Below, one piece after another: positions 1 through 64,000 of a stretch of DNA of 64,000 nucleotides (position 1 is the stretch's first letter; each line of letters starts with the position of its first letter). Below the pieces are notes generated by a model. It saw nothing but the letters and a program-made list of their open reading frames with translations, searched no databases and was not told the origin of the DNA. Source of the DNA: Mycoplasmatota bacterium (GTDB taxonomy: Bacteria; Bacillota_I; Bacilli_A; Izemoplasmatales; Hujiaoplasmataceae); assembly GCA_018622675.1 (NCBI GenBank), contig CP076020.1, forward strand, positions 1,240,001 to 1,304,000, given 5' to 3'. The position numbers and the translations under genes are program-made.

Positions 1-843
1 TTTAGAACATATCAATGTGTATTTAATCCCGGAGACTTGAAGGCATGTCAAGATGTAGATGATTCAGGAACCATGATGATTGACGAGTCTGATACTCAAG
101 AAATACTAAATAGTGAACCAACATTAAAAGTTAATGCTATCGGATTACAATGTCCAGGACCAATTGTAAAAGCATATAAGAGCCTAGAAACACTAAAAGA
201 TGGGGATATCCTAGAAATATCTGCTAGTGATCCAGGCTTCGAAAAAGATGTAACAACATGGAGTAAGAACGGTGGACACAAATTATTGAATATCAATAAA
301 GACGGTAATAATATTATTGCTTCAATTCAAAAAGGTTCTGCTCACAAAGCAATGCCTACATCTACATCTGTGAAAGATGGAACAACCATTGTTGTATTTT
401 CACAAGATTTAGATAAAGCATTAGCAGCATTCATTATTGCTCAAGGTGCAAAAGCCATGGGAAAAGATGTTTCTCTGTTCTTTACTTTCTGGGGGCTTAA
501 TATTTTAAGAAAACCAAAAAAACAAAGAATTAAAAAAAGCTTCTTAGAAAAAATGTTTGGAAAAATGATGCCTAGAGGCACTAAAAAACTTCCTATTTCT
601 AAAATGAATATGGGTGGTATGGGACCAAAAATGATGAAGCATATCATGAAGAAAAAATCAGTTGATTCATTAGAACTAATGATTGAAAAAGCAAAAGAAT
701 TAGATATTAAATTAACTGCTTGTGCCATGAGTATGGATATACTTGGCATAAAAAAAGAAGAGCTCATAGATGGTATTGAAATTGCTGGTGTTGCGACTTA
801 TTTAGGCGATACTACAGATGCTAATCACAACTTGTTCATCTAA
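1..843 (+). CDS. C-terminal part of a multidomain rhodanese-TusA-DsrE protein (CoA-disulfide reductase-like), 5' truncated by window edge
   Basis: The reading frame is open from the first base, so the gene starts outside the window; a TTG at 37 is not a convincing start. The first residues (FRTYQCVFN) look like the end of a rhodanese domain. A TusA-like domain follows, with the CPGP motif (IGLQCPGPIVKA) carrying the sulfur-accepting Cys. The last ~165 residues resemble the DsrE/DsrF-like domain, with a long basic Lys/Met-rich insertion in the middle. This order is known from the C-terminal half of FAD/NADH-dependent CoA-disulfide (polysulfide) reductases of Bacillota; the FAD part would lie upstream. 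Likely role: persulfide or thiol redox handling in the cytoplasm. The domain calls are firm; the full-length identity is inference. Confidence 0.75.
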   Translation, partial: FRTYQCVFNPGDLKACQDVDDSGTMMIDESDTQEILNSEPTLKVNAIGLQCPGPIVKAYKSLETLKDGDILEISASDPGFEKDVTTWSKNGGHKLLNINKDGNNIIASIQKGSAHKAMPTSTSVKDGTTIVVFSQDLDKALAAFIIAQGAKAMGKDVSLFFTFWGLNILRKPKKQRIKKSFLEKMFGKMMPRGTKKLPISKMNMGGMGPKMMKHIMKKKSVDSLELMIEKAKELDIKLTACAMSMDILGIKKEELIDGIEIAGVATYLGDTTDANHNLFI

Positions 844-847
844 TATT

Positions 848-880
848 AAAACCTAACCAAGATTTGGTTAGGTTTTTTTT
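848..880. terminator. Bidirectional intrinsic terminator
   Basis: Inverted repeat AACCTAACCAA/TTGGTTAGGTT flanked by an A-run on the left and eight T on the right. It lies between the convergent ends of the TusA/DsrE gene and tpiA and can serve both. Confidence 0.85.
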
Positions 881-890
881 ATCATTATAT

Positions 891-1652
891 TTATTTTAAA
901 TTCAAGGGTGCATTGGCTAATGTAATAAAATGATCAGGGTCTAAAGAAGCACCACCAATTAGGGCTCCGTCAATGTTTTCTTTAGAAATTAATTCATCAA
1001 TATTTGTTGGTTTTACAGAGCCACCATACTGAATGCGTATACCCTCTGCCACAACAGGTCCATAAAGATCTTTAATGATAGAACGTATAAATCCACATGC
1101 TTGATCTGCCTGATCAGCTGTAGCTGTTTTTCCAGTTCCTATTGCCCATATAGGTTCATAAGCAATCACAATATCCTTCATTTCTATAGCGGGTATATCT
1201 TTAAAAGCACCTTTAATTTGTCTTTCCAAAACATCGTTCATTTGGTTGTTTTCTCGTTCATCTAAGTTTTCTCCAACACAAACGATTGGCAATAGATCAT
1301 TTCTAATCGCTGCCTTAATCTTTTTATTAACATCTTCATCACTTTCATGAAAATATTGTCGTCTTTCACTATGTCCAATTAAAACGTATTCTACGTTATA
1401 TGAATTTAATAAAGGTCCAGAAACTTCTCCTGTATAAGCTCCTTCATCTTCATAATGAAGATTTTGCGCACCGATTCTTAACTCTTCACCTTGTCTAGTA
1501 ATTAGACATCTTAATAATGGTGCTTGTGCAAATATAATTGTGTCTACTTTTTCTTTTTCTGGCATTTTTTCTGAAACTTTTAAAATAAAATATAAAGCTT
1601 CATCTCTGGTTTTAAACATTTTCCAGTTACCAGCAATAATTGGTTTTCTCAT
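891..1652 (-). CDS. tpiA: Triosephosphate isomerase
   Basis: Interconverts dihydroxyacetone phosphate and glyceraldehyde 3-phosphate in glycolysis. The 253 residues match the family length. Visible catalytic motifs are Lys11 in AGNWKMF, His94 in IGHSERR, Glu166 in AYEPIWAIGTGK (loop 6) and the phosphate-binding QYGGSVKP and GALIGGASL segments. It lies 25 bp downstream of pgk on the same strand and is almost certainly co-transcribed with it, ending at the terminator at 848-880. Nothing unusual is seen. Confidence 0.97.
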   Translation of the reverse strand: MRKPIIAGNWKMFKTRDEALYFILKVSEKMPEKEKVDTIIFAQAPLLRCLITRQGEELRIGAQNLHYEDEGAYTGEVSGPLLNSYNVEYVLIGHSERRQYFHESDEDVNKKIKAAIRNDLLPIVCVGENLDERENNQMNDVLERQIKGAFKDIPAIEMKDIVIAYEPIWAIGTGKTATADQADQACGFIRSIIKDLYGPVVAEGIRIQYGGSVKPTNIDELISKENIDGALIGGASLDPDHFITLANAPLNLK

Positions 1653-1677
1653 AAAATCATTCCTTTATTTAAATTTT

Positions 1678-2904
1678 TTAACACTCGCAATCAGAGCCTT
1701 CGCATCCACAATCAACTGAATCATCAATTGATTCGATACCAGGTAATTCTTTACCTTCTAAGAATTGTAAAGACGCACCACCACCTGTAGAAATATGTGT
1801 GAAACGTTCCTTAAATCCCATTTGAATAGCTGCGGCAGCTGAATCACCACCACCAATGATGGTTCTTGTATTTTCTAAATTAGCTAAAATTTCACAAATA
1901 GCTTTTGTCCCTTTAGCGTAATTTTCAAACTCAAACACACCAACTGGTCCATTCCAAACAACTGTTTTAGCACCTTTTAACTCTTTTTTAAACAATTTAA
2001 TTGTCTTTGGTCCAATGTCCAATCCTTCTTCATCCTCTTTGATACTCTTATAATCCGTATAACGATAAGGAGCATCAGCTGAGAATTCTTTAGTGACAGC
2101 AAAATCAACAGGTAAAATAATTTTACCCTTTGCTTGCTCTAATAAATGTTTAGCCAAATCAACTTTATCCATTTCAACTATTGAGTTTCCGATATTATAA
2201 CCTTGAGCTTTCATGAAAGTATATGCCATACCTCCACCAATTAACACCTTATCTGCTATATTTAGTAAGTTTTCAATAACTCCAATTTTATCTGATACTT
2301 TTGCCCCACCTAATATAGCTACAAAAGGTCTTTCTGGACTTTCAACAGTTGAGCCAATATAACGAATTTCTTTTTCCATTAAGAAGCCAGCTGCAGTTTC
2401 TAATCGACTAGATATCCCTACATTTGATGCGTGTTCTCTATGAGCAGTACCAAATGCATCATTAACAAAAACATCTCCTAAACTAGCCCAATATTCACCT
2501 AAGTCAGAATCATTTTTCGATTCCTTTTTTCCATCCAAATCTTCAAATCTTGTATTCTCCATCATCACAATATCTTGTTCTTTCATATTGTTAATGGTAT
2601 CTTCTAGTTTTTGTCCTCTAGTTTCATTTATAAATTTTACTGGTTTCCCTAACAATTCACTTAATCTTTCAGAAACAACTTTTAAAGAATTCTTTTGTAA
2701 ATCTTCTTGTTTTTTGATGCGTCCTAAATGCGATAGTAAAATGACCTTTGCATTTTCTTCAAGTAAAAATTTTATAGTTGGTAATGCTTGAATGATACGA
2801 TTATCATCCGTAATCTTTCCATCTTGTACTGGTACATTAAAATCAACTCTAACCAGTACCTTCTTTCCATTAACTTGTATATCTTCTAAGGTTTTCTTTT
2901 TCAT
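1678..2904 (-). CDS. pgk: Phosphoglycerate kinase with a Cys-rich C-terminal tail
   Basis: Transfers phosphate from 1,3-bisphosphoglycerate to ADP. Family motifs include VDFNVP near the N-terminus, [18 protein letters not shown] and the nucleotide-site GGGDSAAA. The 408 residues are slightly over the usual ~395, because the normal end ([12 protein letters not shown]) is followed by a tail of about 14 residues, [15 protein letters not shown], containing two CxC pairs. The ATG at 2904 has a perfect AGGAGG ribosome binding site. It is first in a pgk-tpiA pair. The kinase call is certain; the tail is unexplained and could bind metal or be redox sensitive. Confidence 0.97.
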
Positions 2905-2999
2905 ATAGTTCCTCCTTTAATCACATTCACTATTATACTAAATATTTATTCTTTTTTCCACAATTTATCATGATAATTAGAGATTATTAAAAATCTCTT

Positions 3000-3389
3000 C
3001 TAATTATTTAGAATGTGATCAACTTTTTTGATTTGTTTGATAAAACTGATATATGATTCTAGGTATAAGCAATGATTTTCAGAGAAAGTAACAACTACAC
3101 CTTTATTTATCTTTTTCCAATCAATGATTTGAAAATAATTAATATAAAAAGCTTCATATAATCTGTATGATTTAATACACAAAAATATATGATTATCATC
3201 TAGAATAAGAGGAACCTTATTTTCAAAACCATATCTTCTTTTTGTTAATCTTTCTCTTGATGATAAATTCACTAAGTACTTGTTTAATAACCGATTAAAA
3301 TACTTAGTGAAGGCCTCGTCATAAATTTTCGTCTTTTGATTTTCTATGACATGTATTTTGTAATCTACTACTTTGATATAATCAATCAT
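3000..3389 (-). CDS. ComK-like competence transcription factor
   Basis: A small basic protein of about 129 residues from the ATG at 3389, chosen because GGAGAG lies just upstream. An in-frame ATG 42 bases further upstream would run into a terminator hairpin and lacks a good RBS. The segments KVPLILDDNHIFLCI and VVVTFSENHCLYLESYISF correspond to the ComK family pattern (a 'PPIMVD...IFLFP' strand followed by 'EVTFSNG...LPISYNSFENQ'). ComK is the master activator of DNA-uptake genes in Bacillus. This copy is shorter than Bacillus ComK (192 residues), lacking much of the C-terminus. No other competence gene is in the window. The family call rests on motif memory, so it is moderate. Confidence 0.6.
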   Translation of the reverse strand: MIDYIKVVDYKIHVIENQKTKIYDEAFTKYFNRLLNKYLVNLSSRERLTKRRYGFENKVPLILDDNHIFLCIKSYRLYEAFYINYFQIIDWKKINKGVVVTFSENHCLYLESYISFIKQIKKVDHILNN

Positions 3390-3433
3390 AATTTCTCTCC
3401 ATATATAATAATTTATTTTAATTTTTCTCAAAA

Positions 3434-3458
3434 AAAAGAAGGAAAATTCCTTCTTTTA
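3434..3458 (-). terminator. Intrinsic terminator after darA
   Basis: Stem AAGAAGGAA/TTCCTTCTT with an eight-base A-run on the left, which becomes a U-tract on minus transcripts. It ends the darA transcript just before the ComK-like gene. Confidence 0.8.
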
Positions 3459-3465
3459 GTAAATA

Positions 3466-3789
3466 TTAAGTTTTTATAAATTGTTCAACATCCATCACAA
3501 AAATGGTTGCACCTCCAACCTGGACTTCTACAGGTGTTGAGGAAAATATACCAAATTCACTTGATATAGCATTGGGAACTAATTTTGATCTTTGCTTAGA
3601 ATATTCAGAGATTAATTCTATACACTCTTCTAATCGCTCATCTTGAACCCCTATAATAACTGTGGTATTTCCACTTTTTAAAAAACCACCGGTAGTCGCA
3701 AGCTTGGTCACAAAGAAATCAGACTGAATCAAAGTTTTAGTAACTACATTTGCATCATCGTTAGATACAATCGCCATAACTAATTTCAT
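3466..3789 (-). CDS. darA: Cyclic-di-AMP receptor, PII-like DarA/PstA
   Basis: A 107-residue PII-like protein of the DUF970 family. Family features are the start MKLVMAIVSNDDA, the T-loop region with TTGGFLKSGNTTVIIGV, and the C-terminal GGATIFVMDVEQF strand. In Bacillus and Listeria this trimer binds c-di-AMP and relays potassium/osmolyte or metabolic status; its partners are not fully known. Start at 3789 has an AGGAGG-type RBS. It appears monocistronic, followed by a terminator. It shows that c-di-AMP signalling operates in this organism besides the c-di-GMP signalling seen elsewhere in the window. Confidence 0.9.
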   Translation of the reverse strand: MKLVMAIVSNDDANVVTKTLIQSDFFVTKLATTGGFLKSGNTTVIIGVQDERLEECIELISEYSKQRSKLVPNAISSEFGIFSSTPVEVQVGGATIFVMDVEQFIKT

Positions 3790-3854
3790 AACAGCCTCCT
3801 TTAATATATTTTATCATAAAAGAATACTTTTGTAATATAATATCGATATTTTCT

Positions 3855-4958
3855 TTAATCAGATATGATAGCTGTCATGGGAATTAACAAAAAGAATAGC
3901 CAACTCCATTGATACCCATTCAATAATTCACCAGCTAAGAAAAACATAGTTACAGCAATGAAAGGTGATAAAGCAACCCATGAAATTTTTTTATTTTTTC
4001 CTCTATGAGATAATATTCCACTAACCGGAATTAATAAAAAGAATAACCAACTCCATTGATAGGCACTAAAGAATTCACCTACTAAAACAAATAGAACGAC
4101 TGCGATAAAAGGCGATAAAGCAACTATATTTAATTTTTCATTAAAAGTTTTACTGGAAAATACAATTGCAAAAACTGGGATCAACAAAAATATAAGCCAA
4201 AGTGGATGCCAAATACCATATATTGATCCAAAAACAACAAAGATAAACGCTAATAGGGCCAACAAACATCCATAAATAATTTCATACTTTCGATTTCTAA
4301 CCCCATTTATCCTAATAGAAATAAGGCCTGAATATATAGCAGGAAATATCATTAATAAAAGGAAAAACCAATTATAATCAAATGGAAAATAAAAATATGA
4401 TGATAAATATAGTAATGGTCCTATGATAAAAATTGCAAATGATAACCATTTATAACGATCTTTAGTATCAATAATAGACGTTGCTGGAATCAATAAGAAA
4501 ATGATCCATGTTGGATGCCATACATCATAAATCAAACCAAAAGTTAAAAAAATTGATAATGAAATAAAAGGCATGATTTCTACTAATATTGTTAATTTTC
4601 TATGTTTTCTACTAGATAAAATACCACTCATCGGAATTAAAAGAAATACTAACCAACCATATTCCCAATAATCAAATCCAAAGCCTAAAATAAAAAATAA
4701 AATAACTGATATAAAAGGTGATAAAGCAACAAATTTATTCTTTTTAACCCTTTTAATGACCATAACCTTTCTCATATTATTTACAATTTCTTTAGGATTT
4801 CCCAAATGCTCTTCTAATGCTTCTTCACTGATATTATTATCCAATGCTTCATCAATGGTAAAAGAATAATCCTCTAAAATTTCATCAATTTCATCGCGTT
4901 CAAAATACTTCTCTTTCAAATAGTATTCAAGTTTTTCTAAATATTCTAACTTATTCAT
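3855..4958 (-). CDS. HAAS-domain membrane protein with tandem transmembrane repeats
   Basis: The first ~65 residues form a helical HAAS (DUF1700-like) domain with the pattern EEIDEILEDY...HLGNPKEIVNNM. The remaining ~300 residues are about six repeats of a transmembrane unit of the form W-(Y/H/S)-x-W-L-(I/F)-F-L-L-I-P, for example GIWHPLWLIFLLIPVFAI and YQWSWLFFLLIPMSGI. The gene overlaps the upstream PadR regulator by 8 bp, the standard PadR-HAAS pairing, in which the HAAS protein is a membrane partner of a stress-responsive system. Function beyond that is unknown. The repeats suggest recent internal duplication. Confidence 0.8.
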   Translation of the reverse strand: MNKLEYLEKLEYYLKEKYFERDEIDEILEDYSFTIDEALDNNISEEALEEHLGNPKEIVNNMRKVMVIKRVKKNKFVALSPFISVILFFILGFGFDYWEYGWLVFLLIPMSGILSSRKHRKLTILVEIMPFISLSIFLTFGLIYDVWHPTWIIFLLIPATSIIDTKDRYKWLSFAIFIIGPLLYLSSYFYFPFDYNWFFLLLMIFPAIYSGLISIRINGVRNRKYEIIYGCLLALLAFIFVVFGSIYGIWHPLWLIFLLIPVFAIVFSSKTFNEKLNIVALSPFIAVVLFVLVGEFFSAYQWSWLFFLLIPVSGILSHRGKNKKISWVALSPFIAVTMFFLAGELLNGYQWSWLFFLLIPMTAIISD

Positions 4959-5268
4959 TTATATCCCCCTTTAATATCTCATTAACAGAATTAATGAAAC
5001 CAAACCAGTCATCGATTTGATTAGATAATTCACTTCTTCCCTTATCGGTTAAATCATAATATTTTCTCGGCGCCCCAATGTCATTATTTCCTTTTTCTTG
5101 CCTTAAATAACCCTCATTATTCAATCTCCTTAATATTGGATATATAGTATTTTCATTCACTTCTAAGGCTCTCATCTTATTAAGAATTTCAAATGTTGAA
5201 GATTTTTTTATCTCAATTAATTTCATGATACACAATTCTACAATTCCTTTTTTCATTTGAGAATTCAT
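4951..5268 (-). CDS. PadR-family transcriptional regulator
   Basis: A 105-residue winged-helix protein. PadR hallmarks are the start SQMKKGIVELCIMKLIE, ALEVNENTIYPILRRLNNEGYL (recognition helix and wing) and GAPRKYYDLTDKGRSEL. It precedes the HAAS membrane protein with an 8-bp overlap, so the two are translationally coupled. Two similar GTGTAAAAC-containing sites lie just upstream, consistent with autoregulation. The effector is unknown. Confidence 0.92.
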   Translation of the reverse strand: MNSQMKKGIVELCIMKLIEIKKSSTFEILNKMRALEVNENTIYPILRRLNNEGYLRQEKGNNDIGAPRKYYDLTDKGRSELSNQIDDWFGFINSVNEILKGDINE

Positions 5269-5300
5269 TTATATCACCACCGAATTCATATTATCACATA

Positions 5301-5340
5301 ATTGTGTAAAACACAATAACTTTTTGTGTAAAACAAAATA
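5301..5340 (-). promoter_or_regulatory. Probable PadR operator pair
   Basis: Two near-identical 19-base sites, ATTGTGTAAAACACAATAA at 5301 and TTTGTGTAAAACAAAATAA at 5322, each partly palindromic (TTGTGT/ACACAA in the first). They overlap a possible minus-strand promoter (TTGTGT, 17 bp, TAATAT) just upstream of the PadR gene. An operator for autorepression is the natural reading; it is inference. Confidence 0.5.
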
Positions 5341-5349
5341 ATTATTTAA

Positions 5350-5379
5350 ATAAAAAAGCACACATAAACCATGTGTGCT
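5350..5379 (-). terminator. Terminator of the suf operon
   Basis: Stem AGCACACAT/ATGTGTGCT followed on the minus strand by a run of six T. It lies just past the sufB stop. Confidence 0.85.
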
Positions 5380-5395
5380 CTCATGTATATAATAA

Positions 5396-6799
5396 TTAAC
5401 CGATTGAATCTGTCATTTCTAGTTTAATTAGTTGATTCAATTCAACCGCATATTCCATCGGTAATTCTCTTGCGAAAGGTTCTATAAAGCCCATAACGAT
5501 CATTTCTTTAGCTTCATCTTCAGTAAGCCCTCTACTCATTAAGTAGAATAATTCTTCATCACTGACCTTAGAAACTGTCGCTTCATGTTCAATTTGACCT
5601 TTAAAGTTTTTAACAATATTAGTTGGAATAGTATCAGATGATGAATCTCGATCAACAAGGATTGTATCGCATTCAATAGTAGCTTTAGCATTTTCAGCTT
5701 TACCTTCTTGAGAAACAATACCACGATAGTTTACTTTTCCACCTTTAGTTGCGATAGATTTAGACACAATCTTAGAAGTCGTGTTTTTACCTATGTGAAT
5801 CATTTTAGCTCCAGTATCTTGGTATTGATTTTTACCAGCAAAAGCAATAGTAATTGTTGTTCCTTTGGCATAATCACCCAATAGAATACAAGAAGGATAT
5901 TTCATATTCACACCTGATCCAATATTACCATCAATCCATTCCATATGTCCATAATCTTCAACAACCGATCTCTTTGTTACTAAATTATAAATGTTTGTTG
6001 ACCAATTTTGAACGGTAGAATATCTGCATTTAGCATGTTTTTTAACATAAATTTCAACAACCGCAGCATGTAATGAATTTTGCGTGTAAATAGGCGCTGT
6101 ACAACCTTCAACATAGTTTAATGACGCTTCATCATCCACAATAATTAAAGTTCTTTCAAACTGACCCATTCTTTCAGAATTTATTCTAAAATATGATTGC
6201 AGAGGTTTATCAATTTTTACTCCCTTAGGAATATATATAAATGAGCCCCCACTCCAAACAGCTGTATTTAAAGCTGCATAACGATTATCTTTATAAGGAA
6301 CTGCTTTAGTAAAATACTCTTTAAATAATTCCGGGTGTTCTTTTAAAGCACTATCTGTGTCTAAGAAAATAACGCCTTGATCGTTTAATTCCTTAATTTG
6401 ACTATGATAAACTGCTTCTGATTCAAACTGTGTAGTGACCCCAGATAAATACTTTTGTTCGGCTTCAGGAATGCCTAATTTATTAAAAGTATCTTTAATT
6501 TCTTCAGGAACATCTTTCCAGTCTTTTTCTACTTTATTAGAAGGTTTAATATAATAAATGATATCATTAAAATCTATATCAGATAAATCTGGTCCCCATT
6601 GAGGATCTGACATTTCATAAAAAGATTTAAGCGCATCTAGACGTACATTTAACATCCATTCAGGCTCATTCTTTATTTCTGAAATTTCACGAACTACTGA
6701 TTCTGAAAGACCTCTTTTAGTCTGCTTAATAGATTTAGTATCCGTTTTAAATCCATATTTATAATCTTTATTGTAATCAAAATTATCTTTTTGACTCAT
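5396..6799 (-). CDS. sufB: Fe-S cluster assembly scaffold SufB
   Basis: Core subunit of the SufBC2D scaffold on which Fe-S clusters are built. The 467 residues match the family length. Characteristic stretches are [35 protein letters not shown], the [18 protein letters not shown] turn of the beta-helix, and the C-terminal [20 protein letters not shown]. It is the last gene of sufCDSUB; the start at 6799 lies 8 bp after sufU. Its substrates would include PFOR, encoded downstream in the window. Confidence 0.97.
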
Positions 6800-6807
6800 A
6801 ATAACCT

Positions 6808-7230
6808 CTATTCTAAGCTGTCTTTAAATGCCACCCAAGCGATTGATGCACATTTAATTCGTGCAGGGAATTTTTTTACACCGCTAAATACAGCAGCTTC
6901 TTCCAAATCAACTGACTCATCAAATTCTTTGTTGGTGACCATATTTATATATGTATCAACAATCTTTTTTGCTTCTTCGACACTTCTACCTATCATGATT
7001 TCTGATAAAACAGAAGCTGAAGCAACTGAAATCGAACAACCACTTGCCTCTTGTTTAACATCTTTAACCATTCCATCCTCTACCAAAACTTGAATGGTGA
7101 TATCATCACCACATGAAGGGTTTTTAATCCTATTAGACTTGTAATCATCATTAGTGACTAATCCCTTATTCCGAGGATTTTTATAATGTTCCATAATAAT
7201 TTCTCTATATAAGTGATCTAAGTTATTCAT
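6808..7230 (-). CDS. sufU: SufU, zinc-dependent sulfur acceptor for SufS
   Basis: Accepts persulfide sulfur from SufS and passes it to SufB. The 140 residues fit SufU. The three conserved Cys are at 40 (NPSCGDD, with Asp42), 65 ([12 protein letters not shown]) and 127 ([10 protein letters not shown]), the zinc ligand/acceptor set. It also has the SufU-type insert [18 protein letters not shown] before the third Cys, which separates it from IscU. It sits between sufS and sufB in the operon. Confidence 0.96.
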
Positions 7231-7240
7231 AGTTTCACCC

Positions 7241-8446
7241 CTAAAATCCTAACTTTTTAAAATAGTCAATGGCTTCTTTCATTGTATCAACTAAAACGTC
7301 TACATCTTTGTAAGTATTGTAAAAATAAATAGTACCTCTTAAAGAAGCATTAATATTTAGAAAATCATGTATTAATTTTGCGCAATGTTGTCCCGCTCTT
7401 AAAGCTATATGCTTTTCAGAAAAATAAGAAATCGCATCATGAGATGGTACATTTTTTAAATTGAAAGTGAAAATAAAAGTATCAGAGTGATGATTGTATA
7501 GTTCAATACCATCAAGCTCATTTAGTTTTTTTATCAAATAATCATATAAATCCTTAGTGTATTGATGTATATTGTCTAGACCTACATTCTTCAAATACTC
7601 TATCGCAGCTTTTAAACCAATCACAGAAGCTATGGGCATCGTACCAGCTTCAAATTTAATGGGTGATTCTTTCCATGAAAACTGTGTTTTCATAACATCA
7701 AGAGCCATATCTCCACCAAATTCAATTGGTTCCATCTCACTAAGTAAATCGTCTTTACCATAGAGTATACCTATACCTGTTGGTCCAAGCATCTTATGCC
7801 CAGAAAATGCATAAAAATCAGCATCTAAAGACTTCACATCGACAGGTATATGTTGAATTGCTTGAGCCCCATCAACAACCACTACGGCTCCATATTCATG
7901 GGCTATAGCAATGATTTCTTTTAATGGTGTAAGATAACCCATCACATTCGATACATGATTAATGGCGACAACTTTCGTTGCTTTAGAGATAGTCGCTTTA
8001 AAAGCATCTAAGGCGATTCTCCCTTGATCACTTAATGGAATATATTTTATTTTCGCACCTGTTTTATTGGCTACATATTGCCATGGAATCAGTGATGAAT
8101 GATGTTCAAGTTCAGAAGTTAAAATCTCATCACCTTGATTTAAATGGTTCACACCAAAGGATCTAGCCACTAAATTTAGAGAGGCTGTTGTACCTCTTGT
8201 AAAAACAATTTCATTACTTTGCGCATTGATAAAATTGGCAACCGACTCACGCGCTTCTTCATAAAGTTCAGTAGCCTTTTGACTTTCATAGTACATTCCC
8301 CTGTGAATATTTGAACTCAATTCTTGATTATAGTAATTCACTTGTTCAATCACACTAACAGGCTTTAAACTTGTTGCTGCACTATCAAAATAATGTAAAT
8401 GATTATTTAATTGTGGAAAATCTTTGATCCATGGGTTTTCTTTCAA
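7241..8446 (-). CDS. sufS: Cysteine desulfurase SufS
   Basis: PLP enzyme that takes sulfur from cysteine. The 401 residues fit the group II desulfurases. PLP lysine is Lys218 in FSGHKMLGPTG. The active-site Cys355 lies in ALRAGQHCAK. NHVSNVMG and VDGAQA are the PLP-pocket motifs. It lies 11 bp from both neighbours' coding ends and is plainly co-transcribed with sufD and sufU. Confidence 0.97.
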   Translation of the reverse strand: MKENPWIKDFPQLNNHLHYFDSAATSLKPVSVIEQVNYYNQELSSNIHRGMYYESQKATELYEEARESVANFINAQSNEIVFTRGTTASLNLVARSFGVNHLNQGDEILTSELEHHSSLIPWQYVANKTGAKIKYIPLSDQGRIALDAFKATISKATKVVAINHVSNVMGYLTPLKEIIAIAHEYGAVVVVDGAQAIQHIPVDVKSLDADFYAFSGHKMLGPTGIGILYGKDDLLSEMEPIEFGGDMALDVMKTQFSWKESPIKFEAGTMPIASVIGLKAAIEYLKNVGLDNIHQYTKDLYDYLIKKLNELDGIELYNHHSDTFIFTFNLKNVPSHDAISYFSEKHIALRAGQHCAKLIHDFLNINASLRGTIYFYNTYKDVDVLVDTMKEAIDYFKKLGF

Positions 8447-8457
8447 AAAATCACCTT

Positions 8458-9345
8458 CTAAATTAAAGAACTTATTCTTCTTTTAAGTTGAGACTCTAAA
8501 GATTTATTCTTAATTTTATTTATAAACGGATTAATATATCCAGAGATAATTAAACTTCTAGCTTGTTCCTCACTAAGTCCTCGACTTAACAAATAAAATA
8601 ATTGATTTTCATCAATCTGCCCTATTGCGGCTCCGTGGCTTGCTTTTACATTATACTCATCTATAAATAAAGTAGGTTCAACTTTTATTTCACCTTTTTT
8701 CGACAATATAATCCCTTTATTTAATTGATGACAATTTGATAACTCATTACCTTTTTCTATGGTCCCATTCACATAATAATCTAATTTTGCATTTTCATGA
8801 CTAATTAACCAATTATGAATTTGTGAATATGTTTTTTTAGCTTTATGATTCACTTGTTGGTTGACATAAACTAAATCATCTCTGCCGCCAACATTTAATA
8901 AATCAATATCTATATTAGCAAGTTCTTGATTTAAGTTAATTTTTTCATCAAGCCTTAATTGACCATTGTAAGTTATATTATTTAATAAGATCAAAGAACT
9001 ATTATATCCAAGGTTAAATTCTCTTTTTAAGTTCACTTTAGTTTTTCTTCTAGCTATAAAATTACTATATAAGTTTAATAAAGCTTTATTTTCAATATTG
9101 ATATTCATTTGAATCTCATTTTTTCTTGAATGATAGCTTATAAAAAAGACTTTAACCTTTACATTCTCTTTAATATTCAAATTTATCGTTTCTTTTGCGT
9201 AATTGTCTAAATAAATAAAAACTATTTCATCTTGTTCAAAAACAAATGAATTGTCTTTATAAATGGCTTTGGATTGGTTAATAACTTCGTTCTCAGACAA
9301 CGCAATAAAAGCATTGCCCTTTTGAATGTATTTTGGAATATTCAT
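8458..9345 (-). CDS. sufD: SufD, Fe-S assembly protein (short form)
   Basis: A SufB paralogue that completes the SufBC2D complex. The C-terminal part carries the family pattern: a Glu-rich beta-helix end, NVKASHGAAIGQIDENQLFYLLSRGLSEE (conserved His in SHGAA), and the helical tail. At 295 residues it is well below the usual ~400-430; the N-terminal helical region is missing or reduced. It lies between sufC and sufS, with 2 bp to sufC. The position and the C-terminus make the call secure. Confidence 0.9.
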   Translation of the reverse strand: MNIPKYIQKGNAFIALSENEVINQSKAIYKDNSFVFEQDEIVFIYLDNYAKETINLNIKENVKVKVFFISYHSRKNEIQMNINIENKALLNLYSNFIARRKTKVNLKREFNLGYNSSLILLNNITYNGQLRLDEKINLNQELANIDIDLLNVGGRDDLVYVNQQVNHKAKKTYSQIHNWLISHENAKLDYYVNGTIEKGNELSNCHQLNKGIILSKKGEIKVEPTLFIDEYNVKASHGAAIGQIDENQLFYLLSRGLSEEQARSLIISGYINPFINKIKNKSLESQLKRRISSLI

Positions 9346-9347
9346 TG

Positions 9348-10154
9348 TTACACCATCGTTTTAGTTGCACAAGTACCTAAAGAATATGGTTTTTTATTTT
9401 CTTCTTCAATACCCAATTCTTTTTTTACCCAATCATAACCTTCTTGATCGATTTTAGTAATCAATTCTAAAGAACCAGTTTTTACAATATTCCCATTGAT
9501 CATAATATGAACATAATCAGGAACAATATAATCTAATAACCTTTGGTAATGGGTGATTAGCACTAGTCCTAAATCTGATGATTTTTGTTTTGTGACTTGT
9601 TCACCAACTAATTTCAAAGCATCAACATCTAATCCTGAATCAATCTCATCCAAAAACGTAAATTTAGGTTCTAACATTTTCATTTGCAATATTTCATTAC
9701 GTTTCTTTTCTCCCCCAGAAAAACCTTGGTTTAAGAAACGATGCGCTAAACCTTTTCCCATTTGAAGTTCTTGTGATGTTGATTCAAACTTTAAAATAAA
9801 CTTACCCACTCTAAGGTGCTCATCTTTACCCATTCTTGTTTGAAGGGCTGCTTTGATAAAATCAAAGTTTGTTACACCAGGAACTTCTATTGGGTTTTGC
9901 ATACCTAAGAAAATCCCTAATCTTGCCCGTTCATCAACTGACATATCAACGATACTCTTTCCATCGAATAGAATATCTCCTGACTCGACTTTATATTTAG
10001 GATGCCCCATACATACTTGGGCCAAAGTAGACTTACCTGTTCCATTAGGACCCATAATAGCATGAGTTTCTCCGCCATTAACCTTTAAATTAATGCCTTT
10101 AAGAATCATATTGCCTTCAACTGAAACATATAAATTTTTAAATTCTAGTGTCAT
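9348..10154 (-). CDS. sufC: SufC, ATPase of the SufBCD complex
   Basis: ABC-type ATPase that drives conformational change in SufBD. It shows Walker A GPNGTGKST, signature FSGGEKKRNEIL, Walker B FTFLDEIDSGLD and the SufC-type LITHYQRLLDYI. The 268 residues include a short C-terminal tail with a single Cys (LGTCATKTMV). It is first in sufCDSUB, with a GGAGG RBS 8 bp before the ATG at 10154. Confidence 0.97.
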   Translation of the reverse strand: MTLEFKNLYVSVEGNMILKGINLKVNGGETHAIMGPNGTGKSTLAQVCMGHPKYKVESGDILFDGKSIVDMSVDERARLGIFLGMQNPIEVPGVTNFDFIKAALQTRMGKDEHLRVGKFILKFESTSQELQMGKGLAHRFLNQGFSGGEKKRNEILQMKMLEPKFTFLDEIDSGLDVDALKLVGEQVTKQKSSDLGLVLITHYQRLLDYIVPDYVHIMINGNIVKTGSLELITKIDQEGYDWVKKELGIEEENKKPYSLGTCATKTMV

Positions 10155-10180
10155 ATATATACCTCCAGATTTCCATAAAT

Positions 10181-10209
10181 ATTCTAACTTATTTTCATCC
10201 TTATTGCAA
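10181..10209 (-). promoter_or_regulatory. Sigma-A-type promoter of the suf operon
   Basis: On the minus strand TTGCAA, a 17-base spacer, then TAGAAT, about 27 bp upstream of the sufC start. The leader is very short, leaving no room for a large 5' regulatory RNA. Confidence 0.6.
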
Positions 10210-10242
10210 AATATATGAATGATTATTTCCCTATTTTATCAA

Positions 10243-10270
10243 AAAAAAAAGAGATTCATTAGAATCTCTT
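10243..10270 (-). terminator. Terminator of the mgtC-like gene
   Basis: Stem AGAGATTC/GAATCTCT followed on the minus strand by more than eight T. It overlaps the end of the coding region. Confidence 0.85.
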
Positions 10271-10820
10271 ATTCATCCACTTTTTCAGAACCAATAATTT
10301 CCGGACTTTCTTGATGTTTTAGGGATGTAATTCCAAGAATTTTTCTAAAAACTGTCAAGAATACAAAGGCAAATAAACTAAGTATAATACCTAAAGAATA
10401 GTGTCCAAGTCCAAAGACAATACCAATCATTGCGGCTAAGAATAATGTAGAGGCAGTTGTTAACCCATATATACCATTTCTAGTCTTTAAAATTGTACCT
10501 GCACCTAAGAAACCAACACCCGTTACGACCTGCGCAACAATCCTTTGTCTTTGAATTTGAATATTAACTGTCGTTACATAATCAGGGTTTTGAGCGATCT
10601 CTTTAGCAGCTGCTAAAGCATCTAAATATATTGCATCCTGCAAAATAGCAATTGCTGCTGCAGCAAAAGCCACCATTAAATGAGTTGTTATTCCAGCGAT
10701 TTTATGTCGCATCTGTCTTTCTAAACCAATGATTCCTACAAAGAAGGCAGTGAGAATCATTCTTAGTAAAATCTCAAATATGCCCGGTCCTTCTGTTAAA
10801 AAATTATCTAAAAATCCCAT
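10269..10820 (-). CDS. MgtC/SapB-family membrane protein
   Basis: A 183-residue integral membrane protein with about five hydrophobic segments. The family core is LTAFFVGIIGLERQMRHKIAGITTHLMVAF near the N-terminus, then VVTGVGFLGAGTI and GLTTASTLFLAAMIGI. MgtC-like proteins are tied to magnesium homeostasis and membrane potential or ATP synthase control in several bacteria. The extra C-terminal domain of some relatives is absent. It appears monocistronic. The family call is firm; the physiological role here is unknown. Confidence 0.88.
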   Translation of the reverse strand: MGFLDNFLTEGPGIFEILLRMILTAFFVGIIGLERQMRHKIAGITTHLMVAFAAAAIAILQDAIYLDALAAAKEIAQNPDYVTTVNIQIQRQRIVAQVVTGVGFLGAGTILKTRNGIYGLTTASTLFLAAMIGIVFGLGHYSLGIILSLFAFVFLTVFRKILGITSLKHQESPEIIGSEKVDE

Positions 10821-10964
10821 TGTTTCACCTCTTCTATTTCATATTTATTTTTAGTCATATTTTAATTAAATATTATATCACTTACATAAGGTTAATTCAA
10901 GGACGAATTTTTTTAGCATAGATGTTCTTATAGACAAACAACATAAATAAAACAAAAGAGGTCA

Positions 10965-11867
10965 TTAGCTATCCTTTGTTTCTCCCTCATAAGGATTAAC
11001 GTGAATCATGCAATGAATCACATCTGGCATTTCGTCTTCTACAAGATCATGAATATCTTCTGAAATTTGATGTGCTTTTGTCAGTGACAAATGAGCATCA
11101 AGGCTTATTTCAAGGTCTACATATATACTAAGGCCAAACATTCTAGTTTTAATTTCATCAATGGATTTTACATTAGGGTTCTGATTTACTAATTCTTTGA
11201 TTTTAATAATTTGTTTATCATCAGCTGATTCATCAACCACTTGAGAAATACCTGTTTTAATAATTTTTAGACCTAATCTAAAGATAAATATGGCAATGAT
11301 CATAGAGGCAATAGGATCTAAATAACCAATCCCATAAATCGCGCCAACAATACCAATAATGGCTCCAAAACTAACAATGGTATCAGACCGGTGATCCCAC
11401 GCTTGCGCCATTAATGCTTGAGATTTAGCTTTCTTAGCATCAATCGTTGTTTTTCTAAATAAAAGTTCCTTTACAATGATGGTCATGAGAGCAATAAGCC
11501 ATGTATACCACATAGGTTTTACAATTTCAGCATCTTCAAAAACGACCTCATAAAACCTAATACCTGCATCTTTCCCTAATTGATATGCTGTAATAAGTAA
11601 TGCAAAGCCTAAGAAAATTGATATCATACTATCAAATTTTTCATGACCATAGGGATGGGTTTCATCCTTTTCTTTCATCGAAAACTTAGCTGAAACATAA
11701 ACCACAATATTTGTTGCTATATCAGCCACTGAGTTTACAGCATCAGCTACTAAGACAGCTGAACCACCAAGTATACCACCAAAAAGTTTAGCAACAGCTA
11801 AAATTGAATTCATGATGATGGTTAGAAATGTATTTTTTTTGATAATTTTTTCTTCTATTTTCTTCAT
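10965..11867 (-). CDS. Cation diffusion facilitator (Mn/Fe-type candidate)
   Basis: A 300-residue CDF exporter with six expected membrane helices and a C-terminal cytoplasmic domain ending HCMIHVNPYE. The metal site reads N45xxxD49 in the second helix (ADAVNSVADIATN) and D158xxxD162 in the fifth (AWDHRSDTI). Zinc CDFs usually have His in these positions, so an N/D and D/D set argues for Mn or Fe over Zn. HPYGHEKFDS is the family loop motif. The start ATG lies just after the terminator of the upstream gene, so it probably has its own promoter. Substrate is inference. Confidence 0.9.
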   Translation of the reverse strand: MKKIEEKIIKKNTFLTIIMNSILAVAKLFGGILGGSAVLVADAVNSVADIATNIVVYVSAKFSMKEKDETHPYGHEKFDSMISIFLGFALLITAYQLGKDAGIRFYEVVFEDAEIVKPMWYTWLIALMTIIVKELLFRKTTIDAKKAKSQALMAQAWDHRSDTIVSFGAIIGIVGAIYGIGYLDPIASMIIAIFIFRLGLKIIKTGISQVVDESADDKQIIKIKELVNQNPNVKSIDEIKTRMFGLSIYVDLEISLDAHLSLTKAHQISEDIHDLVEDEMPDVIHCMIHVNPYEGETKDS

Positions 11868-11882
11868 ATTATTACTCCGTTA

Positions 11883-11905
11883 AAAAAGCGCATATAGCGC
11901 TTTTT
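11883..11905. terminator. Bidirectional terminator after the 854-residue lipoprotein gene
   Basis: AAAAAAGCGC ... GCGCTTTTTTTT with a short central loop, immediately past the stop of the lipoprotein gene (minus strand). Confidence 0.85.
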
Positions 11906-11906
11906 T

Positions 11907-14471
11907 TTATCTTATAAATTGTGATTCTAATTGATACTCGTATACGTCTTTTAAACCATTTAAAAATGCATCTATTTCAGCTTTTGTGAAATATGAGTAT
12001 TCTGATGTATCTACTAGGCTTCCTGTCAAAACTGAGTCTGTCATCGCTGTATTTAAAAAAGCTTGTGAATAATAACCATCATGTACATTCTCTACAAATA
12101 ACTCAAAAACATTTTTTAAGTTTGCTGGTAAATCAGGACGTTCCATGTTGTAAACACCATCAAGATCAATAATTGAACTAGCAATATCATAGATTCTATA
12201 ATCCATTAAAACTTCTAATTGAGAAACACTTAATTTAAAGTTATCATTATTTAATCCTGCTGGATAATTTTTATCTGTATCATTTGGAACAGTGAATTCA
12301 GCAGTAGGCATAGTAAAGTCTTCGCCTTTTTCAGCTTTTACTATATGTAACCCATAAGAAGTTTCGATTAAATCGCTATATATCAATGCTTTTCCATTAT
12401 TTGCATCTAATTGGTATGTTTGAAATAAATCTACCAATCCATCTACAAATCCCTCTTCATATTTTTGGAATGAATTCACATAAGTTAATGAATAATCTTT
12501 AGAAAGATTTTCTGTTAAAACTTTTAGGCCAAATTCTTTATATGTTCCCCACGTTTCACTGTCTTCATTAACTGCTTTGTACATTGATACAAAACCAGCT
12601 AGGTTATCATTATTATTGTCTAAGTAATCCAAAACATCTGCCTTGAAGTTTGAAATCATAGTGTCAAATTCACCTTGATTATCTAAGGCTTCATAGAAGT
12701 CTTTATAATCATCAGGATTACCATCGTTATTCTCATCAATATAAATTAAGATATGACTAGCATCTAAAGAGAAATAGTTTTCATAGAAATCATTAATATA
12801 AGTCATCATATCAGCTAAAACTTCAGTCTTATTAGCTATCATGTAATCATATAAGTAAAGAGGTTCTAAAGTTCTTTTAACATAGCTATCAATCATTTGT
12901 TGATCACTTCTAACACCATAGGCTAGATACAAATAATCATTAAAACTATAAATTGTTGTATAATCACTAGCCATAAAGCCTTCTTCTAATTCAGCAAATT
13001 CTTTAATATGAGCTTCCATAGCCTCTGAATCATTTTTTGTATAATCTAGGTCACAATCACCATCTTCATCACAATATACATTATCATAATGGCTGGCTCT
13101 TAGTAATTGCATTTGAGCTGCATGAACTAAGTATAATGGTGCTTTTCTTTCTAAAGCATAAGCCATTAAATCTTTCACTAAAATATCAGTTTCACCATAA
13201 CTAGCAATAACATAATCAGATTCTTGGAAATCAGTAACTTCCATATCACTAGGTGTAATATTATCATAGTCTAGTTTTAAGTAATAATCATATATTTCAA
13301 AATCATTTTTATCCCTTAAAGCTTTTAGTCTTCTATCAATAAAAGAACTATCATTTAAATTTTCTTCAATCAAACCTTGAAGAATTTCATCATATAAATC
13401 TTCACCGATAATTGCTTGTAAATCAGATTCATCGCCTTCAAAATCAGTCAAATCATTATAGTCTCTATCTAAATTCATCACTAAATAATAATCTTTTTCA
13501 CTAGCAAGTTCAACTTCATAAGGCTTATATGTATAATAAGAAATACTTGAATCGCTTTTTAGAGTTGATAAACTAGAAAACATTAAGTTTCCGAGTTTAG
13601 CATTAATACTTTTTAAATTTTCATATAGATAAACCAAGTCATCTAATAAAAGTAATTCTTCTAAGCTAGCATTTTCATCAATGGATGTTTCACCCATATT
13701 TTCATCATTATAAAATTGGATAAAATACGTTAACAACTCATCTTCACTTAAAGATCTTGTATTATCATCTGTAATTCTATAGCTCGGCATTTCTTCTAAG
13801 GGAGTTGTTCCAATGTATTTTCTTAATTCACCACTATATTCAACAAGGTCATTATCTATAAATACTTGCGTAATATCAGCCCTTGTGTCATATCTAATTA
13901 AAAGCGCTTGAACATTTCCATATTTATTTTTAACATATTCATCTGCAACATCTTCAGCATCAAGATAAATATTATTATCTTCAATATTAGGATTCGTCAA
14001 TAAATCTTCAACATATAAATCCCTAGCAACCATCAATTTCAAATAGGGTACATCATCTTCATTATAGCCTAAAACATACATACCATTACTATAGGCTCTT
14101 TCCATTTTTAATTTTTGGTCAGTATCAATTTCAGCAATTTCATCTTCATCTGATGTTCCATAAGTTAACTTAATTCTTTTTTCATCAATTTGATCATCTG
14201 TGACTAAGTCAAGAAAATCCTTTAATAACTCTTGATCAACCATAGCTAATAATTGATCAATCCCATCATTAATATTAATTGAACTGTATAAATCTTTATA
14301 GGTTATTTCAAAATCTTCACCCTCATAATAAACTGTTTCCATATCAAAAGAATGATTGATTATATCTTCACCAGTCGGCTCTTCTGTTGGGTCGCCACCA
14401 CAAGATACAATAACTAATCCTGTCAAAATCATGATTGATAACAATAATAGTTTTTTACTTAATTTTTGCAT
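11907..14471 (-). CDS. Large parvulin-like (PrsA/SurA-type) lipoprotein
   Basis: An 854-residue exported lipoprotein: signal peptide with lipobox IVSC, lipidated Cys24, then an acidic body. The region with ASHILIYIDENNDGNPDDY and, later, SYGLHIVKAEKGEDF has the start and end strands of a PpiC/parvulin fold, split by a long insert. It is a clear paralogue of the 1099-residue protein at 52105: both share an NDSEAM/NDSEYM segment, a DSETWGTYKEFGLKV / DDEDWGTFKQNGFIL segment and the GLHIVKA / GLHLIEV end. Likely an extracytoplasmic foldase for secreted proteins. It is monocistronic between a promoter and a terminator. Isomerase activity is unproven; the active-site residues are not obvious. Confidence 0.65.
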   Translation of the reverse strand: MQKLSKKLLLLSIMILTGLVIVSCGGDPTEEPTGEDIINHSFDMETVYYEGEDFEITYKDLYSSININDGIDQLLAMVDQELLKDFLDLVTDDQIDEKRIKLTYGTSDEDEIAEIDTDQKLKMERAYSNGMYVLGYNEDDVPYLKLMVARDLYVEDLLTNPNIEDNNIYLDAEDVADEYVKNKYGNVQALLIRYDTRADITQVFIDNDLVEYSGELRKYIGTTPLEEMPSYRITDDNTRSLSEDELLTYFIQFYNDENMGETSIDENASLEELLLLDDLVYLYENLKSINAKLGNLMFSSLSTLKSDSSISYYTYKPYEVELASEKDYYLVMNLDRDYNDLTDFEGDESDLQAIIGEDLYDEILQGLIEENLNDSSFIDRRLKALRDKNDFEIYDYYLKLDYDNITPSDMEVTDFQESDYVIASYGETDILVKDLMAYALERKAPLYLVHAAQMQLLRASHYDNVYCDEDGDCDLDYTKNDSEAMEAHIKEFAELEEGFMASDYTTIYSFNDYLYLAYGVRSDQQMIDSYVKRTLEPLYLYDYMIANKTEVLADMMTYINDFYENYFSLDASHILIYIDENNDGNPDDYKDFYEALDNQGEFDTMISNFKADVLDYLDNNNDNLAGFVSMYKAVNEDSETWGTYKEFGLKVLTENLSKDYSLTYVNSFQKYEEGFVDGLVDLFQTYQLDANNGKALIYSDLIETSYGLHIVKAEKGEDFTMPTAEFTVPNDTDKNYPAGLNNDNFKLSVSQLEVLMDYRIYDIASSIIDLDGVYNMERPDLPANLKNVFELFVENVHDGYYSQAFLNTAMTDSVLTGSLVDTSEYSYFTKAEIDAFLNGLKDVYEYQLESQFIR

Positions 14472-14511
14472 ATCATTAATTAACTCCTTTTTTAGTCTTT
14501 ATGTCTTTTCT

Positions 14512-14540
14512 ATTATACAACATATTAGTCAATATTGAAA
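14512..14540 (-). promoter_or_regulatory. Promoter of the 854-residue lipoprotein gene
   Basis: On the minus strand TTTCAA, a 17-base spacer, TATAAT; then AAGGAG upstream of the ATG at 14471. Confidence 0.5.
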
Positions 14541-14556
14541 ACACTTTTCACAAAGA

Positions 14557-14603
14557 AAGCCTCTAATTTCATTTAGTTGAATTTAACTAAAAATTAGAGG
14601 CTT
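14557..14603 (-). terminator. Terminator of the PFOR gene
   Basis: Long hairpin AAGCCTCTAATTT... with its complement AATTAGAGGCTT, ~17 bp of stem with a small mismatch, T-rich on the minus-strand exit. Confidence 0.8.
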
Positions 14604-14624
14604 ATTTTATTTATTATTTAATAA

Positions 14625-17600
14625 CTATTCAATCACTTCTGAATAATCCATAGCAGCCATACGTTTGTATGAAGCCCATCTACGTTTTGCATCAACAATA
14701 TTTTGATGTAATAATCTTTCAGCAGCTTCTGGGTTAGTTTTAACCAATTGTTGGTAACGGTTTTCGCTTAATAAGAAGTCGTGATATTTTTCCCATTTCG
14801 GTTCTTTAGAATCGATTTGAAGTGGGTTTTCACCTTTAGCAATTTTACGTGGGTCATATCTTAGTGTTGGCCAATATCCACATTCAGTTGCTAATTTAGC
14901 TTGTTGATGAGAATTTCCTAAACCACCATCAATACCATGAGCAATACAAGGTGAATATGCAATTACAACAGATGGTCCTGGGTAAGCTTCAGCTTCTTTT
15001 AAAGCTTTTGTTACTTGTGTTGGGTTAGCACCATGGCTAATATAAGCAACATAAACTGATTCATAAGTCATAGCTAATGCAGCTAAATCTTTTTTCTTAC
15101 CAGGTTTTCCAGCAGCAGTAAATTTAGCAATAGATCCAGAACGAGCCGCTTTAGATGATTGTCCACCAGTATTAGAATATACTTCGGTATCTAAAACTAA
15201 AATGTTAACATCTTCAGCATTTGCGATAACATGGTCTAATCCACCATAACCAATATCATATGCCCATCCGTCTCCACCAATAATCCAATTAGATTGTCTT
15301 ACAAAGTGGTCTTTAACTTCTAATAAGTCATTAGCAAATTCTGATTTAGATTTTTCAAGTAATGGAATGATTTTTCTTGATAATTCAAGCGTTTTATCGC
15401 CATCTTCACGATTTTCAACCCATTCTTTAAATAATTCTTGTAAGTCATTTTCAAATGTATCCATATGGTCGAAAATAATTGTTTGCATTCTATCACGGAT
15501 AGTATTAATCGCAATTTTCATACCAAATCCATATTCAGCATTATCTTCGAATAATGAGTTTGCCCAAGCTGGTCCTCTACCTTCACTATTTGTTGTATAA
15601 GGAGATGCTGGGAATGAAGCACCATAAATTGATGAACATCCTGTTGCATTTGCAATAACCATTCTTTCACCGAATAATTGAGTTGCCATACGTATATAAG
15701 GTGTTTCCCCACATCCTGCACAAGCACCTGAGAATTCAAATAATGGTTGATTGAATACAGCATTTTTGTATGTATTTCTTCCAACTAAATCACCTTTATA
15801 AGGGACTTCATTGTATAAGTAATCAGCTAAGACATGTTGTTTTTCTTCAACATTTTCTTCTAATTTAGTCATTTCTAATGCTTTTGTTGGTGCTGGACAA
15901 GTATTAACACAAACCATACATCCTGTACAATCTAACACAGAAACTTGGATGCGGTATTTCATACCTTCTAATCCTTTACCTCTAGCATCTAACCATTCTT
16001 TTTCAACAGGTGCATTTTCTACTTCTTCATCTGTTGCAAGAATTGGTCTAATACATGCATGTGGACATGCATAAGCACATTGGTTACATTGAATACAGTT
16101 ATCACTGATCCAAGTTGAAACAACATCAGCTACACCACGTTTTTCATAACGTGCTGTACCGTTTGGAATTTGACCATCTTCGATACCTTCAAATGCTGAA
16201 ACAGGTAATTCATAACCATTAATAGCATTCACAGGATCTGCGATATTTTTAACGAAATCTGGTCTATCTTCAACTTTTTCTTCTTTAACTTCTAAGTCTT
16301 TCCATTCAGGTTTAACTTCTACTTTTACTAATTCATCTGCCCCTAAATCAACAGCTTTATAGTTCATTTCAACAATATCTTCACCTTTACGAGTGAATGA
16401 TTTTTTAGCATATGATTTCATCGCGTCTTGAGCAGTTTCATATTTCATGATTTGTTCATTTAACTTGAAGAATGCTGATTGCATAATTGTTGAAACAAGT
16501 TTTTCATTACCAATTTCTCTTGCTAATTTATAAGCATCAATAATGTATAGTTTTACATCTCTTTCAGCCAATATTTTTAACATTTTATTAGGTAATAAAT
16601 CTTCAATTTCATCAGCTGCTTTATGAGTTGCTAATAAGAATGTTCCACCCTTACGAATACCTTTAATCATATCAAAACGACTAACGTAAGCTTCTTGTGA
16701 ACAAGAAACAAAGTGAGGATGGTTTACAAGATATGTTGAACGAATTGGGTTTTTACCAAAACGTAAATGCATTCTTGTTACCCCACCAGATTTTTTAGAA
16801 TCATATGAAGCATAAGCTTGACCATAAAGATCAGAGTAATCACCAATGATCTTAGATACATTCTTAACAGCACCTACTGTACCATCACTACCTAAACCAA
16901 AGAATAATAATTCTGTAGTATCTTTATCAACAGTATCAATATGTTCTCCTAAATCTAATGAAGAATGGTTAACATCATCAACAATACCGATAGTAAAGTT
17001 ATCTTTCATTTCGTCTTCTAAGTTTTTGAAAACTGAAAGAATTTGGTCAGGCGTTGTATCTTTACTTGATAATCCGTAACGTCCACCAACAATTGCTGGT
17101 TGTTTTTCACGATTATAGAATATTGATTTAACATCAACATATAAAGGTTCTCCTGCAGAACCAGGTTCTTTTGTTCTATCTAAAACAGCAATTTTTTCAA
17201 CTGTATCAGGTAAAACATTAAAGAAATATTTACTTGAGAATGGACGATATAAATGAACTGATATTAAACCTACTTTTTCTCCGTTTTCATTTAAATTGTC
17301 GATAACTTCTTTTATTGTTTCAGTGACAGAACCCATTGCAACAATAATATTTTTCGCTTTAGGATCTCCGTAATATACAAAAGGTTTATACTCTCTACCT
17401 GTTTCCTTAGAAATTTCTTCCATATATTCATTAACAATATCAGGAATAGGTTTATAGTATTTTTCTTGAATTTCTTTCGCTTGGAAATAAACGTCATCGT
17501 TTTGAGCAGTACCCATTGTTTTAGGTTTAGCTGAATTCAATCCTCTTTGACGGAATTTTTTAACAGCTTCACGGTCTAGTAAACGATCGAAAACATCATA

Positions 17601-18167
17601 ATCCATCACTTCTACTTTATTCACTTCATGAGATGTTCTAAAACCATCAAAGAAATGCATGAATGGAACACTAGACTTAATTGCAGCTAAATGTGCAATC
17701 CCACCTAAATCCATTGTTTCTTGTACAGAACCTGATGCTAACATACAGAATCCTGTTTGTCTTGTTGCATAGATATCTTGATGATCTCCAAATATTGATA
17801 ATGCGTGAGCAGCTAGCGAACGCGCTGCAACATGCATAACACCTGGTAATAACTCACCAGCTATTTTATACATGTTTGGAACTTTTAATAATAACCCTTG
17901 TGATGCTGTAAATGTAGTAGTTAAAGCACCTGCCATTAATGAACCATGGACAGTTGCTGCTGCGCCTGCTTCTGACTGCATTTCAACAACTTTTACCGGC
18001 ATACCGAAAAGATTTTTCTTGCCTTGTGACGCCCAATTATCCACATGTTCTGGAATTGGTGAAGATGGTGTAATTGGGTAGATACCAGCTACTTCAGTAA
18101 AAGCATATGACGTATAAGCCGCTGCTTGGTTACCATCCATAGACTGGAATACTTTCTTTTTAGACAT
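14625..18167 (-). CDS. nifJ: Pyruvate:ferredoxin (flavodoxin) oxidoreductase, single-chain
   Basis: Oxidises pyruvate to acetyl-CoA and CO2 and reduces ferredoxin or flavodoxin; the hub of anaerobic fermentation. At 1180 residues it is the fused one-polypeptide form. N-terminal YTSYAFTEVAGIYPITPSSPIPEH is the pyruvate-domain signature. Two 4Fe-4S motifs lie near residues 690 (CIQCNQCAYACPHAC) and 745 (CTGCMVCVNTCPAP). The TPP-binding part near 970 has GGDGWAYDIGYGGLDHV. EFSGACAGCGETPYIR supplies further cluster ligands. It has its own strong promoter and terminator, so it is monocistronic. Confidence 0.97.
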   Translation of the reverse strand: MSKKKVFQSMDGNQAAAYTSYAFTEVAGIYPITPSSPIPEHVDNWASQGKKNLFGMPVKVVEMQSEAGAAATVHGSLMAGALTTTFTASQGLLLKVPNMYKIAGELLPGVMHVAARSLAAHALSIFGDHQDIYATRQTGFCMLASGSVQETMDLGGIAHLAAIKSSVPFMHFFDGFRTSHEVNKVEVMDYDVFDRLLDREAVKKFRQRGLNSAKPKTMGTAQNDDVYFQAKEIQEKYYKPIPDIVNEYMEEISKETGREYKPFVYYGDPKAKNIIVAMGSVTETIKEVIDNLNENGEKVGLISVHLYRPFSSKYFFNVLPDTVEKIAVLDRTKEPGSAGEPLYVDVKSIFYNREKQPAIVGGRYGLSSKDTTPDQILSVFKNLEDEMKDNFTIGIVDDVNHSSLDLGEHIDTVDKDTTELLFFGLGSDGTVGAVKNVSKIIGDYSDLYGQAYASYDSKKSGGVTRMHLRFGKNPIRSTYLVNHPHFVSCSQEAYVSRFDMIKGIRKGGTFLLATHKAADEIEDLLPNKMLKILAERDVKLYIIDAYKLAREIGNEKLVSTIMQSAFFKLNEQIMKYETAQDAMKSYAKKSFTRKGEDIVEMNYKAVDLGADELVKVEVKPEWKDLEVKEEKVEDRPDFVKNIADPVNAINGYELPVSAFEGIEDGQIPNGTARYEKRGVADVVSTWISDNCIQCNQCAYACPHACIRPILATDEEVENAPVEKEWLDARGKGLEGMKYRIQVSVLDCTGCMVCVNTCPAPTKALEMTKLEENVEEKQHVLADYLYNEVPYKGDLVGRNTYKNAVFNQPLFEFSGACAGCGETPYIRMATQLFGERMVIANATGCSSIYGASFPASPYTTNSEGRGPAWANSLFEDNAEYGFGMKIAINTIRDRMQTIIFDHMDTFENDLQELFKEWVENREDGDKTLELSRKIIPLLEKSKSEFANDLLEVKDHFVRQSNWIIGGDGWAYDIGYGGLDHVIANAEDVNILVLDTEVYSNTGGQSSKAARSGSIAKFTAAGKPGKKKDLAALAMTYESVYVAYISHGANPTQVTKALKEAEAYPGPSVVIAYSPCIAHGIDGGLGNSHQQAKLATECGYWPTLRYDPRKIAKGENPLQIDSKEPKWEKYHDFLLSENRYQQLVKTNPEAAERLLHQNIVDAKRRWASYKRMAAMDYSEVIE

Positions 18168-18217
18168 ATTGACCTCCTATATTAATTATTTAATAAATCT
18201 AAATTTCATACATAGTT

Positions 18218-18246
18218 ATTATAACGCATAACACTTGTATTGACAA
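18218..18246 (-). promoter_or_regulatory. Promoter of the PFOR gene
   Basis: On the minus strand TTGTCA, 17 bases, TATAAT, about 50 bp upstream of the ATG at 18167, which has an AGGAGG RBS. Confidence 0.75.
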
Positions 18247-18305
18247 TGGATTTTTAAGTAAAAAGCCAATATCAAACAAAGCCCTATCTTTATTCAATAA
18301 ATAAT

Positions 18306-18339
18306 GAAAAAATCACTAAATGATAATCTCATCTAGTGA
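18306..18339 (-). terminator. Terminator of the first c-di-GMP operon
   Basis: An ~11-bp stem (TCACTAGATGA pairing with TCATTTAGTGA, one G-U pair) formed partly by the last codons of the WalJ-like gene, followed on the minus strand by six T. It closes the operon that begins near 27133. Confidence 0.75.
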
Positions 18340-19104
18340 TATATGTTGTTTAGCGATAATTAATTGATATTGATCTAGAAGAAAACTTTTTGCTTTAAAA
18401 CAAACTTCATAAGTATCTTTAGCCACCATTGGCATATTACAATCTTCTGATAAATGAGCCAAAATAATAAATTTAGTATTTTCTCCTACAATCTCAGTCA
18501 TCATATTTGCACTATCTTCATTCGATAAATGACCCTGATCATCAAGAATTCTCCTTTTTAATAACCATGGTCTTTCACTCTCTAATAACATTTCAGCTTC
18601 GTAATTACTTTCAACCATATAAGCTGTTGCATTTTTTATTAAATCATATTTTCTTAAAGGAAAATAACCGGTATCTGTCATATAAACAAAGCTCTTATTA
18701 GCTTCAATAAACTTAAACCCCATAGGTTCTATGGCATCGTGGTAAGTATTAAAAGGAATTAATGTAAAGTCCTTAAAATCATAAATTTCTTCTTCTCTTA
18801 AAAAGTGTATGAAAGATTCATCAATAGGTCCAGTATAACGTTTATCTAAGCCCTTAAAAGTTCCTTCGCTTAAATATATTGGCACTTGATGATGATTAAG
18901 CAAGACTCTTAAACCACTTGTATGATCTCTATGCTCATGAGTAATAAAGACACCAGATAGCCCCTCCATGGTTTTCCCTTGCTTTTCCAATCTCAGTTTT
19001 AATTGTCTATAAGTTATTCCACAATCAATCAAATATTTTTTATCGTTAAATTCCAATAAGCTTGCATTGCCTTTAGAACCACTTGCTAGTACTGTTAATT
19101 TCAT
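18316..19104 (-). CDS. WalJ/YycJ-like metallo-beta-lactamase-fold hydrolase
   Basis: A 262-residue cytoplasmic hydrolase. The metal site is THEHRDHTSG near residues 55-64, with later ligands in YMTDTGYF and ILAHLSEDC. The N-terminus MKLTVLASGSKGNASLLE is typical of the YycJ/WalJ group, which is linked to cell-division/wall control and possibly acts on nucleic acid. The start codon overlaps the stop of the signal peptidase gene (ATGA), so it is the last gene of the first c-di-GMP operon. That neighbourhood is unusual, since WalJ normally sits with walRK, which are not in the window. Confidence 0.85.
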   Translation of the reverse strand: MKLTVLASGSKGNASLLEFNDKKYLIDCGITYRQLKLRLEKQGKTMEGLSGVFITHEHRDHTSGLRVLLNHHQVPIYLSEGTFKGLDKRYTGPIDESFIHFLREEEIYDFKDFTLIPFNTYHDAIEPMGFKFIEANKSFVYMTDTGYFPLRKYDLIKNATAYMVESNYEAEMLLESERPWLLKRRILDDQGHLSNEDSANMMTEIVGENTKFIILAHLSEDCNMPMVAKDTYEVCFKAKSFLLDQYQLIIAKQHISLDEIII

Positions 19105-19712
19105 CTGTCATCCTTTTCTTTTCTTAATCTTTCTTTTTCTTCTTGAACATATAATTTTTTTTCTTTTTCTAGTTTATGATCATTGATAGTTTTAATGATA
19201 TTCATTGCTTCTAGAACTATAATAATAACAAATATAAATAAAATAACAAGAAAAATGATATTAAAGTTTGATAAAAACAAACTTTTATATATCGAGCCAA
19301 GAAAAGTCGACTTTTGTCCATTATATTTCCCAATAATTAAATCTTCACTAAAATTCGTTTCCCAATCAGCGATTGATTGATTATTATCTCCTTTTGTTGT
19401 AATAAACGATTCATCACCAATTTGATTAATTTCAACAATCCTATGGGTAATGATGATGTTTAACTGGTCAGACTTCCTATAAGAAACAATATCATCAACA
19501 GCTAAATTATCATATTTTTGATTAATTATAATCATGTCTCCAGCCATAATCGTATCTTCCATAGATTCTGTTTGCACATATAAAATAGATTTGTTAAGGA
19601 TACTAGGTATTTGATTATTGATTAAAGCATAACCTAAACTTAAAACTAAAACCATTGAAATACCTATCATTAAAATGGGAATATATGTTAAAAATTTTTT
19701 TAGTATTTTCAC
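19101..19712 (-). CDS. SipW-type signal peptidase I (second copy)
   Basis: Membrane signal peptidase of the Ser/His (S26B, endoplasmic-reticulum/SipW) type. The helix at 9-31 is followed by catalytic Ser50 in QTESMEDTIMAGD, His90 in IITHRIVEI and an Asp109 in TTKGDNN; the His replaces the Lys of ordinary bacterial enzymes. A second membrane helix lies at 149-171, then a charged Lys/Glu tail. Start is GTG at 19712 with an AGGAGG RBS. It directly follows two SipW-type substrates, so its likely job is to cleave their signal peptides. Confidence 0.9.
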   Translation of the reverse strand: MKILKKFLTYIPILMIGISMVLVLSLGYALINNQIPSILNKSILYVQTESMEDTIMAGDMIIINQKYDNLAVDDIVSYRKSDQLNIIITHRIVEINQIGDESFITTKGDNNQSIADWETNFSEDLIIGKYNGQKSTFLGSIYKSLFLSNFNIIFLVILFIFVIIIVLEAMNIIKTINDHKLEKEKKLYVQEEKERLRKEKDDR

Positions 19713-19722
19713 TTACTTCCTC

Positions 19723-20316
19723 CTATGTTGTTGGCTTACCTGTATTAAAATCATAACTGGTTAAATCTTCCCAACTTATATGATTTGTTTGTTTGGCTTG
19801 TAAAATAACAGATATAGTGATCGGGATATTGACGTATTCATTACTTACTTTAAAGCCATCGTAATACATAGAGTTCATAATCACTAGCTTTCCAGATTTA
19901 GCAGATAATGATCCTGTTTTGCTCGGATAATACCAGTAGCCATCATTTGAATCAAATACAAAAGGACTATGAAACTCAATGATTAAGACATCAAAAAGAT
20001 CATTTTGATATAATTTTTGATTAGGAATGTCATCTTCTAAAATAGTATAATATACTTTTAAACGAATTTGTGTATTGATGGTAGACTGATTATTTACAAA
20101 AATATCTTCTAATATTAATTCTTTATGCGGGTTGATTGCTGTTCCATCACTTACAAGGCTTCCTCCTGTAGTATAATCAATTGCACCTGCACTCACAGAA
20201 CCCCCATCTGCTAAACCTGAATAAGAAATCCAAGCCAATGTTCCTGTTACGGAAACGAGCAATATAATGATTATTATTAAAAGACTTTTAACAATTTGAC
20301 GTTTGTGGTTCATCAT
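19723..20316 (-). CDS. SipW-dependent secreted protein, TasA/camelysin-like
   Basis: 197 residues. The signal peptide has a basic start, a long hydrophobic core and the SipW-type end GTLAWISYSGLADGG, where cleavage would fall near the Trp. The mature part is a beta-rich sandwich-like domain (VNIPITISVILQAKQTNHI near the end), as expected for TasA-like fibre or camelysin-family proteins. It overlaps the upstream gene by 4 bp and precedes a signal peptidase. It could be a minor fibre or anchoring subunit. Sequence beyond the signal is not recognisable, so function is inferred from the signal and operon. Confidence 0.75.
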   Translation of the reverse strand: MMNHKRQIVKSLLIIIIILLVSVTGTLAWISYSGLADGGSVSAGAIDYTTGGSLVSDGTAINPHKELILEDIFVNNQSTINTQIRLKVYYTILEDDIPNQKLYQNDLFDVLIIEFHSPFVFDSNDGYWYYPSKTGSLSAKSGKLVIMNSMYYDGFKVSNEYVNIPITISVILQAKQTNHISWEDLTSYDFNTGKPTT

Positions 20317-20921
20317 TCACCCACCGCCTGATCAAATTCAATTGAAATATTATTGATAGTAATGCCCTTATAAAAATATTCATTTCCTACTGATCCATCA
20401 AGTCCAAATGTAAAATATACCGTTCTCGATGCTCCAGCAGGAATAATAAAATCATTAGAAACAGATATTCTAGCATCAGAAAAGTTTGGTTGATCAGCTA
20501 AGATTTCTCCAAGATAATTGCTAGAAATAATTTCTATGTCATCTAGGTATGAAGCAAACTCTAAAACCTCAAAAAGAGATAAGGAATTTGGCTCAGTATC
20601 TGGTCCAGAATATGTACTATAAAAGCCAGTTAAGAATACATTAACTTCAATCGGAAAATTTTGGGAATTTTGAATTTCAACTTGATAATACTTAACATCT
20701 CCAGGCATAGCCCCTCTGAAATCGATTGACTCTGTTTCAATGTATTCAAGATCATCATCTGATACAGAAATTGTAGAATCTATAGAAATACCACTCATAT
20801 TGGCTTCGAACATATCAATATCAACGTATTTAGAGATAGCTAACCAAGCAAAAGAGGCGACAACGAATAAAACAACTGAACCAATTAACGCCAAAAGCGA
20901 TAAGTGTAGTCTTTTTTTCAT
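20313..20921 (-). CDS. SipW-dependent secreted protein, TasA/camelysin-like
   Basis: 202 residues. The start MKKRLHLSLLALIGSVVLFVV is followed by the SipW-type end ASFAWLAISKYVDID. The mature domain has the camelysin/TasA trend of a central PGDVKYYQVEIQNSQNFPIEV strand pair and a late AGASRTVYFTFGLDG strand. The PGD...V.I.N pattern is common in these beta-sandwich matrix proteins. It overlaps the next gene by 4 bp and is preceded by GAGGTGA. It is probably a structural or accessory fibre subunit. Confidence 0.78.
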   Translation of the reverse strand: MKKRLHLSLLALIGSVVLFVVASFAWLAISKYVDIDMFEANMSGISIDSTISVSDDDLEYIETESIDFRGAMPGDVKYYQVEIQNSQNFPIEVNVFLTGFYSTYSGPDTEPNSLSLFEVLEFASYLDDIEIISSNYLGEILADQPNFSDARISVSNDFIIPAGASRTVYFTFGLDGSVGNEYFYKGITINNISIEFDQAVGE

Positions 20922-20950
20922 AAAATCACCTCTCTATGTATATTTTTATT

Positions 20951-22495
20951 TTACTTATTTTTTTGTTTTTTTCTTAATTTTTCTGCTTCAGCAAGAATGC
21001 GTTTAGCTTCTTCTAACTTCTCTTGCTTGATAATTTTATCTCTCGCTTCCTTATCAAGCTCAGCCAACCTTTCTTTTCGCTTTTCTTCTTCAATTAATCT
21101 TTGTTTTTCTTTTTCCTCATCTTTGATATCTTGCCACTCTTTTTTAAATTTATCTAAATTCAAGGAAGCTAAAGTCTTATTAATTTTAAAATCTTTTAAG
21201 TTATCTTTCTTTAACTGTTCAATTTCTTTATATGTAGATAAGATCTTTTTTTGTATTTCAATTTTCTCTTGAACATCGCTCACATTTTCTAAATTATACT
21301 TATGTGCTATAAAATCTCTAAATGCAGCATCTGTAATCTTCTGTAATTGTGTGTATATAAGTTTAATCGATTCTTCATCTGGAATATCTGCGTCGTACAT
21401 AGTTTTAAATTTTTCATCATTTGTATCTCGTATTTTATCTAAAAAATATTGATTTAAACGATGATCATCATGAATGTATTGTCCAGCCTCTAGATATTGA
21501 TCTTGTTCTATTCTTTCAATTGATTTAACCTTTTTACTTCTCATATGATTAAAAGGCTTATTTAAATCTATATTAAAATCATCTAATTGACTATTAGCTA
21601 CAGTTGTGTATAAAACCATTAAAGCATTTTTCACTTGGGTTTCATATTTATCTTCTAGAGCAATATCACGGTCTAGAATATCAGCTTCATAACCGATTCT
21701 ATCCACTTGATCTAATAAAGTCCACATATGATAACATTTAGCAAAATCAACATTCTTGCGAATAACATTGGTAATCATAATAGGTGAACGTACGGGTGTG
21801 AATTGAGCCATAAGACTCATAAAATTAGACATTTTAAATTTAGATATTGATTTTCTTGCTTCAGTCATTCTCTCTAATAATTCTTGATTCTTTCTCCCCA
21901 TTTCATCATCATCAATATCTTTATTTATTCTTAAAGAAATATCATAATCAATCTTTGTGTTTTCCCAATTTAATTTAGAATTAATTTTCATATAGTTGAT
22001 ATATTCAGTATTCATTTTATCAACAATTAACTGATAACGTAGTTCTATAAACATGTATAATTTATCAACTAAAGATGCTAAAAACCTATTTTCATAAGTC
22101 CCTAAATCCTGATCATAATAAGAAGTCAAAACTTTACTTGGAACAATATTCCCATGTCTATCCGCACTCTTAATAAGCTCTGAATGACTTGCTAAGTGTC
22201 TAATAGAATCCGCATCGATTTTTTTTGCGCGTTCTACTGGAACAACTTCACGAATCTTTTTCAGTGCCTCACGGGGATTTCTAGTTAATTTATCAATTAC
22301 AGGAATGATATCTTCTACTTCACTCATCCATGAATCATCAAAAATTCGTTTTTCTTTACGTTCTTTTTGATAGAATTCCAAATCTGAAGTATCAAGTAAC
22401 TTTAAAAAATGCTTTGCAAAATCATCCGCTTTATTCACTTTTTCTATCGGACGATTGATTTTTTTATAATATTTTTTTGCAGTACCATTCTTCAT
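20951..22495 (-). CDS. DUF2357-domain protein, partner of the McrB-like ATPase
   Basis: 514 residues, highly charged, no signal or membrane helix. The core LGTYENRFLASLVDKLYMFIELRY is the DUF2357 hallmark seen in proteins encoded beside McrB-like ATPases. C-terminal ~90 residues are an almost continuous Lys/Glu/Arg coiled coil. I see no PD-(D/E)xK nuclease motif, unlike McrC. It lies 8 bp after the AAA+ gene, as McrC does after McrB. The context (signal peptidases and secreted fibres, c-di-GMP riboswitch) suggests a scaffold or adaptor at the inner membrane face rather than a nuclease. Family assignment is moderate; role is inference. Confidence 0.65.
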   Translation of the reverse strand: MKNGTAKKYYKKINRPIEKVNKADDFAKHFLKLLDTSDLEFYQKERKEKRIFDDSWMSEVEDIIPVIDKLTRNPREALKKIREVVPVERAKKIDADSIRHLASHSELIKSADRHGNIVPSKVLTSYYDQDLGTYENRFLASLVDKLYMFIELRYQLIVDKMNTEYINYMKINSKLNWENTKIDYDISLRINKDIDDDEMGRKNQELLERMTEARKSISKFKMSNFMSLMAQFTPVRSPIMITNVIRKNVDFAKCYHMWTLLDQVDRIGYEADILDRDIALEDKYETQVKNALMVLYTTVANSQLDDFNIDLNKPFNHMRSKKVKSIERIEQDQYLEAGQYIHDDHRLNQYFLDKIRDTNDEKFKTMYDADIPDEESIKLIYTQLQKITDAAFRDFIAHKYNLENVSDVQEKIEIQKKILSTYKEIEQLKKDNLKDFKINKTLASLNLDKFKKEWQDIKDEEKEKQRLIEEEKRKERLAELDKEARDKIIKQEKLEEAKRILAEAEKLRKKQKNK

Positions 22496-22503
22496 TCAAT
22501 CAC

Positions 22504-24147
22504 CTAATTCATTTTTCCTAAGCCGTTAATAAAGTTAACTGATTCTTGAAATCCATTTTTACCAAAAGTTTTCTTGATTTGAGCAAGTAATTCAGCGAGT
22601 TCATCTTGTAAAAAAGCTAAATTTAAGCTCTCAAATTTACGTAAGACTTTATAAGCAAAGATATAATCTAACCCATCTTCTTCTGTACCACCACAAGCTA
22701 CAAAAACTGGCACAAACTTATGAACTTGTTTCATAATCCTATTACCAAAAGCAATTTTAAATTTACTTTGAACAAACTTATCAAGGATAGCGAACTTTTC
22801 CAATAATTCTTCACTTACAGGATATTTGTAATGTGCTTCATCAAATAACTCTTGTAAATAAGTATGTGAAATATGAACTGGTTCAGTATCTGGAGCGTTA
22901 AAAGGCTCAGCTTTATTTTCAAACTCAAGAGAAATTGCACGGTCATAAACTTTATCCGTAATAGTATAAGTTGAATCGTCATTATTGGCAGTCCCAATAA
23001 ACCATACATTTTCAGGCACAGTGATTTTTCCATTGATAACCTTTAATGGATCAGTTGGTTTTGTATCTGGAACCAAGTCAATTTTCCATTCTGCAGGATT
23101 TGGCATTTCCATAATAGAAAGAAATTCTGCGAAATAGTATTCTATACGTGCCAAGTTCATCTCATCCAAAACAATATAATTTACATCTTGACGATAAATG
23201 CTTTCGTAAATCGCTTTAAGGAAATCTGTCTCATTAAAACGTTTAGTAAACTCATTTAAATAACCTATAATTTCTGCTCTATCTCTCCATGATGGTTGAA
23301 CAGAAATAATGGATGCATTATTTTCGAAAAACTTAGCCATAGCATATGGTAAAGATGTTTTACCAGTACCAGAAATACCTTCAAGAATCACAACTTTTGA
23401 AGCAGCCATACCGGCAAAAAAGATAGAAATAAGTTTTGGCGTATAATATAACTTAAGTTGTGATGCAGAGAAATTAACAAAGCGATTCACTAATTCTTCT
23501 AAAGAAAGATAATCCTCATCTTGCATATAAATATGAGTATCTACTCCAGCGTATTTATTATCTACATCAATAAGTTTAACAAAACGTGAGTCAATACCCG
23601 GTTTTTGTTTAGCTTGATCTTGAATACTTTGTTGCTGGGAAAGGCCTGATCTTTGTGTACGTTCTCTTCCATCTGTAACATATACTGTAGAAGCCTGTGA
23701 TCCACCTGAATACTGATTTGTGTATCCTTCAATGACTTCATTGCCACCTGTGCCACCTATACCAAGTTGAGAAACCTTTAATGCCATAATTTGATTTTTT
23801 TCATCAATCAAATCAATCACTCGATCATTTAAAGTAGCTATTTCTTCTATTAGTTCATGTTTTTCAATTTCAATTTTCCTAAACGCCATATATTTTCTTA
23901 ACCATAAAAACAATTTAATTAAAATGAAGACAAATAATGAAATGTTGATTGCTAAAGCCACAACCACCATAATCCAAGATATAACTGTAAAGTCTTTAGA
24001 TTCTTCCATTAAAATATTCCAGTATGTCGAAACATTAGAAAATAGTTTTTTAATTAAGTTATTCCAAAGAACTGTTTCAAAGAAATAGACAAGATGTTGC
24101 CAAATAGCTCGAAACAATCTTACATAATATCTTGAAAATTCATTCAT
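22504..24147 (-). CDS. Membrane-anchored McrB-like AAA+ ATPase
   Basis: 547 residues. Order: amphipathic N-terminus, a membrane helix about 53-81 (ISWIMVVVALAINISLFVFI), coiled coil about 85-118, a Gly/Gln/Ser-rich linker, then an AAA+ domain from about 230. Walker A is GISGTGKTS at 257-265, Walker B YIVLDEMNLARIEYY at 324-338 (the McrB-type signature) and sensor 1 WFIGTANNDDS near 382. The usual McrB N-terminal DNA-binding domain is replaced by the membrane anchor and linker. RBS GGAGG lies 7 bp before the ATG at 24147. It sits between a signal peptidase and DUF2357 genes. Likely a GTPase or ATPase motor acting at the membrane; McrB-type proteins often use GTP. Function is inference. Confidence 0.85.
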   Translation of the reverse strand: MNEFSRYYVRLFRAIWQHLVYFFETVLWNNLIKKLFSNVSTYWNILMEESKDFTVISWIMVVVALAINISLFVFILIKLFLWLRKYMAFRKIEIEKHELIEEIATLNDRVIDLIDEKNQIMALKVSQLGIGGTGGNEVIEGYTNQYSGGSQASTVYVTDGRERTQRSGLSQQQSIQDQAKQKPGIDSRFVKLIDVDNKYAGVDTHIYMQDEDYLSLEELVNRFVNFSASQLKLYYTPKLISIFFAGMAASKVVILEGISGTGKTSLPYAMAKFFENNASIISVQPSWRDRAEIIGYLNEFTKRFNETDFLKAIYESIYRQDVNYIVLDEMNLARIEYYFAEFLSIMEMPNPAEWKIDLVPDTKPTDPLKVINGKITVPENVWFIGTANNDDSTYTITDKVYDRAISLEFENKAEPFNAPDTEPVHISHTYLQELFDEAHYKYPVSEELLEKFAILDKFVQSKFKIAFGNRIMKQVHKFVPVFVACGGTEEDGLDYIFAYKVLRKFESLNLAFLQDELAELLAQIKKTFGKNGFQESVNFINGLGKMN

Positions 24148-24184
24148 TATATTGCCTCCAGTAATTATTTAGTTGTCGGAATTA

Positions 24185-24862
24185 CTACTCTTTATTTTTT
24201 TGTTCTTCCTCCAACTGTCGTTTTGCTTCTCTAACAGCGTCTTCGTGCATTTTTACACGATCAGCAACATGTTTCTTATTATTGTATTCAGAGTATACTT
24301 TTACAAAACGTATAACTTCATATACCAAAAAGGCTACCGCCGGAAGCACAATAAGCAAGAAAAAGCCTAAACCTGATTTTAAGAACCCTGTAAAACCATC
24401 GGCGAATGAGCCAAAATTTGACCAAGAATTTTCTGTCCATACACCAATGATTTCATTTTCAGAAACCCTTCTTGCATCATTTGTAGGATTATTATCACCC
24501 TTAGTTGTAAACCTTATGACTAATCCCGAATCATCAATTTCCACAATTCTATGGGTATTATAATAAGTAATCGTTCCCTCATCTGTTAACATAAAATCTT
24601 CATAAGTGATGACATCACCGATTTCTAAGTCTTCTGGATTCACATCTTTATCAATAAAGATCAAATCTCCTTCTTCAAATGTCGGTTTCATTGAATCAGA
24701 CTGTACAGCCAAAGAAGTTATACCCAAGAAAGATATTTGGTTTTCTTCTTTTTTAGAAAATAGCGCAAACATTGCATATAAAAATACAATAGCTAAAACA
24801 ACATAAAAAGCAATATTTAAAACTTTTTTCCATACATTTTTATTCTCTTGAACATTCTCCAT
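24185..24862 (-). CDS. sipW: SipW-type signal peptidase I (first copy)
   Basis: 225 residues from the ATG at 24862, chosen because AGGAG lies 8 bp upstream; a GTG three codons earlier is too close to that RBS. Helix at ~12-36, catalytic Ser60 in VQSDSMKPTFEEGD (Ser of SM), His107 in YYNTHRIVEID, and Asp126 in TTKGDNNPTND; a Ser/His enzyme of the S26B group, as SipW. A second membrane helix lies near 170-190 and a charged tail ends the protein. It follows the two main SipW-type secreted-protein genes and would process them. Confidence 0.92.
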   Translation of the reverse strand: MENVQENKNVWKKVLNIAFYVVLAIVFLYAMFALFSKKEENQISFLGITSLAVQSDSMKPTFEEGDLIFIDKDVNPEDLEIGDVITYEDFMLTDEGTITYYNTHRIVEIDDSGLVIRFTTKGDNNPTNDARRVSENEIIGVWTENSWSNFGSFADGFTGFLKSGLGFFLLIVLPAVAFLVYEVIRFVKVYSEYNNKKHVADRVKMHEDAVREAKRQLEEEQKNKE

Positions 24863-25019
24863 TATTTTCACTCCTAAAATAAAATAGATTTACACGATTT
24901 TATTATATATGATTATGCTAGTTTTTTCATTATGATTTTAAGAAAAATCACAAAAATAGGTAATTTTCCAATATAAATAAGCTTATATTTTACTTTAAGA
25001 CTAAAAACTGACTATTATT

Positions 25020-25064
25020 ACCCTAAGTTAACATAACTTAGGGAAGTCCCTAAGTTATGTTTTA
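25020..25064 (-). terminator. Intercistronic hairpin with a three-part repeat
   Basis: AACATAACTTAGGG and CCCTAAGTTATGTT form a perfect 14-bp stem with a 3-4 base loop, and a third copy of the half site (CCCTAAGTTAA) lies next to it, allowing an alternative pairing. It lacks a U-tract in the minus direction. It separates the two abundant-looking secreted-protein genes from the processing and motor genes. It probably acts as an mRNA stabiliser or partial terminator; this is inference. A weak promoter (TGAAAA-17-TATAAT) may lie downstream at ~24900-24930. Confidence 0.55.
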
Positions 25065-25117
25065 AACTTATAATATTGTAATTACTTTAAAATAATATCT
25101 CATAAATTAATCATATT

Positions 25118-26104
25118 TTATACATCTTCGCTAAATTTGAAACCAAATGAAATATTAAATGATGATTGAATAATTGAGTTAGTTGCTTGCGCATCCCATC
25201 CTTCTACATAGATTAATACAGTTACTAGAGTTGGTATCATATTTTGAACTGTGTATAAATCAGTACCGAGATCAGCTGTGTTACCAGTTAATAAAACACC
25301 TTCAGCTGCAGTTGTTTGTAAAACGCTGCCAGTTGTTTCATTTACTTGATCTGCAACTTCATTTAATGAATCACCAAGAGTCCCACTCGTAAATACATCA
25401 TCTGTGAAAACATAATCGTAATCGCTGTCATTACCAAAGATGAATGCAGCTCCCGCATTCGTCCCAGCAGCACCAGATAATGGATCAACTGAATCATCAA
25501 ACCAAATTGACATTCTAGCTGCATTTGCTACTGCTGCCTTAGTTCCCGTTTCATTGGTATCGATAGCAAGATTATCAATTTCTACCTCTTTAGAATTACC
25601 AGCCTGAGATAACACCCAAAATCTTAATTGCATGTAAAAACCACCTGCATTATTAAAATTTCCTGTTCCTAAAGGGCTTAATGTACGATCATTGACATCA
25701 ATTGAGTTTAATATTTTTCCATTAAAACCATCATAAGCACTGTTAATAACAGTCGCCGGCTTCATCCCCCAAGCTCCTGTTAACTCAGTTGGATTGTCAT
25801 ATAAGTATCCAGCTGCTATCATATCATCTACCGTAATTCTTGTTTGATAATTTGAAGCAGTCAATAAATCTACAGTGCCTTCATCACCTTCAAATGTTTC
25901 CCCATTACCACTAAGAACATAAGTCGCTGACTCATTAAATGGTGTAATCAATAGGTTGTCCGCTGCAGTAACATTAAGTTCCATAGAATCTACAGTAGTG
26001 TCTGTACTTACTGTGAACCATGCAAATGTTGTTCCTATAGTTGCAATAAATGCAAATACTAATACGATTCCTGATAAAATTACTTTCGTTCTTAAAGCTT
26101 TCAT
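25118..26104 (-). CDS. SipW-dependent TasA-like fibre protein (probable major subunit)
   Basis: 328 residues. The signal peptide has a positive start (MKALRTKVI), a long hydrophobic core and the classic SipW/TasA end IGTTFAWFTVSTDTTVDS. The mature part is acidic, beta-rich, and rich in Ala, Asn, Thr and Asp, with almost no Cys; this is the composition of secreted matrix or fibre proteins. A strong AAAGGAG RBS precedes the ATG at 26104. It is second in the c-di-GMP riboswitch operon and followed by a stable hairpin, suggesting high expression. I take it as the main structural subunit; that is inference. Confidence 0.8.
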   Translation of the reverse strand: MKALRTKVILSGIVLVFAFIATIGTTFAWFTVSTDTTVDSMELNVTAADNLLITPFNESATYVLSGNGETFEGDEGTVDLLTASNYQTRITVDDMIAAGYLYDNPTELTGAWGMKPATVINSAYDGFNGKILNSIDVNDRTLSPLGTGNFNNAGGFYMQLRFWVLSQAGNSKEVEIDNLAIDTNETGTKAAVANAARMSIWFDDSVDPLSGAAGTNAGAAFIFGNDSDYDYVFTDDVFTSGTLGDSLNEVADQVNETTGSVLQTTAAEGVLLTGNTADLGTDLYTVQNMIPTLVTVLIYVEGWDAQATNSIIQSSFNISFGFKFSEDV

Positions 26105-26132
26105 AATTTTTCTCCTTTTATTTTTTTAATTT

Positions 26133-26915
26133 TTAATTTTCCTCTTCGTCAATATTTCTTGTGTTCGATATTGTGAAATTCATAGCTAATTTCACGCCGC
26201 CACTCCATATATTAGGATTATGGTCGGCATCTTCTCCTTCGTACCAAATAACTATTGTGATTTTTTTAACTTCGTTAGGGACAAAGTCACTAAAAACTTT
26301 TTTCATCACTAAGTTACTTGTTGTGAAAGATTCTGTATAGGGTTCTAATTCACCTGGATTGTCTCCCATTTCTGATTGACGCATTGCGTAAGTTGTTCCT
26401 TCACCATCAATAATAACTCTGACTCTCAGTGCTTCTTCTGCACCCATTGATGTTTGAATGATATCAACTGTAGAAACAACGTCTGTCATATAATTACTTG
26501 GACCTACCATTGTTAAATAAAAAGTATAAGCTATGTAGGACTCGCCGTTGTTTGATCCATCAACAGAAACTAATTCTTCATCACTAGGTATACATTGTTC
26601 ATGTCCAATTGGACGTGTTGTGTAGCCTGTGCCACATAACGCTGTCATCCCATCTGCTTGATCAACTTTTTGAGCGAATAATCTTGTTGTAAATTCTTTT
26701 TCTAATTGATTGTCATAAAGTGTAATTCCAACGTCATTTGCTAACTCATCGACTGTAAAAGTAAAGTTTCCAGCTTCTAACCCATAAAACGATATTGCAA
26801 ATAGTAGAAAGGTTAATATGGCGGTTATAATGATTCCTAATCTTGTCGTCCTAGATAATTTTCCTGCTTTTGAAGCAAAGACAACTTTCTCAGCGAGATT
26901 TGATTTATTGATCAT
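26133..26915 (-). CDS. First gene of the c-di-GMP operon: membrane-anchored or secreted beta protein
   Basis: 260 residues. A 25-residue basic cytoplasmic start leads to one hydrophobic helix (about 26-46, LGIIITAILTFLLFAISFYG) and then an extracytoplasmic domain with a Cys pair (ALCGTGYTTRPIGHEQCIP) and several beta strands. The late segment PNEVKKITIVIWYEGED resembles the strand pairs of camelysin/TasA-type proteins. The AWF mark of SipW signals is absent, so it may be uncleaved or cut elsewhere. It could be a base or anchor for the fibre. It has no clear relative I can name; call by position and topology. Confidence 0.6.
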   Translation of the reverse strand: MINKSNLAEKVVFASKAGKLSRTTRLGIIITAILTFLLFAISFYGLEAGNFTFTVDELANDVGITLYDNQLEKEFTTRLFAQKVDQADGMTALCGTGYTTRPIGHEQCIPSDEELVSVDGSNNGESYIAYTFYLTMVGPSNYMTDVVSTVDIIQTSMGAEEALRVRVIIDGEGTTYAMRQSEMGDNPGELEPYTESFTTSNLVMKKVFSDFVPNEVKKITIVIWYEGEDADHNPNIWSGGVKLAMNFTISNTRNIDEEEN

Positions 26916-26939
26916 ACCGCGATACCATCCCCCCTAATC

Positions 26940-27024
26940 TATACTTAATGGCTCTTGTAATAAAAAAAGCCATTACCAAGAGATTTGAACGAACATCTTT
27001 TAGCTCAAATAGACAAATTGTCTA
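26940..27024 (-). other. Leader hairpins between riboswitch and first gene
   Basis: Two overlapping, mutually exclusive pairings are possible in the RNA: CTCTTGGTAAT with ATTACAAGAG, and TAATGGCT with AGCCATTA. A near-perfect palindrome TAGACAAATTGTCTA lies at 27010-27024. A run of seven T follows GGC inside the first. This may be a second control layer or mRNA protection. No family recognised. Confidence 0.35.
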
Positions 27025-27032
27025 TAAGAATT

Positions 27033-27063
27033 AAAAAATGCCATCATCTCTAAAGATAACGGC
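27033..27063 (-). terminator. Riboswitch expression-platform terminator
   Basis: Stem GCCGTTATC/GATGATGGC followed by six T on the minus strand. Its 5' arm shares the last bases (GCCG) of the c-di-GMP aptamer, so aptamer closing and terminator forming exclude each other. Confidence 0.85.
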
Positions 27064-27133
27064 AACTGGCTACCATCGTATTCGAAGGCCCTATAGTTTT
27101 GCGTCACTAACTTTCGCTAGCTTTGCTTTTTAC
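27060..27133 (-). ncRNA. Cyclic-di-GMP-I (GEMM-I) riboswitch
   Basis: The minus-strand RNA contains the GEMM-I hallmarks in order: GCAAA, a GAAA-tetraloop hairpin (GCTAGC GAAA GTTAGT), GTGACGCAAA, GGGCC, and GGTAGCCAGTTGCCG with the tetraloop-receptor arm. The A of GCAAA and the G/C positions that contact the ligand in known structures are present. It starts almost at the promoter's +1 and overlaps a terminator at its 3' end. Because the terminator takes bases from the aptamer's closing strand, binding of c-di-GMP should block termination and turn the operon on; that direction is inference. Confidence 0.92.
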
Positions 27134-27139
27134 ACTTGA

Positions 27140-27168
27140 ATTATATTATAAGGCAATATTTTTGTCAA
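27140..27168 (-). promoter_or_regulatory. Consensus sigma-A promoter of the first c-di-GMP operon
   Basis: On the minus strand TTGACA, exactly 17 bases, TATAAT: both boxes match consensus. +1 falls near 27133, so the aptamer is at the very 5' end of the transcript. Confidence 0.88.
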
Positions 27169-27198
27169 GACATTTTGAAAAAATAAGTAAAGAATATA

Positions 27199-27222
27199 AA
27201 AAAGAGCCGATTAAGGCTCTTT
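27199..27222 (-). terminator. Terminator of the catabolic operon
   Basis: Stem AAAGAGCC/GGCTCTTT with a TTAAT-type loop, followed on the minus strand by six T. It ends the long operon running from 38764. Confidence 0.85.
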
Positions 27223-27233
27223 AAATATCTAAA

Positions 27234-28115
27234 TTATTGTATAAAATCTAATAAAACTTTAACTAATTGATCAGGTTTATCTACCATAGGAGAATGACCG
27301 CATTGATCAAATTTAACATAAGTAGAATTTTTTATACCCTTTACATTCGTTTGAATCATTGATTCAGGAACCATTACATCATGGCTTCCCCAAATATGTA
27401 AAGTTTCTGCTTCTATTTGTTCAATTGTGTCAGAACCTTTAGCATATAGAGTTGGTTCTTTACCCATATTTAAACTAGCTAATGCAAAATCAACATCAAC
27501 CAAATTTCTTTGTTTTAAAGTTTCTTCCGCAAATAAATCAAAATCTTTGTCATTTGGTTTATTGACATTATATATAGTCATATTATAAATGGTTTTAATT
27601 AGATCTTTATTTTTTGTTTGATAAGCATTTAACAATGGTAAAACTTGTACTGGATCTTTAGCTAGTTCTTCTTTAGTGTCATAAACTTCTCCAACAATCA
27701 TTTGATTGTTTTTATCTTTTTTAAAGACAGGATAACCTTTATAAGACGCAGAATTAAGCAAGATCAGTTTTTCTAGCTTTTCAGGATATTTTGCTGCAAA
27801 TTCCATGACAACCCCTCCGCCTAAAGACCAACCTAAAACATCAGCTTTATCAATGTCAAGTTTCTCCATGAATAAATAAATATCATCCGCTAGTTCTTGT
27901 AGTGATTCAATAGGTTGATGATAAGTTGAATCCCCAAACCCTCTTAAATCAATCGCAAAAACATGAATGTCTTCAGGTAATCTCTCTAATAAAGGTTTGA
28001 AGTAAAGTGATGAAGCTGTATTTCCATGTACCAAAATAAGATTCTTATTTCCTTTGCCTTGTTCAAGATAAGCATATGTTTCCTTATTAACTAATTCTAC
28101 ATTTTTCTTTTCCAT
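27234..28115 (-). CDS. Alpha/beta hydrolase
   Basis: 293 residues with the full alpha/beta-hydrolase set: oxyanion loop LVHGNTASS, nucleophile Ser in LGWSLGGGVVME, acid Asp in HIWGSHDVMVPE and His in QCGHSPMVDKP. No signal peptide, so intracellular. It is the last gene of the thiolase/Liv operon and a neighbour of another hydrolase. The likely substrate is an ester or thioester related to the compound imported by the Liv transporter; C-C hydrolases of ring-cleavage pathways have the same fold. Substrate not readable. Confidence 0.85.
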   Translation of the reverse strand: MEKKNVELVNKETYAYLEQGKGNKNLILVHGNTASSLYFKPLLERLPEDIHVFAIDLRGFGDSTYHQPIESLQELADDIYLFMEKLDIDKADVLGWSLGGGVVMEFAAKYPEKLEKLILLNSASYKGYPVFKKDKNNQMIVGEVYDTKEELAKDPVQVLPLLNAYQTKNKDLIKTIYNMTIYNVNKPNDKDFDLFAEETLKQRNLVDVDFALASLNMGKEPTLYAKGSDTIEQIEAETLHIWGSHDVMVPESMIQTNVKGIKNSTYVKFDQCGHSPMVDKPDQLVKVLLDFIQ

Positions 28116-28127
28116 AATAATTCACTC

Positions 28128-28952
28128 CTATATATCAAATTGATTTGTTTTCACTAAACAAAAACCTGTAATTAAACTCGCAAATAATAAAGGATTCTCA
28201 TACATAGATGCATGACCGATACCAGGCAAGGTAATCCAATGAGCGTTTTTAATATGCTTTGCAAGATATTCTTGATCTTTTCTAGGTGTTAAAAAATCTT
28301 CTTCTGCAGTGATAATCATTGTATCTAAGGCTAAAGATTCAAGTTTCTTTCTCACATCAAAACTTTCAGCACTTAAGGTCAATCTTTCCATAGAATCTAA
28401 AAATTTAGGGTCTGAAAAAATTGGAGTTAAGACCTTTTCTCTATTTTTCATCCATTCAATCTTATCTTCATAATAACTTGGTGAATAGATGATTGGTATC
28501 GTTGTTTTATAATACAATGAACCATCTCTTGTCTGTCCAGCTTTAATCCAACTTCTACCAATATCCTTTAATAAAGGATTAGTATAAGCATTTGAATTAA
28601 ATAGAATAAGTCTATTTATTCTAGATTCGTATTGTGTTGCAAAAGCTAAAGCTACTGCTCCACCATAAGAAATACCAACTAAATTTATTTTATCAATACT
28701 TAAATGATCAAGCAAGGCTATTAACAATTCTACTTGAAGAGATTGTTTAAAATTATCTTCCATCTTATCTGTCTGACCTTGGTCTAAAAAATCAACACGT
28801 AAAACTTGGAAATGTTCTAACCAGGTTTTCATAAATGGATCCCATGATTTTGTACTCATCATAATACCGTTTAGAATCAAAAGTTTTGGTTTAGAACTAT
28901 CTCCCTCAAGAAGATAAAAGATATCTTTATCTTTAAACTTAAAACTACTCAT
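28128..28952 (-). CDS. Alpha/beta hydrolase
   Basis: 274 residues; nucleophile Ser in LVGISYGGAVALAFA, acid Asp in ITAEEDFLTPRK, and His in PGIGHASMYENP. The N-terminal region (LLILNGIMMSTKSWDPF) supplies the oxyanion loop. It overlaps the preceding CoA-transferase gene by 8 bp and is 12 bp from the next hydrolase, so the three are co-translated. It is a distinct sequence from its neighbour, not a recent duplicate. Substrate unknown. Confidence 0.83.
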   Translation of the reverse strand: MSSFKFKDKDIFYLLEGDSSKPKLLILNGIMMSTKSWDPFMKTWLEHFQVLRVDFLDQGQTDKMEDNFKQSLQVELLIALLDHLSIDKINLVGISYGGAVALAFATQYESRINRLILFNSNAYTNPLLKDIGRSWIKAGQTRDGSLYYKTTIPIIYSPSYYEDKIEWMKNREKVLTPIFSDPKFLDSMERLTLSAESFDVRKKLESLALDTMIITAEEDFLTPRKDQEYLAKHIKNAHWITLPGIGHASMYENPLLFASLITGFCLVKTNQFDI

Positions 28953-30258
28953 ACAAAAAACCTGCTTTGATTGCTTGTTTTCTTAATTCATCTCTAAATT
29001 TAGGATGAGCAATTTCAATTAAAGCCTCTGCACGTTCTCTAATATTTTTTCCTCTCAATCTTGCAATTCCATATTCAGTAACCACATGGTCAACATCATT
29101 TCTTGATAATGAAACTGCAGCCCCAGGTTTTAAAGTTGGCACTATTTTTGAGATTTCTTCTAGTTCACCAGTGTCTCTATTCTTTATAGTTGCTGTTGAG
29201 TAAAGGGAAATAAAAGATCTTCCGTTTTTAGCATTTTGAGCACCGATGGCTGTATCAGCTTGTCCACCTGTACCTGAAACTTGCATTGTTCCCACAGATT
29301 CTGAACAACATTGTCCTGTTAAATCAACCTCTATAGTTGAGTTAATAGATACTTGATTATCATTTAAGCCCATAACAGCAGGGTCATTTACATAAGAACC
29401 AGGTAAAATCATGACTGAAGGATTATTATCTATATAGTCATATAAGGCTTTAGACCCCATAGCAAAACAACAAACATGTTTTCCCTTATGTAATGTTTTC
29501 TTTTTACCTGTAATGACACCAGCTTCAATTAAATCAATCATTCCAGATGTGAACATCTCTGTATGGATGCCTAAATCTTTTTTATCCATTAAAGACCTAG
29601 CAACAGCATTTGGGATTCCCCCTATACCTAATTGTAAGTTATCTCCATCATGAATATGATCTGCAATTAACTTACCAATTTTTAAGTCCTTTTCATTAGG
29701 TTCTACATTAGGTAAAGTTGGTACTTGATAATCAACTTCAACTAAATAGTCAACATCATTTATATGTACTTCCATATCTCCAAATGTTCTTGGAAAGTTT
29801 GGATTAATTTCAAAAACAACAATATCAGCAGCTTCGACCATATCTTTTTCATAAACATTTGATGTCGATAATGACATAAACCCATGTTTATCTGGTGGTG
29901 TTGCGGCTGTAATGAAAATGCTTGGTTTTTTATAATCTAAGCGTCTTTTTCCTGCCAAATGTAAATGGTTAGGAATAAAAGATATATTACCGTGTTTACT
30001 TGCTCTTCTTAATGTTTTTGTGAAAAACCAACTATCTACATAAAAAGAGTCTTTATATTCTCCGTTGGTAAAGAAATCAGCATCAGTAATTGGCAAGCAA
30101 TTGGTCACTGTGACATTTTTTACTCTATCGCCAATGGTGTGTAAGTCTTTCATAAAGACTTGTGGTTCGTTTGCGGCCATACCTACTACGATTTCTGAAT
30201 CAGATTGAACTAGGTCGTATATTTTATCTATTGTAACAGTTTTTGCGTGTTTCATCAT
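28945..30258 (-). CDS. Acetyl-CoA hydrolase/transferase family CoA-transferase
   Basis: 437 residues of the acetate/4-hydroxybutyrate/propionate CoA-transferase family. GIGGIPNAVARSL is the CoA-binding glycine motif; the catalytic Glu is in GQCCSESVGTMQVSGTGGQ; IVVGMAANEP begins the N-terminal domain. It would move CoA between acetyl-CoA (or another thioester) and a free acid. With the thiolase and SDR of the same operon it could activate an imported acid and return two-carbon units. Which acid is not visible. Confidence 0.88.
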   Translation of the reverse strand: MMKHAKTVTIDKIYDLVQSDSEIVVGMAANEPQVFMKDLHTIGDRVKNVTVTNCLPITDADFFTNGEYKDSFYVDSWFFTKTLRRASKHGNISFIPNHLHLAGKRRLDYKKPSIFITAATPPDKHGFMSLSTSNVYEKDMVEAADIVVFEINPNFPRTFGDMEVHINDVDYLVEVDYQVPTLPNVEPNEKDLKIGKLIADHIHDGDNLQLGIGGIPNAVARSLMDKKDLGIHTEMFTSGMIDLIEAGVITGKKKTLHKGKHVCCFAMGSKALYDYIDNNPSVMILPGSYVNDPAVMGLNDNQVSINSTIEVDLTGQCCSESVGTMQVSGTGGQADTAIGAQNAKNGRSFISLYSTATIKNRDTGELEEISKIVPTLKPGAAVSLSRNDVDHVVTEYGIARLRGKNIRERAEALIEIAHPKFRDELRKQAIKAGFLYE

Positions 30259-30279
30259 ATACCTCGCTTCTTATTATGA

Positions 30280-30317
30280 TAGGTTGAAGGGAGAGAAAAA
30301 CTCTCCCTTTTACCTAT
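30280..30317 (-). terminator. Hairpin between the binding-protein and CoA-transferase genes
   Basis: AGGGAGAG/CTCTCCCT stem extended by outer AGGT/ACCT pairs. There is no U-tract, so this is more likely an mRNA-stabilising hairpin for the upstream binding-protein message than a full terminator. Confidence 0.5.
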
Positions 30318-30342
30318 AAATTTTAACTTCTTATTATTAAAA

Positions 30343-31683
30343 CTACTCGTTAATTTCTTCTAATGCTTCAATTTCAGCGACTTTAACGAAAGCTTGACTT
30401 GCAGGTGTATCACCATCTTCAGGAGTATAAACTAATTTTGATAAAGCCATTGAGTCAATTCCCCAACGTTTTCCATCAGTATAGTCAATCATACCACCCA
30501 TAGGTACATCAATTGGAGCTTCTTCCATAGCTGCAATAAAGTTTGCCCAAGTAATTTCATCACCACTTTGTTCTAGTCTTTCCCAACCAGCAACAAATAC
30601 TTTAGCTGCAACATAACCAGCCATAGCAAATGCATTTGCAGTATAGTTATCGTCTGCGCCAAGTTCACCATATCCAGCAGCTGTCATTACAGTAACAAAA
30701 TCCCAATATTCTTGTGAGAATCCTGCAGTTCCTTCAGGATCAACGATATCAATCCATGCAGAACCATAGATATCAAATCCATATTCTTGTAATGTAATTG
30801 AGCCAGCATTTGTGTTTACATATGAAGTAATAACAGGCACTTCATTTCCAACATCATCCAAAGCAACTAATGCATTATTAAATGGCGCTTGGTTTCCTGC
30901 AACAATAATTGCATCAGGATTTTCTCTTAATAAAGTATTCACTGTTGATTCAATGGTTGAATCTTCAAATGAATAAACAACTACATTGTCTTCACGACCT
31001 TGGTTTCTTGCTTCTTCAATGATACCAGCTGCAATTGATTTTCCAGCATCATCATTAGTATAAAGAACACCAATTGTAGCGTCTTCAGCAAGTACTTCAT
31101 CATTGTTATCACCAAATAATGGTTCGTTTATTGCTCTAGCAAAAGCAATTCTACCATCCGTTTTATAAATTGGTTGAACAGCAAAGATTGGGTTTCCTGG
31201 AGTGTCTCCAAAGTATAAGTTGTTAATACCTGTTGCTGCATAAACCATAGGAACATGTTCTTCTAATAAGTATGGTAATGTAGCACCTACTGTACCAGTT
31301 CCAACATGACCAACAATTGCGAAGACTTCGTCTTCTTCAACTAATTTTTTAGTATTAGTTTGTCCTACAGCAGGATCAGTTTGATCATCATAGGTAACAT
31401 AAAGAATTTCTCTAGCACCCTCTGCTCTATTTGCGTTATAATTAGCAAATACTGCTTCTATAGCTGCACTAAACGGTACACCTACTATACCAAATGCACC
31501 AGTTTTTGATGCAGTGTTACCTACTGTAACAGTCGTATCAGTAATACCTTGTACAAGACCAGCAGGTACTTCGGGAACATCATATTCCTCAACATCTAAC
31601 TCAGGTAAGTTTGATCCTGAATCACATGCTACTATAGTCAAAGATGTGACTAGCATTAATACAAATAATAAAATTTTCTTCAT
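30343..31683 (-). CDS. Liv-type ABC transporter substrate-binding lipoprotein
   Basis: 446 residues, a type 1 periplasmic-binding-fold lipoprotein: signal LVTSLTIVAC with Cys20, then ITDTTVTVGNTASKTGAFGIVG, VGQTNTKKLVEEDEVFAIVGHVGTG, and FEDSTIESTVNTLLRENPDAIIVAG, all standard for LivJ-like receptors. It serves the LivHMGF proteins encoded just upstream in the operon. Ligand is unknown: such receptors bind branched-chain amino acids but also aromatic acids, amides and other carboxylates, and the neighbouring CoA enzymes favour an organic acid. Confidence 0.9.
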   Translation of the reverse strand: MKKILLFVLMLVTSLTIVACDSGSNLPELDVEEYDVPEVPAGLVQGITDTTVTVGNTASKTGAFGIVGVPFSAAIEAVFANYNANRAEGAREILYVTYDDQTDPAVGQTNTKKLVEEDEVFAIVGHVGTGTVGATLPYLLEEHVPMVYAATGINNLYFGDTPGNPIFAVQPIYKTDGRIAFARAINEPLFGDNNDEVLAEDATIGVLYTNDDAGKSIAAGIIEEARNQGREDNVVVYSFEDSTIESTVNTLLRENPDAIIVAGNQAPFNNALVALDDVGNEVPVITSYVNTNAGSITLQEYGFDIYGSAWIDIVDPEGTAGFSQEYWDFVTVMTAAGYGELGADDNYTANAFAMAGYVAAKVFVAGWERLEQSGDEITWANFIAAMEEAPIDVPMGGMIDYTDGKRWGIDSMALSKLVYTPEDGDTPASQAFVKVAEIEALEEINE

Positions 31684-31733
31684 TTTTCTCTCCTTTTTTT
31701 TTATATAATAAACCTATTGGTTATTATCAAATT

Positions 31734-32477
31734 TTATTCGCCTAAATAGGCTTTCATTAATTGTTCGTCTTTTATTAAATCTTTAGCTTTTCCCTCAAAC
31801 TTAACTTTACCTAATTCAAGAACATAAGCGTAATCAGCAATCTTTAAAGTTTGATAAGCATTTTGTTCTACTATAAGGATTGTTTTTCCTTCTTTTTTAA
31901 TTTGTTTTAGTATCTCAAAAATATCTTTAACAATAAGAGGTGCTAATCCCAAAGACGGTTCATCTAGTAATAATAATTCTGGATCTCCCATTAATGCTCT
32001 ACCAATGGCTAACATTTGTTGTTCTCCACCAGAAAGCGTGGAAGCTTGTTGTTTTCTTCTCTCTTTCAAGATTGGAAAATAGTTAAACACTTTAGTTAAT
32101 AAATCATTTGTTCTTTGTTTTTTACTGATGGTTTGCCCATCAATTTTTAATGATTTTAAACTATAAGCCCCTACTAATAAATTTTCTTCAACTGTCAAAC
32201 CAGCTAATATCATTCTACCTTCTGGTGATTGCATCACATTTTTCTCTGCAATTTTATATGGTTCGCTATTAGTAATTTCTTCACCATCAAGTAATATTTT
32301 TCCGGATGCAACCTTAACTGCACCTGAAACAGATTTAATCAAGGTTGTTTTACCGGCACCATTAGCACCTAATATAGCAACAATACTTCCTGTTTCGACA
32401 GTCATCGATACATCCTTCAATGCCTTTACTATGCCGTAATCAACGACTAAGTTTTTGAGTTCTAATGTTAAAGGCAT
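31734..32477 (-). CDS. livF: Liv-type ABC transporter ATPase (LivF-like)
   Basis: About 247 residues from the ATG at 32477, chosen because GGAGGTGAG lies just before it; a longer frame would overlap livG. Walker A GANGAGKTTL, signature LSGGEQQMLAIGRAL, Walker B LLLLDEPSLGLAP, and the H-loop replaced by the LivF-type IVEQNAYQTLKIADYAYVLE. It is the second ATPase of the importer and follows livG with one base between. Confidence 0.95.
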   Translation of the reverse strand: MPLTLELKNLVVDYGIVKALKDVSMTVETGSIVAILGANGAGKTTLIKSVSGAVKVASGKILLDGEEITNSEPYKIAEKNVMQSPEGRMILAGLTVEENLLVGAYSLKSLKIDGQTISKKQRTNDLLTKVFNYFPILKERRKQQASTLSGGEQQMLAIGRALMGDPELLLLDEPSLGLAPLIVKDIFEILKQIKKEGKTILIVEQNAYQTLKIADYAYVLELGKVKFEGKAKDLIKDEQLMKAYLGE

Positions 32478-32478
32478 C

Positions 32479-33792
32479 CTACTCACCTCCCAAGTATGCT
32501 TCTTGCACTTTAGGGTGTTTTTGTATTTCAGAAGGTGATCCAATAGCAATTTTTTTACCAAAAGATATTGCACATATGGTATCACAAACTTCCATTACTA
32601 ATCCCATATCATGTTCAACTAAGAATATGGTCAGATTGAATTCATCTCTTAGTGATTTAATCAATTGAGCAAGTTCTTTTGTTTCAGCATCATTTAATCC
32701 AGCAGCAGGTTCATCTAAAATGATTAAATTAGGTTTTGTCATCAATGTACGAGCAAATTCTATTTTTTTCAGTACACCATAAGGTAAACCATAAGGCAAT
32801 GCATCTTTATATGCAAGTATATCAAGTTTTTTAAGAACCTCTAATGCTCTTGTTTTAAGAACTTTTTCTTCATATCTTATTTTTGGTAAATGAAGCAATT
32901 GAGAAAAGAAGCCTGCACTATATAGTGAATGTGCTCCTACAAGTAAATTATCTAAAACAGATAATTCCCAGACCAATTCTACATTTTGGAAAGTTCTAAC
33001 AATACCTAGATTTATAATATCATGTACTTTAAAATCTAACAAAGAATTGGTTTCGTTATTACTATCGTTATAGTAAATATCCCCGCCATTAGGCTTGTAG
33101 AATTGTGTAATACAATTAAAAACTGTTGTTTTTCCTGCACCATTAGGTCCAATTAATCCAAATATTTCACCTTTTTTAACATCAAAACTTAAATCATCTA
33201 CTGCTTTTAATCCGCCAAATTTCATTGTTAAATGCGATAATGATAGGTGAATATCTGTGTTTTCTTCTGTGTTTTTTCTAGATTCTATAATATTTATTTT
33301 TCTAAGATTATTTTTTAATTCTTCTTCTTTTTCTTGGATTAGTTCATCTGCTTGATTAAGATCTTTGTTGGTTTTTTTAGCTTCACTAATCACTTTCTCT
33401 AAATGAGTATTTTTTTCTTTTAAAGCTAACAAATCATTTTCAATTTTTGAGATCAATGCATTTTGTAAATTGTCTCTTTTCGCTTTCATCTTAATGATTT
33501 TATTTTCAATGTCAGCACTTTTTGTTATAATATTTTGTTTTGCTTCAGTAAGTTCTTTTTCAATTCTTATTTCAATCTCTTGGCGTTTGGTTTGAACTTC
33601 TGCTTCACTTAGTTCTTTGCTTTCAGTTTTTGAAATCAAACGTTCTTTCTTTTGTTCAAGTTGGTGGTTTTTAAAAGTCATTTCATTTTCATTAAAGACT
33701 TTCTTCTTATTTAGTTTTAATAACTTTTTAGTGTAATAAATGCGAAGAAATTGATTGAGTAAATGTTTCATTTTTTCAAATAAAGGTTTCAT
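32479..33792 (-). CDS. livG: LivG-like ABC ATPase with an N-terminal coiled-coil extension
   Basis: 437 residues. The ABC domain starts near 181 (LSHLTMKFGGLKAVDDLSF), with Walker A GPNGAGKT at 215-222, Walker B LIILDEPAAGLND and H-loop LVEHDMGLVMEVC, as in LivG. The first ~180 residues are an extra basic segment followed by a long Glu/Lys/Ile coiled coil, absent from typical LivG (about 255 residues). The start overlaps livM by 4 bp, confirming one gene. The extension may mediate oligomerisation or tether the ATPase; its role is unknown. Confidence 0.9.
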   Translation of the reverse strand: MKPLFEKMKHLLNQFLRIYYTKKLLKLNKKKVFNENEMTFKNHQLEQKKERLISKTESKELSEAEVQTKRQEIEIRIEKELTEAKQNIITKSADIENKIIKMKAKRDNLQNALISKIENDLLALKEKNTHLEKVISEAKKTNKDLNQADELIQEKEEELKNNLRKINIIESRKNTEENTDIHLSLSHLTMKFGGLKAVDDLSFDVKKGEIFGLIGPNGAGKTTVFNCITQFYKPNGGDIYYNDSNNETNSLLDFKVHDIINLGIVRTFQNVELVWELSVLDNLLVGAHSLYSAGFFSQLLHLPKIRYEEKVLKTRALEVLKKLDILAYKDALPYGLPYGVLKKIEFARTLMTKPNLIILDEPAAGLNDAETKELAQLIKSLRDEFNLTIFLVEHDMGLVMEVCDTICAISFGKKIAIGSPSEIQKHPKVQEAYLGGE

Positions 33793-34820
33793 GATTTTCT
33801 TTCTCCTTTACTCTTTTTAGCAAGTTTATTTTTCAATTTAAAAGTCATTTTTTTGAAAAGACCGATTAATCCACTTGGATAATACATAACAACTACTATG
33901 ATTAATACCCCACTAATAACAAATGAAAAATTAGCGAAGGCTCCTTGTGATAAAAATGGAATTTGTTGAAAGACCATTAAATCTAAACCAAAGATGATAA
34001 ATGTACCAATAAATACACCCCATATTGATTTTGATCCTCCAACGACAACTGCTGCTAAAATATTTAAGGAAACAGCTAGTCCCCAAGTTGATCCCATTGA
34101 GAACTTAATATAAGCCATATAGAACATACCACCAATCACAGCGTAAACTGTCGAAACCATGAAGGCTATTAATCTATATTTAATGACCGATATCCCCATA
34201 GCTCTCGCTGCAGAATCACTATTTTTAGCTGCTAATAAAGCTCTACCTGTTGGACTATTAATTAAGTTATAAGTTAGAATCATTGCTATTACAACAGCAA
34301 TAATAATGATAAAAAATGTCTGATTTGTTGACAGTGACTGTCCAAGTAATCTAAAAGAACTAAAAGTTGTTCCTGAAACTCCACCTGTAAATTTATCGAA
34401 GTTTTTAAATAATTCAATCATAATTTCCGATAAACCTAAGGTAACAATTGCCAAATACATACCTTCAATTCTTAGTGAAACAAATCCAAATATAACCCCA
34501 ACCATAAGTGCAACTATAACACCTATTAATATGGCTAAAGCGAAAGGCATATTTAATAAATCCATCACGGTATATATAGCAAATGTTCCAATAGCTATAA
34601 ACGATGACGTCCCAAGAGAAGCCAAGCCCCCATAACCAATCAACAAAGCAAAACCAAGAGCAACAATAAAGTATATTAAAGTCTTAGCTGCAGAATCAAC
34701 AAATGAAACTGGTAAAAAATTATTAAATATCGGAATTAGCGATAAAGCTAATCCAAATAAAACAAATCCAAAAAATGGATGCTTTGATATTCTTTTAAAG
34801 TGTAGTTTAAATTTTTCCAT
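33789..34820 (-). CDS. livM: Liv-type ABC permease (LivM-like)
   Basis: 343 residues, about eight to nine membrane helices. Family marks are LLIGYGGLASLGTSSFIAIGTF and SLRIEGMYLAIVTLGLSEI near the middle, and the coupling segment GRALLAAKNSDSAARAMGIS. A basic cytoplasmic tail ends the protein. It partners LivH; 3 bp from its stop. Confidence 0.93.
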   Translation of the reverse strand: MEKFKLHFKRISKHPFFGFVLFGLALSLIPIFNNFLPVSFVDSAAKTLIYFIVALGFALLIGYGGLASLGTSSFIAIGTFAIYTVMDLLNMPFALAILIGVIVALMVGVIFGFVSLRIEGMYLAIVTLGLSEIMIELFKNFDKFTGGVSGTTFSSFRLLGQSLSTNQTFFIIIIAVVIAMILTYNLINSPTGRALLAAKNSDSAARAMGISVIKYRLIAFMVSTVYAVIGGMFYMAYIKFSMGSTWGLAVSLNILAAVVVGGSKSIWGVFIGTFIIFGLDLMVFQQIPFLSQGAFANFSFVISGVLIIVVVMYYPSGLIGLFKKMTFKLKNKLAKKSKGERKS

Positions 34821-34823
34821 TGG

Positions 34824-35780
34824 CTACACCTTCTTCGCAATCTTTTTACCAAATAATCCCAGTGGTTTAATCAACACAATCAATAAGACAAATAAATAAA
34901 GAACTGTGTTTCCCCAAGGATTGAGGTAAGATGTAAATAAGTTTTTAAAAAACGTTAGTAATATTATACCAATAATTGGACCATGGAAGGTTGAAAAACC
35001 ACCTAATATTGCTGCAAAGAATGCTTGAACTTGAATCGCAACCATAAAGTAAACTGTTACATTACCAAAAGTTCCTTTATTGGAAGAAATTAATATAGCA
35101 GCTAAGGCACCTAATCCACCAGCTATTGCCCAACTCATTGCAGTAATAAACCTAGTATTAATTCCCATCATTGATGCAACATTTTCATTAGAAGCTGTTG
35201 CTCTAACACCAAGACCCCATCTTGTATACTTAAGCATAATAAATAGCGTTCCTATAATGATAAAGGAAATTAAAAATCCTAATACCATATGATATTTTAC
35301 AAAAATGCCAATGTCTCTTAATCCTTCAACGCCACTCAATAAAATCGTATCAATAAAAGTGCCTTCTAAGTTTGCGCCAATTCTTGGTAATGATCTGTCT
35401 GAAATACCAAAAAAGAATGGAATCAAACCTGTGATGATTAAGACTATACCCATGGTAACAATTTGTTTACCCACCGGTGTAATATATTTGGAATTTCTAA
35501 AAATAACAATGTCAACAAGCATGGAAATAATAAAACTGACTATAATACCAACACTTATTGCAATTAAGTATGTTAAAAACGTAGGGCTTGGAACGTTGCC
35601 TGTTATATCAGGAGAGGGCATTAAAATATAGGTTGTTATAAAAGCGGCAACTGTTCCAATCATCCCCTGCGCGAAGTTGGTTGTAAAAGATGTTCTAAAA
35701 ATCAATACAATGGCAAATGTTGCCAATGCAAGTGGTCCAGATTGAAGGATACTATTTATGATTAATTCAATAATATACAT
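34824..35780 (-). CDS. livH: Liv-type ABC permease (LivH-like)
   Basis: 318 residues, about eight helices. LivH marks are ARFTTNFAQGMIGT-like TSFTTNFAQGMIGTVAAF, and the coupling loop WGLGVRATASNENVASMMGI. It lies 3 bp before livM and follows the KAS III-like gene, so the importer and CoA enzymes share one transcript. Confidence 0.93.
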   Translation of the reverse strand: MYIIELIINSILQSGPLALATFAIVLIFRTSFTTNFAQGMIGTVAAFITTYILMPSPDITGNVPSPTFLTYLIAISVGIIVSFIISMLVDIVIFRNSKYITPVGKQIVTMGIVLIITGLIPFFFGISDRSLPRIGANLEGTFIDTILLSGVEGLRDIGIFVKYHMVLGFLISFIIIGTLFIMLKYTRWGLGVRATASNENVASMMGINTRFITAMSWAIAGGLGALAAILISSNKGTFGNVTVYFMVAIQVQAFFAAILGGFSTFHGPIIGIILLTFFKNLFTSYLNPWGNTVLYLFVLLIVLIKPLGLFGKKIAKKV

Positions 35781-35783
35781 AGT

Positions 35784-36803
35784 TTATCCCCATTTAATGA
35801 TGTTTGCTGCCCATGTGTAACCTATACCTGCGGCAATCATACAAACAACACTTCCTTTTTCAACTTTCTTCTCCTCAAGTGCTTTATGAAGAGATAAAAT
35901 CTGATCAACTTGACCAATATGTCCGTAGTCCTCTAAATATATAGTTTGATCTTCACTTAAACCAAGTTCATTTAACATATATTCATGACCAGATCTCTTA
36001 ATATGAAGAATTGCAAGATAATCAATATCTTTTCTCTCCATATTAGATTTATCTAATGCTTTATCAATGCATTCAAACCAGTTTGGCATTGATACTTCGT
36101 TTAATCTATTTTTCATTTTTACGGGATCCATCAATCTCAATGATTTTTTAGATTTTTCTAAGTTTTCATGGGTAATAGGATTAGCAATGCCACCTATTTC
36201 TACCCCCGCAGTTCTAGACAGAGAACCATCTGCAATAATATGTGAACCTAGAAGTAAATTCTTATCATAATTTTTCTTAAGGATGATGGCACCACCACCA
36301 GCACCTAAGTTATACATCATTGACATGTTTTTATCTGTGAAATCAACAAAATCACCATTCCTATAGCCACCTACGACCATAATCATATTGACATTTTCAT
36401 CAGCAATCAACATATCTTTTGCCATTTTCATTGCTGAAACAGTTGTACAGCAACGATTAGCAACATCAATACCCCATGCATTTTTTGCACCAATCTTATC
36501 TTGTATGTACAAAGATGAGGTTGTTAAAGGATATTCTTTCCATTCTTCACCAACACCGATGATAACATCAATATCTAATGGGTCTACTCCAGTATTTTTT
36601 AAAGCATTTTGTGCTGCTAAAACACCCATTTCTTGTGTACCATCATTTTTTCCTGGCATTGATTTTTTCTTGATTCCTAATTTTTCAATAACTGCTGATT
36701 CAGCCCAAACTCCATTTGTTTGATCTGAAATTTCTTTTGCACTCATCCATTGATTAGGAATATATATACCTGTACCTACGATTCCTACGTTAGGTTTTGT
36801 CAT
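35784..36803 (-). CDS. KAS III-like thiolase-superfamily enzyme (FabH/HMG-CoA synthase type)
   Basis: 339 residues. Start VGIVGTGIYIPNQWMSAKEIS is the KAS III pattern. The active Cys is in DVANRCCTTVSAMKMA, one His in DYGHIGQVDQILSL, and GAGIGYTWAANII-like AAGIGYTWAANIIKWG ends the protein. In place of the usual FabH Asn-His arrangement there is AILHIKRSGHEY. It would condense or transfer acyl groups from acyl-CoA; here it sits in a catabolic-looking operon, not with fab genes, so a CoA-ester role is more likely than fatty acid initiation. Exact reaction unknown. Confidence 0.8.
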   Translation of the reverse strand: MTKPNVGIVGTGIYIPNQWMSAKEISDQTNGVWAESAVIEKLGIKKKSMPGKNDGTQEMGVLAAQNALKNTGVDPLDIDVIIGVGEEWKEYPLTTSSLYIQDKIGAKNAWGIDVANRCCTTVSAMKMAKDMLIADENVNMIMVVGGYRNGDFVDFTDKNMSMMYNLGAGGGAIILKKNYDKNLLLGSHIIADGSLSRTAGVEIGGIANPITHENLEKSKKSLRLMDPVKMKNRLNEVSMPNWFECIDKALDKSNMERKDIDYLAILHIKRSGHEYMLNELGLSEDQTIYLEDYGHIGQVDQILSLHKALEEKKVEKGSVVCMIAAGIGYTWAANIIKWG

Positions 36804-36826
36804 AATATCACGTCTTTCTATTTAAA

Positions 36827-37555
36827 TTAAAGTCTCATACCGCCATTAACATTCAATGTTTGTCCAGTGATATAAGAAGCATCATCACTCGCTAAGAATA
36901 AAGCAACTTTTGCAATCTCTTCTGGTTGCCCTAAACGTTTTAACATAGTTAATCCAGCGAATTTATCTAGTAAATCTTGAGGAACTGTTTTTAAAATATC
37001 AGTCATTACATATCCAGGTGCTATAGCATTCACTCTCACAGGCACACCTTTTCTTGCAAATTCTTTAGCCCATGTTTTAGTTAATCCTAATACACCAGCT
37101 TTTGTTGCTGAATAATTAGCTTGACCAATATTACCAAAGACACCAACTACTGAAGATATATTAATGATTGATCCCCCACCAATTGTTTCCATTTGAGGTC
37201 CAATATAACGAGTTAAATTGAAAACACCTTTTAAGTTTACATCAATTACTAAGTCCCATTGTTCATCAGTCATTTTTCTAGTCATTGAATCTCTAGTAAT
37301 TCCAGCGTTGTTTACTAAAATATCTATTTTCCCATATTTTTCTATGGTTTCATCATAGAATTTTTTACAACCTTCTGTGTCTGTAATATTTAATTTATAA
37401 CCCTCAACATTTTCATGTTCATATTTTAAGTCACCCATATCTACAGCAACTACTTTTGCGCCTTCATTAGCTAAAGCAACTGAGATTTCTTGTCCTATAC
37501 CTTGTGCGCCACCTGTTACAACAGCGATTTTTCCATCTAATTTCATTTGATTCAC
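36827..37555 (-). CDS. Short-chain dehydrogenase, FabG/PhaB-like 3-oxoacyl reductase
   Basis: 242 residues. Gly-rich cofactor motif TGGAQGIG, NNAG motif in LVNNAGITRDSMT, catalytic Ser in INISSVVG, and Tyr/Lys in QANYSATKAG. The closest pattern is FabG or acetoacetyl-CoA reductase (PhaB). With the thiolase next door it would interconvert 3-hydroxyacyl-CoA and 3-oxoacyl-CoA. Being second in an operon with CoA-transferase and importer favours hydroxyacyl breakdown. Confidence 0.88.
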   Translation of the reverse strand: MNQMKLDGKIAVVTGGAQGIGQEISVALANEGAKVVAVDMGDLKYEHENVEGYKLNITDTEGCKKFYDETIEKYGKIDILVNNAGITRDSMTRKMTDEQWDLVIDVNLKGVFNLTRYIGPQMETIGGGSIINISSVVGVFGNIGQANYSATKAGVLGLTKTWAKEFARKGVPVRVNAIAPGYVMTDILKTVPQDLLDKFAGLTMLKRLGQPEEIAKVALFLASDDASYITGQTLNVNGGMRL

Positions 37556-37558
37556 TCC

Positions 37559-38764
37559 TTATCTTTTAATTAAGATAGCAGTACCCATACCGCCACCTAT
37601 ACATAAACTTGCTAAACCAAGTTTATTATCTCTCTTAATCATTTCGTGTAATAATGTCACAACGATTCTATTTCCTGATACTCCAACAGGATGACCAAGA
37701 GCGATCGCGCCACCATTGACATTTGTGATTTTTAAAATATCTTCTTTTGATACACCATGCTCTTCAACTAATTCAGTGATAACACCTAGTGATTGAGAAG
37801 CAAAGGCTTCATTTAATTCAATTAACTCAACATCACTAAGTTTTACGTTAGCTTTTTTAAGTAAGTGTCTAATTGCTGGAACAGGACCCATACCCATATA
37901 ATTTGGATCGACACCGCCTTGTCCAACTTCAACTATTTCAGCAATTGGCTCAAGATTATATTTTTTAACTGCTTCTTCACTTGCTATGATTGTAAATGAA
38001 GCACCATCATTGATACCTGATGATGAACCTGCCGTAACAGTACCATCTTTTTTAAATGCAGTTCTTAATTTTTTTAGAATTTCTGGTGTTGTTCCTCTAT
38101 TCGGATGTTCATCCGTATCAAAAACAACTTCCCCTTTTCTTGTTTGATAAGTTATGGGAACAATTTCATCTTTAAAACGTCCCTCATCTATTGCTTTAAT
38201 AGCTTTTTGTTGAGAAGCATAAGCAAATGAATCTTGTTCTTCTCTTGATAAATGATATTTTTCTGCAATATTTTCAGCAGTTATTCCCATATGCATATTT
38301 CCAAAAGCGTCAGTTAGTGCATCATATAACATGTGGTCAACCATTTCAACATTACCCATCTTTTTACCAGTTCTAACAGAACCAGGCATCATAAATGGCG
38401 CACCAGACATTGATTCAACCCCACCAGCAACAACGATATCTGAGAATCCTGATTGAATTCCCATATATGCATTCATAATAGATTTCATACCAGAACCACA
38501 AACCATATTCAGTGAATATGCAGGTACTGTTTCAGGAATCCCTGAAGTAATTGAAATCTGTCTTGCGATATTTTGCCCCAAATTAGCAGATAGAATATTA
38601 CCTAAGACAACTTCAGATATTTTATCAACTGGCACTTTAGTTTCTTCAAGTAGTTGTTTTAAAACTTGAGAACCCATTTCTCTTGGATGAACATCTTTTA
38701 AAGTTCCTAAAAAACCTCCAATAGGGCTTCTTTTTGCACCAATAATATACACTTTTTTACTCAT
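37559..38764 (-). CDS. Acetyl-CoA acetyltransferase (thiolase)
   Basis: 401 residues. Catalytic Cys in LNMVCGSGMKSI, His in GGAIALGHPVGVSG and second Cys in SLCIGGGMG; NEAFASQ completes the site. It would cleave or form acetoacetyl-CoA. First gene of the operon running to 27234; 3 bp separate it from the SDR. Its ATG at 38764 has an AGGAGG RBS, and a TetR operator lies at its promoter. Confidence 0.95.
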   Translation of the reverse strand: MSKKVYIIGAKRSPIGGFLGTLKDVHPREMGSQVLKQLLEETKVPVDKISEVVLGNILSANLGQNIARQISITSGIPETVPAYSLNMVCGSGMKSIMNAYMGIQSGFSDIVVAGGVESMSGAPFMMPGSVRTGKKMGNVEMVDHMLYDALTDAFGNMHMGITAENIAEKYHLSREEQDSFAYASQQKAIKAIDEGRFKDEIVPITYQTRKGEVVFDTDEHPNRGTTPEILKKLRTAFKKDGTVTAGSSSGINDGASFTIIASEEAVKKYNLEPIAEIVEVGQGGVDPNYMGMGPVPAIRHLLKKANVKLSDVELIELNEAFASQSLGVITELVEEHGVSKEDILKITNVNGGAIALGHPVGVSGNRIVVTLLHEMIKRDNKLGLASLCIGGGMGTAILIKR

Positions 38765-38795
38765 ATAAAAACCTCCTTTAATATTTTTAAACCTG

Positions 38796-38817
38796 AATAT
38801 GAATTAATGTTCATATT
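38796..38817. promoter_or_regulatory. TetR-type operator palindrome
   Basis: Perfect inverted repeat AATATGAA-6-TTCATATT, centred just downstream of the thiolase -10 box, where bound repressor would block initiation. The divergent TetR gene is ~170 bp away. Confidence 0.7.
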
Positions 38818-38825
38818 TCACTATA

Positions 38826-38855
38826 ATTATAATCAAAATCATCATGAAAAGTCAA
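38826..38855 (-). promoter_or_regulatory. Promoter of the thiolase/Liv operon
   Basis: On the minus strand TTGACT, 18 bases, TATAAT. The operator palindrome covers the expected start of transcription. Confidence 0.7.
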
Positions 38856-38944
38856 GCGCTTTCATCTAAAACTTACATTAAAGTTATATTAAGCGCAGAA
38901 TAAAGACTCATATTTGTTATTTTAAGCATTATATTGATTGGCAC

Positions 38945-38973
38945 TTGTAATTTACGAAATAATAACTTAAAAT
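38945..38973 (+). promoter_or_regulatory. Promoter of the tetR gene
   Basis: TTGTAA, 17 bases, TAAAAT on the plus strand, just before the tetR ATG. Confidence 0.55.
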
Positions 38974-38989
38974 AATATCGGTGATAGAT

Positions 38990-39586
38990 ATGAAAGAAAA
39001 ATTTAGACACGCAAAAACAAAAGTTGGTGAAAAATCTTTTAATAAGATTGTCAAAGCAGGGAAAATACTCTTTGCTAAATCGGGATATCATTCAACTTCA
39101 ATCAACGATATTATTGCAAAAGCCAATGTAGCTGTAGGCACATATTACATATATTTTAATTCTAAGTTAGCTCTATACCATTATCTCTTAGATGAATACC
39201 AAGAAAAAATTAGAGAGGCAGCTAGAGAAGCAACTCAAGGCCTAACAACAAGAAGAGAAATAGAAAGAGAAGGTTTAAAAGCCTTTATTATGTATGCTAT
39301 GAAAGAGCCTCTTGCATATAAAGTTATATGGGAATCTTTATTTGTAAACCAAGACTTATTTATTGATTATTACAGCCGTTTTTCTAAGTCATATATTGAA
39401 AATTTAAAGAAGTTTAAAACTGAAGTTAGAGAAGATATAGATTTAGAAACTGTTAGTTTTATCCTAATGGGTATCGCAAACTTTGTTGGATTACAAATTC
39501 TTTTTAAAGATAATCCTCATGAAAAAGACGTAGATTTTGTTGTCAATGAGTCGATGAAGTTACTAGATAGAGGCTTATTTAAATAA
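38990..39586 (+). CDS. TetR/AcrR-family repressor
   Basis: 198 residues from the ATG at 38990 (GGTGAT upstream; a GTG three codons earlier has no RBS). Helix-turn-helix in the first third: KIVKAGKILFAKSGYHSTSI then NVAVGTYYIYFNSKLALY. The C-terminal ligand domain is not recognisable. It is divergent from the thiolase/Liv operon and most likely represses it until the imported compound or its CoA ester is present. Confidence 0.9.
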   Translation: MKEKFRHAKTKVGEKSFNKIVKAGKILFAKSGYHSTSINDIIAKANVAVGTYYIYFNSKLALYHYLLDEYQEKIREAAREATQGLTTRREIEREGLKAFIMYAMKEPLAYKVIWESLFVNQDLFIDYYSRFSKSYIENLKKFKTEVREDIDLETVSFILMGIANFVGLQILFKDNPHEKDVDFVVNESMKLLDRGLFK

Positions 39587-39603
39587 ATGATGTTAAAGCA
39601 AAG

Positions 39604-39632
39604 AAAAAAAGCGATTTAATCGCTTTTTTTTA
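39604..39632. terminator. Bidirectional terminator between tetR and the second c-di-GMP operon
   Basis: AAAAAAAGCGATT/AATCGCTTTTTTTT, serving tetR (plus) and the degenerate EAL gene (minus). Confidence 0.88.
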
Positions 39633-41126
39633 TTTCAAGAATTCTTTAAATGACTTCATATCCCATGGCGAATCTTTAACCAAGTCTTTAGCTTTTTCTA
39701 ATTCCACTGGTTCAGAGAAATAATAACCTTGCATAAATCTAATTCCCCATTCACTCATTTTTTTAATCATTTCACTATTTTCAATACCTTCTGCGATGAT
39801 AGTTTTATGGTTATCATTTGCTACTTTAACTAATCTTTGGAAATCTTTGATAGATGAATCATTATCCATAATCCTTAATAAATCACTTCTAGATATTTTA
39901 TAAATATTGGCTAATATTGAATCCATTTCTTCAATGAGTTCAAAATTATCTCCAGAGTCATCAATTGCAACTCTAAAACCGTATTTCCTAAACTCTTCAA
40001 GATTTTTAATTACTGTGGCGTTTTTATGAACAAAATAATAATCAATTATTTCTAAGCAGAAATTATCAGGTTTCATTCCATATTTTAAAGTAATATCATA
40101 AAATTTAGTTGCTATATCTTCTATATGTAATTGCTTAGGACTTAGATTTATTGATATAAAAAGTTGTCTTATCCTAAATTTTTTCAGCCATAAACTATAT
40201 TGTTTAACGACATTATCAAAGCCCCATATACCAAACCAGGTTATATCACCCGTTAAATCCATGACATTCAAAAATTTACCTGGTGATAAAATCCCCATTT
40301 TAGGATGATCCCATCTTAATAATGATTCTAAGCCAATAATCTTACCCGTAAAAACATCTACTATTGGCTGATAATACAATAAAAACTCTTCATTTTCAAT
40401 GGCTTTTTTTATTTCTTGATAGTAAGAGAGATTGAATCTTTCTTTTTCAATGAGATCTTCTGAATATAAACTATATCTTGCTTTTCCTTCTTTTTTAGCA
40501 ACATATACAGCTAAATCAGCATTCTTAATTAAGTTATCTGCATCAATACCATCATATGGGAAAACAACAATACCTATTGAAGCGGTTAACTTTAAACTAC
40601 CTACTTTTAATTCTTCACTAATTTCATCTAACAATCTTTGAGCATATTCTTCAATGATTTCATTGTTAACTTCTCCTCTATAATAGAAGATAAAGTGATC
40701 TCTTTTTAAATGACCAGCAATATGATCATTACCGGCTATTTTTAATAACCTTTTGTCAATTTCACCGATGATTTTATCAATGGTTTTTTGATCATAGTCT
40801 TCTGATATTGTTCGAAAATCATCTAAGTTAATGCTATATAATACTCTAAAATTATTTTCTCCATTTTTAAGTATATCTTCATTAATAGTCGTCTTAATGG
40901 TATTATCACTGGAAGTTTTCATAGTAAAAAGATCTTTGCTTTCTTTCATTTTCTCTTCGTCTTTATGCATAGAATCTCTTTCTTTTTTATCAGCACGAAT
41001 ATGGTTAATGACATTCCTATACAAGGCAAATAAACTAATGGCTGATACAATGACAATAATAAATGCAACCACTATTTCATAGGGTTGTGTCGTATTAACT
41101 GTTTCCAATACTCTAATAAAATCCAT
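39630..41126 (-). CDS. Membrane GGDEF-EAL protein with degenerate sites
   Basis: About 498 residues. The ATG at 41126 is preferred because GAGGAG lies 8 bp upstream; an ATG two codons earlier overlaps the previous stop. One membrane helix lies near residues 18-38. GGDEF-like domain about 95-225: the signature is KRDHF, so no cyclase activity is expected. EAL domain about 240-480: E in LESLLRW, N in INLSPKQ, E in CLEIID, DD in AIDDSGDN, K in YKISRSD, E in AEGIEN, Q in MQGYYF. Loop 6 reads DDSGDN instead of DDFGTG and KID is KIS, so phosphodiesterase activity is doubtful. It may bind c-di-GMP or act as a partner of the upstream enzyme. Last gene of the second riboswitch operon. Confidence 0.85.
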   Translation of the reverse strand: MDFIRVLETVNTTQPYEIVVAFIIVIVSAISLFALYRNVINHIRADKKERDSMHKDEEKMKESKDLFTMKTSSDNTIKTTINEDILKNGENNFRVLYSINLDDFRTISEDYDQKTIDKIIGEIDKRLLKIAGNDHIAGHLKRDHFIFYYRGEVNNEIIEEYAQRLLDEISEELKVGSLKLTASIGIVVFPYDGIDADNLIKNADLAVYVAKKEGKARYSLYSEDLIEKERFNLSYYQEIKKAIENEEFLLYYQPIVDVFTGKIIGLESLLRWDHPKMGILSPGKFLNVMDLTGDITWFGIWGFDNVVKQYSLWLKKFRIRQLFISINLSPKQLHIEDIATKFYDITLKYGMKPDNFCLEIIDYYFVHKNATVIKNLEEFRKYGFRVAIDDSGDNFELIEEMDSILANIYKISRSDLLRIMDNDSSIKDFQRLVKVANDNHKTIIAEGIENSEMIKKMSEWGIRFMQGYYFSEPVELEKAKDLVKDSPWDMKSFKEFLK

Positions 41127-41131
41127 ATTCA

Positions 41132-43645
41132 TTACTCCTCAGTATTATTTTTAGTGAACATATTGATACGTTTTGCTTTTGGTGTCTTATAAAATTTTTG
41201 AACAAAATTAACAGTATCATCATATATCAAAGGTTTTGAAATAAAGTAACCTTGGAACACATCTGTAGAAATTTGTTTTAAATACTCAAATTGTTTTAAA
41301 CTTTCAACACCTTCTACTATAACCTTCATATTTAATTGATGAACTAAATTAATCACCATACTAACAATATAATGATCTTTTTTCACTTCTAAAACTCCAT
41401 CGATAAATGATTTATCAATCTTTAAGTTATCAAATGATATTTGTCTTAAGTAAGTTAAGGAAGCATAACCAGTACCAAAGTCATCAAGTGAAAATCTTAC
41501 ACCAATTTTATGTAAATCAGCAATCTTATCATCCAAAGTAATTGTTGAATTAATAAAAATGCTTTCTGTTAACTCTAAAGTAAGATAGTTAGGATTAATG
41601 TCAGTTTCCCGTATAATTTTTTTTACAACGTCTACATAATTACTTTGCATAATTTGTAACAAGGAAACATTGACGCTCATAACGAATTCTTTATTAAACT
41701 TTTTCCTAAGTTCAACTTGGGCTTTACAAGCTTCCCTAAGAATCCATGTTCCAATAGGAACAATTAAATAGTTTTGTTCTGCATTAGCAATAAACACTTC
41801 TGGACTAATCTCACCTAATACTTTTGAATTCCATCTTGCCAATGATTCAAATCCATAAACTTCAGATTTTTTATCAACCAAAGGTTGGTATTTCAAATAT
41901 ATTTCTTCTCTTTCTAGTGCTAAAGATAGTTGATCGATGATTTCAGCTTGATAAGAAATCTCTTGTGAAATTTTATCATTATAAAATCTTAATTGTTTTT
42001 TGGTTGAGTGTTTATCCTTATATATGGCGATTTCACATTTTTTTAATAAATTATCTAAGTCGTCTCCATCGGTTGGATATGTTGACACACCAACAAAAAC
42101 TTTAACATCTAATTTCTTATCATCAACGAGAATAGGTTTAGAAAAATGTTCAATGATTTTATTGATTTTACTTTCAACACTTGATAATTTTTCAAAATCA
42201 TTGATGATGTAGGCCAATTCAAATTCTGTATTAGAAAATAAAATATCTTCTCTTCCCGTCATGTGTTCAATCGTTTCAGCCACATATCTCATAATACTAT
42301 TCATCATTTGTTGTCCCATGATAACAATGATATCTTTAATATTTTCTATTTGTAACAAACAAATCGCTACTCTTTTATCTCCAACTAAAACATTTTTATT
42401 AATATCATCAACAATTGCGGCTTGAGTTTTTAATCCTGTAATATCATTATAATTCATATTTTGATGGACTAACTTCATTCGCCTATCAACTTCATCAGAC
42501 ATCATATTTAGTTCATTAGCGATATCTTTCAACTCATTGTTTTCTTTAATATTTAACTTTTTCTGATAATTACCGTTTTTAATTTCTTTAATAGAGTTGA
42601 TAATATCTTCTATTGGGTTTAGAGATTTTTTTAAATTCTTATTTAAAATCAAATAGATCACATATACCACGATGGTTAGAAAACCAATGATAAAAAGTAA
42701 TACATATTCCAATCTGTAAATGGGCTGATTATCTCTTAATAAAATAACTGTCCAATCAAAATCTTCAATTTCATTATAATGAATTAAGTACTTTTTAGCA
42801 AATACATCTTCTAAAAGAACTTCCTCATCATATACTAAGTTGACTATTTTATTTAATCCTTGATCATTTAAACCCAAAGAATGATCAATTTGTTCATAAT
42901 CTTTTGGTTCATTCCCTAGATATTGATCATCATAATCCAATGACATATAAATAAGGTTTTGATCATTTGATAGTAAAATTAATTGATGAGATTTATCTAA
43001 AAGAAGATCGTTTAAGCCTTGTTCAATAACATCTAGGTCAAAATCAAAGCCAATATAGCCAATAATTCCTTGGCTATTAAAGACTTTATAGATCATGGTC
43101 ATTTGATATTGATCATTGTTATTTTTATAAGGGCGGGTGATTGTATAATTATCACTGCTTAAATGTTGGTACCAATGTGTATCTTGCAAAATATAATCAT
43201 CTTCGCTTGAGAATAAATCCCCAGTATGAGTCATTTGGATATTAACTTCTTCTGAAGCAACAAAGGCTCGAATTAACATTGAATCAGCTTGAACGCTCTG
43301 GTTCAAGAGTAATTGCATGTTTCGATATTGATTATAATAAGCTTGTCCTTCACCTTGTATGGGTTCAATCCCTTGGTTTACTAATTCTAAATACTCAATA
43401 ATCATTTCAGATTCAGACAAAGCGTTTAACTGGTCTAATTTCAAATGAATAACTTGATCGATATTTTCTGATATCAATTGATTTTTCTCTATCATGTCAT
43501 TCTTCTTTTGAACTTCTAAATTAACAGAAAATACCAATATCGCTATGGCCATTAAGGCAATGATAAAGAACGCATCTAAAAAGATGGTAAGTCCGACAAT
43601 TTGTTTGCCTAATTCGTTACTTCTTATTTTTCGTCTTTTTCTCAT
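41132..43645 (-). CDS. Sensor c-di-GMP phosphodiesterase (Cache-like, HAMP, degenerate GGDEF, intact EAL)
   Basis: 837 residues. Membrane helices near 15-40 and 320-345 bracket an extracellular domain of ~280 residues that looks like a double Cache sensor. A HAMP-like linker (SLNPIEDIINSIKEIKNGNYQ) follows, then a GGDEF domain whose signature is SNTEF (inactive as a cyclase). The EAL domain is complete: ESLARW, NVSLLQ, LELTES, DDFGTGYASL, LKIDKSF, VEGVES, QGYF. So it should hydrolyse c-di-GMP, tuned by an outside signal. It overlaps the giant surface gene by 4 bp and lies under a c-di-GMP riboswitch, a probable feedback loop. Confidence 0.92.
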   Translation of the reverse strand: MRKRRKIRSNELGKQIVGLTIFLDAFFIIALMAIAILVFSVNLEVQKKNDMIEKNQLISENIDQVIHLKLDQLNALSESEMIIEYLELVNQGIEPIQGEGQAYYNQYRNMQLLLNQSVQADSMLIRAFVASEEVNIQMTHTGDLFSSEDDYILQDTHWYQHLSSDNYTITRPYKNNNDQYQMTMIYKVFNSQGIIGYIGFDFDLDVIEQGLNDLLLDKSHQLILLSNDQNLIYMSLDYDDQYLGNEPKDYEQIDHSLGLNDQGLNKIVNLVYDEEVLLEDVFAKKYLIHYNEIEDFDWTVILLRDNQPIYRLEYVLLFIIGFLTIVVYVIYLILNKNLKKSLNPIEDIINSIKEIKNGNYQKKLNIKENNELKDIANELNMMSDEVDRRMKLVHQNMNYNDITGLKTQAAIVDDINKNVLVGDKRVAICLLQIENIKDIIVIMGQQMMNSIMRYVAETIEHMTGREDILFSNTEFELAYIINDFEKLSSVESKINKIIEHFSKPILVDDKKLDVKVFVGVSTYPTDGDDLDNLLKKCEIAIYKDKHSTKKQLRFYNDKISQEISYQAEIIDQLSLALEREEIYLKYQPLVDKKSEVYGFESLARWNSKVLGEISPEVFIANAEQNYLIVPIGTWILREACKAQVELRKKFNKEFVMSVNVSLLQIMQSNYVDVVKKIIRETDINPNYLTLELTESIFINSTITLDDKIADLHKIGVRFSLDDFGTGYASLTYLRQISFDNLKIDKSFIDGVLEVKKDHYIVSMVINLVHQLNMKVIVEGVESLKQFEYLKQISTDVFQGYFISKPLIYDDTVNFVQKFYKTPKAKRINMFTKNNTEE

Positions 43646-46600
43646 TCCTTATCTCCCCATGATTTAAAGAAATCATATAATCCAAACAACTGATTATTTT
43701 CTGATGTTTCAACAGGATAAATATAGATATTAAACTTTCTGGTTCTTAAATATATAGAATCTTCAATGTAAAAGTACTTACCTTGGAGATCAGAAACATA
43801 ATTGCTCGCATCATTTAACTGGTAAACTTCTCCGCCCAATTCAAATTCTATATCATAAGTATATAAATCATTTAAGTATTCATCAAGAGGAAGATCTAAA
43901 TAAATATTATAATAAAATGATCGGTTACGACCAAATCGATAGATGTATTCCTCATCTGTTGTGTAATATAATTGTGTTGTTCTGTTTTCTAATCCAATCA
44001 CTGAACTAAAATAAGGATAATCATCAGGATCATCAGTATCTTGAATATTGTAAGGACCATTGGTAACTAAATTTTGCATATTAATGATTACTAATTGATT
44101 ATTAAATGCTTGACTTTGATTGGCTAAAACACAAGTCGATTGACTTCCATCTGCACAATAATATAAATCAAATATGAAAGTAACATTATAAACAACATCA
44201 GTAACGATAAGATCATAATATACTATGTTTTCTTGATCTTCAGATGTAATACGATAGCGAATAATTACAGGTCCTGAGGGTATAGGCGTAGCCGTTTCAG
44301 GATAAGTTGTAAAATCAGCTGATAAAACAGCTTTTTCTGCTTCTGTTGCATCTTTTGCGACTTCTCCAGTGTATACCCATGAACTACCATTCCAATACTC
44401 TCTAGCAATCGTCGACCCAATTGGTAAATAATCCAAGAATAATGGTTGATAGTCATTTAAAGGAACATTACTAACTTTTCCTTCAATTCTAAAGTATTGA
44501 ATCTCAGCTTCATCAGCGCCATCATAATCAAAACCATTAAAATAAACTTTAGGATCATAAGGTGTTGTTAGTATTTCATGATCATCATTGGTAATCTCAA
44601 TATTTGGATAAACAGTTTCGTTGGCAAATTCTGAAAAACGAATATCTTTCAAGTAGGCATTGGTGCCTTCTTTTTTTATAATGCTTAAATCGCCAAATAA
44701 CTCAGTGGCAATTTGAACATATATTGAATCCGTGCGGCGGTATGAAATTTTAAAATTATATACACCCGGCTCAGTTAAAATACTCATATTGATGGTCATT
44801 AATTCTCCAAAAGAATATGTTATACCTTGAACATTTGAAATAGGATTACCTTGAAAATCAATACCAGTAATCAAAACTTCTATATTCGTTAAAGGATCAC
44901 CATAAGGATAAGTAGTTTTACCTGCTAGGTTTTTAGACAATGCCTGTTCAAAGCCTAAGTCAACACTAAAGTAGGTTACTTGATCCTCACGTAAGGCATA
45001 TGCATTGTCTAAAGCGACCTCATTTCCATTTCTCTTAATTCTTTCAATAAAAATTTGTCTTTCTGTAATGGTATGTAGATAAGTTGAAGTTGTTCCATCT
45101 TCAGCTTCAATCATATATTCTAAGACAATCGTTCTATAGCCTGTAACTTCATCCAAAGATGAAGAAAGTCTTCTTGCACTAATGACTTTTGCAAAAGGCG
45201 AAAGCCTTAAACTACCTGGTGTCATATATGAAATTTGGTAGAGATCATATAAGTAATCATTACTAGCATTTTCATATATTGAATAATTATCAATTGTTTC
45301 ATCAATGGTTAACTCCTGACCCAATCCCATGGTTGATGAAAAGCTATTGGTTATGTTTGTTGGGACAGAATCATTATCTCCTGTGTATGTAAAATCTATG
45401 ATATTGTTTTGTGAAGATAATCTTTTCGTAAAATCAATACGATATTTTCTTGAATTAGGATAGTAACTATATTCTAAATAATAATTCCCACCGCTTATAT
45501 TATTTAAGAAAGTAAATGTAATAGAATAATTTCCAAGAGAATCAACTGCGATTGAATCAACCTCATAATATTCCTCTAAAACCAATTCGCCTGTATGGAA
45601 ATATAAATCAAAATAACTTGAAAAATCATAACCTGGCAATAATAGCTGATTGTTATCTTTAAAGTTTAAGGTTAGCGATCCATCGGGATTAACCTCTTCA
45701 TATGGTCTTAAATCTAAAGGATCTGTATCAAGAACATTTATGGTATTTAATTGATTAAAATTCACAGATTCAACTCCAGTAAAATAGCTAGATTCAGAGA
45801 AATTCGGCATAAAGTAAATATCTATTCTATATTCATTGAAATAATCACTATTAGAAAAATCATAGATACCATTTTCAGGATCCATATAGAAAGCTTCTGA
45901 ATATACACCAAAATATCCCACAGTCAATAACTGAGGAGATTGAATATCATAGTTTGGCAAATTAACATTTAACTGAGCTCGAGCACCTGGATTAGAAGCG
46001 ATTTTCATATACGCTTCTTGATTTAGTAAATCCTGTAAGTCTGTGATAGACAAAGGTGATTCGCTTTGTCGAATACCGATTAATGCATTGGATGATGTAA
46101 GTGCATTAACGATTTCAAAACTTGCAGTTGTTTGACTGGAAATAAAAGCTTCCATACTAATAGCGAAAGTGACAACTTTTTGATCATAATCAATTCCTAA
46201 GTCAATACCGCTATTTAAAAAGTTTGGTATATCTGTCGCAAGCAATTGATTTTCACTTTCAGTGGTTTCTTGAATGATAAATGATTGATTATCTTCATCT
46301 TCTACTAAGTTAGATTTGTCATTATAAATAGTTTGTCTAAGGTCATTATATTTATCAATCAACTCAGGATCAATGTCTAGTTGATCGTTTTCTAATAATA
46401 ATTTGTAATCCAAGTCGAAATTTACATTTTCATTTTCATCAATTAAGCGTATATTGTCTAGTCGAATATTATTTGGAAGAACTGATCCATAAGTCTCACC
46501 CGCTGAAGTTGATAAGACATACATACCATTAGGTCTTGGATTTGTTCCTTCAGATTGGAATCTATCTGCTAATAATGTTTCTTCTGAAAAGTAAATATAC

Positions 46601-49600
46601 TCTGTTAATTCAGAGAGCGTACGCATAGGAAAGGCATCATCATACATATATTGTGAACTTGGATCAGTAATGTCTGGGTCAAGTGGATCTTCTGTTATCC
46701 ACGGTATATCAGCTGTTCCATAATATATATATTCATTAATTGTATCGCCTATATCATAATCACTACCAGGCGGTGTACTGCTGGTTCGTTCACGGGTTTC
46801 TTGAAATACTGCAGAACTTGAAGGTAAATTAACCGGATTCCTTTCTAACCCTTGTTGAGTATAGAAGGTATCATTTGTAACAGTGATGTCATAATAAAAT
46901 GTATAAAGCCAATAACTCCAAATCCAAAATCCTACTCGTTCTCTTGTATAACCTGTGTATTCAATATCAGTCACTGTTCCATAAGGTGAATAATTAAAGC
47001 CTGAGAACACAGTTTGAGTAGTGTCATTTTTCTTTGCAGAGTAATAAATAGCATCATTGAATACATAAGCCGTTACTGAGTTAGAAAAATCTTCAACTTG
47101 ATCAATACGTCCAATTAAATCAATATTTTCATTGGCATTAACAATAAAATCAAAAGCGCCTCCTCTTGAAGTCATGGTACCATTAGTTCCTCTTTGTAAA
47201 CGTCCAAATATACCCCCAAATCCTCGCTTAGATCTAGGCCCTTCTCTTGTATAACCCGGTGGAAAAATAAAATCATTTCCATCACTCATATAATAATCGG
47301 ATAATGTGTCCGTTGAAAAATCAATAACATTAATATTAGGGTAATCATTAAAATCAATTGATTTAATATCTCCGTAATTAACAGCTGTTGAAATATTGAC
47401 AACTGTTTCTGGATAATAGCTAGCTCCTCCACCAAGAACATAAGTCGCGCCCACAATACCTCCGGCCACATCTGTTGAAGAAATTAGACCGTGGTTTAAC
47501 ATGCGTTGCATGTATGATAATCCATATCCTATGACACCACCAGCAGATGCATAAACAGGCAGTCTTTCTGCAGAACCTTCGGTGTTATCAAAGGTATAAT
47601 CTATTCTCCGATAGTAACTCTGATTAATATCTGGGTTATCACCTACAACTAAAGTGAGAACACTCTCTTTAGCCTCTGTTGAATATGTATCTATTTGACT
47701 AGTTATAGCTGAAATATCTCCAAAATTGAGACCGTTGGATAAAACAGAGTTTTCTATATTATTTGTTAATAAATTTGTATCTATACTACCAGCAATTGAT
47801 TCTTCATATAAACTAACTCCTAAAACACCGCCAGCCCTAGAAAATCTTGATGTTTTTACCAAAACATCACCACTATTAGCACTATCATAAATACGTGAAT
47901 CCCCACTAATAATCATTGCGCTCACGCCACCAGCTACAATACCGCCGCTATAACTTTCAATTAAATCTGCTCTGTACTGATCATTTACAAATATGGATAC
48001 ACCATTTGTATTTGAATTGTAAAGAGCTATGTTCCCCAAGTTTGATGAATCTTGAATGGTTCTTTCATTTAAGGATACTAAACCACCTACAAAGGTATTA
48101 TTAGTTCCATCTATTCCATAGACACTTGATGAATATGTTGTCGAAATATCTCCAGCATTCACTGAATTGATAATACCTATTTCTGCGGTTGGTTGTTCAA
48201 CATCTAATCCGTATTGATGAAGATCTCCTGAATGATTGATATTAACAAAACCAGCAACATAGATATTGCCACTACCCTTGATATTTGCAAAGACTATATT
48301 CCCCCTATTTAGACTATTTATGATGGAATATGGGTTTTGCAAAACCTTAGTGAATCCCGAAATGTATAAGTCATAATTTTGCATATCTAAATTTATAACA
48401 GAAATATTACCTGCATTATGAACATTTTTATATTCCACATTAGGTTCCGTAGTGATACCAGAAATAGTCACATCATTTGAAAAAATCAAAGGATTATTCG
48501 AATCGTTGGTTAAAAAGTTTGTATCTCCATAATTAGCAGAATATCTTAACAAAATGTGGTTATCATTTAAGCTCTCAACCAAACCATAAGTAGATAAATA
48601 AGCTGAGTTATTATAATTATAATCACCATAATTATACACACGAGATAAAGTAAAATCATCATGCCCTATATCATAAATAATGGATGCATAGTGAAAATGG
48701 TTGTTCAAGAGAGATGACCCATTGATATCAAAGTTAAAAGTTCCATAATTTGTGAATAATCCAAGTTCATAACTGTCATCTAAATCAATGACAGCGATTC
48801 CACTTGCATAAATATCAACATCATCACTGTTATTGGTATAGTAGATATCTCCGCCCTCACCATTATAAAAATATCCAAACTGTACTTTTTTATTTTTTTC
48901 AACATCGGGTACACTTCCACTTAAACGCCCAAAAATACCCCCTGTATATTGAACGCCTAATCCATTGCTTGGCATCTGTACAGATTGCAAGTATATTGAG
49001 CCTCTATTGGTTATTTGTGAGATTTCATGCTTGTATAAACTATCATAATGAATATGTCCTATGACACCGCCTGTTTCAACCGTAAAAGGATGGCCATCAG
49101 ATAAATAAATAGGTCCACTTGTACCCAGAGATGTAATTGATCCATGATTTACAAGTTCTTTTGCGGTGAGTTTTGCGCTTGTAGTACTTCCTACAGCACC
49201 ACCTATATAATATAGACCTTCAATTGGCGTATCTTCTCCACTATATGTTTGTTGGCCAATGTGAATATCTCCATGAGTTGAAACCCGGTTAATAGTGCCT
49301 GAAGCAATACCAACAAGACCGCCAACACTTAATGATCCGGTTAAGGAATCAACCATATTAATATCCATATCAATATATACATCTTCTATACTAGCAGCGA
49401 TCATTTGTCCTGCTAAACCACCTATATAGTTATCATAAGAATAAGAATCATTTCCTGATAAGATATTTATTGAAGAATATGTAATATTAAGATCTTTAAC
49501 TAAGGCTCCATTACCTAAAATACTAAATAAACCAGCGTATATTTTGGAATTAGCTAATAAATATTGATCGATTTTTAAATGATGAATATAATAGTGATCA

Positions 49601-51039
49601 CTGTTATCAATTGCAAAAGGATTACTCGCATAAAAAGTGCCATTAAAGGTTTGATTTGGCACTTGATATATACCTTCTGCTAAAACACCCATATCTATAT
49701 CATTAACTACATGATAATTTGCTTGGGTGAAAGGTGTGTTATAAAAAACGGTTTGATAATTCAATAGCTTAGGAAAAAATGCTAAGTCAACAGCATCTTC
49801 TATTAAATAAGCATCAGTGTTTATATCATAAATTAATCCTTGTAATATCGGATAACCATCGTTTTCATAGAAATACCAAAGACTATTGGTGTGATTCAAT
49901 GATGAATATTGAGAGAACATTAATTCATAATCAAATTCTCCAACTCCATTTTGTGGAGTTTCAATTTCAAATGTAGAAGTTCCAACGCTGACAATGTCTA
50001 GATACACAGATTCTCCATAGACTAAATAATCAATAAAACCATTGTTTTCATAAACCAAAGGTTCAACATAAAATTTATTAATATAGTTTCCATTCACAAC
50101 AACTTTGGATACATAATATGCATTGGTAAACATATGATTATTTGTATGTATAATTCCAGCTGCTGAAAAAATCTTTCCAGTATCTCCAACCCGATATCGA
50201 ATCCCTGCATCTGTGACACTTTCTCTTGTATCCGTTACATATACATGGTCAACTATACCGTCATTTTGACCAACTAAGTTTGAAAGATATTTTAGTTTTT
50301 CATTAACTTGTAGGATTTCTAAGTTAGGATTTCTTAATCCTAAATTTTTAACTGTCCCTTCATTGATGGTAAACATCGCATAATAACTAGCAGTAGGTTC
50401 ATCTAGAACTTCAGTTAATGCAGGATTAGTTCCTATGACAAATTCATCATATCCCGCCAAATATAAATTTTTAATTTCAAAACCTTGCCCATCAAATGAC
50501 CCTGTAAAAACATTGTCATATAATTGACTATTAAAACCAACAAATCGATAACCAATCGGAATAAATGCTTTAGATTTCATGGTTGAATAATCAATATCTT
50601 GTCCTAGAACATAATCTAATGAAAGTAAGGCTGTGATTAAACTTTGATTGATTTGATATTCTAAAGTACTTTCATTTAAAGTAGCTTGTTTTATAAATGA
50701 AACATCTATTGAAAATTGGTATAATTCTTGTGCTGTATCAAATCTAACAAATTTTCCATTTGTATCATCCAATAAAGCTTGTACTTCTTCTGTCAAGACA
50801 TAATCATTATGGATGACACTATATGGTATATAATCTGTAGAAGATGTTTTTTCATTAGGTACTTTTTCCCAATCATATGTCCCATCAAAATTCATCTCTT
50901 GATAATCATTAGGTACATGGTAAATGGCTTCGGTTTTTACAAAGTATGACATAGATACAAAAATAAATAGCATTGTCACTAGTAATAACAATGTATGTTT
51001 AAAAATATAAGAAAAAGAATGTCTTAATTTATTAATCAT
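43642..51039 (-). CDS. Giant surface protein with GLUG-like beta-repeats
   Basis: 2465 residues. The N-terminal hydrophobic segment (about 14-34, HTLLLLVTMLFIFVSMSYF) is a signal peptide or anchor. From about 100 to 1150 it has many GG(I/V)(V/I/F)G...GxI repeats (GGLVGIASGTINRVSTHGD, GGVIGHIHYDS, GGIFGRLSGSV, GGIFGRLQRGTNG), like GLUG-type or right-handed beta-helix adhesins. The rest has Ig-like/beta domains (ITFTFLNNISGGNYYLEYSY; YSFGELMTINMSILTEPGVY). No LPxTG or C-terminal anchor helix is seen. It is translated after the SipW-type gene and before the PDE (4-bp overlap). Likely a c-di-GMP-controlled adhesin; a role in attachment is inference. Confidence 0.7.
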   Translation of the reverse strand: MINKLRHSFSYIFKHTLLLLVTMLFIFVSMSYFVKTEAIYHVPNDYQEMNFDGTYDWEKVPNEKTSSTDYIPYSVIHNDYVLTEEVQALLDDTNGKFVRFDTAQELYQFSIDVSFIKQATLNESTLEYQINQSLITALLSLDYVLGQDIDYSTMKSKAFIPIGYRFVGFNSQLYDNVFTGSFDGQGFEIKNLYLAGYDEFVIGTNPALTEVLDEPTASYYAMFTINEGTVKNLGLRNPNLEILQVNEKLKYLSNLVGQNDGIVDHVYVTDTRESVTDAGIRYRVGDTGKIFSAAGIIHTNNHMFTNAYYVSKVVVNGNYINKFYVEPLVYENNGFIDYLVYGESVYLDIVSVGTSTFEIETPQNGVGEFDYELMFSQYSSLNHTNSLWYFYENDGYPILQGLIYDINTDAYLIEDAVDLAFFPKLLNYQTVFYNTPFTQANYHVVNDIDMGVLAEGIYQVPNQTFNGTFYASNPFAIDNSDHYYIHHLKIDQYLLANSKIYAGLFSILGNGALVKDLNITYSSINILSGNDSYSYDNYIGGLAGQMIAASIEDVYIDMDINMVDSLTGSLSVGGLVGIASGTINRVSTHGDIHIGQQTYSGEDTPIEGLYYIGGAVGSTTSAKLTAKELVNHGSITSLGTSGPIYLSDGHPFTVETGGVIGHIHYDSLYKHEISQITNRGSIYLQSVQMPSNGLGVQYTGGIFGRLSGSVPDVEKNKKVQFGYFYNGEGGDIYYTNNSDDVDIYASGIAVIDLDDSYELGLFTNYGTFNFDINGSSLLNNHFHYASIIYDIGHDDFTLSRVYNYGDYNYNNSAYLSTYGLVESLNDNHILLRYSANYGDTNFLTNDSNNPLIFSNDVTISGITTEPNVEYKNVHNAGNISVINLDMQNYDLYISGFTKVLQNPYSIINSLNRGNIVFANIKGSGNIYVAGFVNINHSGDLHQYGLDVEQPTAEIGIINSVNAGDISTTYSSSVYGIDGTNNTFVGGLVSLNERTIQDSSNLGNIALYNSNTNGVSIFVNDQYRADLIESYSGGIVAGGVSAMIISGDSRIYDSANSGDVLVKTSRFSRAGGVLGVSLYEESIAGSIDTNLLTNNIENSVLSNGLNFGDISAITSQIDTYSTEAKESVLTLVVGDNPDINQSYYRRIDYTFDNTEGSAERLPVYASAGGVIGYGLSYMQRMLNHGLISSTDVAGGIVGATYVLGGGASYYPETVVNISTAVNYGDIKSIDFNDYPNINVIDFSTDTLSDYYMSDGNDFIFPPGYTREGPRSKRGFGGIFGRLQRGTNGTMTSRGGAFDFIVNANENIDLIGRIDQVEDFSNSVTAYVFNDAIYYSAKKNDTTQTVFSGFNYSPYGTVTDIEYTGYTRERVGFWIWSYWLYTFYYDITVTNDTFYTQQGLERNPVNLPSSSAVFQETRERTSSTPPGSDYDIGDTINEYIYYGTADIPWITEDPLDPDITDPSSQYMYDDAFPMRTLSELTEYIYFSEETLLADRFQSEGTNPRPNGMYVLSTSAGETYGSVLPNNIRLDNIRLIDENENVNFDLDYKLLLENDQLDIDPELIDKYNDLRQTIYNDKSNLVEDEDNQSFIIQETTESENQLLATDIPNFLNSGIDLGIDYDQKVVTFAISMEAFISSQTTASFEIVNALTSSNALIGIRQSESPLSITDLQDLLNQEAYMKIASNPGARAQLNVNLPNYDIQSPQLLTVGYFGVYSEAFYMDPENGIYDFSNSDYFNEYRIDIYFMPNFSESSYFTGVESVNFNQLNTINVLDTDPLDLRPYEEVNPDGSLTLNFKDNNQLLLPGYDFSSYFDLYFHTGELVLEEYYEVDSIAVDSLGNYSITFTFLNNISGGNYYLEYSYYPNSRKYRIDFTKRLSSQNNIIDFTYTGDNDSVPTNITNSFSSTMGLGQELTIDETIDNYSIYENASNDYLYDLYQISYMTPGSLRLSPFAKVISARRLSSSLDEVTGYRTIVLEYMIEAEDGTTSTYLHTITERQIFIERIKRNGNEVALDNAYALREDQVTYFSVDLGFEQALSKNLAGKTTYPYGDPLTNIEVLITGIDFQGNPISNVQGITYSFGELMTINMSILTEPGVYNFKISYRRTDSIYVQIATELFGDLSIIKKEGTNAYLKDIRFSEFANETVYPNIEITNDDHEILTTPYDPKVYFNGFDYDGADEAEIQYFRIEGKVSNVPLNDYQPLFLDYLPIGSTIAREYWNGSSWVYTGEVAKDATEAEKAVLSADFTTYPETATPIPSGPVIIRYRITSEDQENIVYYDLIVTDVVYNVTFIFDLYYCADGSQSTCVLANQSQAFNNQLVIINMQNLVTNGPYNIQDTDDPDDYPYFSSVIGLENRTTQLYYTTDEEYIYRFGRNRSFYYNIYLDLPLDEYLNDLYTYDIEFELGGEVYQLNDASNYVSDLQGKYFYIEDSIYLRTRKFNIYIYPVETSENNQLFGLYDFFKSWGDKE

Positions 51040-51732
51040 CTACCAAACACCTCCCCATGGCGGTATTTCTAATCCCCATATATAAATGGGGCCATCATCA
51101 CTTTGAACTGCTTCAATAGAAAAAGCTATCTGTAAAGAATAACCCGGACCCTTGGTACTAAAAGATCTATCTGGGAAATATGAATCCACAAATCCAATCA
51201 CTAAAGGTGTATTTTCGCTTATTCTTTGAACTTTATTTTGATAATATAAATATCCATCGAATGTCGAATGGTCATACCAATGATCTAAATCATAATTAAG
51301 TTCAACACCTTGATCATATCGGCTTGCTAGTTCATTTGTTACACCATTAATATCGGTATATATAAAGGTCATTTGTTCATATATTTTTATACGAAAATAT
51401 GTATCCACACTGCTTTTTACATTGATTGATATTCTTAAATCTTCTACAAAATAAGGTGCATCAGCGTCGGTAATATTGATGCGATAAACGCCTTCTTTAT
51501 TTTCATTAGAAGAAATCATCACTTCTTCTGCGGGAATTTCACCACCTAGACCGTCGTCGAAATATACATTCATATCTACATCAACAAAGCCCATTTCTCC
51601 TGCATAAATGATATGGTCTTCATCGGTAAACCAAGCATATGAAAGAACAACTGAAAAAACCACAACTAGTAATGTTGAGAAGGTTAATATAATAAGATTA
51701 AATTTTGATCTTATTACTTTTTGTTCCATCAT
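51040..51732 (-). CDS. SipW-dependent secreted protein heading the second c-di-GMP operon
   Basis: 230 residues with signal VVVFSVVLSYAWFTDEDHIIYAGEMGF, a SipW/TasA-type signal ending in AWF. The mature part contains strands such as YSLQIAFSIEAVQ and the acidic VDVDMNVYFDDGLGG, in keeping with TasA/camelysin proteins. It is encoded just downstream of the second c-di-GMP riboswitch; no signal peptidase lies in its operon, so it presumably uses those encoded at 19.1 and 24.2 kb. The giant protein gene starts right after its stop. May link the adhesin to the surface. Confidence 0.78.
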   Translation of the reverse strand: MMEQKVIRSKFNLIILTFSTLLVVVFSVVLSYAWFTDEDHIIYAGEMGFVDVDMNVYFDDGLGGEIPAEEVMISSNENKEGVYRINITDADAPYFVEDLRISINVKSSVDTYFRIKIYEQMTFIYTDINGVTNELASRYDQGVELNYDLDHWYDHSTFDGYLYYQNKVQRISENTPLVIGFVDSYFPDRSFSTKGPGYSLQIAFSIEAVQSDDGPIYIWGLEIPPWGGVW

Positions 51733-51797
51733 AAACCTCTTAAATTAAAAATTGCCATTGTATAGAGACAAACATCTTCTATTTCTCCATAAGAAAT

Positions 51798-51827
51798 AAA
51801 AAATGCCATCATCTCTAAGACAACGGC
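51798..51827 (-). terminator. Riboswitch terminator of the second operon
   Basis: Stem GCCGTTGTC/GATGATGGC with six T on the minus strand; nearly the same sequence as at 27033-27063, again sharing GCCG with the aptamer end. Confidence 0.85.
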
Positions 51828-51897
51828 AACTGGCTACCATCTAACGAAGGCCCTCTAGTTTTGCGTCACTAGTTTTCACTAGTTTTGCTTTTTACAA
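51824..51897 (-). ncRNA. Cyclic-di-GMP-I (GEMM-I) riboswitch, second copy
   Basis: Minus-strand RNA has GCAAA, a hairpin ACTAGT GAAA ACTAGT, GTGACGCAAA, GGGCC, and GATGGTAGCCAGTTGCCG. It is close to identical to the copy at 27060-27133, differing mainly in P2 pairing (with compensating changes) and in the P3 loop. Such covariation supports a working aptamer. It sits ~90 bp upstream of the SipW-type protein and giant adhesin genes. Confidence 0.92.
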
Positions 51898-51901
51898 GTT
51901 A

Positions 51902-51930
51902 ATTATATAGAAGACCTAAAAATTTGTCAA
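51902..51930 (-). promoter_or_regulatory. Consensus sigma-A promoter of the second c-di-GMP operon
   Basis: TTGACA, 17 bases, TATAAT on the minus strand, the same arrangement as the first operon's promoter. Confidence 0.88.
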
Positions 51931-52042
51931 TATCAAAGGCATAAATCGTCAAATATATAGGATCTTTTTTATCTCTTTTCATATGAATTAATAATTTGTG
52001 TTAAATTGTTGCTCTATATATAGAAAATATGCAATCTTTTTA

Positions 52043-52071
52043 TTGTTTTTAACCGCAAAAAATGATATGAT
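52043..52071 (+). promoter_or_regulatory. Promoter of the 1099-residue parvulin-like protein
   Basis: TTGTTT, 17 bases, TATGAT on the plus strand, then AAGGAG before the ATG at 52105. The rest of the divergent gap (about 51935-52040) shows nothing I can name. Confidence 0.5.
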
Positions 52072-52104
52072 ATATATTGCGAAAATAATAAGGAGTGAGA
52101 AAAT

Positions 52105-55100
52105 ATGAAAAGCCTATTTACAAAAAAAGTCATCATCGTTTTTTCTGTGATTCTTGTAATTGCAGTCGGTGCAATCATACTAGGTTTAGCTGTTGGTAAT
52201 ACACGTATTCCTACAGTTGAAAACGGCAATGAAATTGTTTATGAAAAAGTCGATGAGAATGGTGATGTTATTTATACAATAACGAAACAAGAATTGTATG
52301 AAGAGATGAAAAGAAACAATGGTATAAACCAATTACTATCGTTAATAGATGAAAAGTTTTTAGAGTCATATCTTAATGATATCACTCAAGATGAAATTGA
52401 TGACAAATTGGAATTACTTAAATATCAAACCAATGATCAAGATGTTATCGCAGGATACGATCAAGAAACTCTTGATGATTTTGATGAGAACTTCCGTCGT
52501 TCAATGATTTTATCAGGGTATCATAATGGTCAAGAAGAAGACTATGCAAAACTATTAATTGCAAGAGAAAAATTTGTAACGGATAAGATTGTTGAAAATG
52601 AAGATATTACTCAAAATGATGTTGCAGAATATTTCTTAAATGATTATTTCGAAGATATTAAAGCTATTCGCTTGAGATTTCTTAGCAAAACTGATGCAAT
52701 TAATGTATTGAATAAATTCGGAATTGGTTCAGTTGATGGAAAATTAGGATTATATATTGGTTATGCATTTAACGATGAAGACCTATTAGATTCTAACGAC
52801 GATATCGTTGAAGCTATCATTACCGTTGATCCATATTACTTCGATGAAGACGATAATATTCTAGATATTAATGAAGATACTATTTACGAATTAAACGAAG
52901 GTATCTACACTGATGAAGATGACAACACTTATTCAATTGATGATTCAGGAAATTTAGTTGATGAAGATAATGAAATAGTAATTGAAAATGCACTTATCTT
53001 TGATACATTTGCTGAAGCAGAAAGTCATAAAGAAGCAAATACTACATATTTTACTGTTGATAGAAACGAAGATGAAGATATTGTTGAAGTATATAATTTA
53101 GACGGTGATTTAGTATATAAAGTAGATGGAAACACAATTTATGACACTGAAGATAACGATATTACTTCTACTTCTAATTTAGTCCTTAATAAAGAATATT
53201 TTCCAATTGAGGATGTTAAAGAATTTACTGAAAATAATACAAGTGAATTAACAGATGATGAAGTTTTAACATATTACATTAAAATGTACAATTATCTATA
53301 TGGTGAATATAGAGATGAATTGACCGATTCTGCTTCTCTTGAAGATCTACTTGCATTAGATAATGATTATTTAGATTTTACTTTTGAAGATGTTAAAGAA
53401 AATAATGCTACACTTGCTACTTATATGTTTTCAGATATTAGTCAATTAAATGATAAGACGTATTCAGGTGAAGCTAAAACTATTGGTGATTATGCATATA
53501 TGGTATTCAAGTTATCAGAAGCTGATAAAGTTGATTTAAAAGCAGAAATCATGGACGTTATTAAATCATCACTTATCACTCCAGAAACAGCGACTACTGA
53601 TTTAGACTTAATGACTGAAGGACCATATGAATCAACAATTACTTGGGAATCTTCTAAACCTGAAGTTATTTCAAATAAAGGTACAGTTATTTTACCTGAA
53701 GAAGATACGATAGTTTCATTAAAATATACAATTAAAGTTTTAGGTGTTCAAGAAACAGGGACAAAAATTGTTAAAGTCCCAACTAACGGAGAAACATCTA
53801 GCATTGAAGCATTTGATGATAACTACGATGATTTAAAAACAATGATCAATGATGATACCCTTTTTGCAGATATTGAAGATATAATTTTAGAAGATATGGT
53901 TTATGGAGATAGCGGAAGAACTAATATCAATGAATATTTAATGGAAGCTAGAAAAACAGCTGAATTTGATATTTTTGATTTCTTCTTATCACTTGACTAT
54001 CAATCAAACTTTGATAGTGATTTCGATTATGAAGGTCGTGGTCATAAAACAAATCTTGCATCTATTCAATTGGATAATGGTGAAGTTTTCAATATTACTG
54101 CTGAAGAATTCTATCAAAGAGGCTTGTTAAGAAACCCTTCTTTAATGATTTTCTATGCTGCACAATATGATGAAGCTCTTTACTCAGACCACTTTGAAAC
54201 TTTATTTGGTACAGAAAGAGACGTAACAAAAAATGATTCAGAATACATGGGCTTCTTAAAAAATTATATATCAACCATTAAAAATGAATATAATCAATTA
54301 TTATCTAACCCTAGTTACTTAGATATATATACTCAATACTATGGCTGGAATTTTGATACTTTCCAAACTTATTTATATTCAAGATACCGCGTTGAAAATG
54401 AAAAAATGTTAGTAGAAAACTTAGTCTTAAGTGAATTAAGAATGTCATTCATTAAAGAAGTATTAGATGGCGAAAATATTGTAGACAAAATTTATGCTGT
54501 TGCAGAAAATAATTTCGATCATTTCTTCAGTTTAAAAGCTGAACAAGTTCTCATTTATTTCGACTTTGATGAAGACGGGGAATTAGATGATTTTAATGAG
54601 TATTACGATGAATTATCTCCAGAAGATCAAACACAATTCGATTCTTGGGTAAGTGAACTTGAAACAACCATAAAAGATTCAGATGATTCTTTTAGAACCA
54701 TTGTCACTCAGTACAAAAATGCTAAAAGAGATGATGAGGATTGGGGTACTTTCAAGCAAAATGGTTTCATTTTAAAATATGAATCACTAAATCCAACAGA
54801 TGATGAAAACCAAACTCAATCAATTACATATAGTGGTGAATATGGAGTCAAGGATCAGTATGTAAGTGAGTTCACTGATGCTTTAATCAATTTATATAAT
54901 GAATATCAAGATCCATTAAATGCTGAAGAAGATCAATTGCTATCTAATTTAGTACCTACTGAATTCGGATTGCACCTAATCGAAGTTAAAAAAGGCGATG
55001 ATTTTGATGGTATCAGTTTAGAAATTGAAGTGGATGATTATAATAATATATCTGATTCTCTACTTAACGATACTGAAAAGCCTAGCTTAGATCAAATTGA

Positions 55101-55404
55101 TGCATATTATACATATAAGATTTATGATGAATACAATGATCTACAAAATGTTAGTATGGTAGATAAATATGGTGTTACATTACCAGTTATTCCTGAAGAA
55201 GTACTTGAATATTTAGATATCTACGCAGGAGAAACTCTAGAAGTACTATTCGGTAATTCAACCATCAATTATGCTTTCATTACTAGAACAATCGATGGAG
55301 AAGTCAAATCAGAATTAACACAAACTGAATTTGAAGACAACTTAGAATTACTATTAGAAATTTATTATGATGCAACCATTGGTGAAATTGAAATAGAAGA
55401 ATAA
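52105..55404 (+). CDS. Large membrane-anchored parvulin-like protein with Ig-like insert
   Basis: 1099 residues, very acidic. An N-terminal helix (about 8-31) is an uncleaved anchor or signal. It is a paralogue of the lipoprotein at 11907: shared motifs near EQVLIYFDFDEDGELDDF, DDEDWGTFKQNGF and FGLHLIEVKKGDDF match the ends of a PpiC/parvulin fold. It has two extra insertions: an Asp/Glu/Asn-rich repeat region around 225-320 (DEDDN-type), and an 'atrophied' bacterial Ig-like domain around 495-560 (STITWESSKPEVISNKGTVILP). It is divergent from the second c-di-GMP operon; may help fold its exported proteins. Acidic loops may bind Ca. Activity is unproven. Confidence 0.65.
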   Translation: MKSLFTKKVIIVFSVILVIAVGAIILGLAVGNTRIPTVENGNEIVYEKVDENGDVIYTITKQELYEEMKRNNGINQLLSLIDEKFLESYLNDITQDEIDDKLELLKYQTNDQDVIAGYDQETLDDFDENFRRSMILSGYHNGQEEDYAKLLIAREKFVTDKIVENEDITQNDVAEYFLNDYFEDIKAIRLRFLSKTDAINVLNKFGIGSVDGKLGLYIGYAFNDEDLLDSNDDIVEAIITVDPYYFDEDDNILDINEDTIYELNEGIYTDEDDNTYSIDDSGNLVDEDNEIVIENALIFDTFAEAESHKEANTTYFTVDRNEDEDIVEVYNLDGDLVYKVDGNTIYDTEDNDITSTSNLVLNKEYFPIEDVKEFTENNTSELTDDEVLTYYIKMYNYLYGEYRDELTDSASLEDLLALDNDYLDFTFEDVKENNATLATYMFSDISQLNDKTYSGEAKTIGDYAYMVFKLSEADKVDLKAEIMDVIKSSLITPETATTDLDLMTEGPYESTITWESSKPEVISNKGTVILPEEDTIVSLKYTIKVLGVQETGTKIVKVPTNGETSSIEAFDDNYDDLKTMINDDTLFADIEDIILEDMVYGDSGRTNINEYLMEARKTAEFDIFDFFLSLDYQSNFDSDFDYEGRGHKTNLASIQLDNGEVFNITAEEFYQRGLLRNPSLMIFYAAQYDEALYSDHFETLFGTERDVTKNDSEYMGFLKNYISTIKNEYNQLLSNPSYLDIYTQYYGWNFDTFQTYLYSRYRVENEKMLVENLVLSELRMSFIKEVLDGENIVDKIYAVAENNFDHFFSLKAEQVLIYFDFDEDGELDDFNEYYDELSPEDQTQFDSWVSELETTIKDSDDSFRTIVTQYKNAKRDDEDWGTFKQNGFILKYESLNPTDDENQTQSITYSGEYGVKDQYVSEFTDALINLYNEYQDPLNAEEDQLLSNLVPTEFGLHLIEVKKGDDFDGISLEIEVDDYNNISDSLLNDTEKPSLDQIDAYYTYKIYDEYNDLQNVSMVDKYGVTLPVIPEEVLEYLDIYAGETLEVLFGNSTINYAFITRTIDGEVKSELTQTEFEDNLELLLEIYYDATIGEIEIEE

Positions 55405-55413
55405 TTTTATAAA

Positions 55414-55445
55414 GAAAAGGATGAATTCATTAAGAATTCATCCTT
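55414..55445. terminator. Bidirectional terminator
   Basis: AAAGGATGAATTC/GAATTCATCCTTT stem between the convergent parvulin-like and yhaM genes; T-rich on the right. Confidence 0.8.
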
Positions 55446-55458
55446 TATTTATTGTCGT

Positions 55459-56385
55459 TTATTCTTTAGTAAGGTGGTGTTTATAATAACGTTCTCTATC
55501 TAGAACACCTATAGACTTGGTCAAATCTCCAGCTTCTATCAAATCTAATTCTTCACCTAAAACACAAGCTTTAGAATCAATATTATCTATGAAGTGAATC
55601 ATTAATGCTTCTGCTATATTTGGTTTTTTTGGCGAACCATAATTACCATAGTAATGATGTGATAATAATATATGTTCTAGAAGCATCACTTCTTCTTTAT
55701 CTTCAAACCCAAGTTCTATAGCTACTTGATGAATTAAATTAACACCCATTGATATATGACCAATCAACTTACCCTTAATTGTATATTCACTATTCTCATA
55801 TGAGGTGAACTCAAATATTTTACAAACATCATGCAAAATGATTCCAGCCATTAATAAATCCTTATTTAAATATTGATATACTTTCAAAAACCCTTTAGCT
55901 AACTTTAACATCGAGTGCGTATGGTAAGCCAAACCCGAAATATAAGCATGGTGGAATTTAGAGGCTGCTGGATATAAATAAAAATCATTTTTGTATTTTA
56001 TATATATTTTATTTGTGATAGCCTTAATGATTGGATTTTCAATGTCATCAACTATCTTGTCTATATCTTTTTTTATTTCAGTGATTTTTATAGGTGCGTA
56101 ATCATAGAAAAACTTATGAAGTTTTTCTCTTTTTTTATCATTTAAATCAATTTTTTCTAATAACTCATAATCTAAAACCTCTAAATGAATTTTATCTTTA
56201 AAATCGATAGATTGAGTTTTAAAATGATAAACTTTATTCAACAATATGTTTTGGTCTTGAGGGATTCTTACAATGACAGTTTCATTAGAATCTGTCGTTA
56301 CATTAACCGGGTAGGTTTCGTATGTTGAGTCATTAATTAAATTTACCTTACCAAAAAATTCATATTCCTTATTCAATTCTAACAT
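55459..56385 (-). CDS. yhaM: 3'-5' exoribonuclease YhaM
   Basis: 308 residues with an N-terminal OB-fold (about 1-90) and an HD domain: FHHAYISGLAYHTHSMLKLA, AGIILHDVCKIFEF, and LLSHHYYGNYGSPKKPNIAEA carry the metal-binding His/Asp. YhaM trims RNA and DNA 3' ends in Bacillota. It follows the pullulanase gene by 2 bp. Nothing unusual. Confidence 0.92.
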   Translation of the reverse strand: MLELNKEYEFFGKVNLINDSTYETYPVNVTTDSNETVIVRIPQDQNILLNKVYHFKTQSIDFKDKIHLEVLDYELLEKIDLNDKKREKLHKFFYDYAPIKITEIKKDIDKIVDDIENPIIKAITNKIYIKYKNDFYLYPAASKFHHAYISGLAYHTHSMLKLAKGFLKVYQYLNKDLLMAGIILHDVCKIFEFTSYENSEYTIKGKLIGHISMGVNLIHQVAIELGFEDKEEVMLLEHILLSHHYYGNYGSPKKPNIAEALMIHFIDNIDSKACVLGEELDLIEAGDLTKSIGVLDRERYYKHHLTKE

Positions 56386-56387
56386 TT

Positions 56388-58391
56388 TTACTTCCTTTCA
56401 AATATATATACACCAATGTCTTTTAGTATATAAGCTTCTTTAATTTTATTGTATTTTGATGAATGAATGTACAAGTATTTTTCTTTTTTGATAGTCAAAT
56501 TATCATCATCAAATTTAAAGTATATTTCAAATTGACCAACAAATAATACTAGGGTTGATTTTATCCATTTGGTTTTTCTTATGTGGTATGGATTCATTTT
56601 TTTTCTTATTTCTATGGCAGATTTCAAAATAAAAACATCATCTTTATATAAATCTAATGTATGCCATTTCACTTGATTAATTTCATCACTCAAATTATAT
56701 GAATTATGTTCAAATGACTTAGAACGATATATTTCTTGACCAAAGTGAATAAATGGTGTTCCTGGCGCAAAGACAGTTAAGCAGTTAGCGACTATTTGGT
56801 ACTTATGTACCAAGTTCTCATCTTTTATAATGGTCATTGCTTTATCAAAAAAAGTTTGATTATCGTGACACTCCACAAAATTAATTGATTTTTCAACTTT
56901 TATTTTACCTTTAGAATTGAGCAAATGATCAACGACGTTTTTATAATCTAAGTTGCCAAAAACTAAACCAGTATCTTTTGTTATAAAGGTAGAACCTTTA
57001 ACTGAATCTCTAAATTCATCATTAAAAAAACCAATATGATCATCTAATTTTGAATTGTCCATATGTGCAAGTGTTTCATTGTTATCAATTTTCCAACCTT
57101 CACCATAAACCAAAATATCAGGCTTGATCTTTTTTAAGGTCAGATAAAGTTCATTCATAGTATTATAATCGATTAGTCCCATTAAATCAAATCTAAAGCC
57201 ATCAACTTTATAAAATTTCAGCCAGTGTAATAAAGAATCAATAATTAACTTCTTAATCATTGGTCGAGATGTATCTAAATCATTTTTACAACCAGAAAAA
57301 TCAGTCATCATTCCAAATTCATCATAACGAAAAGAATATCCCGGTGTTAATATTTCATATGGAAATTTATCATGATGATCAACGTGATTATAGACGACAT
57401 CCATAATCATACCAAGATCGTTTTGATGATAAGTATCAATCACTTTTTTTATTTCATTTATTCTAGTATATGGGTGATTTGGATGACTTGCATATGATCC
57501 TTCTGGTATAAAATATTGACTTGGATTATAACCCCAATTATATTTTTCATTTTGATTTAACTCATCTACACCTGTAAAATCAAATATAGGAAGCATTTGT
57601 AAGTGAGTTATTCCTAATTCTTTTACATAATCAAACCCTATAGGATGTCCATTAGGGGTTTTTAACCCTGTTTCTATAAGTCCTAAGTATTTCTTAGGAT
57701 TTTTAAAGTTACTTTCTTTATTGGAAGAAAAGTCCCTAACACTGACTTCATAAATAAAAGGCGTATCAGGGTTATGATAAGTATGTTTGATATTATATGT
57801 TTTCTTGGAATCAATAATATATTGTATATCACCATTAGCTTTTGAAGCAATCGCATAAGGATCCTTAACTTTTCTCCACTTACCATTAACATAAACATTA
57901 TATATATATGTATACTTTTCTAAGTCTTTGTCAACTTTTACTTTCCAAGTCCCCTGTTTTTCATAGCTTAAATCATATCTTTCTTTATGACCACTAGGAC
58001 TTTCTAATAATAAGTGAATCTTTTTTGCAAGAGGCGCCCATAATTTAAAAGTTGAGTATTTTTCATTATAAGAAACACCTAAATCATCATCTTGGTAGTT
58101 ATATTCATCAATGAAAGACTGGGTTCTAACAACTTTACCAGAAATAATTTCGCTTTCAATTGCTTCATCTAAAGTTATCTTCCAATCATCTCTCAAATTA
58201 ATTTTTTGATTAACTTTAAGCACTAATTTATAAAAATCATCTTTTTTTTCTTCTAAAATCTTATAGAAATTGACATGCTTTTTATGATGATATATAGATA
58301 GTTGTTGATCATTTTTATAAAGCGAGTGTTCAACTAAGACTGTTAACACATTAACGTCGTCTAAAAATGCTTGTAATTTAATTTTCTTCAT
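56388..58391 (-). CDS. pulA: Type I pullulanase (GH13)
   Basis: 667 residues: an N-terminal beta-sandwich (CBM48-like, GVSYNEKYSTFKLWAPLAKKI), then the GH13 barrel. YNWGYNPSQYF is the type I pullulanase motif; nucleophile Asp in VDGFRFDLMG, acid Glu in VYGEGW, and NFVECHDNQTF region IV. No signal peptide, so it acts on glycogen or imported alpha-glucans inside the cell. It overlaps the end of cca by 14 bp. Confidence 0.93.
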   Translation of the reverse strand: MKKIKLQAFLDDVNVLTVLVEHSLYKNDQQLSIYHHKKHVNFYKILEEKKDDFYKLVLKVNQKINLRDDWKITLDEAIESEIISGKVVRTQSFIDEYNYQDDDLGVSYNEKYSTFKLWAPLAKKIHLLLESPSGHKERYDLSYEKQGTWKVKVDKDLEKYTYIYNVYVNGKWRKVKDPYAIASKANGDIQYIIDSKKTYNIKHTYHNPDTPFIYEVSVRDFSSNKESNFKNPKKYLGLIETGLKTPNGHPIGFDYVKELGITHLQMLPIFDFTGVDELNQNEKYNWGYNPSQYFIPEGSYASHPNHPYTRINEIKKVIDTYHQNDLGMIMDVVYNHVDHHDKFPYEILTPGYSFRYDEFGMMTDFSGCKNDLDTSRPMIKKLIIDSLLHWLKFYKVDGFRFDLMGLIDYNTMNELYLTLKKIKPDILVYGEGWKIDNNETLAHMDNSKLDDHIGFFNDEFRDSVKGSTFITKDTGLVFGNLDYKNVVDHLLNSKGKIKVEKSINFVECHDNQTFFDKAMTIIKDENLVHKYQIVANCLTVFAPGTPFIHFGQEIYRSKSFEHNSYNLSDEINQVKWHTLDLYKDDVFILKSAIEIRKKMNPYHIRKTKWIKSTLVLFVGQFEIYFKFDDDNLTIKKEKYLYIHSSKYNKIKEAYILKDIGVYIFERK

Positions 58392-59550
58392 TCAGGTCCT
58401 CCGCAAGTCTAGATGCAAATGAATGTAAATCTTCTTTTCTATTTTCTACTTTACCAAGTAAAACATCTTCTATTAATGTTTCAATAATCTTTCCAACATT
58501 TTTCTCATCTTTAACAAGTGGCAAGATATCATGACCCGTTATTTTTAAATCTTTAAAGGACCTTATCTTTAAATGTCTATCTAAATTTATAATCTTATCT
58601 TCTTGATCCTCATAGTCAAAAAATTTAACTAATAAATCATTAGCTGCTAACATTAAATCTTTAGAATAATTATATAGATGAATCGATGTAATTCTTTGTT
58701 TTAATAGAATATTCATTAGTTCTTTTATGGTTTCAATTCGACTCATTTGACTTTTAGAAAATCGCCACTCATCAGGGCTTAAATTCTTATCTGGATATAA
58801 TCCTAAAGCAAAAAATTGTTCTAAAGAAATTGGATAATCTGTAAGATTTAATTTTTTTATAGCCCTATCTAAATCACTAAAGACATCCCCTAAATGTAAG
58901 TCATTAAAAAGATGATATATTTGTTCTTTATATGGTTGTTTCAATATTAAGTCTAATTCTTTAATTATTCTTTCAGTAGGAATTTTACTCAGCAAATGAC
59001 TGTCTTTTTTCATTGCATCAAAGGTATTTTTCTCAATATGAAAGTTTAGTTTACCTACAAATCTAATTGCTCTTAATATTCTAAGGGCATCTTCTTTAAA
59101 GCGTTTATTAGGATCATCAATAGCTTTTATTTGTCTTTGTTTGATATCTTCCATTCCATTGAAAAGATCAATTGTCTGACCCTCTATGTCTTTTGCAAGT
59201 GCATTGATAGTAAAATCTCTTCTGATTAAGTCATCTTCTAATTTTTTTGAAAAATCTACTGATTCTGGTTGACGGTAATTTTTATATGATTTGTCAAACC
59301 TGAAGGTTGTGACCTCATAAGCATAATCATTCATAAAAACAGTAATGGTCCCATATTTTTTGCCTGTAGCGGCTGTATTCTCAAATAAAGACTCTACTTG
59401 ACTTGGCCATGCGCTTGTAGCTATATCAATGTCGTTGGATTCAATATTAAGGATTTCATCTCTTACAAAACCACCAACAAAATAAGCCTCATAACCAGAG
59501 TCATTTAGTGTTTTTAATATCTTTTTTCCATATTTGATCATTTCTTTCAT
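58378..59550 (-). CDS. cca: CCA-adding tRNA nucleotidyltransferase
   Basis: About 390 residues from the ATG at 59550, where AGGTG is suitably spaced; a frame opening 26 codons upstream has no RBS and an unlikely hydrophobic start. YFVGGFVRDEIL is the nucleotidyltransferase G-loop, NDIDIATSA carries the metal Asp pair, RRDFTINALAKD and RFKEDALRILRAIRFVGKL complete the class II head and neck. It adds or repairs the 3' CCA of tRNA. Divergent from yigZ. Confidence 0.93.
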   Translation of the reverse strand: MKEMIKYGKKILKTLNDSGYEAYFVGGFVRDEILNIESNDIDIATSAWPSQVESLFENTAATGKKYGTITVFMNDYAYEVTTFRFDKSYKNYRQPESVDFSKKLEDDLIRRDFTINALAKDIEGQTIDLFNGMEDIKQRQIKAIDDPNKRFKEDALRILRAIRFVGKLNFHIEKNTFDAMKKDSHLLSKIPTERIIKELDLILKQPYKEQIYHLFNDLHLGDVFSDLDRAIKKLNLTDYPISLEQFFALGLYPDKNLSPDEWRFSKSQMSRIETIKELMNILLKQRITSIHLYNYSKDLMLAANDLLVKFFDYEDQEDKIINLDRHLKIRSFKDLKITGHDILPLVKDEKNVGKIIETLIEDVLLGKVENRKEDLHSFASRLAEDLNEEN

Positions 59551-59617
59551 CATCTCACCTATCCATATTATAACATAATCAGTTTTTATATATAAAAATA
59601 AAGTGGTTAAATAATAG

Positions 59618-59646
59618 TTTAATATCAATTTTAATTATGTTATAAT
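59618..59646 (+). promoter_or_regulatory. Promoter of the yigZ-like gene
   Basis: TTTAAT, 17 bases, TATAAT; the leader to the ATG at 59662 is under 10 bases. Confidence 0.45.
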
Positions 59647-59661
59647 ACTTTAGGTGATAAT

Positions 59662-60279
59662 ATGCGCTCTATATATGATAAAAGTGAATATGAATTTATA
59701 GAAAAAAAGTCTAGATTTATTGGCATTATGTATCATGTTAGAGATATAGAAACCATAGAATCTAAGCTAGATGAAATCAAAAAAATATATCCCGGAGCCA
59801 ACCATTACGTCTATGCTTATAAACTTGATGACCATACACAAAAAGCAAGCGATGATGGAGAGCCACAAAGAACAGCTGGCTATCCAGTATTGGATGTTTT
59901 AAATAAAAACAAGCTCAATGATGTTTTGGCAATTGTGATTCGATATTTCGGCGGAATAAAATTAGGTGCTGGTGGTTTAATTAGAGCTTATTCAACAACC
60001 ATAGCTGAAACCTTAAAAAAAGCCACTTTTATTGAAAAAGTGACTAGTTATTATTGTCAATTACAAACAAGCTATAACCATTTAGGCGATATAGAAAAAA
60101 TCGTTCGTGAACAATGCAAATTAGATAAAGTTGATTATAAAGAAAAAATCACTTTTTACTTTTATTTGTATAATGATCAGTTCGAAAAAGTCAAAGACAC
60201 TTTATTTCATCATAATGGTTATGAAGATCACCTAAAAGTGATTGAAAAAAAATTAGTGTATGCTAAAGTATCTGGTTAA
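59662..60279 (+). CDS. YigZ/IMPACT-family protein
   Basis: 205 residues. YEFIEKKSRFIG, the DDGEPQRTAGYPVLDVL signature and IRYFGGIKLGAGGLIRAYS are the UPF0029/IMPACT core; the last ~70 residues form the second, DUF1949-like domain. Relatives bind nucleic acid or the translation machinery; the exact role is unknown. It converges with the DUF1146 gene, overlapping its stop by 17 bp. Confidence 0.92.
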   Translation: MRSIYDKSEYEFIEKKSRFIGIMYHVRDIETIESKLDEIKKIYPGANHYVYAYKLDDHTQKASDDGEPQRTAGYPVLDVLNKNKLNDVLAIVIRYFGGIKLGAGGLIRAYSTTIAETLKKATFIEKVTSYYCQLQTSYNHLGDIEKIVREQCKLDKVDYKEKITFYFYLYNDQFEKVKDTLFHHNGYEDHLKVIEKKLVYAKVSG

Positions 60280-60493
60280 GATTTTCAAATAAAGATACAA
60301 TAGCATCGACAAACAAGTGCCCTAATATAATAGAGACGACCATAAATAAAAATCTTATATTGTCCGCAGAATTTTTTTTAAATATTTTGCTTAAATCAAT
60401 CGCTTGTAATGCTTTGAAAATAAACATAGTTGCGACAAAAAACAATATAATTCTTGAGATTAAAAATGGACTTTGATCAATTAACGCTAACAT
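60263..60493 (-). CDS. DUF1146/YwzB-family membrane protein
   Basis: 76 residues from the ATG at 60493 (GGAGTGATTTT upstream); two ATGs further up overlap the previous gene without an RBS. Two membrane helices. The pattern FLISRIILFFVATMFIFKALQAID...KKNSADNIRFLFMVVSIILG is that of the small YwzB group found in Bacillota, often near atp genes. Function unknown. It follows the NusG-II-like gene by 4 bp. Confidence 0.75.
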   Translation of the reverse strand: MLALIDQSPFLISRIILFFVATMFIFKALQAIDLSKIFKKNSADNIRFLFMVVSIILGHLFVDAIVSLFENLNQIL

Positions 60494-60497
60494 AAAA

Positions 60498-61001
60498 TCA
60501 CTCCAATACATCATCTAAATAAAATTCATCAGAACTTTGAGATGTTATAACCTTTACTACAACTTTATTTGGTAAACATACGATTGGTTTTAAACTTGAA
60601 TTCGTTGGTGGCTCATATTGACATAAATCTCTAGGGCTTTCTTGGTAAAGAACGGATATTTTACCATCTTCAACCAAAAGTTTGATACCAACAATTTGAT
60701 TCTCTTTAGCATATGAATCTTCTTTCCAAAGTTCAGTCATGTCAGTGGTTGTTTCACCAGGTACATAAAAAATACCTTCATCAGCCCTATCAACATTTAC
60801 TTGGTCTTTGTATTTAGAATCATAAAGATCATATATTTCTGGGTCATTTAAATTTATTTTTAATATTGGTTCTCCTGCATAAGTAATTTGTCCATATGCT
60901 TCACCGGTGCTATTGATATTTTCAATCAAATTTAGGACACCAGTACTTAATACTGCAATAATGAGAATAACAATAATTAATAGAATATCTCGCTTTTTGA
61001 T
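60498..61001 (-). CDS. NusG domain II-like exported protein with apparent ATC start
   Basis: 167 residues. In frame upstream of the weak TTG at 60929 lie IKKRDILLIIVILIIAVLSTG, a basic start and membrane helix typical of this family. Between that and an in-frame TGA at 61014-61016 there is no ATG, GTG or TTG; the only well-placed codon is ATC at 61001, with AGGTG five bases before it. Hence I place the start there. The outer part (GQITYAGEPILKINL and SLKPIVCLPNKVVVKV) is the NusG II beta fold. It is divergent from ApbE, a frequent partner of FMN-using redox systems. Non-standard initiation needs checking. Confidence 0.7.
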   Translation of the reverse strand: MKKRDILLIIVILIIAVLSTGVLNLIENINSTGEAYGQITYAGEPILKINLNDPEIYDLYDSKYKDQVNVDRADEGIFYVPGETTTDMTELWKEDSYAKENQIVGIKLLVEDGKISVLYQESPRDLCQYEPPTNSSLKPIVCLPNKVVVKVITSQSSDEFYLDDVLE

Positions 61002-61070
61002 GGTATCACCTACTCATATATATTATATAATATTTTCTTATTTAAATAAAGATTTTATAAAGGAGTTCAC

Positions 61071-62348
61071 ATGAAAAAAATATGCATTTCACTGCTAATG
61101 ACTATACTCACAATAAGTCAATTAGGATTCATAAACAAAACCAACTTACAAGGCTCACCACATTTAAATGCCTTTGAAAATCCAAATGAAGTCTATTGTA
61201 CATCAACCCGTGTAGATGGTGTTTATAAGTGTTCAAAGGAGTTTTTTGCTTTTGATACAACAAATACCTTAACTGTTTATATGGATGAAAATAGCACTTT
61301 CACACTTGAGAACATTTTTAATGATGTCGAGTCAGAAATTATTTATTACGATCAATTATTTGATGCCTATGAAGCTTATGATGGTATTGAAAACGTCTAC
61401 ACCATTAATGAAAGTGATGGTCCTGTAACAATTGATCAAAAACTTTTCGATGCCATTCAATACGCACTTGAAAACCAAGATATTCAGCCTGATAACAATG
61501 AACTTTTATTTAATATTGCACTTGAACCAATAACTTCTATCTGGCATGATGCTAGATATTCAGAAGAGTGTGTTGATAATATTCTATATGATAATTGTCC
61601 TATTCCAAGTGAAGATATACTTAATCAAGAATATCACACGAATCCTGAAGATATTATTTTAGATGAAACAAACCTTACCATTGATTTCTCTAAAAGTGAT
61701 ATGGGTATTGACCTGGGCGGATTTGCAAAAGGATATATATCTATGATTTTACAAACTTACTTAAGTGACTATGACATCAGCTACATTTTAAATTTAGGTG
61801 CATCAAATGTTTTAGTTGGTGGAGAAAATATATCCAATCCAAATGCAAGCACTTATGGTATAGGCTTAACAGAACCTAGTTTTACATCACTTAATACTTC
61901 AGCCTATGGTGCAGCTCTGATAGACTCATCTTATTCAGTCGTTACAAGCGGATCTTATCAACGTTATATGAAAAATATTAATGATCCAGATGATGATACG
62001 ATATATCATCACATCATTGATCCAAGAACAAATTATCCTGGTGGACATGCATTGGCAGTTTCAATTATCACAAGAGAGACAGCTCTTTCAGATATTTTAT
62101 CAACAGCCATCTTCTTAATGGATTATGACGAAGGCTTAGACTATGTCAATAGCATTGATGATTTAGAAGCCATCTGGTATTTTAGCGAAGATGATATTAG
62201 AATGTCAGAACAGGCTGATGATTATATTGTTCTTTTCAATGAAACTGAAGACCAAACAAATCATACTGTATATTATATGATAGGTGGTTCTATTTTATTC
62301 CTATCAATCCTAGGTCTTGGTTATTACCTTTATAAAAAGAATCAATAA
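61071..62348 (+). CDS. apbE: ApbE-like FMN transferase, membrane-anchored
   Basis: 425 residues, exported (N-terminal hydrophobic segment) with a C-terminal membrane helix (about 400-420, YYMIGGSILFLSILGLGYYLY). The ApbE core is DLGGFAKGYISMIL, YILNLGASNVLVGG, HHIIDPRTNYPGG and SDILSTAIFLMD, i.e. flavin and metal sites. It attaches FMN covalently to Thr/Ser of extracytoplasmic redox proteins. An extra C-terminal anchor is unusual compared with lipid-anchored relatives. AAGGAG RBS precedes the ATG. The FMN-accepting partner is not in the window. Confidence 0.9.
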   Translation: MKKICISLLMTILTISQLGFINKTNLQGSPHLNAFENPNEVYCTSTRVDGVYKCSKEFFAFDTTNTLTVYMDENSTFTLENIFNDVESEIIYYDQLFDAYEAYDGIENVYTINESDGPVTIDQKLFDAIQYALENQDIQPDNNELLFNIALEPITSIWHDARYSEECVDNILYDNCPIPSEDILNQEYHTNPEDIILDETNLTIDFSKSDMGIDLGGFAKGYISMILQTYLSDYDISYILNLGASNVLVGGENISNPNASTYGIGLTEPSFTSLNTSAYGAALIDSSYSVVTSGSYQRYMKNINDPDDDTIYHHIIDPRTNYPGGHALAVSIITRETALSDILSTAIFLMDYDEGLDYVNSIDDLEAIWYFSEDDIRMSEQADDYIVLFNETEDQTNHTVYYMIGGSILFLSILGLGYYLYKKNQ

Positions 62349-62402
62349 AAAGATAGGTTGAATGTCAAGGATAGGGGTCTTTGATGTTTAAGAAAAGAAT
62401 TT

Positions 62403-62442
62403 AAAGATGATATTTCGTTTGAAGTATCGTCTTTTTCTTTTT
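62403..62442 (+). terminator. Terminator-like hairpin at the IS left end
   Basis: AAAGATGATA pairing with TATCGTCTTT (one G-U), then TTTCTTTTT on the plus strand. It would stop transcripts coming from apbE into the IS. Confidence 0.5.
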
Positions 62443-62445
62443 GTT

Positions 62446-63714
62446 TTAAAGTGAAGTAATAGGGCAATCATTATGAGTTAATGCAAATATTCTTAATCTA
62501 AAGTGATCAAAGTTTCTATAGCCAAAGGCTATGCGTTTAATCACTTTGATTTTATTGTTCAAACCTTCAATAAAGCCATTGGTTAATTGTTTTTTGTCAT
62601 AGGTAATAAATGAATTAATAATTTCTTCTTTCCAGTTTTTATAAGTCCTAGCGACTGTTTTGAATTCAGGTAACTTTGTTTGATATAAGTCATCTATAAA
62701 TTGATTTATTACATCTCTAGCTTCATAATAAGATGTGCTATGCATCATTTCATAGAAGGAATCCTTTAAATCAATCGCCTTTTTCATATCTAGATCAAAG
62801 TGTCTTACTTTATCAATAATCTCTCTCGCTGTAATGTGATAACCAAGCTTATAATCTTTAAAATGCTTGGTTGAAAGATTATAAGTATAAGCCAATATAT
62901 GTTTCCAATATTTCTTTAAATAATGATATTCATAAGTACCTTTTCGATATTTCTTCATAACCCTTAATCTAACATCTTGAACGGCCCAATACATCTGTCT
63001 AATAAAATGATACTTATCAGCGATTAATTTGGCCTTAGGAAAGTATTTGTGAACCAGTTGTCTATAAGGATCCCATAAGTCTGATATGATGCATTTGACC
63101 TTATCTCGCTCTTTTTTGTCAATATGGGAGAAGTAATACTCTAGGTTATGTTTTCTTCTGTTAGGGAAAACGTCAATCAGTTTTTTATTGACTGGATCAG
63201 TCATAAGAAAAGCATATTTACCATAGCCATGAGATAAATTTTTAAACTCATCTATACTCAAGACTTCAGGTAAAACTTGCCTCCTAGGTCTAATATGAGT
63301 TTTAATGTGTCTCATAACTGTGTGAAATGATATATTTAAATGTCTACCAACATCTGTGATTGATTGTTTAAATCCATATTCTTTGATAATTAGTTGTTTC
63401 GTATAATTACTTATCTTATGATATTTTCTTACAAATTGATTCTCTTCAGGAAAACGTTTATGACAATCTTTACATAAATATCTTCGCCGCCTATATAGAA
63501 GTATCACTTTATATCCTAAATCAAATTGATGTTTTATCTTTCTTATCCTGTAATCATGAACCCTCTTGGTTAAACAACCACAGTGAGGACAGACATGTTC
63601 TCTAATAGGAAGTTCTAATTTAATATACTTAGTCCCTCTTTCTATAGAAATATCTTTAATAATAATATCTTCATCTTTCAAATTAAATAATTTACTGATA
63701 TAATGTTCATGCAT
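62446..63714 (-). CDS. ISL3-family transposase
   Basis: 422 residues. N-terminal zinc finger (CPHCGCLTKRVHD ... CKDCHKRF), helix-turn-helix (SITDVGRHLNISFHTVMRHI), then the DDE catalytic core: first Asp in LSIDEFKNLS, second in CIISDLWDPYRQL, Glu in TNGFIEGLNNKIKVIKR. Length is full, with no frameshift, so it is probably active. The start ATG at 63714 lies in one arm of an inverted repeat that could silence read-through transcripts. Confidence 0.95.
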   Translation of the reverse strand: MHEHYISKLFNLKDEDIIIKDISIERGTKYIKLELPIREHVCPHCGCLTKRVHDYRIRKIKHQFDLGYKVILLYRRRRYLCKDCHKRFPEENQFVRKYHKISNYTKQLIIKEYGFKQSITDVGRHLNISFHTVMRHIKTHIRPRRQVLPEVLSIDEFKNLSHGYGKYAFLMTDPVNKKLIDVFPNRRKHNLEYYFSHIDKKERDKVKCIISDLWDPYRQLVHKYFPKAKLIADKYHFIRQMYWAVQDVRLRVMKKYRKGTYEYHYLKKYWKHILAYTYNLSTKHFKDYKLGYHITAREIIDKVRHFDLDMKKAIDLKDSFYEMMHSTSYYEARDVINQFIDDLYQTKLPEFKTVARTYKNWKEEIINSFITYDKKQLTNGFIEGLNNKIKVIKRIAFGYRNFDHFRLRIFALTHNDCPITSL

Positions 63715-63777
63715 GAATAGGACCCCTTTCGATTGGGAGTAGGTAACTTAATTATAAAGGATGATTCCTATTCATGC
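63711..63777 (-). promoter_or_regulatory. Transposase promoter and start-sequestering inverted repeat
   Basis: GCATGAATAGGA at 63711-63722 and its exact complement at 63766-63777 bracket a TATAAT box (63751-63756, minus). A transcript from this promoter starts near 63744 and lacks one arm, so the start codon stays free. A transcript entering from outside would form the hairpin and hide the ATG. Confidence 0.6.
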
Positions 63778-63851
63778 ACTTTTAATTTATAAACATCTTT
63801 TTATTAACACCCCTAAGAAAATTATAGAACCAAAAGATATAAGATAAAAAC

Positions 63852-63879
63852 AAATACCTTTGAATTTTCAAAGGTATTT
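63852..63879 (-). terminator. Terminator of the gene at the right window edge
   Basis: AAATACCTTTGAA/TTCAAAGGTATTT hairpin with a U-rich tract on the minus strand. Confidence 0.8.
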
Positions 63880-64000
63880 TTATTTTGCAAAATATAAAAA
63901 TTTATCTTCTAAACTTAATATTACTTTTTTTGCTAAATATGCGGTTAACAATCCTGTCGGAACACTAACCATAACTAAATATGGTAAAATCACAGCTAAG
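63880..64000 (-). CDS. C-terminal end of a membrane protein (truncated by window)
   Basis: The last 39 codons of a minus-strand frame, ending TAA: a hydrophobic segment (LAVILPYLVMVSVPTGLLT) and a short polar tail with AKKVILSLEDKF. It resembles the ends of small membrane proteins such as ECF-transporter S components, but the fragment is too short to assign. Confidence 0.5.
   Translation of the reverse strand, partial: LAVILPYLVMVSVPTGLLTAYLAKKVILSLEDKFLYFAK

Follow-up and report, generated by a model that had tools for sequence, protein, structure and literature searches.

The window, the whole 64,000-nt stretch of DNA that was analysed, carries nine open reading frames between positions 18316 and 26915 of its minus strand (all coordinates below refer to this strand). 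Upstream lie a promoter, TTGACA-17-TATAAT (27140–27168), which matches the consensus at 12 of 12 positions (no other site in the scanned 17 kb does so), and a c-di-GMP-I riboswitch aptamer (27058–27137), which occupies the same position in relatives. The aptamer, read from 27137 to 27058, has the sequence and structure of RF01051 (65.5 bits, E 1.4e-10; gathering score 35). The riboswitch terminator (27039–27064) takes the aptamer 3′ strand as its 5′ arm, and a terminator-like stem (18312–18340) ends the operon. The nine genes, the promoter, the riboswitch and the end terminator were located where a first-pass annotation had put them, and the layout, as read from the sequence, is consistent with a single transcript from promoter to terminator.

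Four of the genes encode exported proteins. The first product, S1 (26133–26915), is a membrane-anchored beta protein and a candidate fibre base or anchor. It is followed by a TasA-like subunit (25118–26104; signal motif FAWF) and, further downstream, by S4 (20313–20921; FAWL) and S3 (19723–20316; LAWI, with a weak camelysin-like match). As had been proposed, three of the four carry a SipW-type signal, with an A-W motif following the signal helix; the exception without the motif is S1. The signal is conserved in the TasA-like proteins (alignment A3). The AF2 model of S1 (pLDDT 83.5) weakly matched the archaeal bundling pilus 7ueg, and archaeal bundling pili ranked third. The best PDB fold match of the TasA-like protein was the TasA fibre 8aur (E 0.013, TM 0.22–0.29), and the matches of both proteins were weak overall (TM-scores 0.2–0.35). 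Pfam gave no family for S1 or the TasA-like protein, and PDB sequence searches with profiles of S1, the TasA-like protein and the DUF2357 protein returned nothing useful. The earlier reading of SipW/TasA-type surface proteins in the operon is supported.

Two ER-type signal peptidases, SipW1 (24185–24871) and SipW2 (19101–19712), belong to the SipW-type S26 peptidases (TIGR02228 above cut-off, 100 and 69 bits). Their Ser/His dyad was read from the sequence, the Ser lying within SDSM/TESM and the His within THR. With the Bacillus SipW equivalog NF046067 they reached 67 and 89 bits, below its cut-off of 190. A hairpin without a U-run lies 3′ of the TasA-like gene. It had been placed at 25020; a conserved hairpin is indeed present, but at 25061–25030. 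The genome holds two copies only, one per paralogous operon, and in relatives the arms covary while the loop varies in length, making a DNA operator less likely. A terminator was also considered and rejected, since the U-run is absent here and in nearly all relatives.

The McrB-like AAA+ ATPase (22504–24147) has a hydrophobic segment at about residues 57–85, followed by a coiled-coil-like helix (conservation judged by eye in the alignment), and an NxD-type NTPase domain in which N388-x-D390-D391 was invariant in 18 sequences. E. coli McrB provided its only PDB relatives. Beyond the transmembrane segment and coiled coil, no nucleic-acid recognition domain was found on the ATPase. The adjacent McrC-like protein (20951–22495) matched DUF2357 above cut-off (PF09823). 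DUF2357 proteins have charged, heptad-rich C-termini, taken as coiled coil (read by eye from alignment A2). No nuclease family was matched, whereas McrBC restriction has a PD-(D/E)xK nuclease on McrC, and that alignment showed no conserved C-terminal domain. Family matches bore out the identities first given to the two peptidases, the McrB-like AAA+ protein, the DUF2357 protein and a metallo-beta-lactamase-fold (MBL) protein at the operon end.

The co-occurrence of the AAA+/DUF2357 pair with SipW-type genes held in related genomes, where they form one conserved, co-inherited group. S1, the TasA-like protein, SipW, the transmembrane McrB-like ATPase, DUF2357 and a second SipW were grouped in 31 of 34 genomes of the window's family. 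The order S1-TasA-SipW1-AAA-DUF2357-(S4)-SipW2 was kept in families f1, f2, f12, f16 and f18, and was less complete or on broken contigs in f3, f7, f9, f13 and f22. When S1 and strong ATPase hits were counted in the same 395 genomes of the class, S1 was present in 87: 84 genomes had both, 3 had S1 only, 15 the ATPase only and 293 neither. Of the three S1-only loci, L109 stops at a contig edge, and L110 and L111 lack the ATPase in the examined stretch. Distances among AAA, DUF2357, SipW1 and S1 correlated (r 0.89–0.93, 36–46 loci). In a search of the phylum, the matches among the genomes sampled lay in the window's class only.

RF01051 immediately precedes S1 in about 31 of the 39 loci that could be tested, including all 14 testable f1 operons and loci in f2, f3, f7, f9, f12, f16, f18 and f22; it is absent in families f13 and f20, though the ATPase is kept there. 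Recurrence of the gene order in dozens of genomes, and of the riboswitch at the same place, is more than chance. The terminator 5′ arm begins 6–9 nt inside the aptamer 3′ end in 13 of 14 testable f1 operons. Because the terminator re-uses the aptamer 3′ strand in the window's family, an ON switch is predicted. This conserved layout supports the earlier suggestion of induction, and the operon is probably switched on by c-di-GMP. In f2, f3, f12, f16 and f18, the operon has GGDEF-EAL pairs as neighbours.

The grouping first noted in the interval 18306–27168 is real, but the system reaches further, taking in a second riboswitch operon in the window and two additional ATPase loci in other parts of the genome. 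The second operon (39630–51899) contains a c-di-GMP-I riboswitch (51822–51899; RF01051, 64.4 bits) that overlaps its terminator, a 230-aa exported protein with a SipW-type signal (51040–51732; YAWF), a 2,465-aa probable surface protein (43642–51039), an 837-aa HAMP-GGDEF-EAL protein (41132–43645) and a 500-aa GGDEF-EAL protein (39630–41132). Neither the 230-aa nor the 2,465-aa protein matched a Pfam family; a protein similar to the former occurs in operon L039. Each of the genome's three ATPase loci is preceded, on the same strand, by a c-di-GMP-I riboswitch. No DUF2357 adjoins the operon copy L039, and at L040, the third copy of the ATPase, neither a SipW nor a TasA gene is adjacent. A riboswitch-led ATPase paralogue adjoins giant proteins, one with cadherin-like repeats. 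Another cluster of this genome, L101, combines SipW/TasA-type genes and riboswitches with no ATPase.

Like the operon described here, B. subtilis tapA-sipW-tasA joins TasA-like subunits and a cognate SipW. To our knowledge, however, it has one SipW, no AAA+ ATPase or DUF2357 and no c-di-GMP riboswitch, and we know of no motor that is necessary to assemble TasA-type fibres. The AAA+ core and DUF2357 partner are shared with E. coli McrBC; here, a transmembrane anchor replaces the DNA-binding domain, and no nuclease was detected. TasA-type fibres polymerise through donor-strand exchange (PMC9674648), and the archaeal threads and bundling pili weakly matched by the folds of S1 and the TasA-like protein are donor-strand fibres of beta subunits processed by signal peptidase I, with no McrB-like machine in their description (PMC9715654; PDB 7pnb, 7ueg). 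In C. perfringens, sipW-bsaABCRSD also encodes a SipW-dependent filament protein, but it is controlled by a two-component system and was described without an ATPase; there, a terminator after bsaA yields a short subunit message beside a long read-through message (PMC7395162).

The first-pass annotation had presented the AAA+ protein as new to SipW systems. That was too strong, as the association of ATPase, DUF2357 and signal peptidase was named CoCoPALM in 2024, within a census of CoCoNuT and Type IV restriction systems (eLife; PMC11090510). Its account gives CoCoPALM an NxD-type McrB NTPase fused to a transmembrane segment and coiled coil, a McrC homologue with coiled coil, and adjacent signal-peptidase genes; in our operon we found the NxD NTPase, the adjacent SipW1 and SipW2 and, by eye, the coiled coil on the McrC homologue. 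The N-terminal part is described there as FtsB-like; ours has a hydrophobic segment and a coiled-coil-like helix. The account makes no mention of c-di-GMP riboswitches, GGDEF-EAL partners, the hairpin or TasA-type cargo, and the word TasA is absent from the text of the paper. CoCoPALM was named from gene neighbourhoods; we found no tested function or regulator in the literature, nor the follow-up announced in that paper, nor any paper joining SipW/TasA, McrB and c-di-GMP. Nor did we find earlier publications on regulation by c-di-GMP, on cargo of TasA type, on the conserved RNA hairpin 3′ of the TasA gene or on the paralogue that is led by a riboswitch and lies beside giant surface proteins.

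We consider it rather probable that this operon is of the CoCoPALM type and has specialised in surface structures induced by c-di-GMP, with the ATPase assisting export, processing or anchoring. At high c-di-GMP, the aptamer would hold the strand that otherwise forms the terminator, and the operon would be read. Sec would export S1 and the TasA-like subunits, the dedicated peptidases SipW1 and SipW2 would cleave them, and membrane-held S1 would serve as base or anchor of a TasA/thread-like fibre. The ATPase would sit at the inner membrane face and be stimulated by the coiled-coil DUF2357 protein, in which no nuclease was detected; as a remodelling machine driven by nucleotides, it may gate or assist these steps and may thereby drive fibre assembly. 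The hairpin probably raises subunit relative to machine output. The second riboswitch operon would add a giant surface protein, and its GGDEF-EAL proteins may feed back on c-di-GMP. The stronger version, that a McrB/McrC machine of the restriction type was turned into one dedicated to assembling or exporting TasA-type fibres and giant surface proteins, nucleotide-driven and induced by c-di-GMP, is offered tentatively, as a possibility short of even odds. The fibre proposal is favoured by (i) gene order, S1/ATPase co-occurrence and distance correlations; (ii) riboswitch conservation, adjoining GGDEF-EAL pairs and riboswitches at all three ATPase loci; and (iii) the nuclease-free DUF2357 and the fold rankings of the TasA fibre and archaeal bundling pili. 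Against it count the weakness of those fold matches, donor-strand fibres for which no motor is known to be required, and the exceptions at L101 (no ATPase), L039 (no adjacent DUF2357), L040 (no SipW/TasA) and f13 and f20 (no riboswitch).

L101 and L040 would also fit an ATPase that shares its regulation with the fibre genes yet serves a different process of the envelope. This is unlikely, given the near-strict co-occurrence with S1 and the fixed position of the ATPase, which in many families has SipW1 on one side and SipW2 on the other. It is quite improbable that the pair is a nuclease-less McrBC defence offshoot, a membrane-bound sensor of phage attack beside surface proteins rather than an assembly machine. 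Such a role would agree with the McrB/McrC homology, with a match to the PADLOC candidate-defence model PDC-M26A (142 bits) and with the naming of CoCoPALM within a restriction census. However, the DUF2357 partner without a detectable nuclease counts against restriction, as does the lack of a detected nucleic-acid-binding domain, and the pair shares riboswitch control with surface proteins. It is co-inherited with its MBL and PFOR neighbours (r 0.81 and 0.60) and keeps a constant position within the family; plasmid and phage records carried the ATPase core only, none with at least 80% of the protein; and relatives possess separate McrB-like genes (about 900 aa; L070–L076) that come with a DUF2357-like partner of their own. 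The pair might instead supply the power for moving surface filaments or working on them mechanically (retraction, gliding or force transmission), not for assembling them. A membrane-anchored AAA+ protein with coiled coils and the paralogue beside giant proteins would agree with this, but it is likewise quite improbable, as no known motility partner genes were seen and c-di-GMP induction usually promotes attachment rather than movement.

The conserved c-di-GMP switch, the TasA-type cargo and the missing nuclease tie CoCoPALM to the cell surface, not to phage restriction, and recurrence of cluster and switch across many related families points to the re-use of a restriction motor for building surface structures. 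If the specialised-operon reading is true, a defence NTPase has been re-used to build the cell surface, and a c-di-GMP attachment pathway exists among relatives of the wall-less Mollicutes. On the stronger version, this would be a kind of surface-appendage machinery, of which we found no experimental description, in a lineage of the Bacilli with some wall-less members.

The source of the window is a bacterium of the Izemoplasmatales, whose cluster would export fibre-like surface proteins and carries its own membrane-bound relative of a DNA-restriction motor. The last gene of the operon encodes a WalJ/YycJ-like MBL hydrolase (18316–19104). The gene is present as annotated, but its place in the system needed correction: it was seen beside SipW2 in the window's own family only. 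We rejected it as a core part, since it is not beside SipW2 in the other families examined; it probably lies outside the system and looks like an incidental neighbour.

A perfect-consensus promoter (27168-27140, minus strand) precedes a c-di-GMP-I riboswitch (27137-27058, minus strand; RF01051, 65.5 bits), and nine minus-strand genes lie between the riboswitch and a terminator (18340-18312, minus strand), the anatomy that the first-pass annotation had described correctly. In order, the genes encode S1 (260 aa), a TasA-like protein (328 aa), the signal peptidase SipW1 (228 aa), a membrane-anchored McrB-like ATPase (AAA, 547 aa), a DUF2357 protein (514 aa), the exported or anchored proteins S4 (202 aa) and S3 (197 aa), a second signal peptidase, SipW2 (203 aa), and a WalJ-like MBL hydrolase (262 aa); domains were assigned with Pfam, NCBIfam and PADLOC. 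Gene spacing and signals suggest that the whole stretch would be transcribed as one unit. The genome is a single 1.65-Mb contig with relatives in Candidatus Izimaplasma / Izemoplasmatales.

The gene system is real, conserved and partly known. Of 34 genomes in the window's own family (f1), 31 gave a strong ATPase match, as did five of the sampled f2 genomes, one f3 genome and more distant members of the class; ∼40%-identity matches in ∼900-aa proteins (e.g., loci L070-L076) belong to a different McrB-like type and were left out of these counts. The order S1-TasA (1 to 3 copies)-SipW1-AAA-DUF2357-(S4)-SipW2 recurs in f1, f2, f12, f16 and f18, and versions of it lie on broken contigs or are more rearranged in f3, f7, f9, f13 and f22. 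Among 395 genomes, S1 and a strong ATPase match occurred together in 84, S1 only in 3, the ATPase only in 15 and neither in 293 (Fisher p = 7e-66, a value inflated by relatedness); in f3 the two were either both present or both absent. Pairwise ATPase distances correlated with those of DUF2357 (0.93), SipW1 (0.90) and S1 (0.89) and, within f1, with those of the adjoining MBL (0.81) and PFOR (0.60) genes. These sequence comparisons indicate vertical co-inheritance. Among the loci examined, only those of f1 have MBL and PFOR after SipW2, so the WalJ-like gene, initially included in the system, is not counted here.

RF01051 was detected ∼20-280 nt upstream of S1 in 14/14 f1 operons with upstream DNA to examine, including L039, the second fibre-operon copy of the genome, and also in f2 (3/5), f3, f7, f9, f12, f16, f18 and f22; at some loci two or three aptamers stand in tandem. 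Genomes of f13 and f20 and two f2 genomes gave no RF01051 match at all. A terminator overlaps the aptamer 3′ end by 6-9 nt in 13/14 f1 operons, and by 12-16 nt in several f12/f16/f18 loci, where it uses the core AGCCAGUU strand. Aptamer and terminator thus would compete for one strand, which, with computed folds and the Rfam alignment, predicts an ON switch. The corresponding L039 hairpin lacks a U-run. With sixteen GGDEF matches, the genome likely possesses c-di-GMP signalling.

Directly 3′ of the TasA-like gene lies a hairpin (25061-25030, minus strand; stem AACATAACTTAGG/CCTAAGTTATGTT) that has no U-run and matched no Rfam family. Its core pattern occurs at exactly two genome sites, one per paralogous operon (the window and about 8959-8995 of L039), and about 20 f1 loci carry the hairpin at the equivalent position. 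At three stem pairs both partners change (12 cells), which was reached in 0/500 shuffles, and pairing was lost when the register was slid. By analogy with Clostridium perfringens, where a terminator follows bsaA (PMC7395162), we infer an mRNA-level element that may raise subunit over machine output.

AlphaFold models of S1 and the TasA-like protein had pLDDT values of 83.5 and 72.9. With the TasA-like protein as query, Foldseek placed the TasA fibre 8aur first and a Sulfolobus thread third; with S1, an archaeal bundling pilus came third. Because TM-scores were 0.2-0.35, these matches are leads, not proof.

McrB was the only PDB match of the ATPase profile. Across 18 sequences, the Walker A (GISGTGKT), Walker B (LDExN) and N-x-D-D motifs do not vary, and a hydrophobic segment at the N-terminus and a coiled-coil-like helix are present in all aligned members. 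A YEN[RK] motif marks the N-terminal part common to the DUF2357 proteins, most of which end in a variable coiled coil. In relatives, separate ∼900-aa McrB-like genes (L070-L076) form pairs with genes for DUF2357-like proteins, of which one shows zinc-ribbon matches; these are likely ordinary McrBC/CoCoNuT-type systems.

The window locus has three features of CoCoPALM, an association of McrB-like ATPase, McrC homologue and signal peptidase described in PMC11090510: an NxD-type NTPase, signal-peptidase genes alongside and a coiled coil on the McrC homologue. The first-pass view that known SipW-type systems lack an AAA+ motor is therefore outdated. To CoCoPALM, the present analysis adds a c-di-GMP switch, cargo of TasA type, GGDEF-EAL partners, an RNA hairpin and a giant-protein paralogue; none of these was found in the open-licence PMC papers searched, an absence that is no proof of novelty.

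Our best inference is that the ATPase serves assembly. The main argument against such a role is that TasA-type fibres assemble by donor-strand exchange, for which no motor is known to be needed (PMC9674648), and that an ATPase-free SipW/TasA-type cluster (L101) is also present in this genome. A role of the ATPase/DUF2357 pair in restriction is disfavoured by its vertical inheritance, its company of surface genes, the lack of a nuclease domain in DUF2357 proteins by family searches and alignment, and the absence of a near-full-length ATPase copy from the plasmids and phages searched.

All six riboswitches of the genome lie upstream of genes whose products are likely surface or exported proteins. 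Two lead the fibre operons; the L039 copy (6531-19001) has a 229-aa SipW-type protein and a long ORF for a giant protein in line, with no adjoining DUF2357 or SipW2 gene. A second riboswitch operon in the window (51899 to 39630, minus strand) holds genes for a SipW-type protein of 230 aa and a protein of 2,465 aa, and two overlapping genes for GGDEF-EAL proteins; a GGDEF-EAL pair adjoins the fibre operon itself in f2, f3, f12, f16 and f18. At L113/L114 (genome 936587-970894, minus strand), a c-di-GMP-I riboswitch is followed by genes for two giant proteins, one of ∼5,935 aa and one of ∼3,838 aa that has cadherin-like repeats. Further 3′ on that strand, within the same 34 kb, come the gene for a degenerate GGDEF-EAL protein and the third ATPase-DUF2357 pair; no SipW or TasA gene was seen beside this pair at the locus. 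Each of the genome's three ATPase loci thus lies downstream of a c-di-GMP riboswitch and next to surface-protein genes. At L101 (1443-5820, plus strand; genome about 201.9-206.3 kb), two c-di-GMP-I riboswitches precede the ATPase-free cluster, with signals ending in AYW/SYW and two signal peptidases, a natural within-genome comparison.
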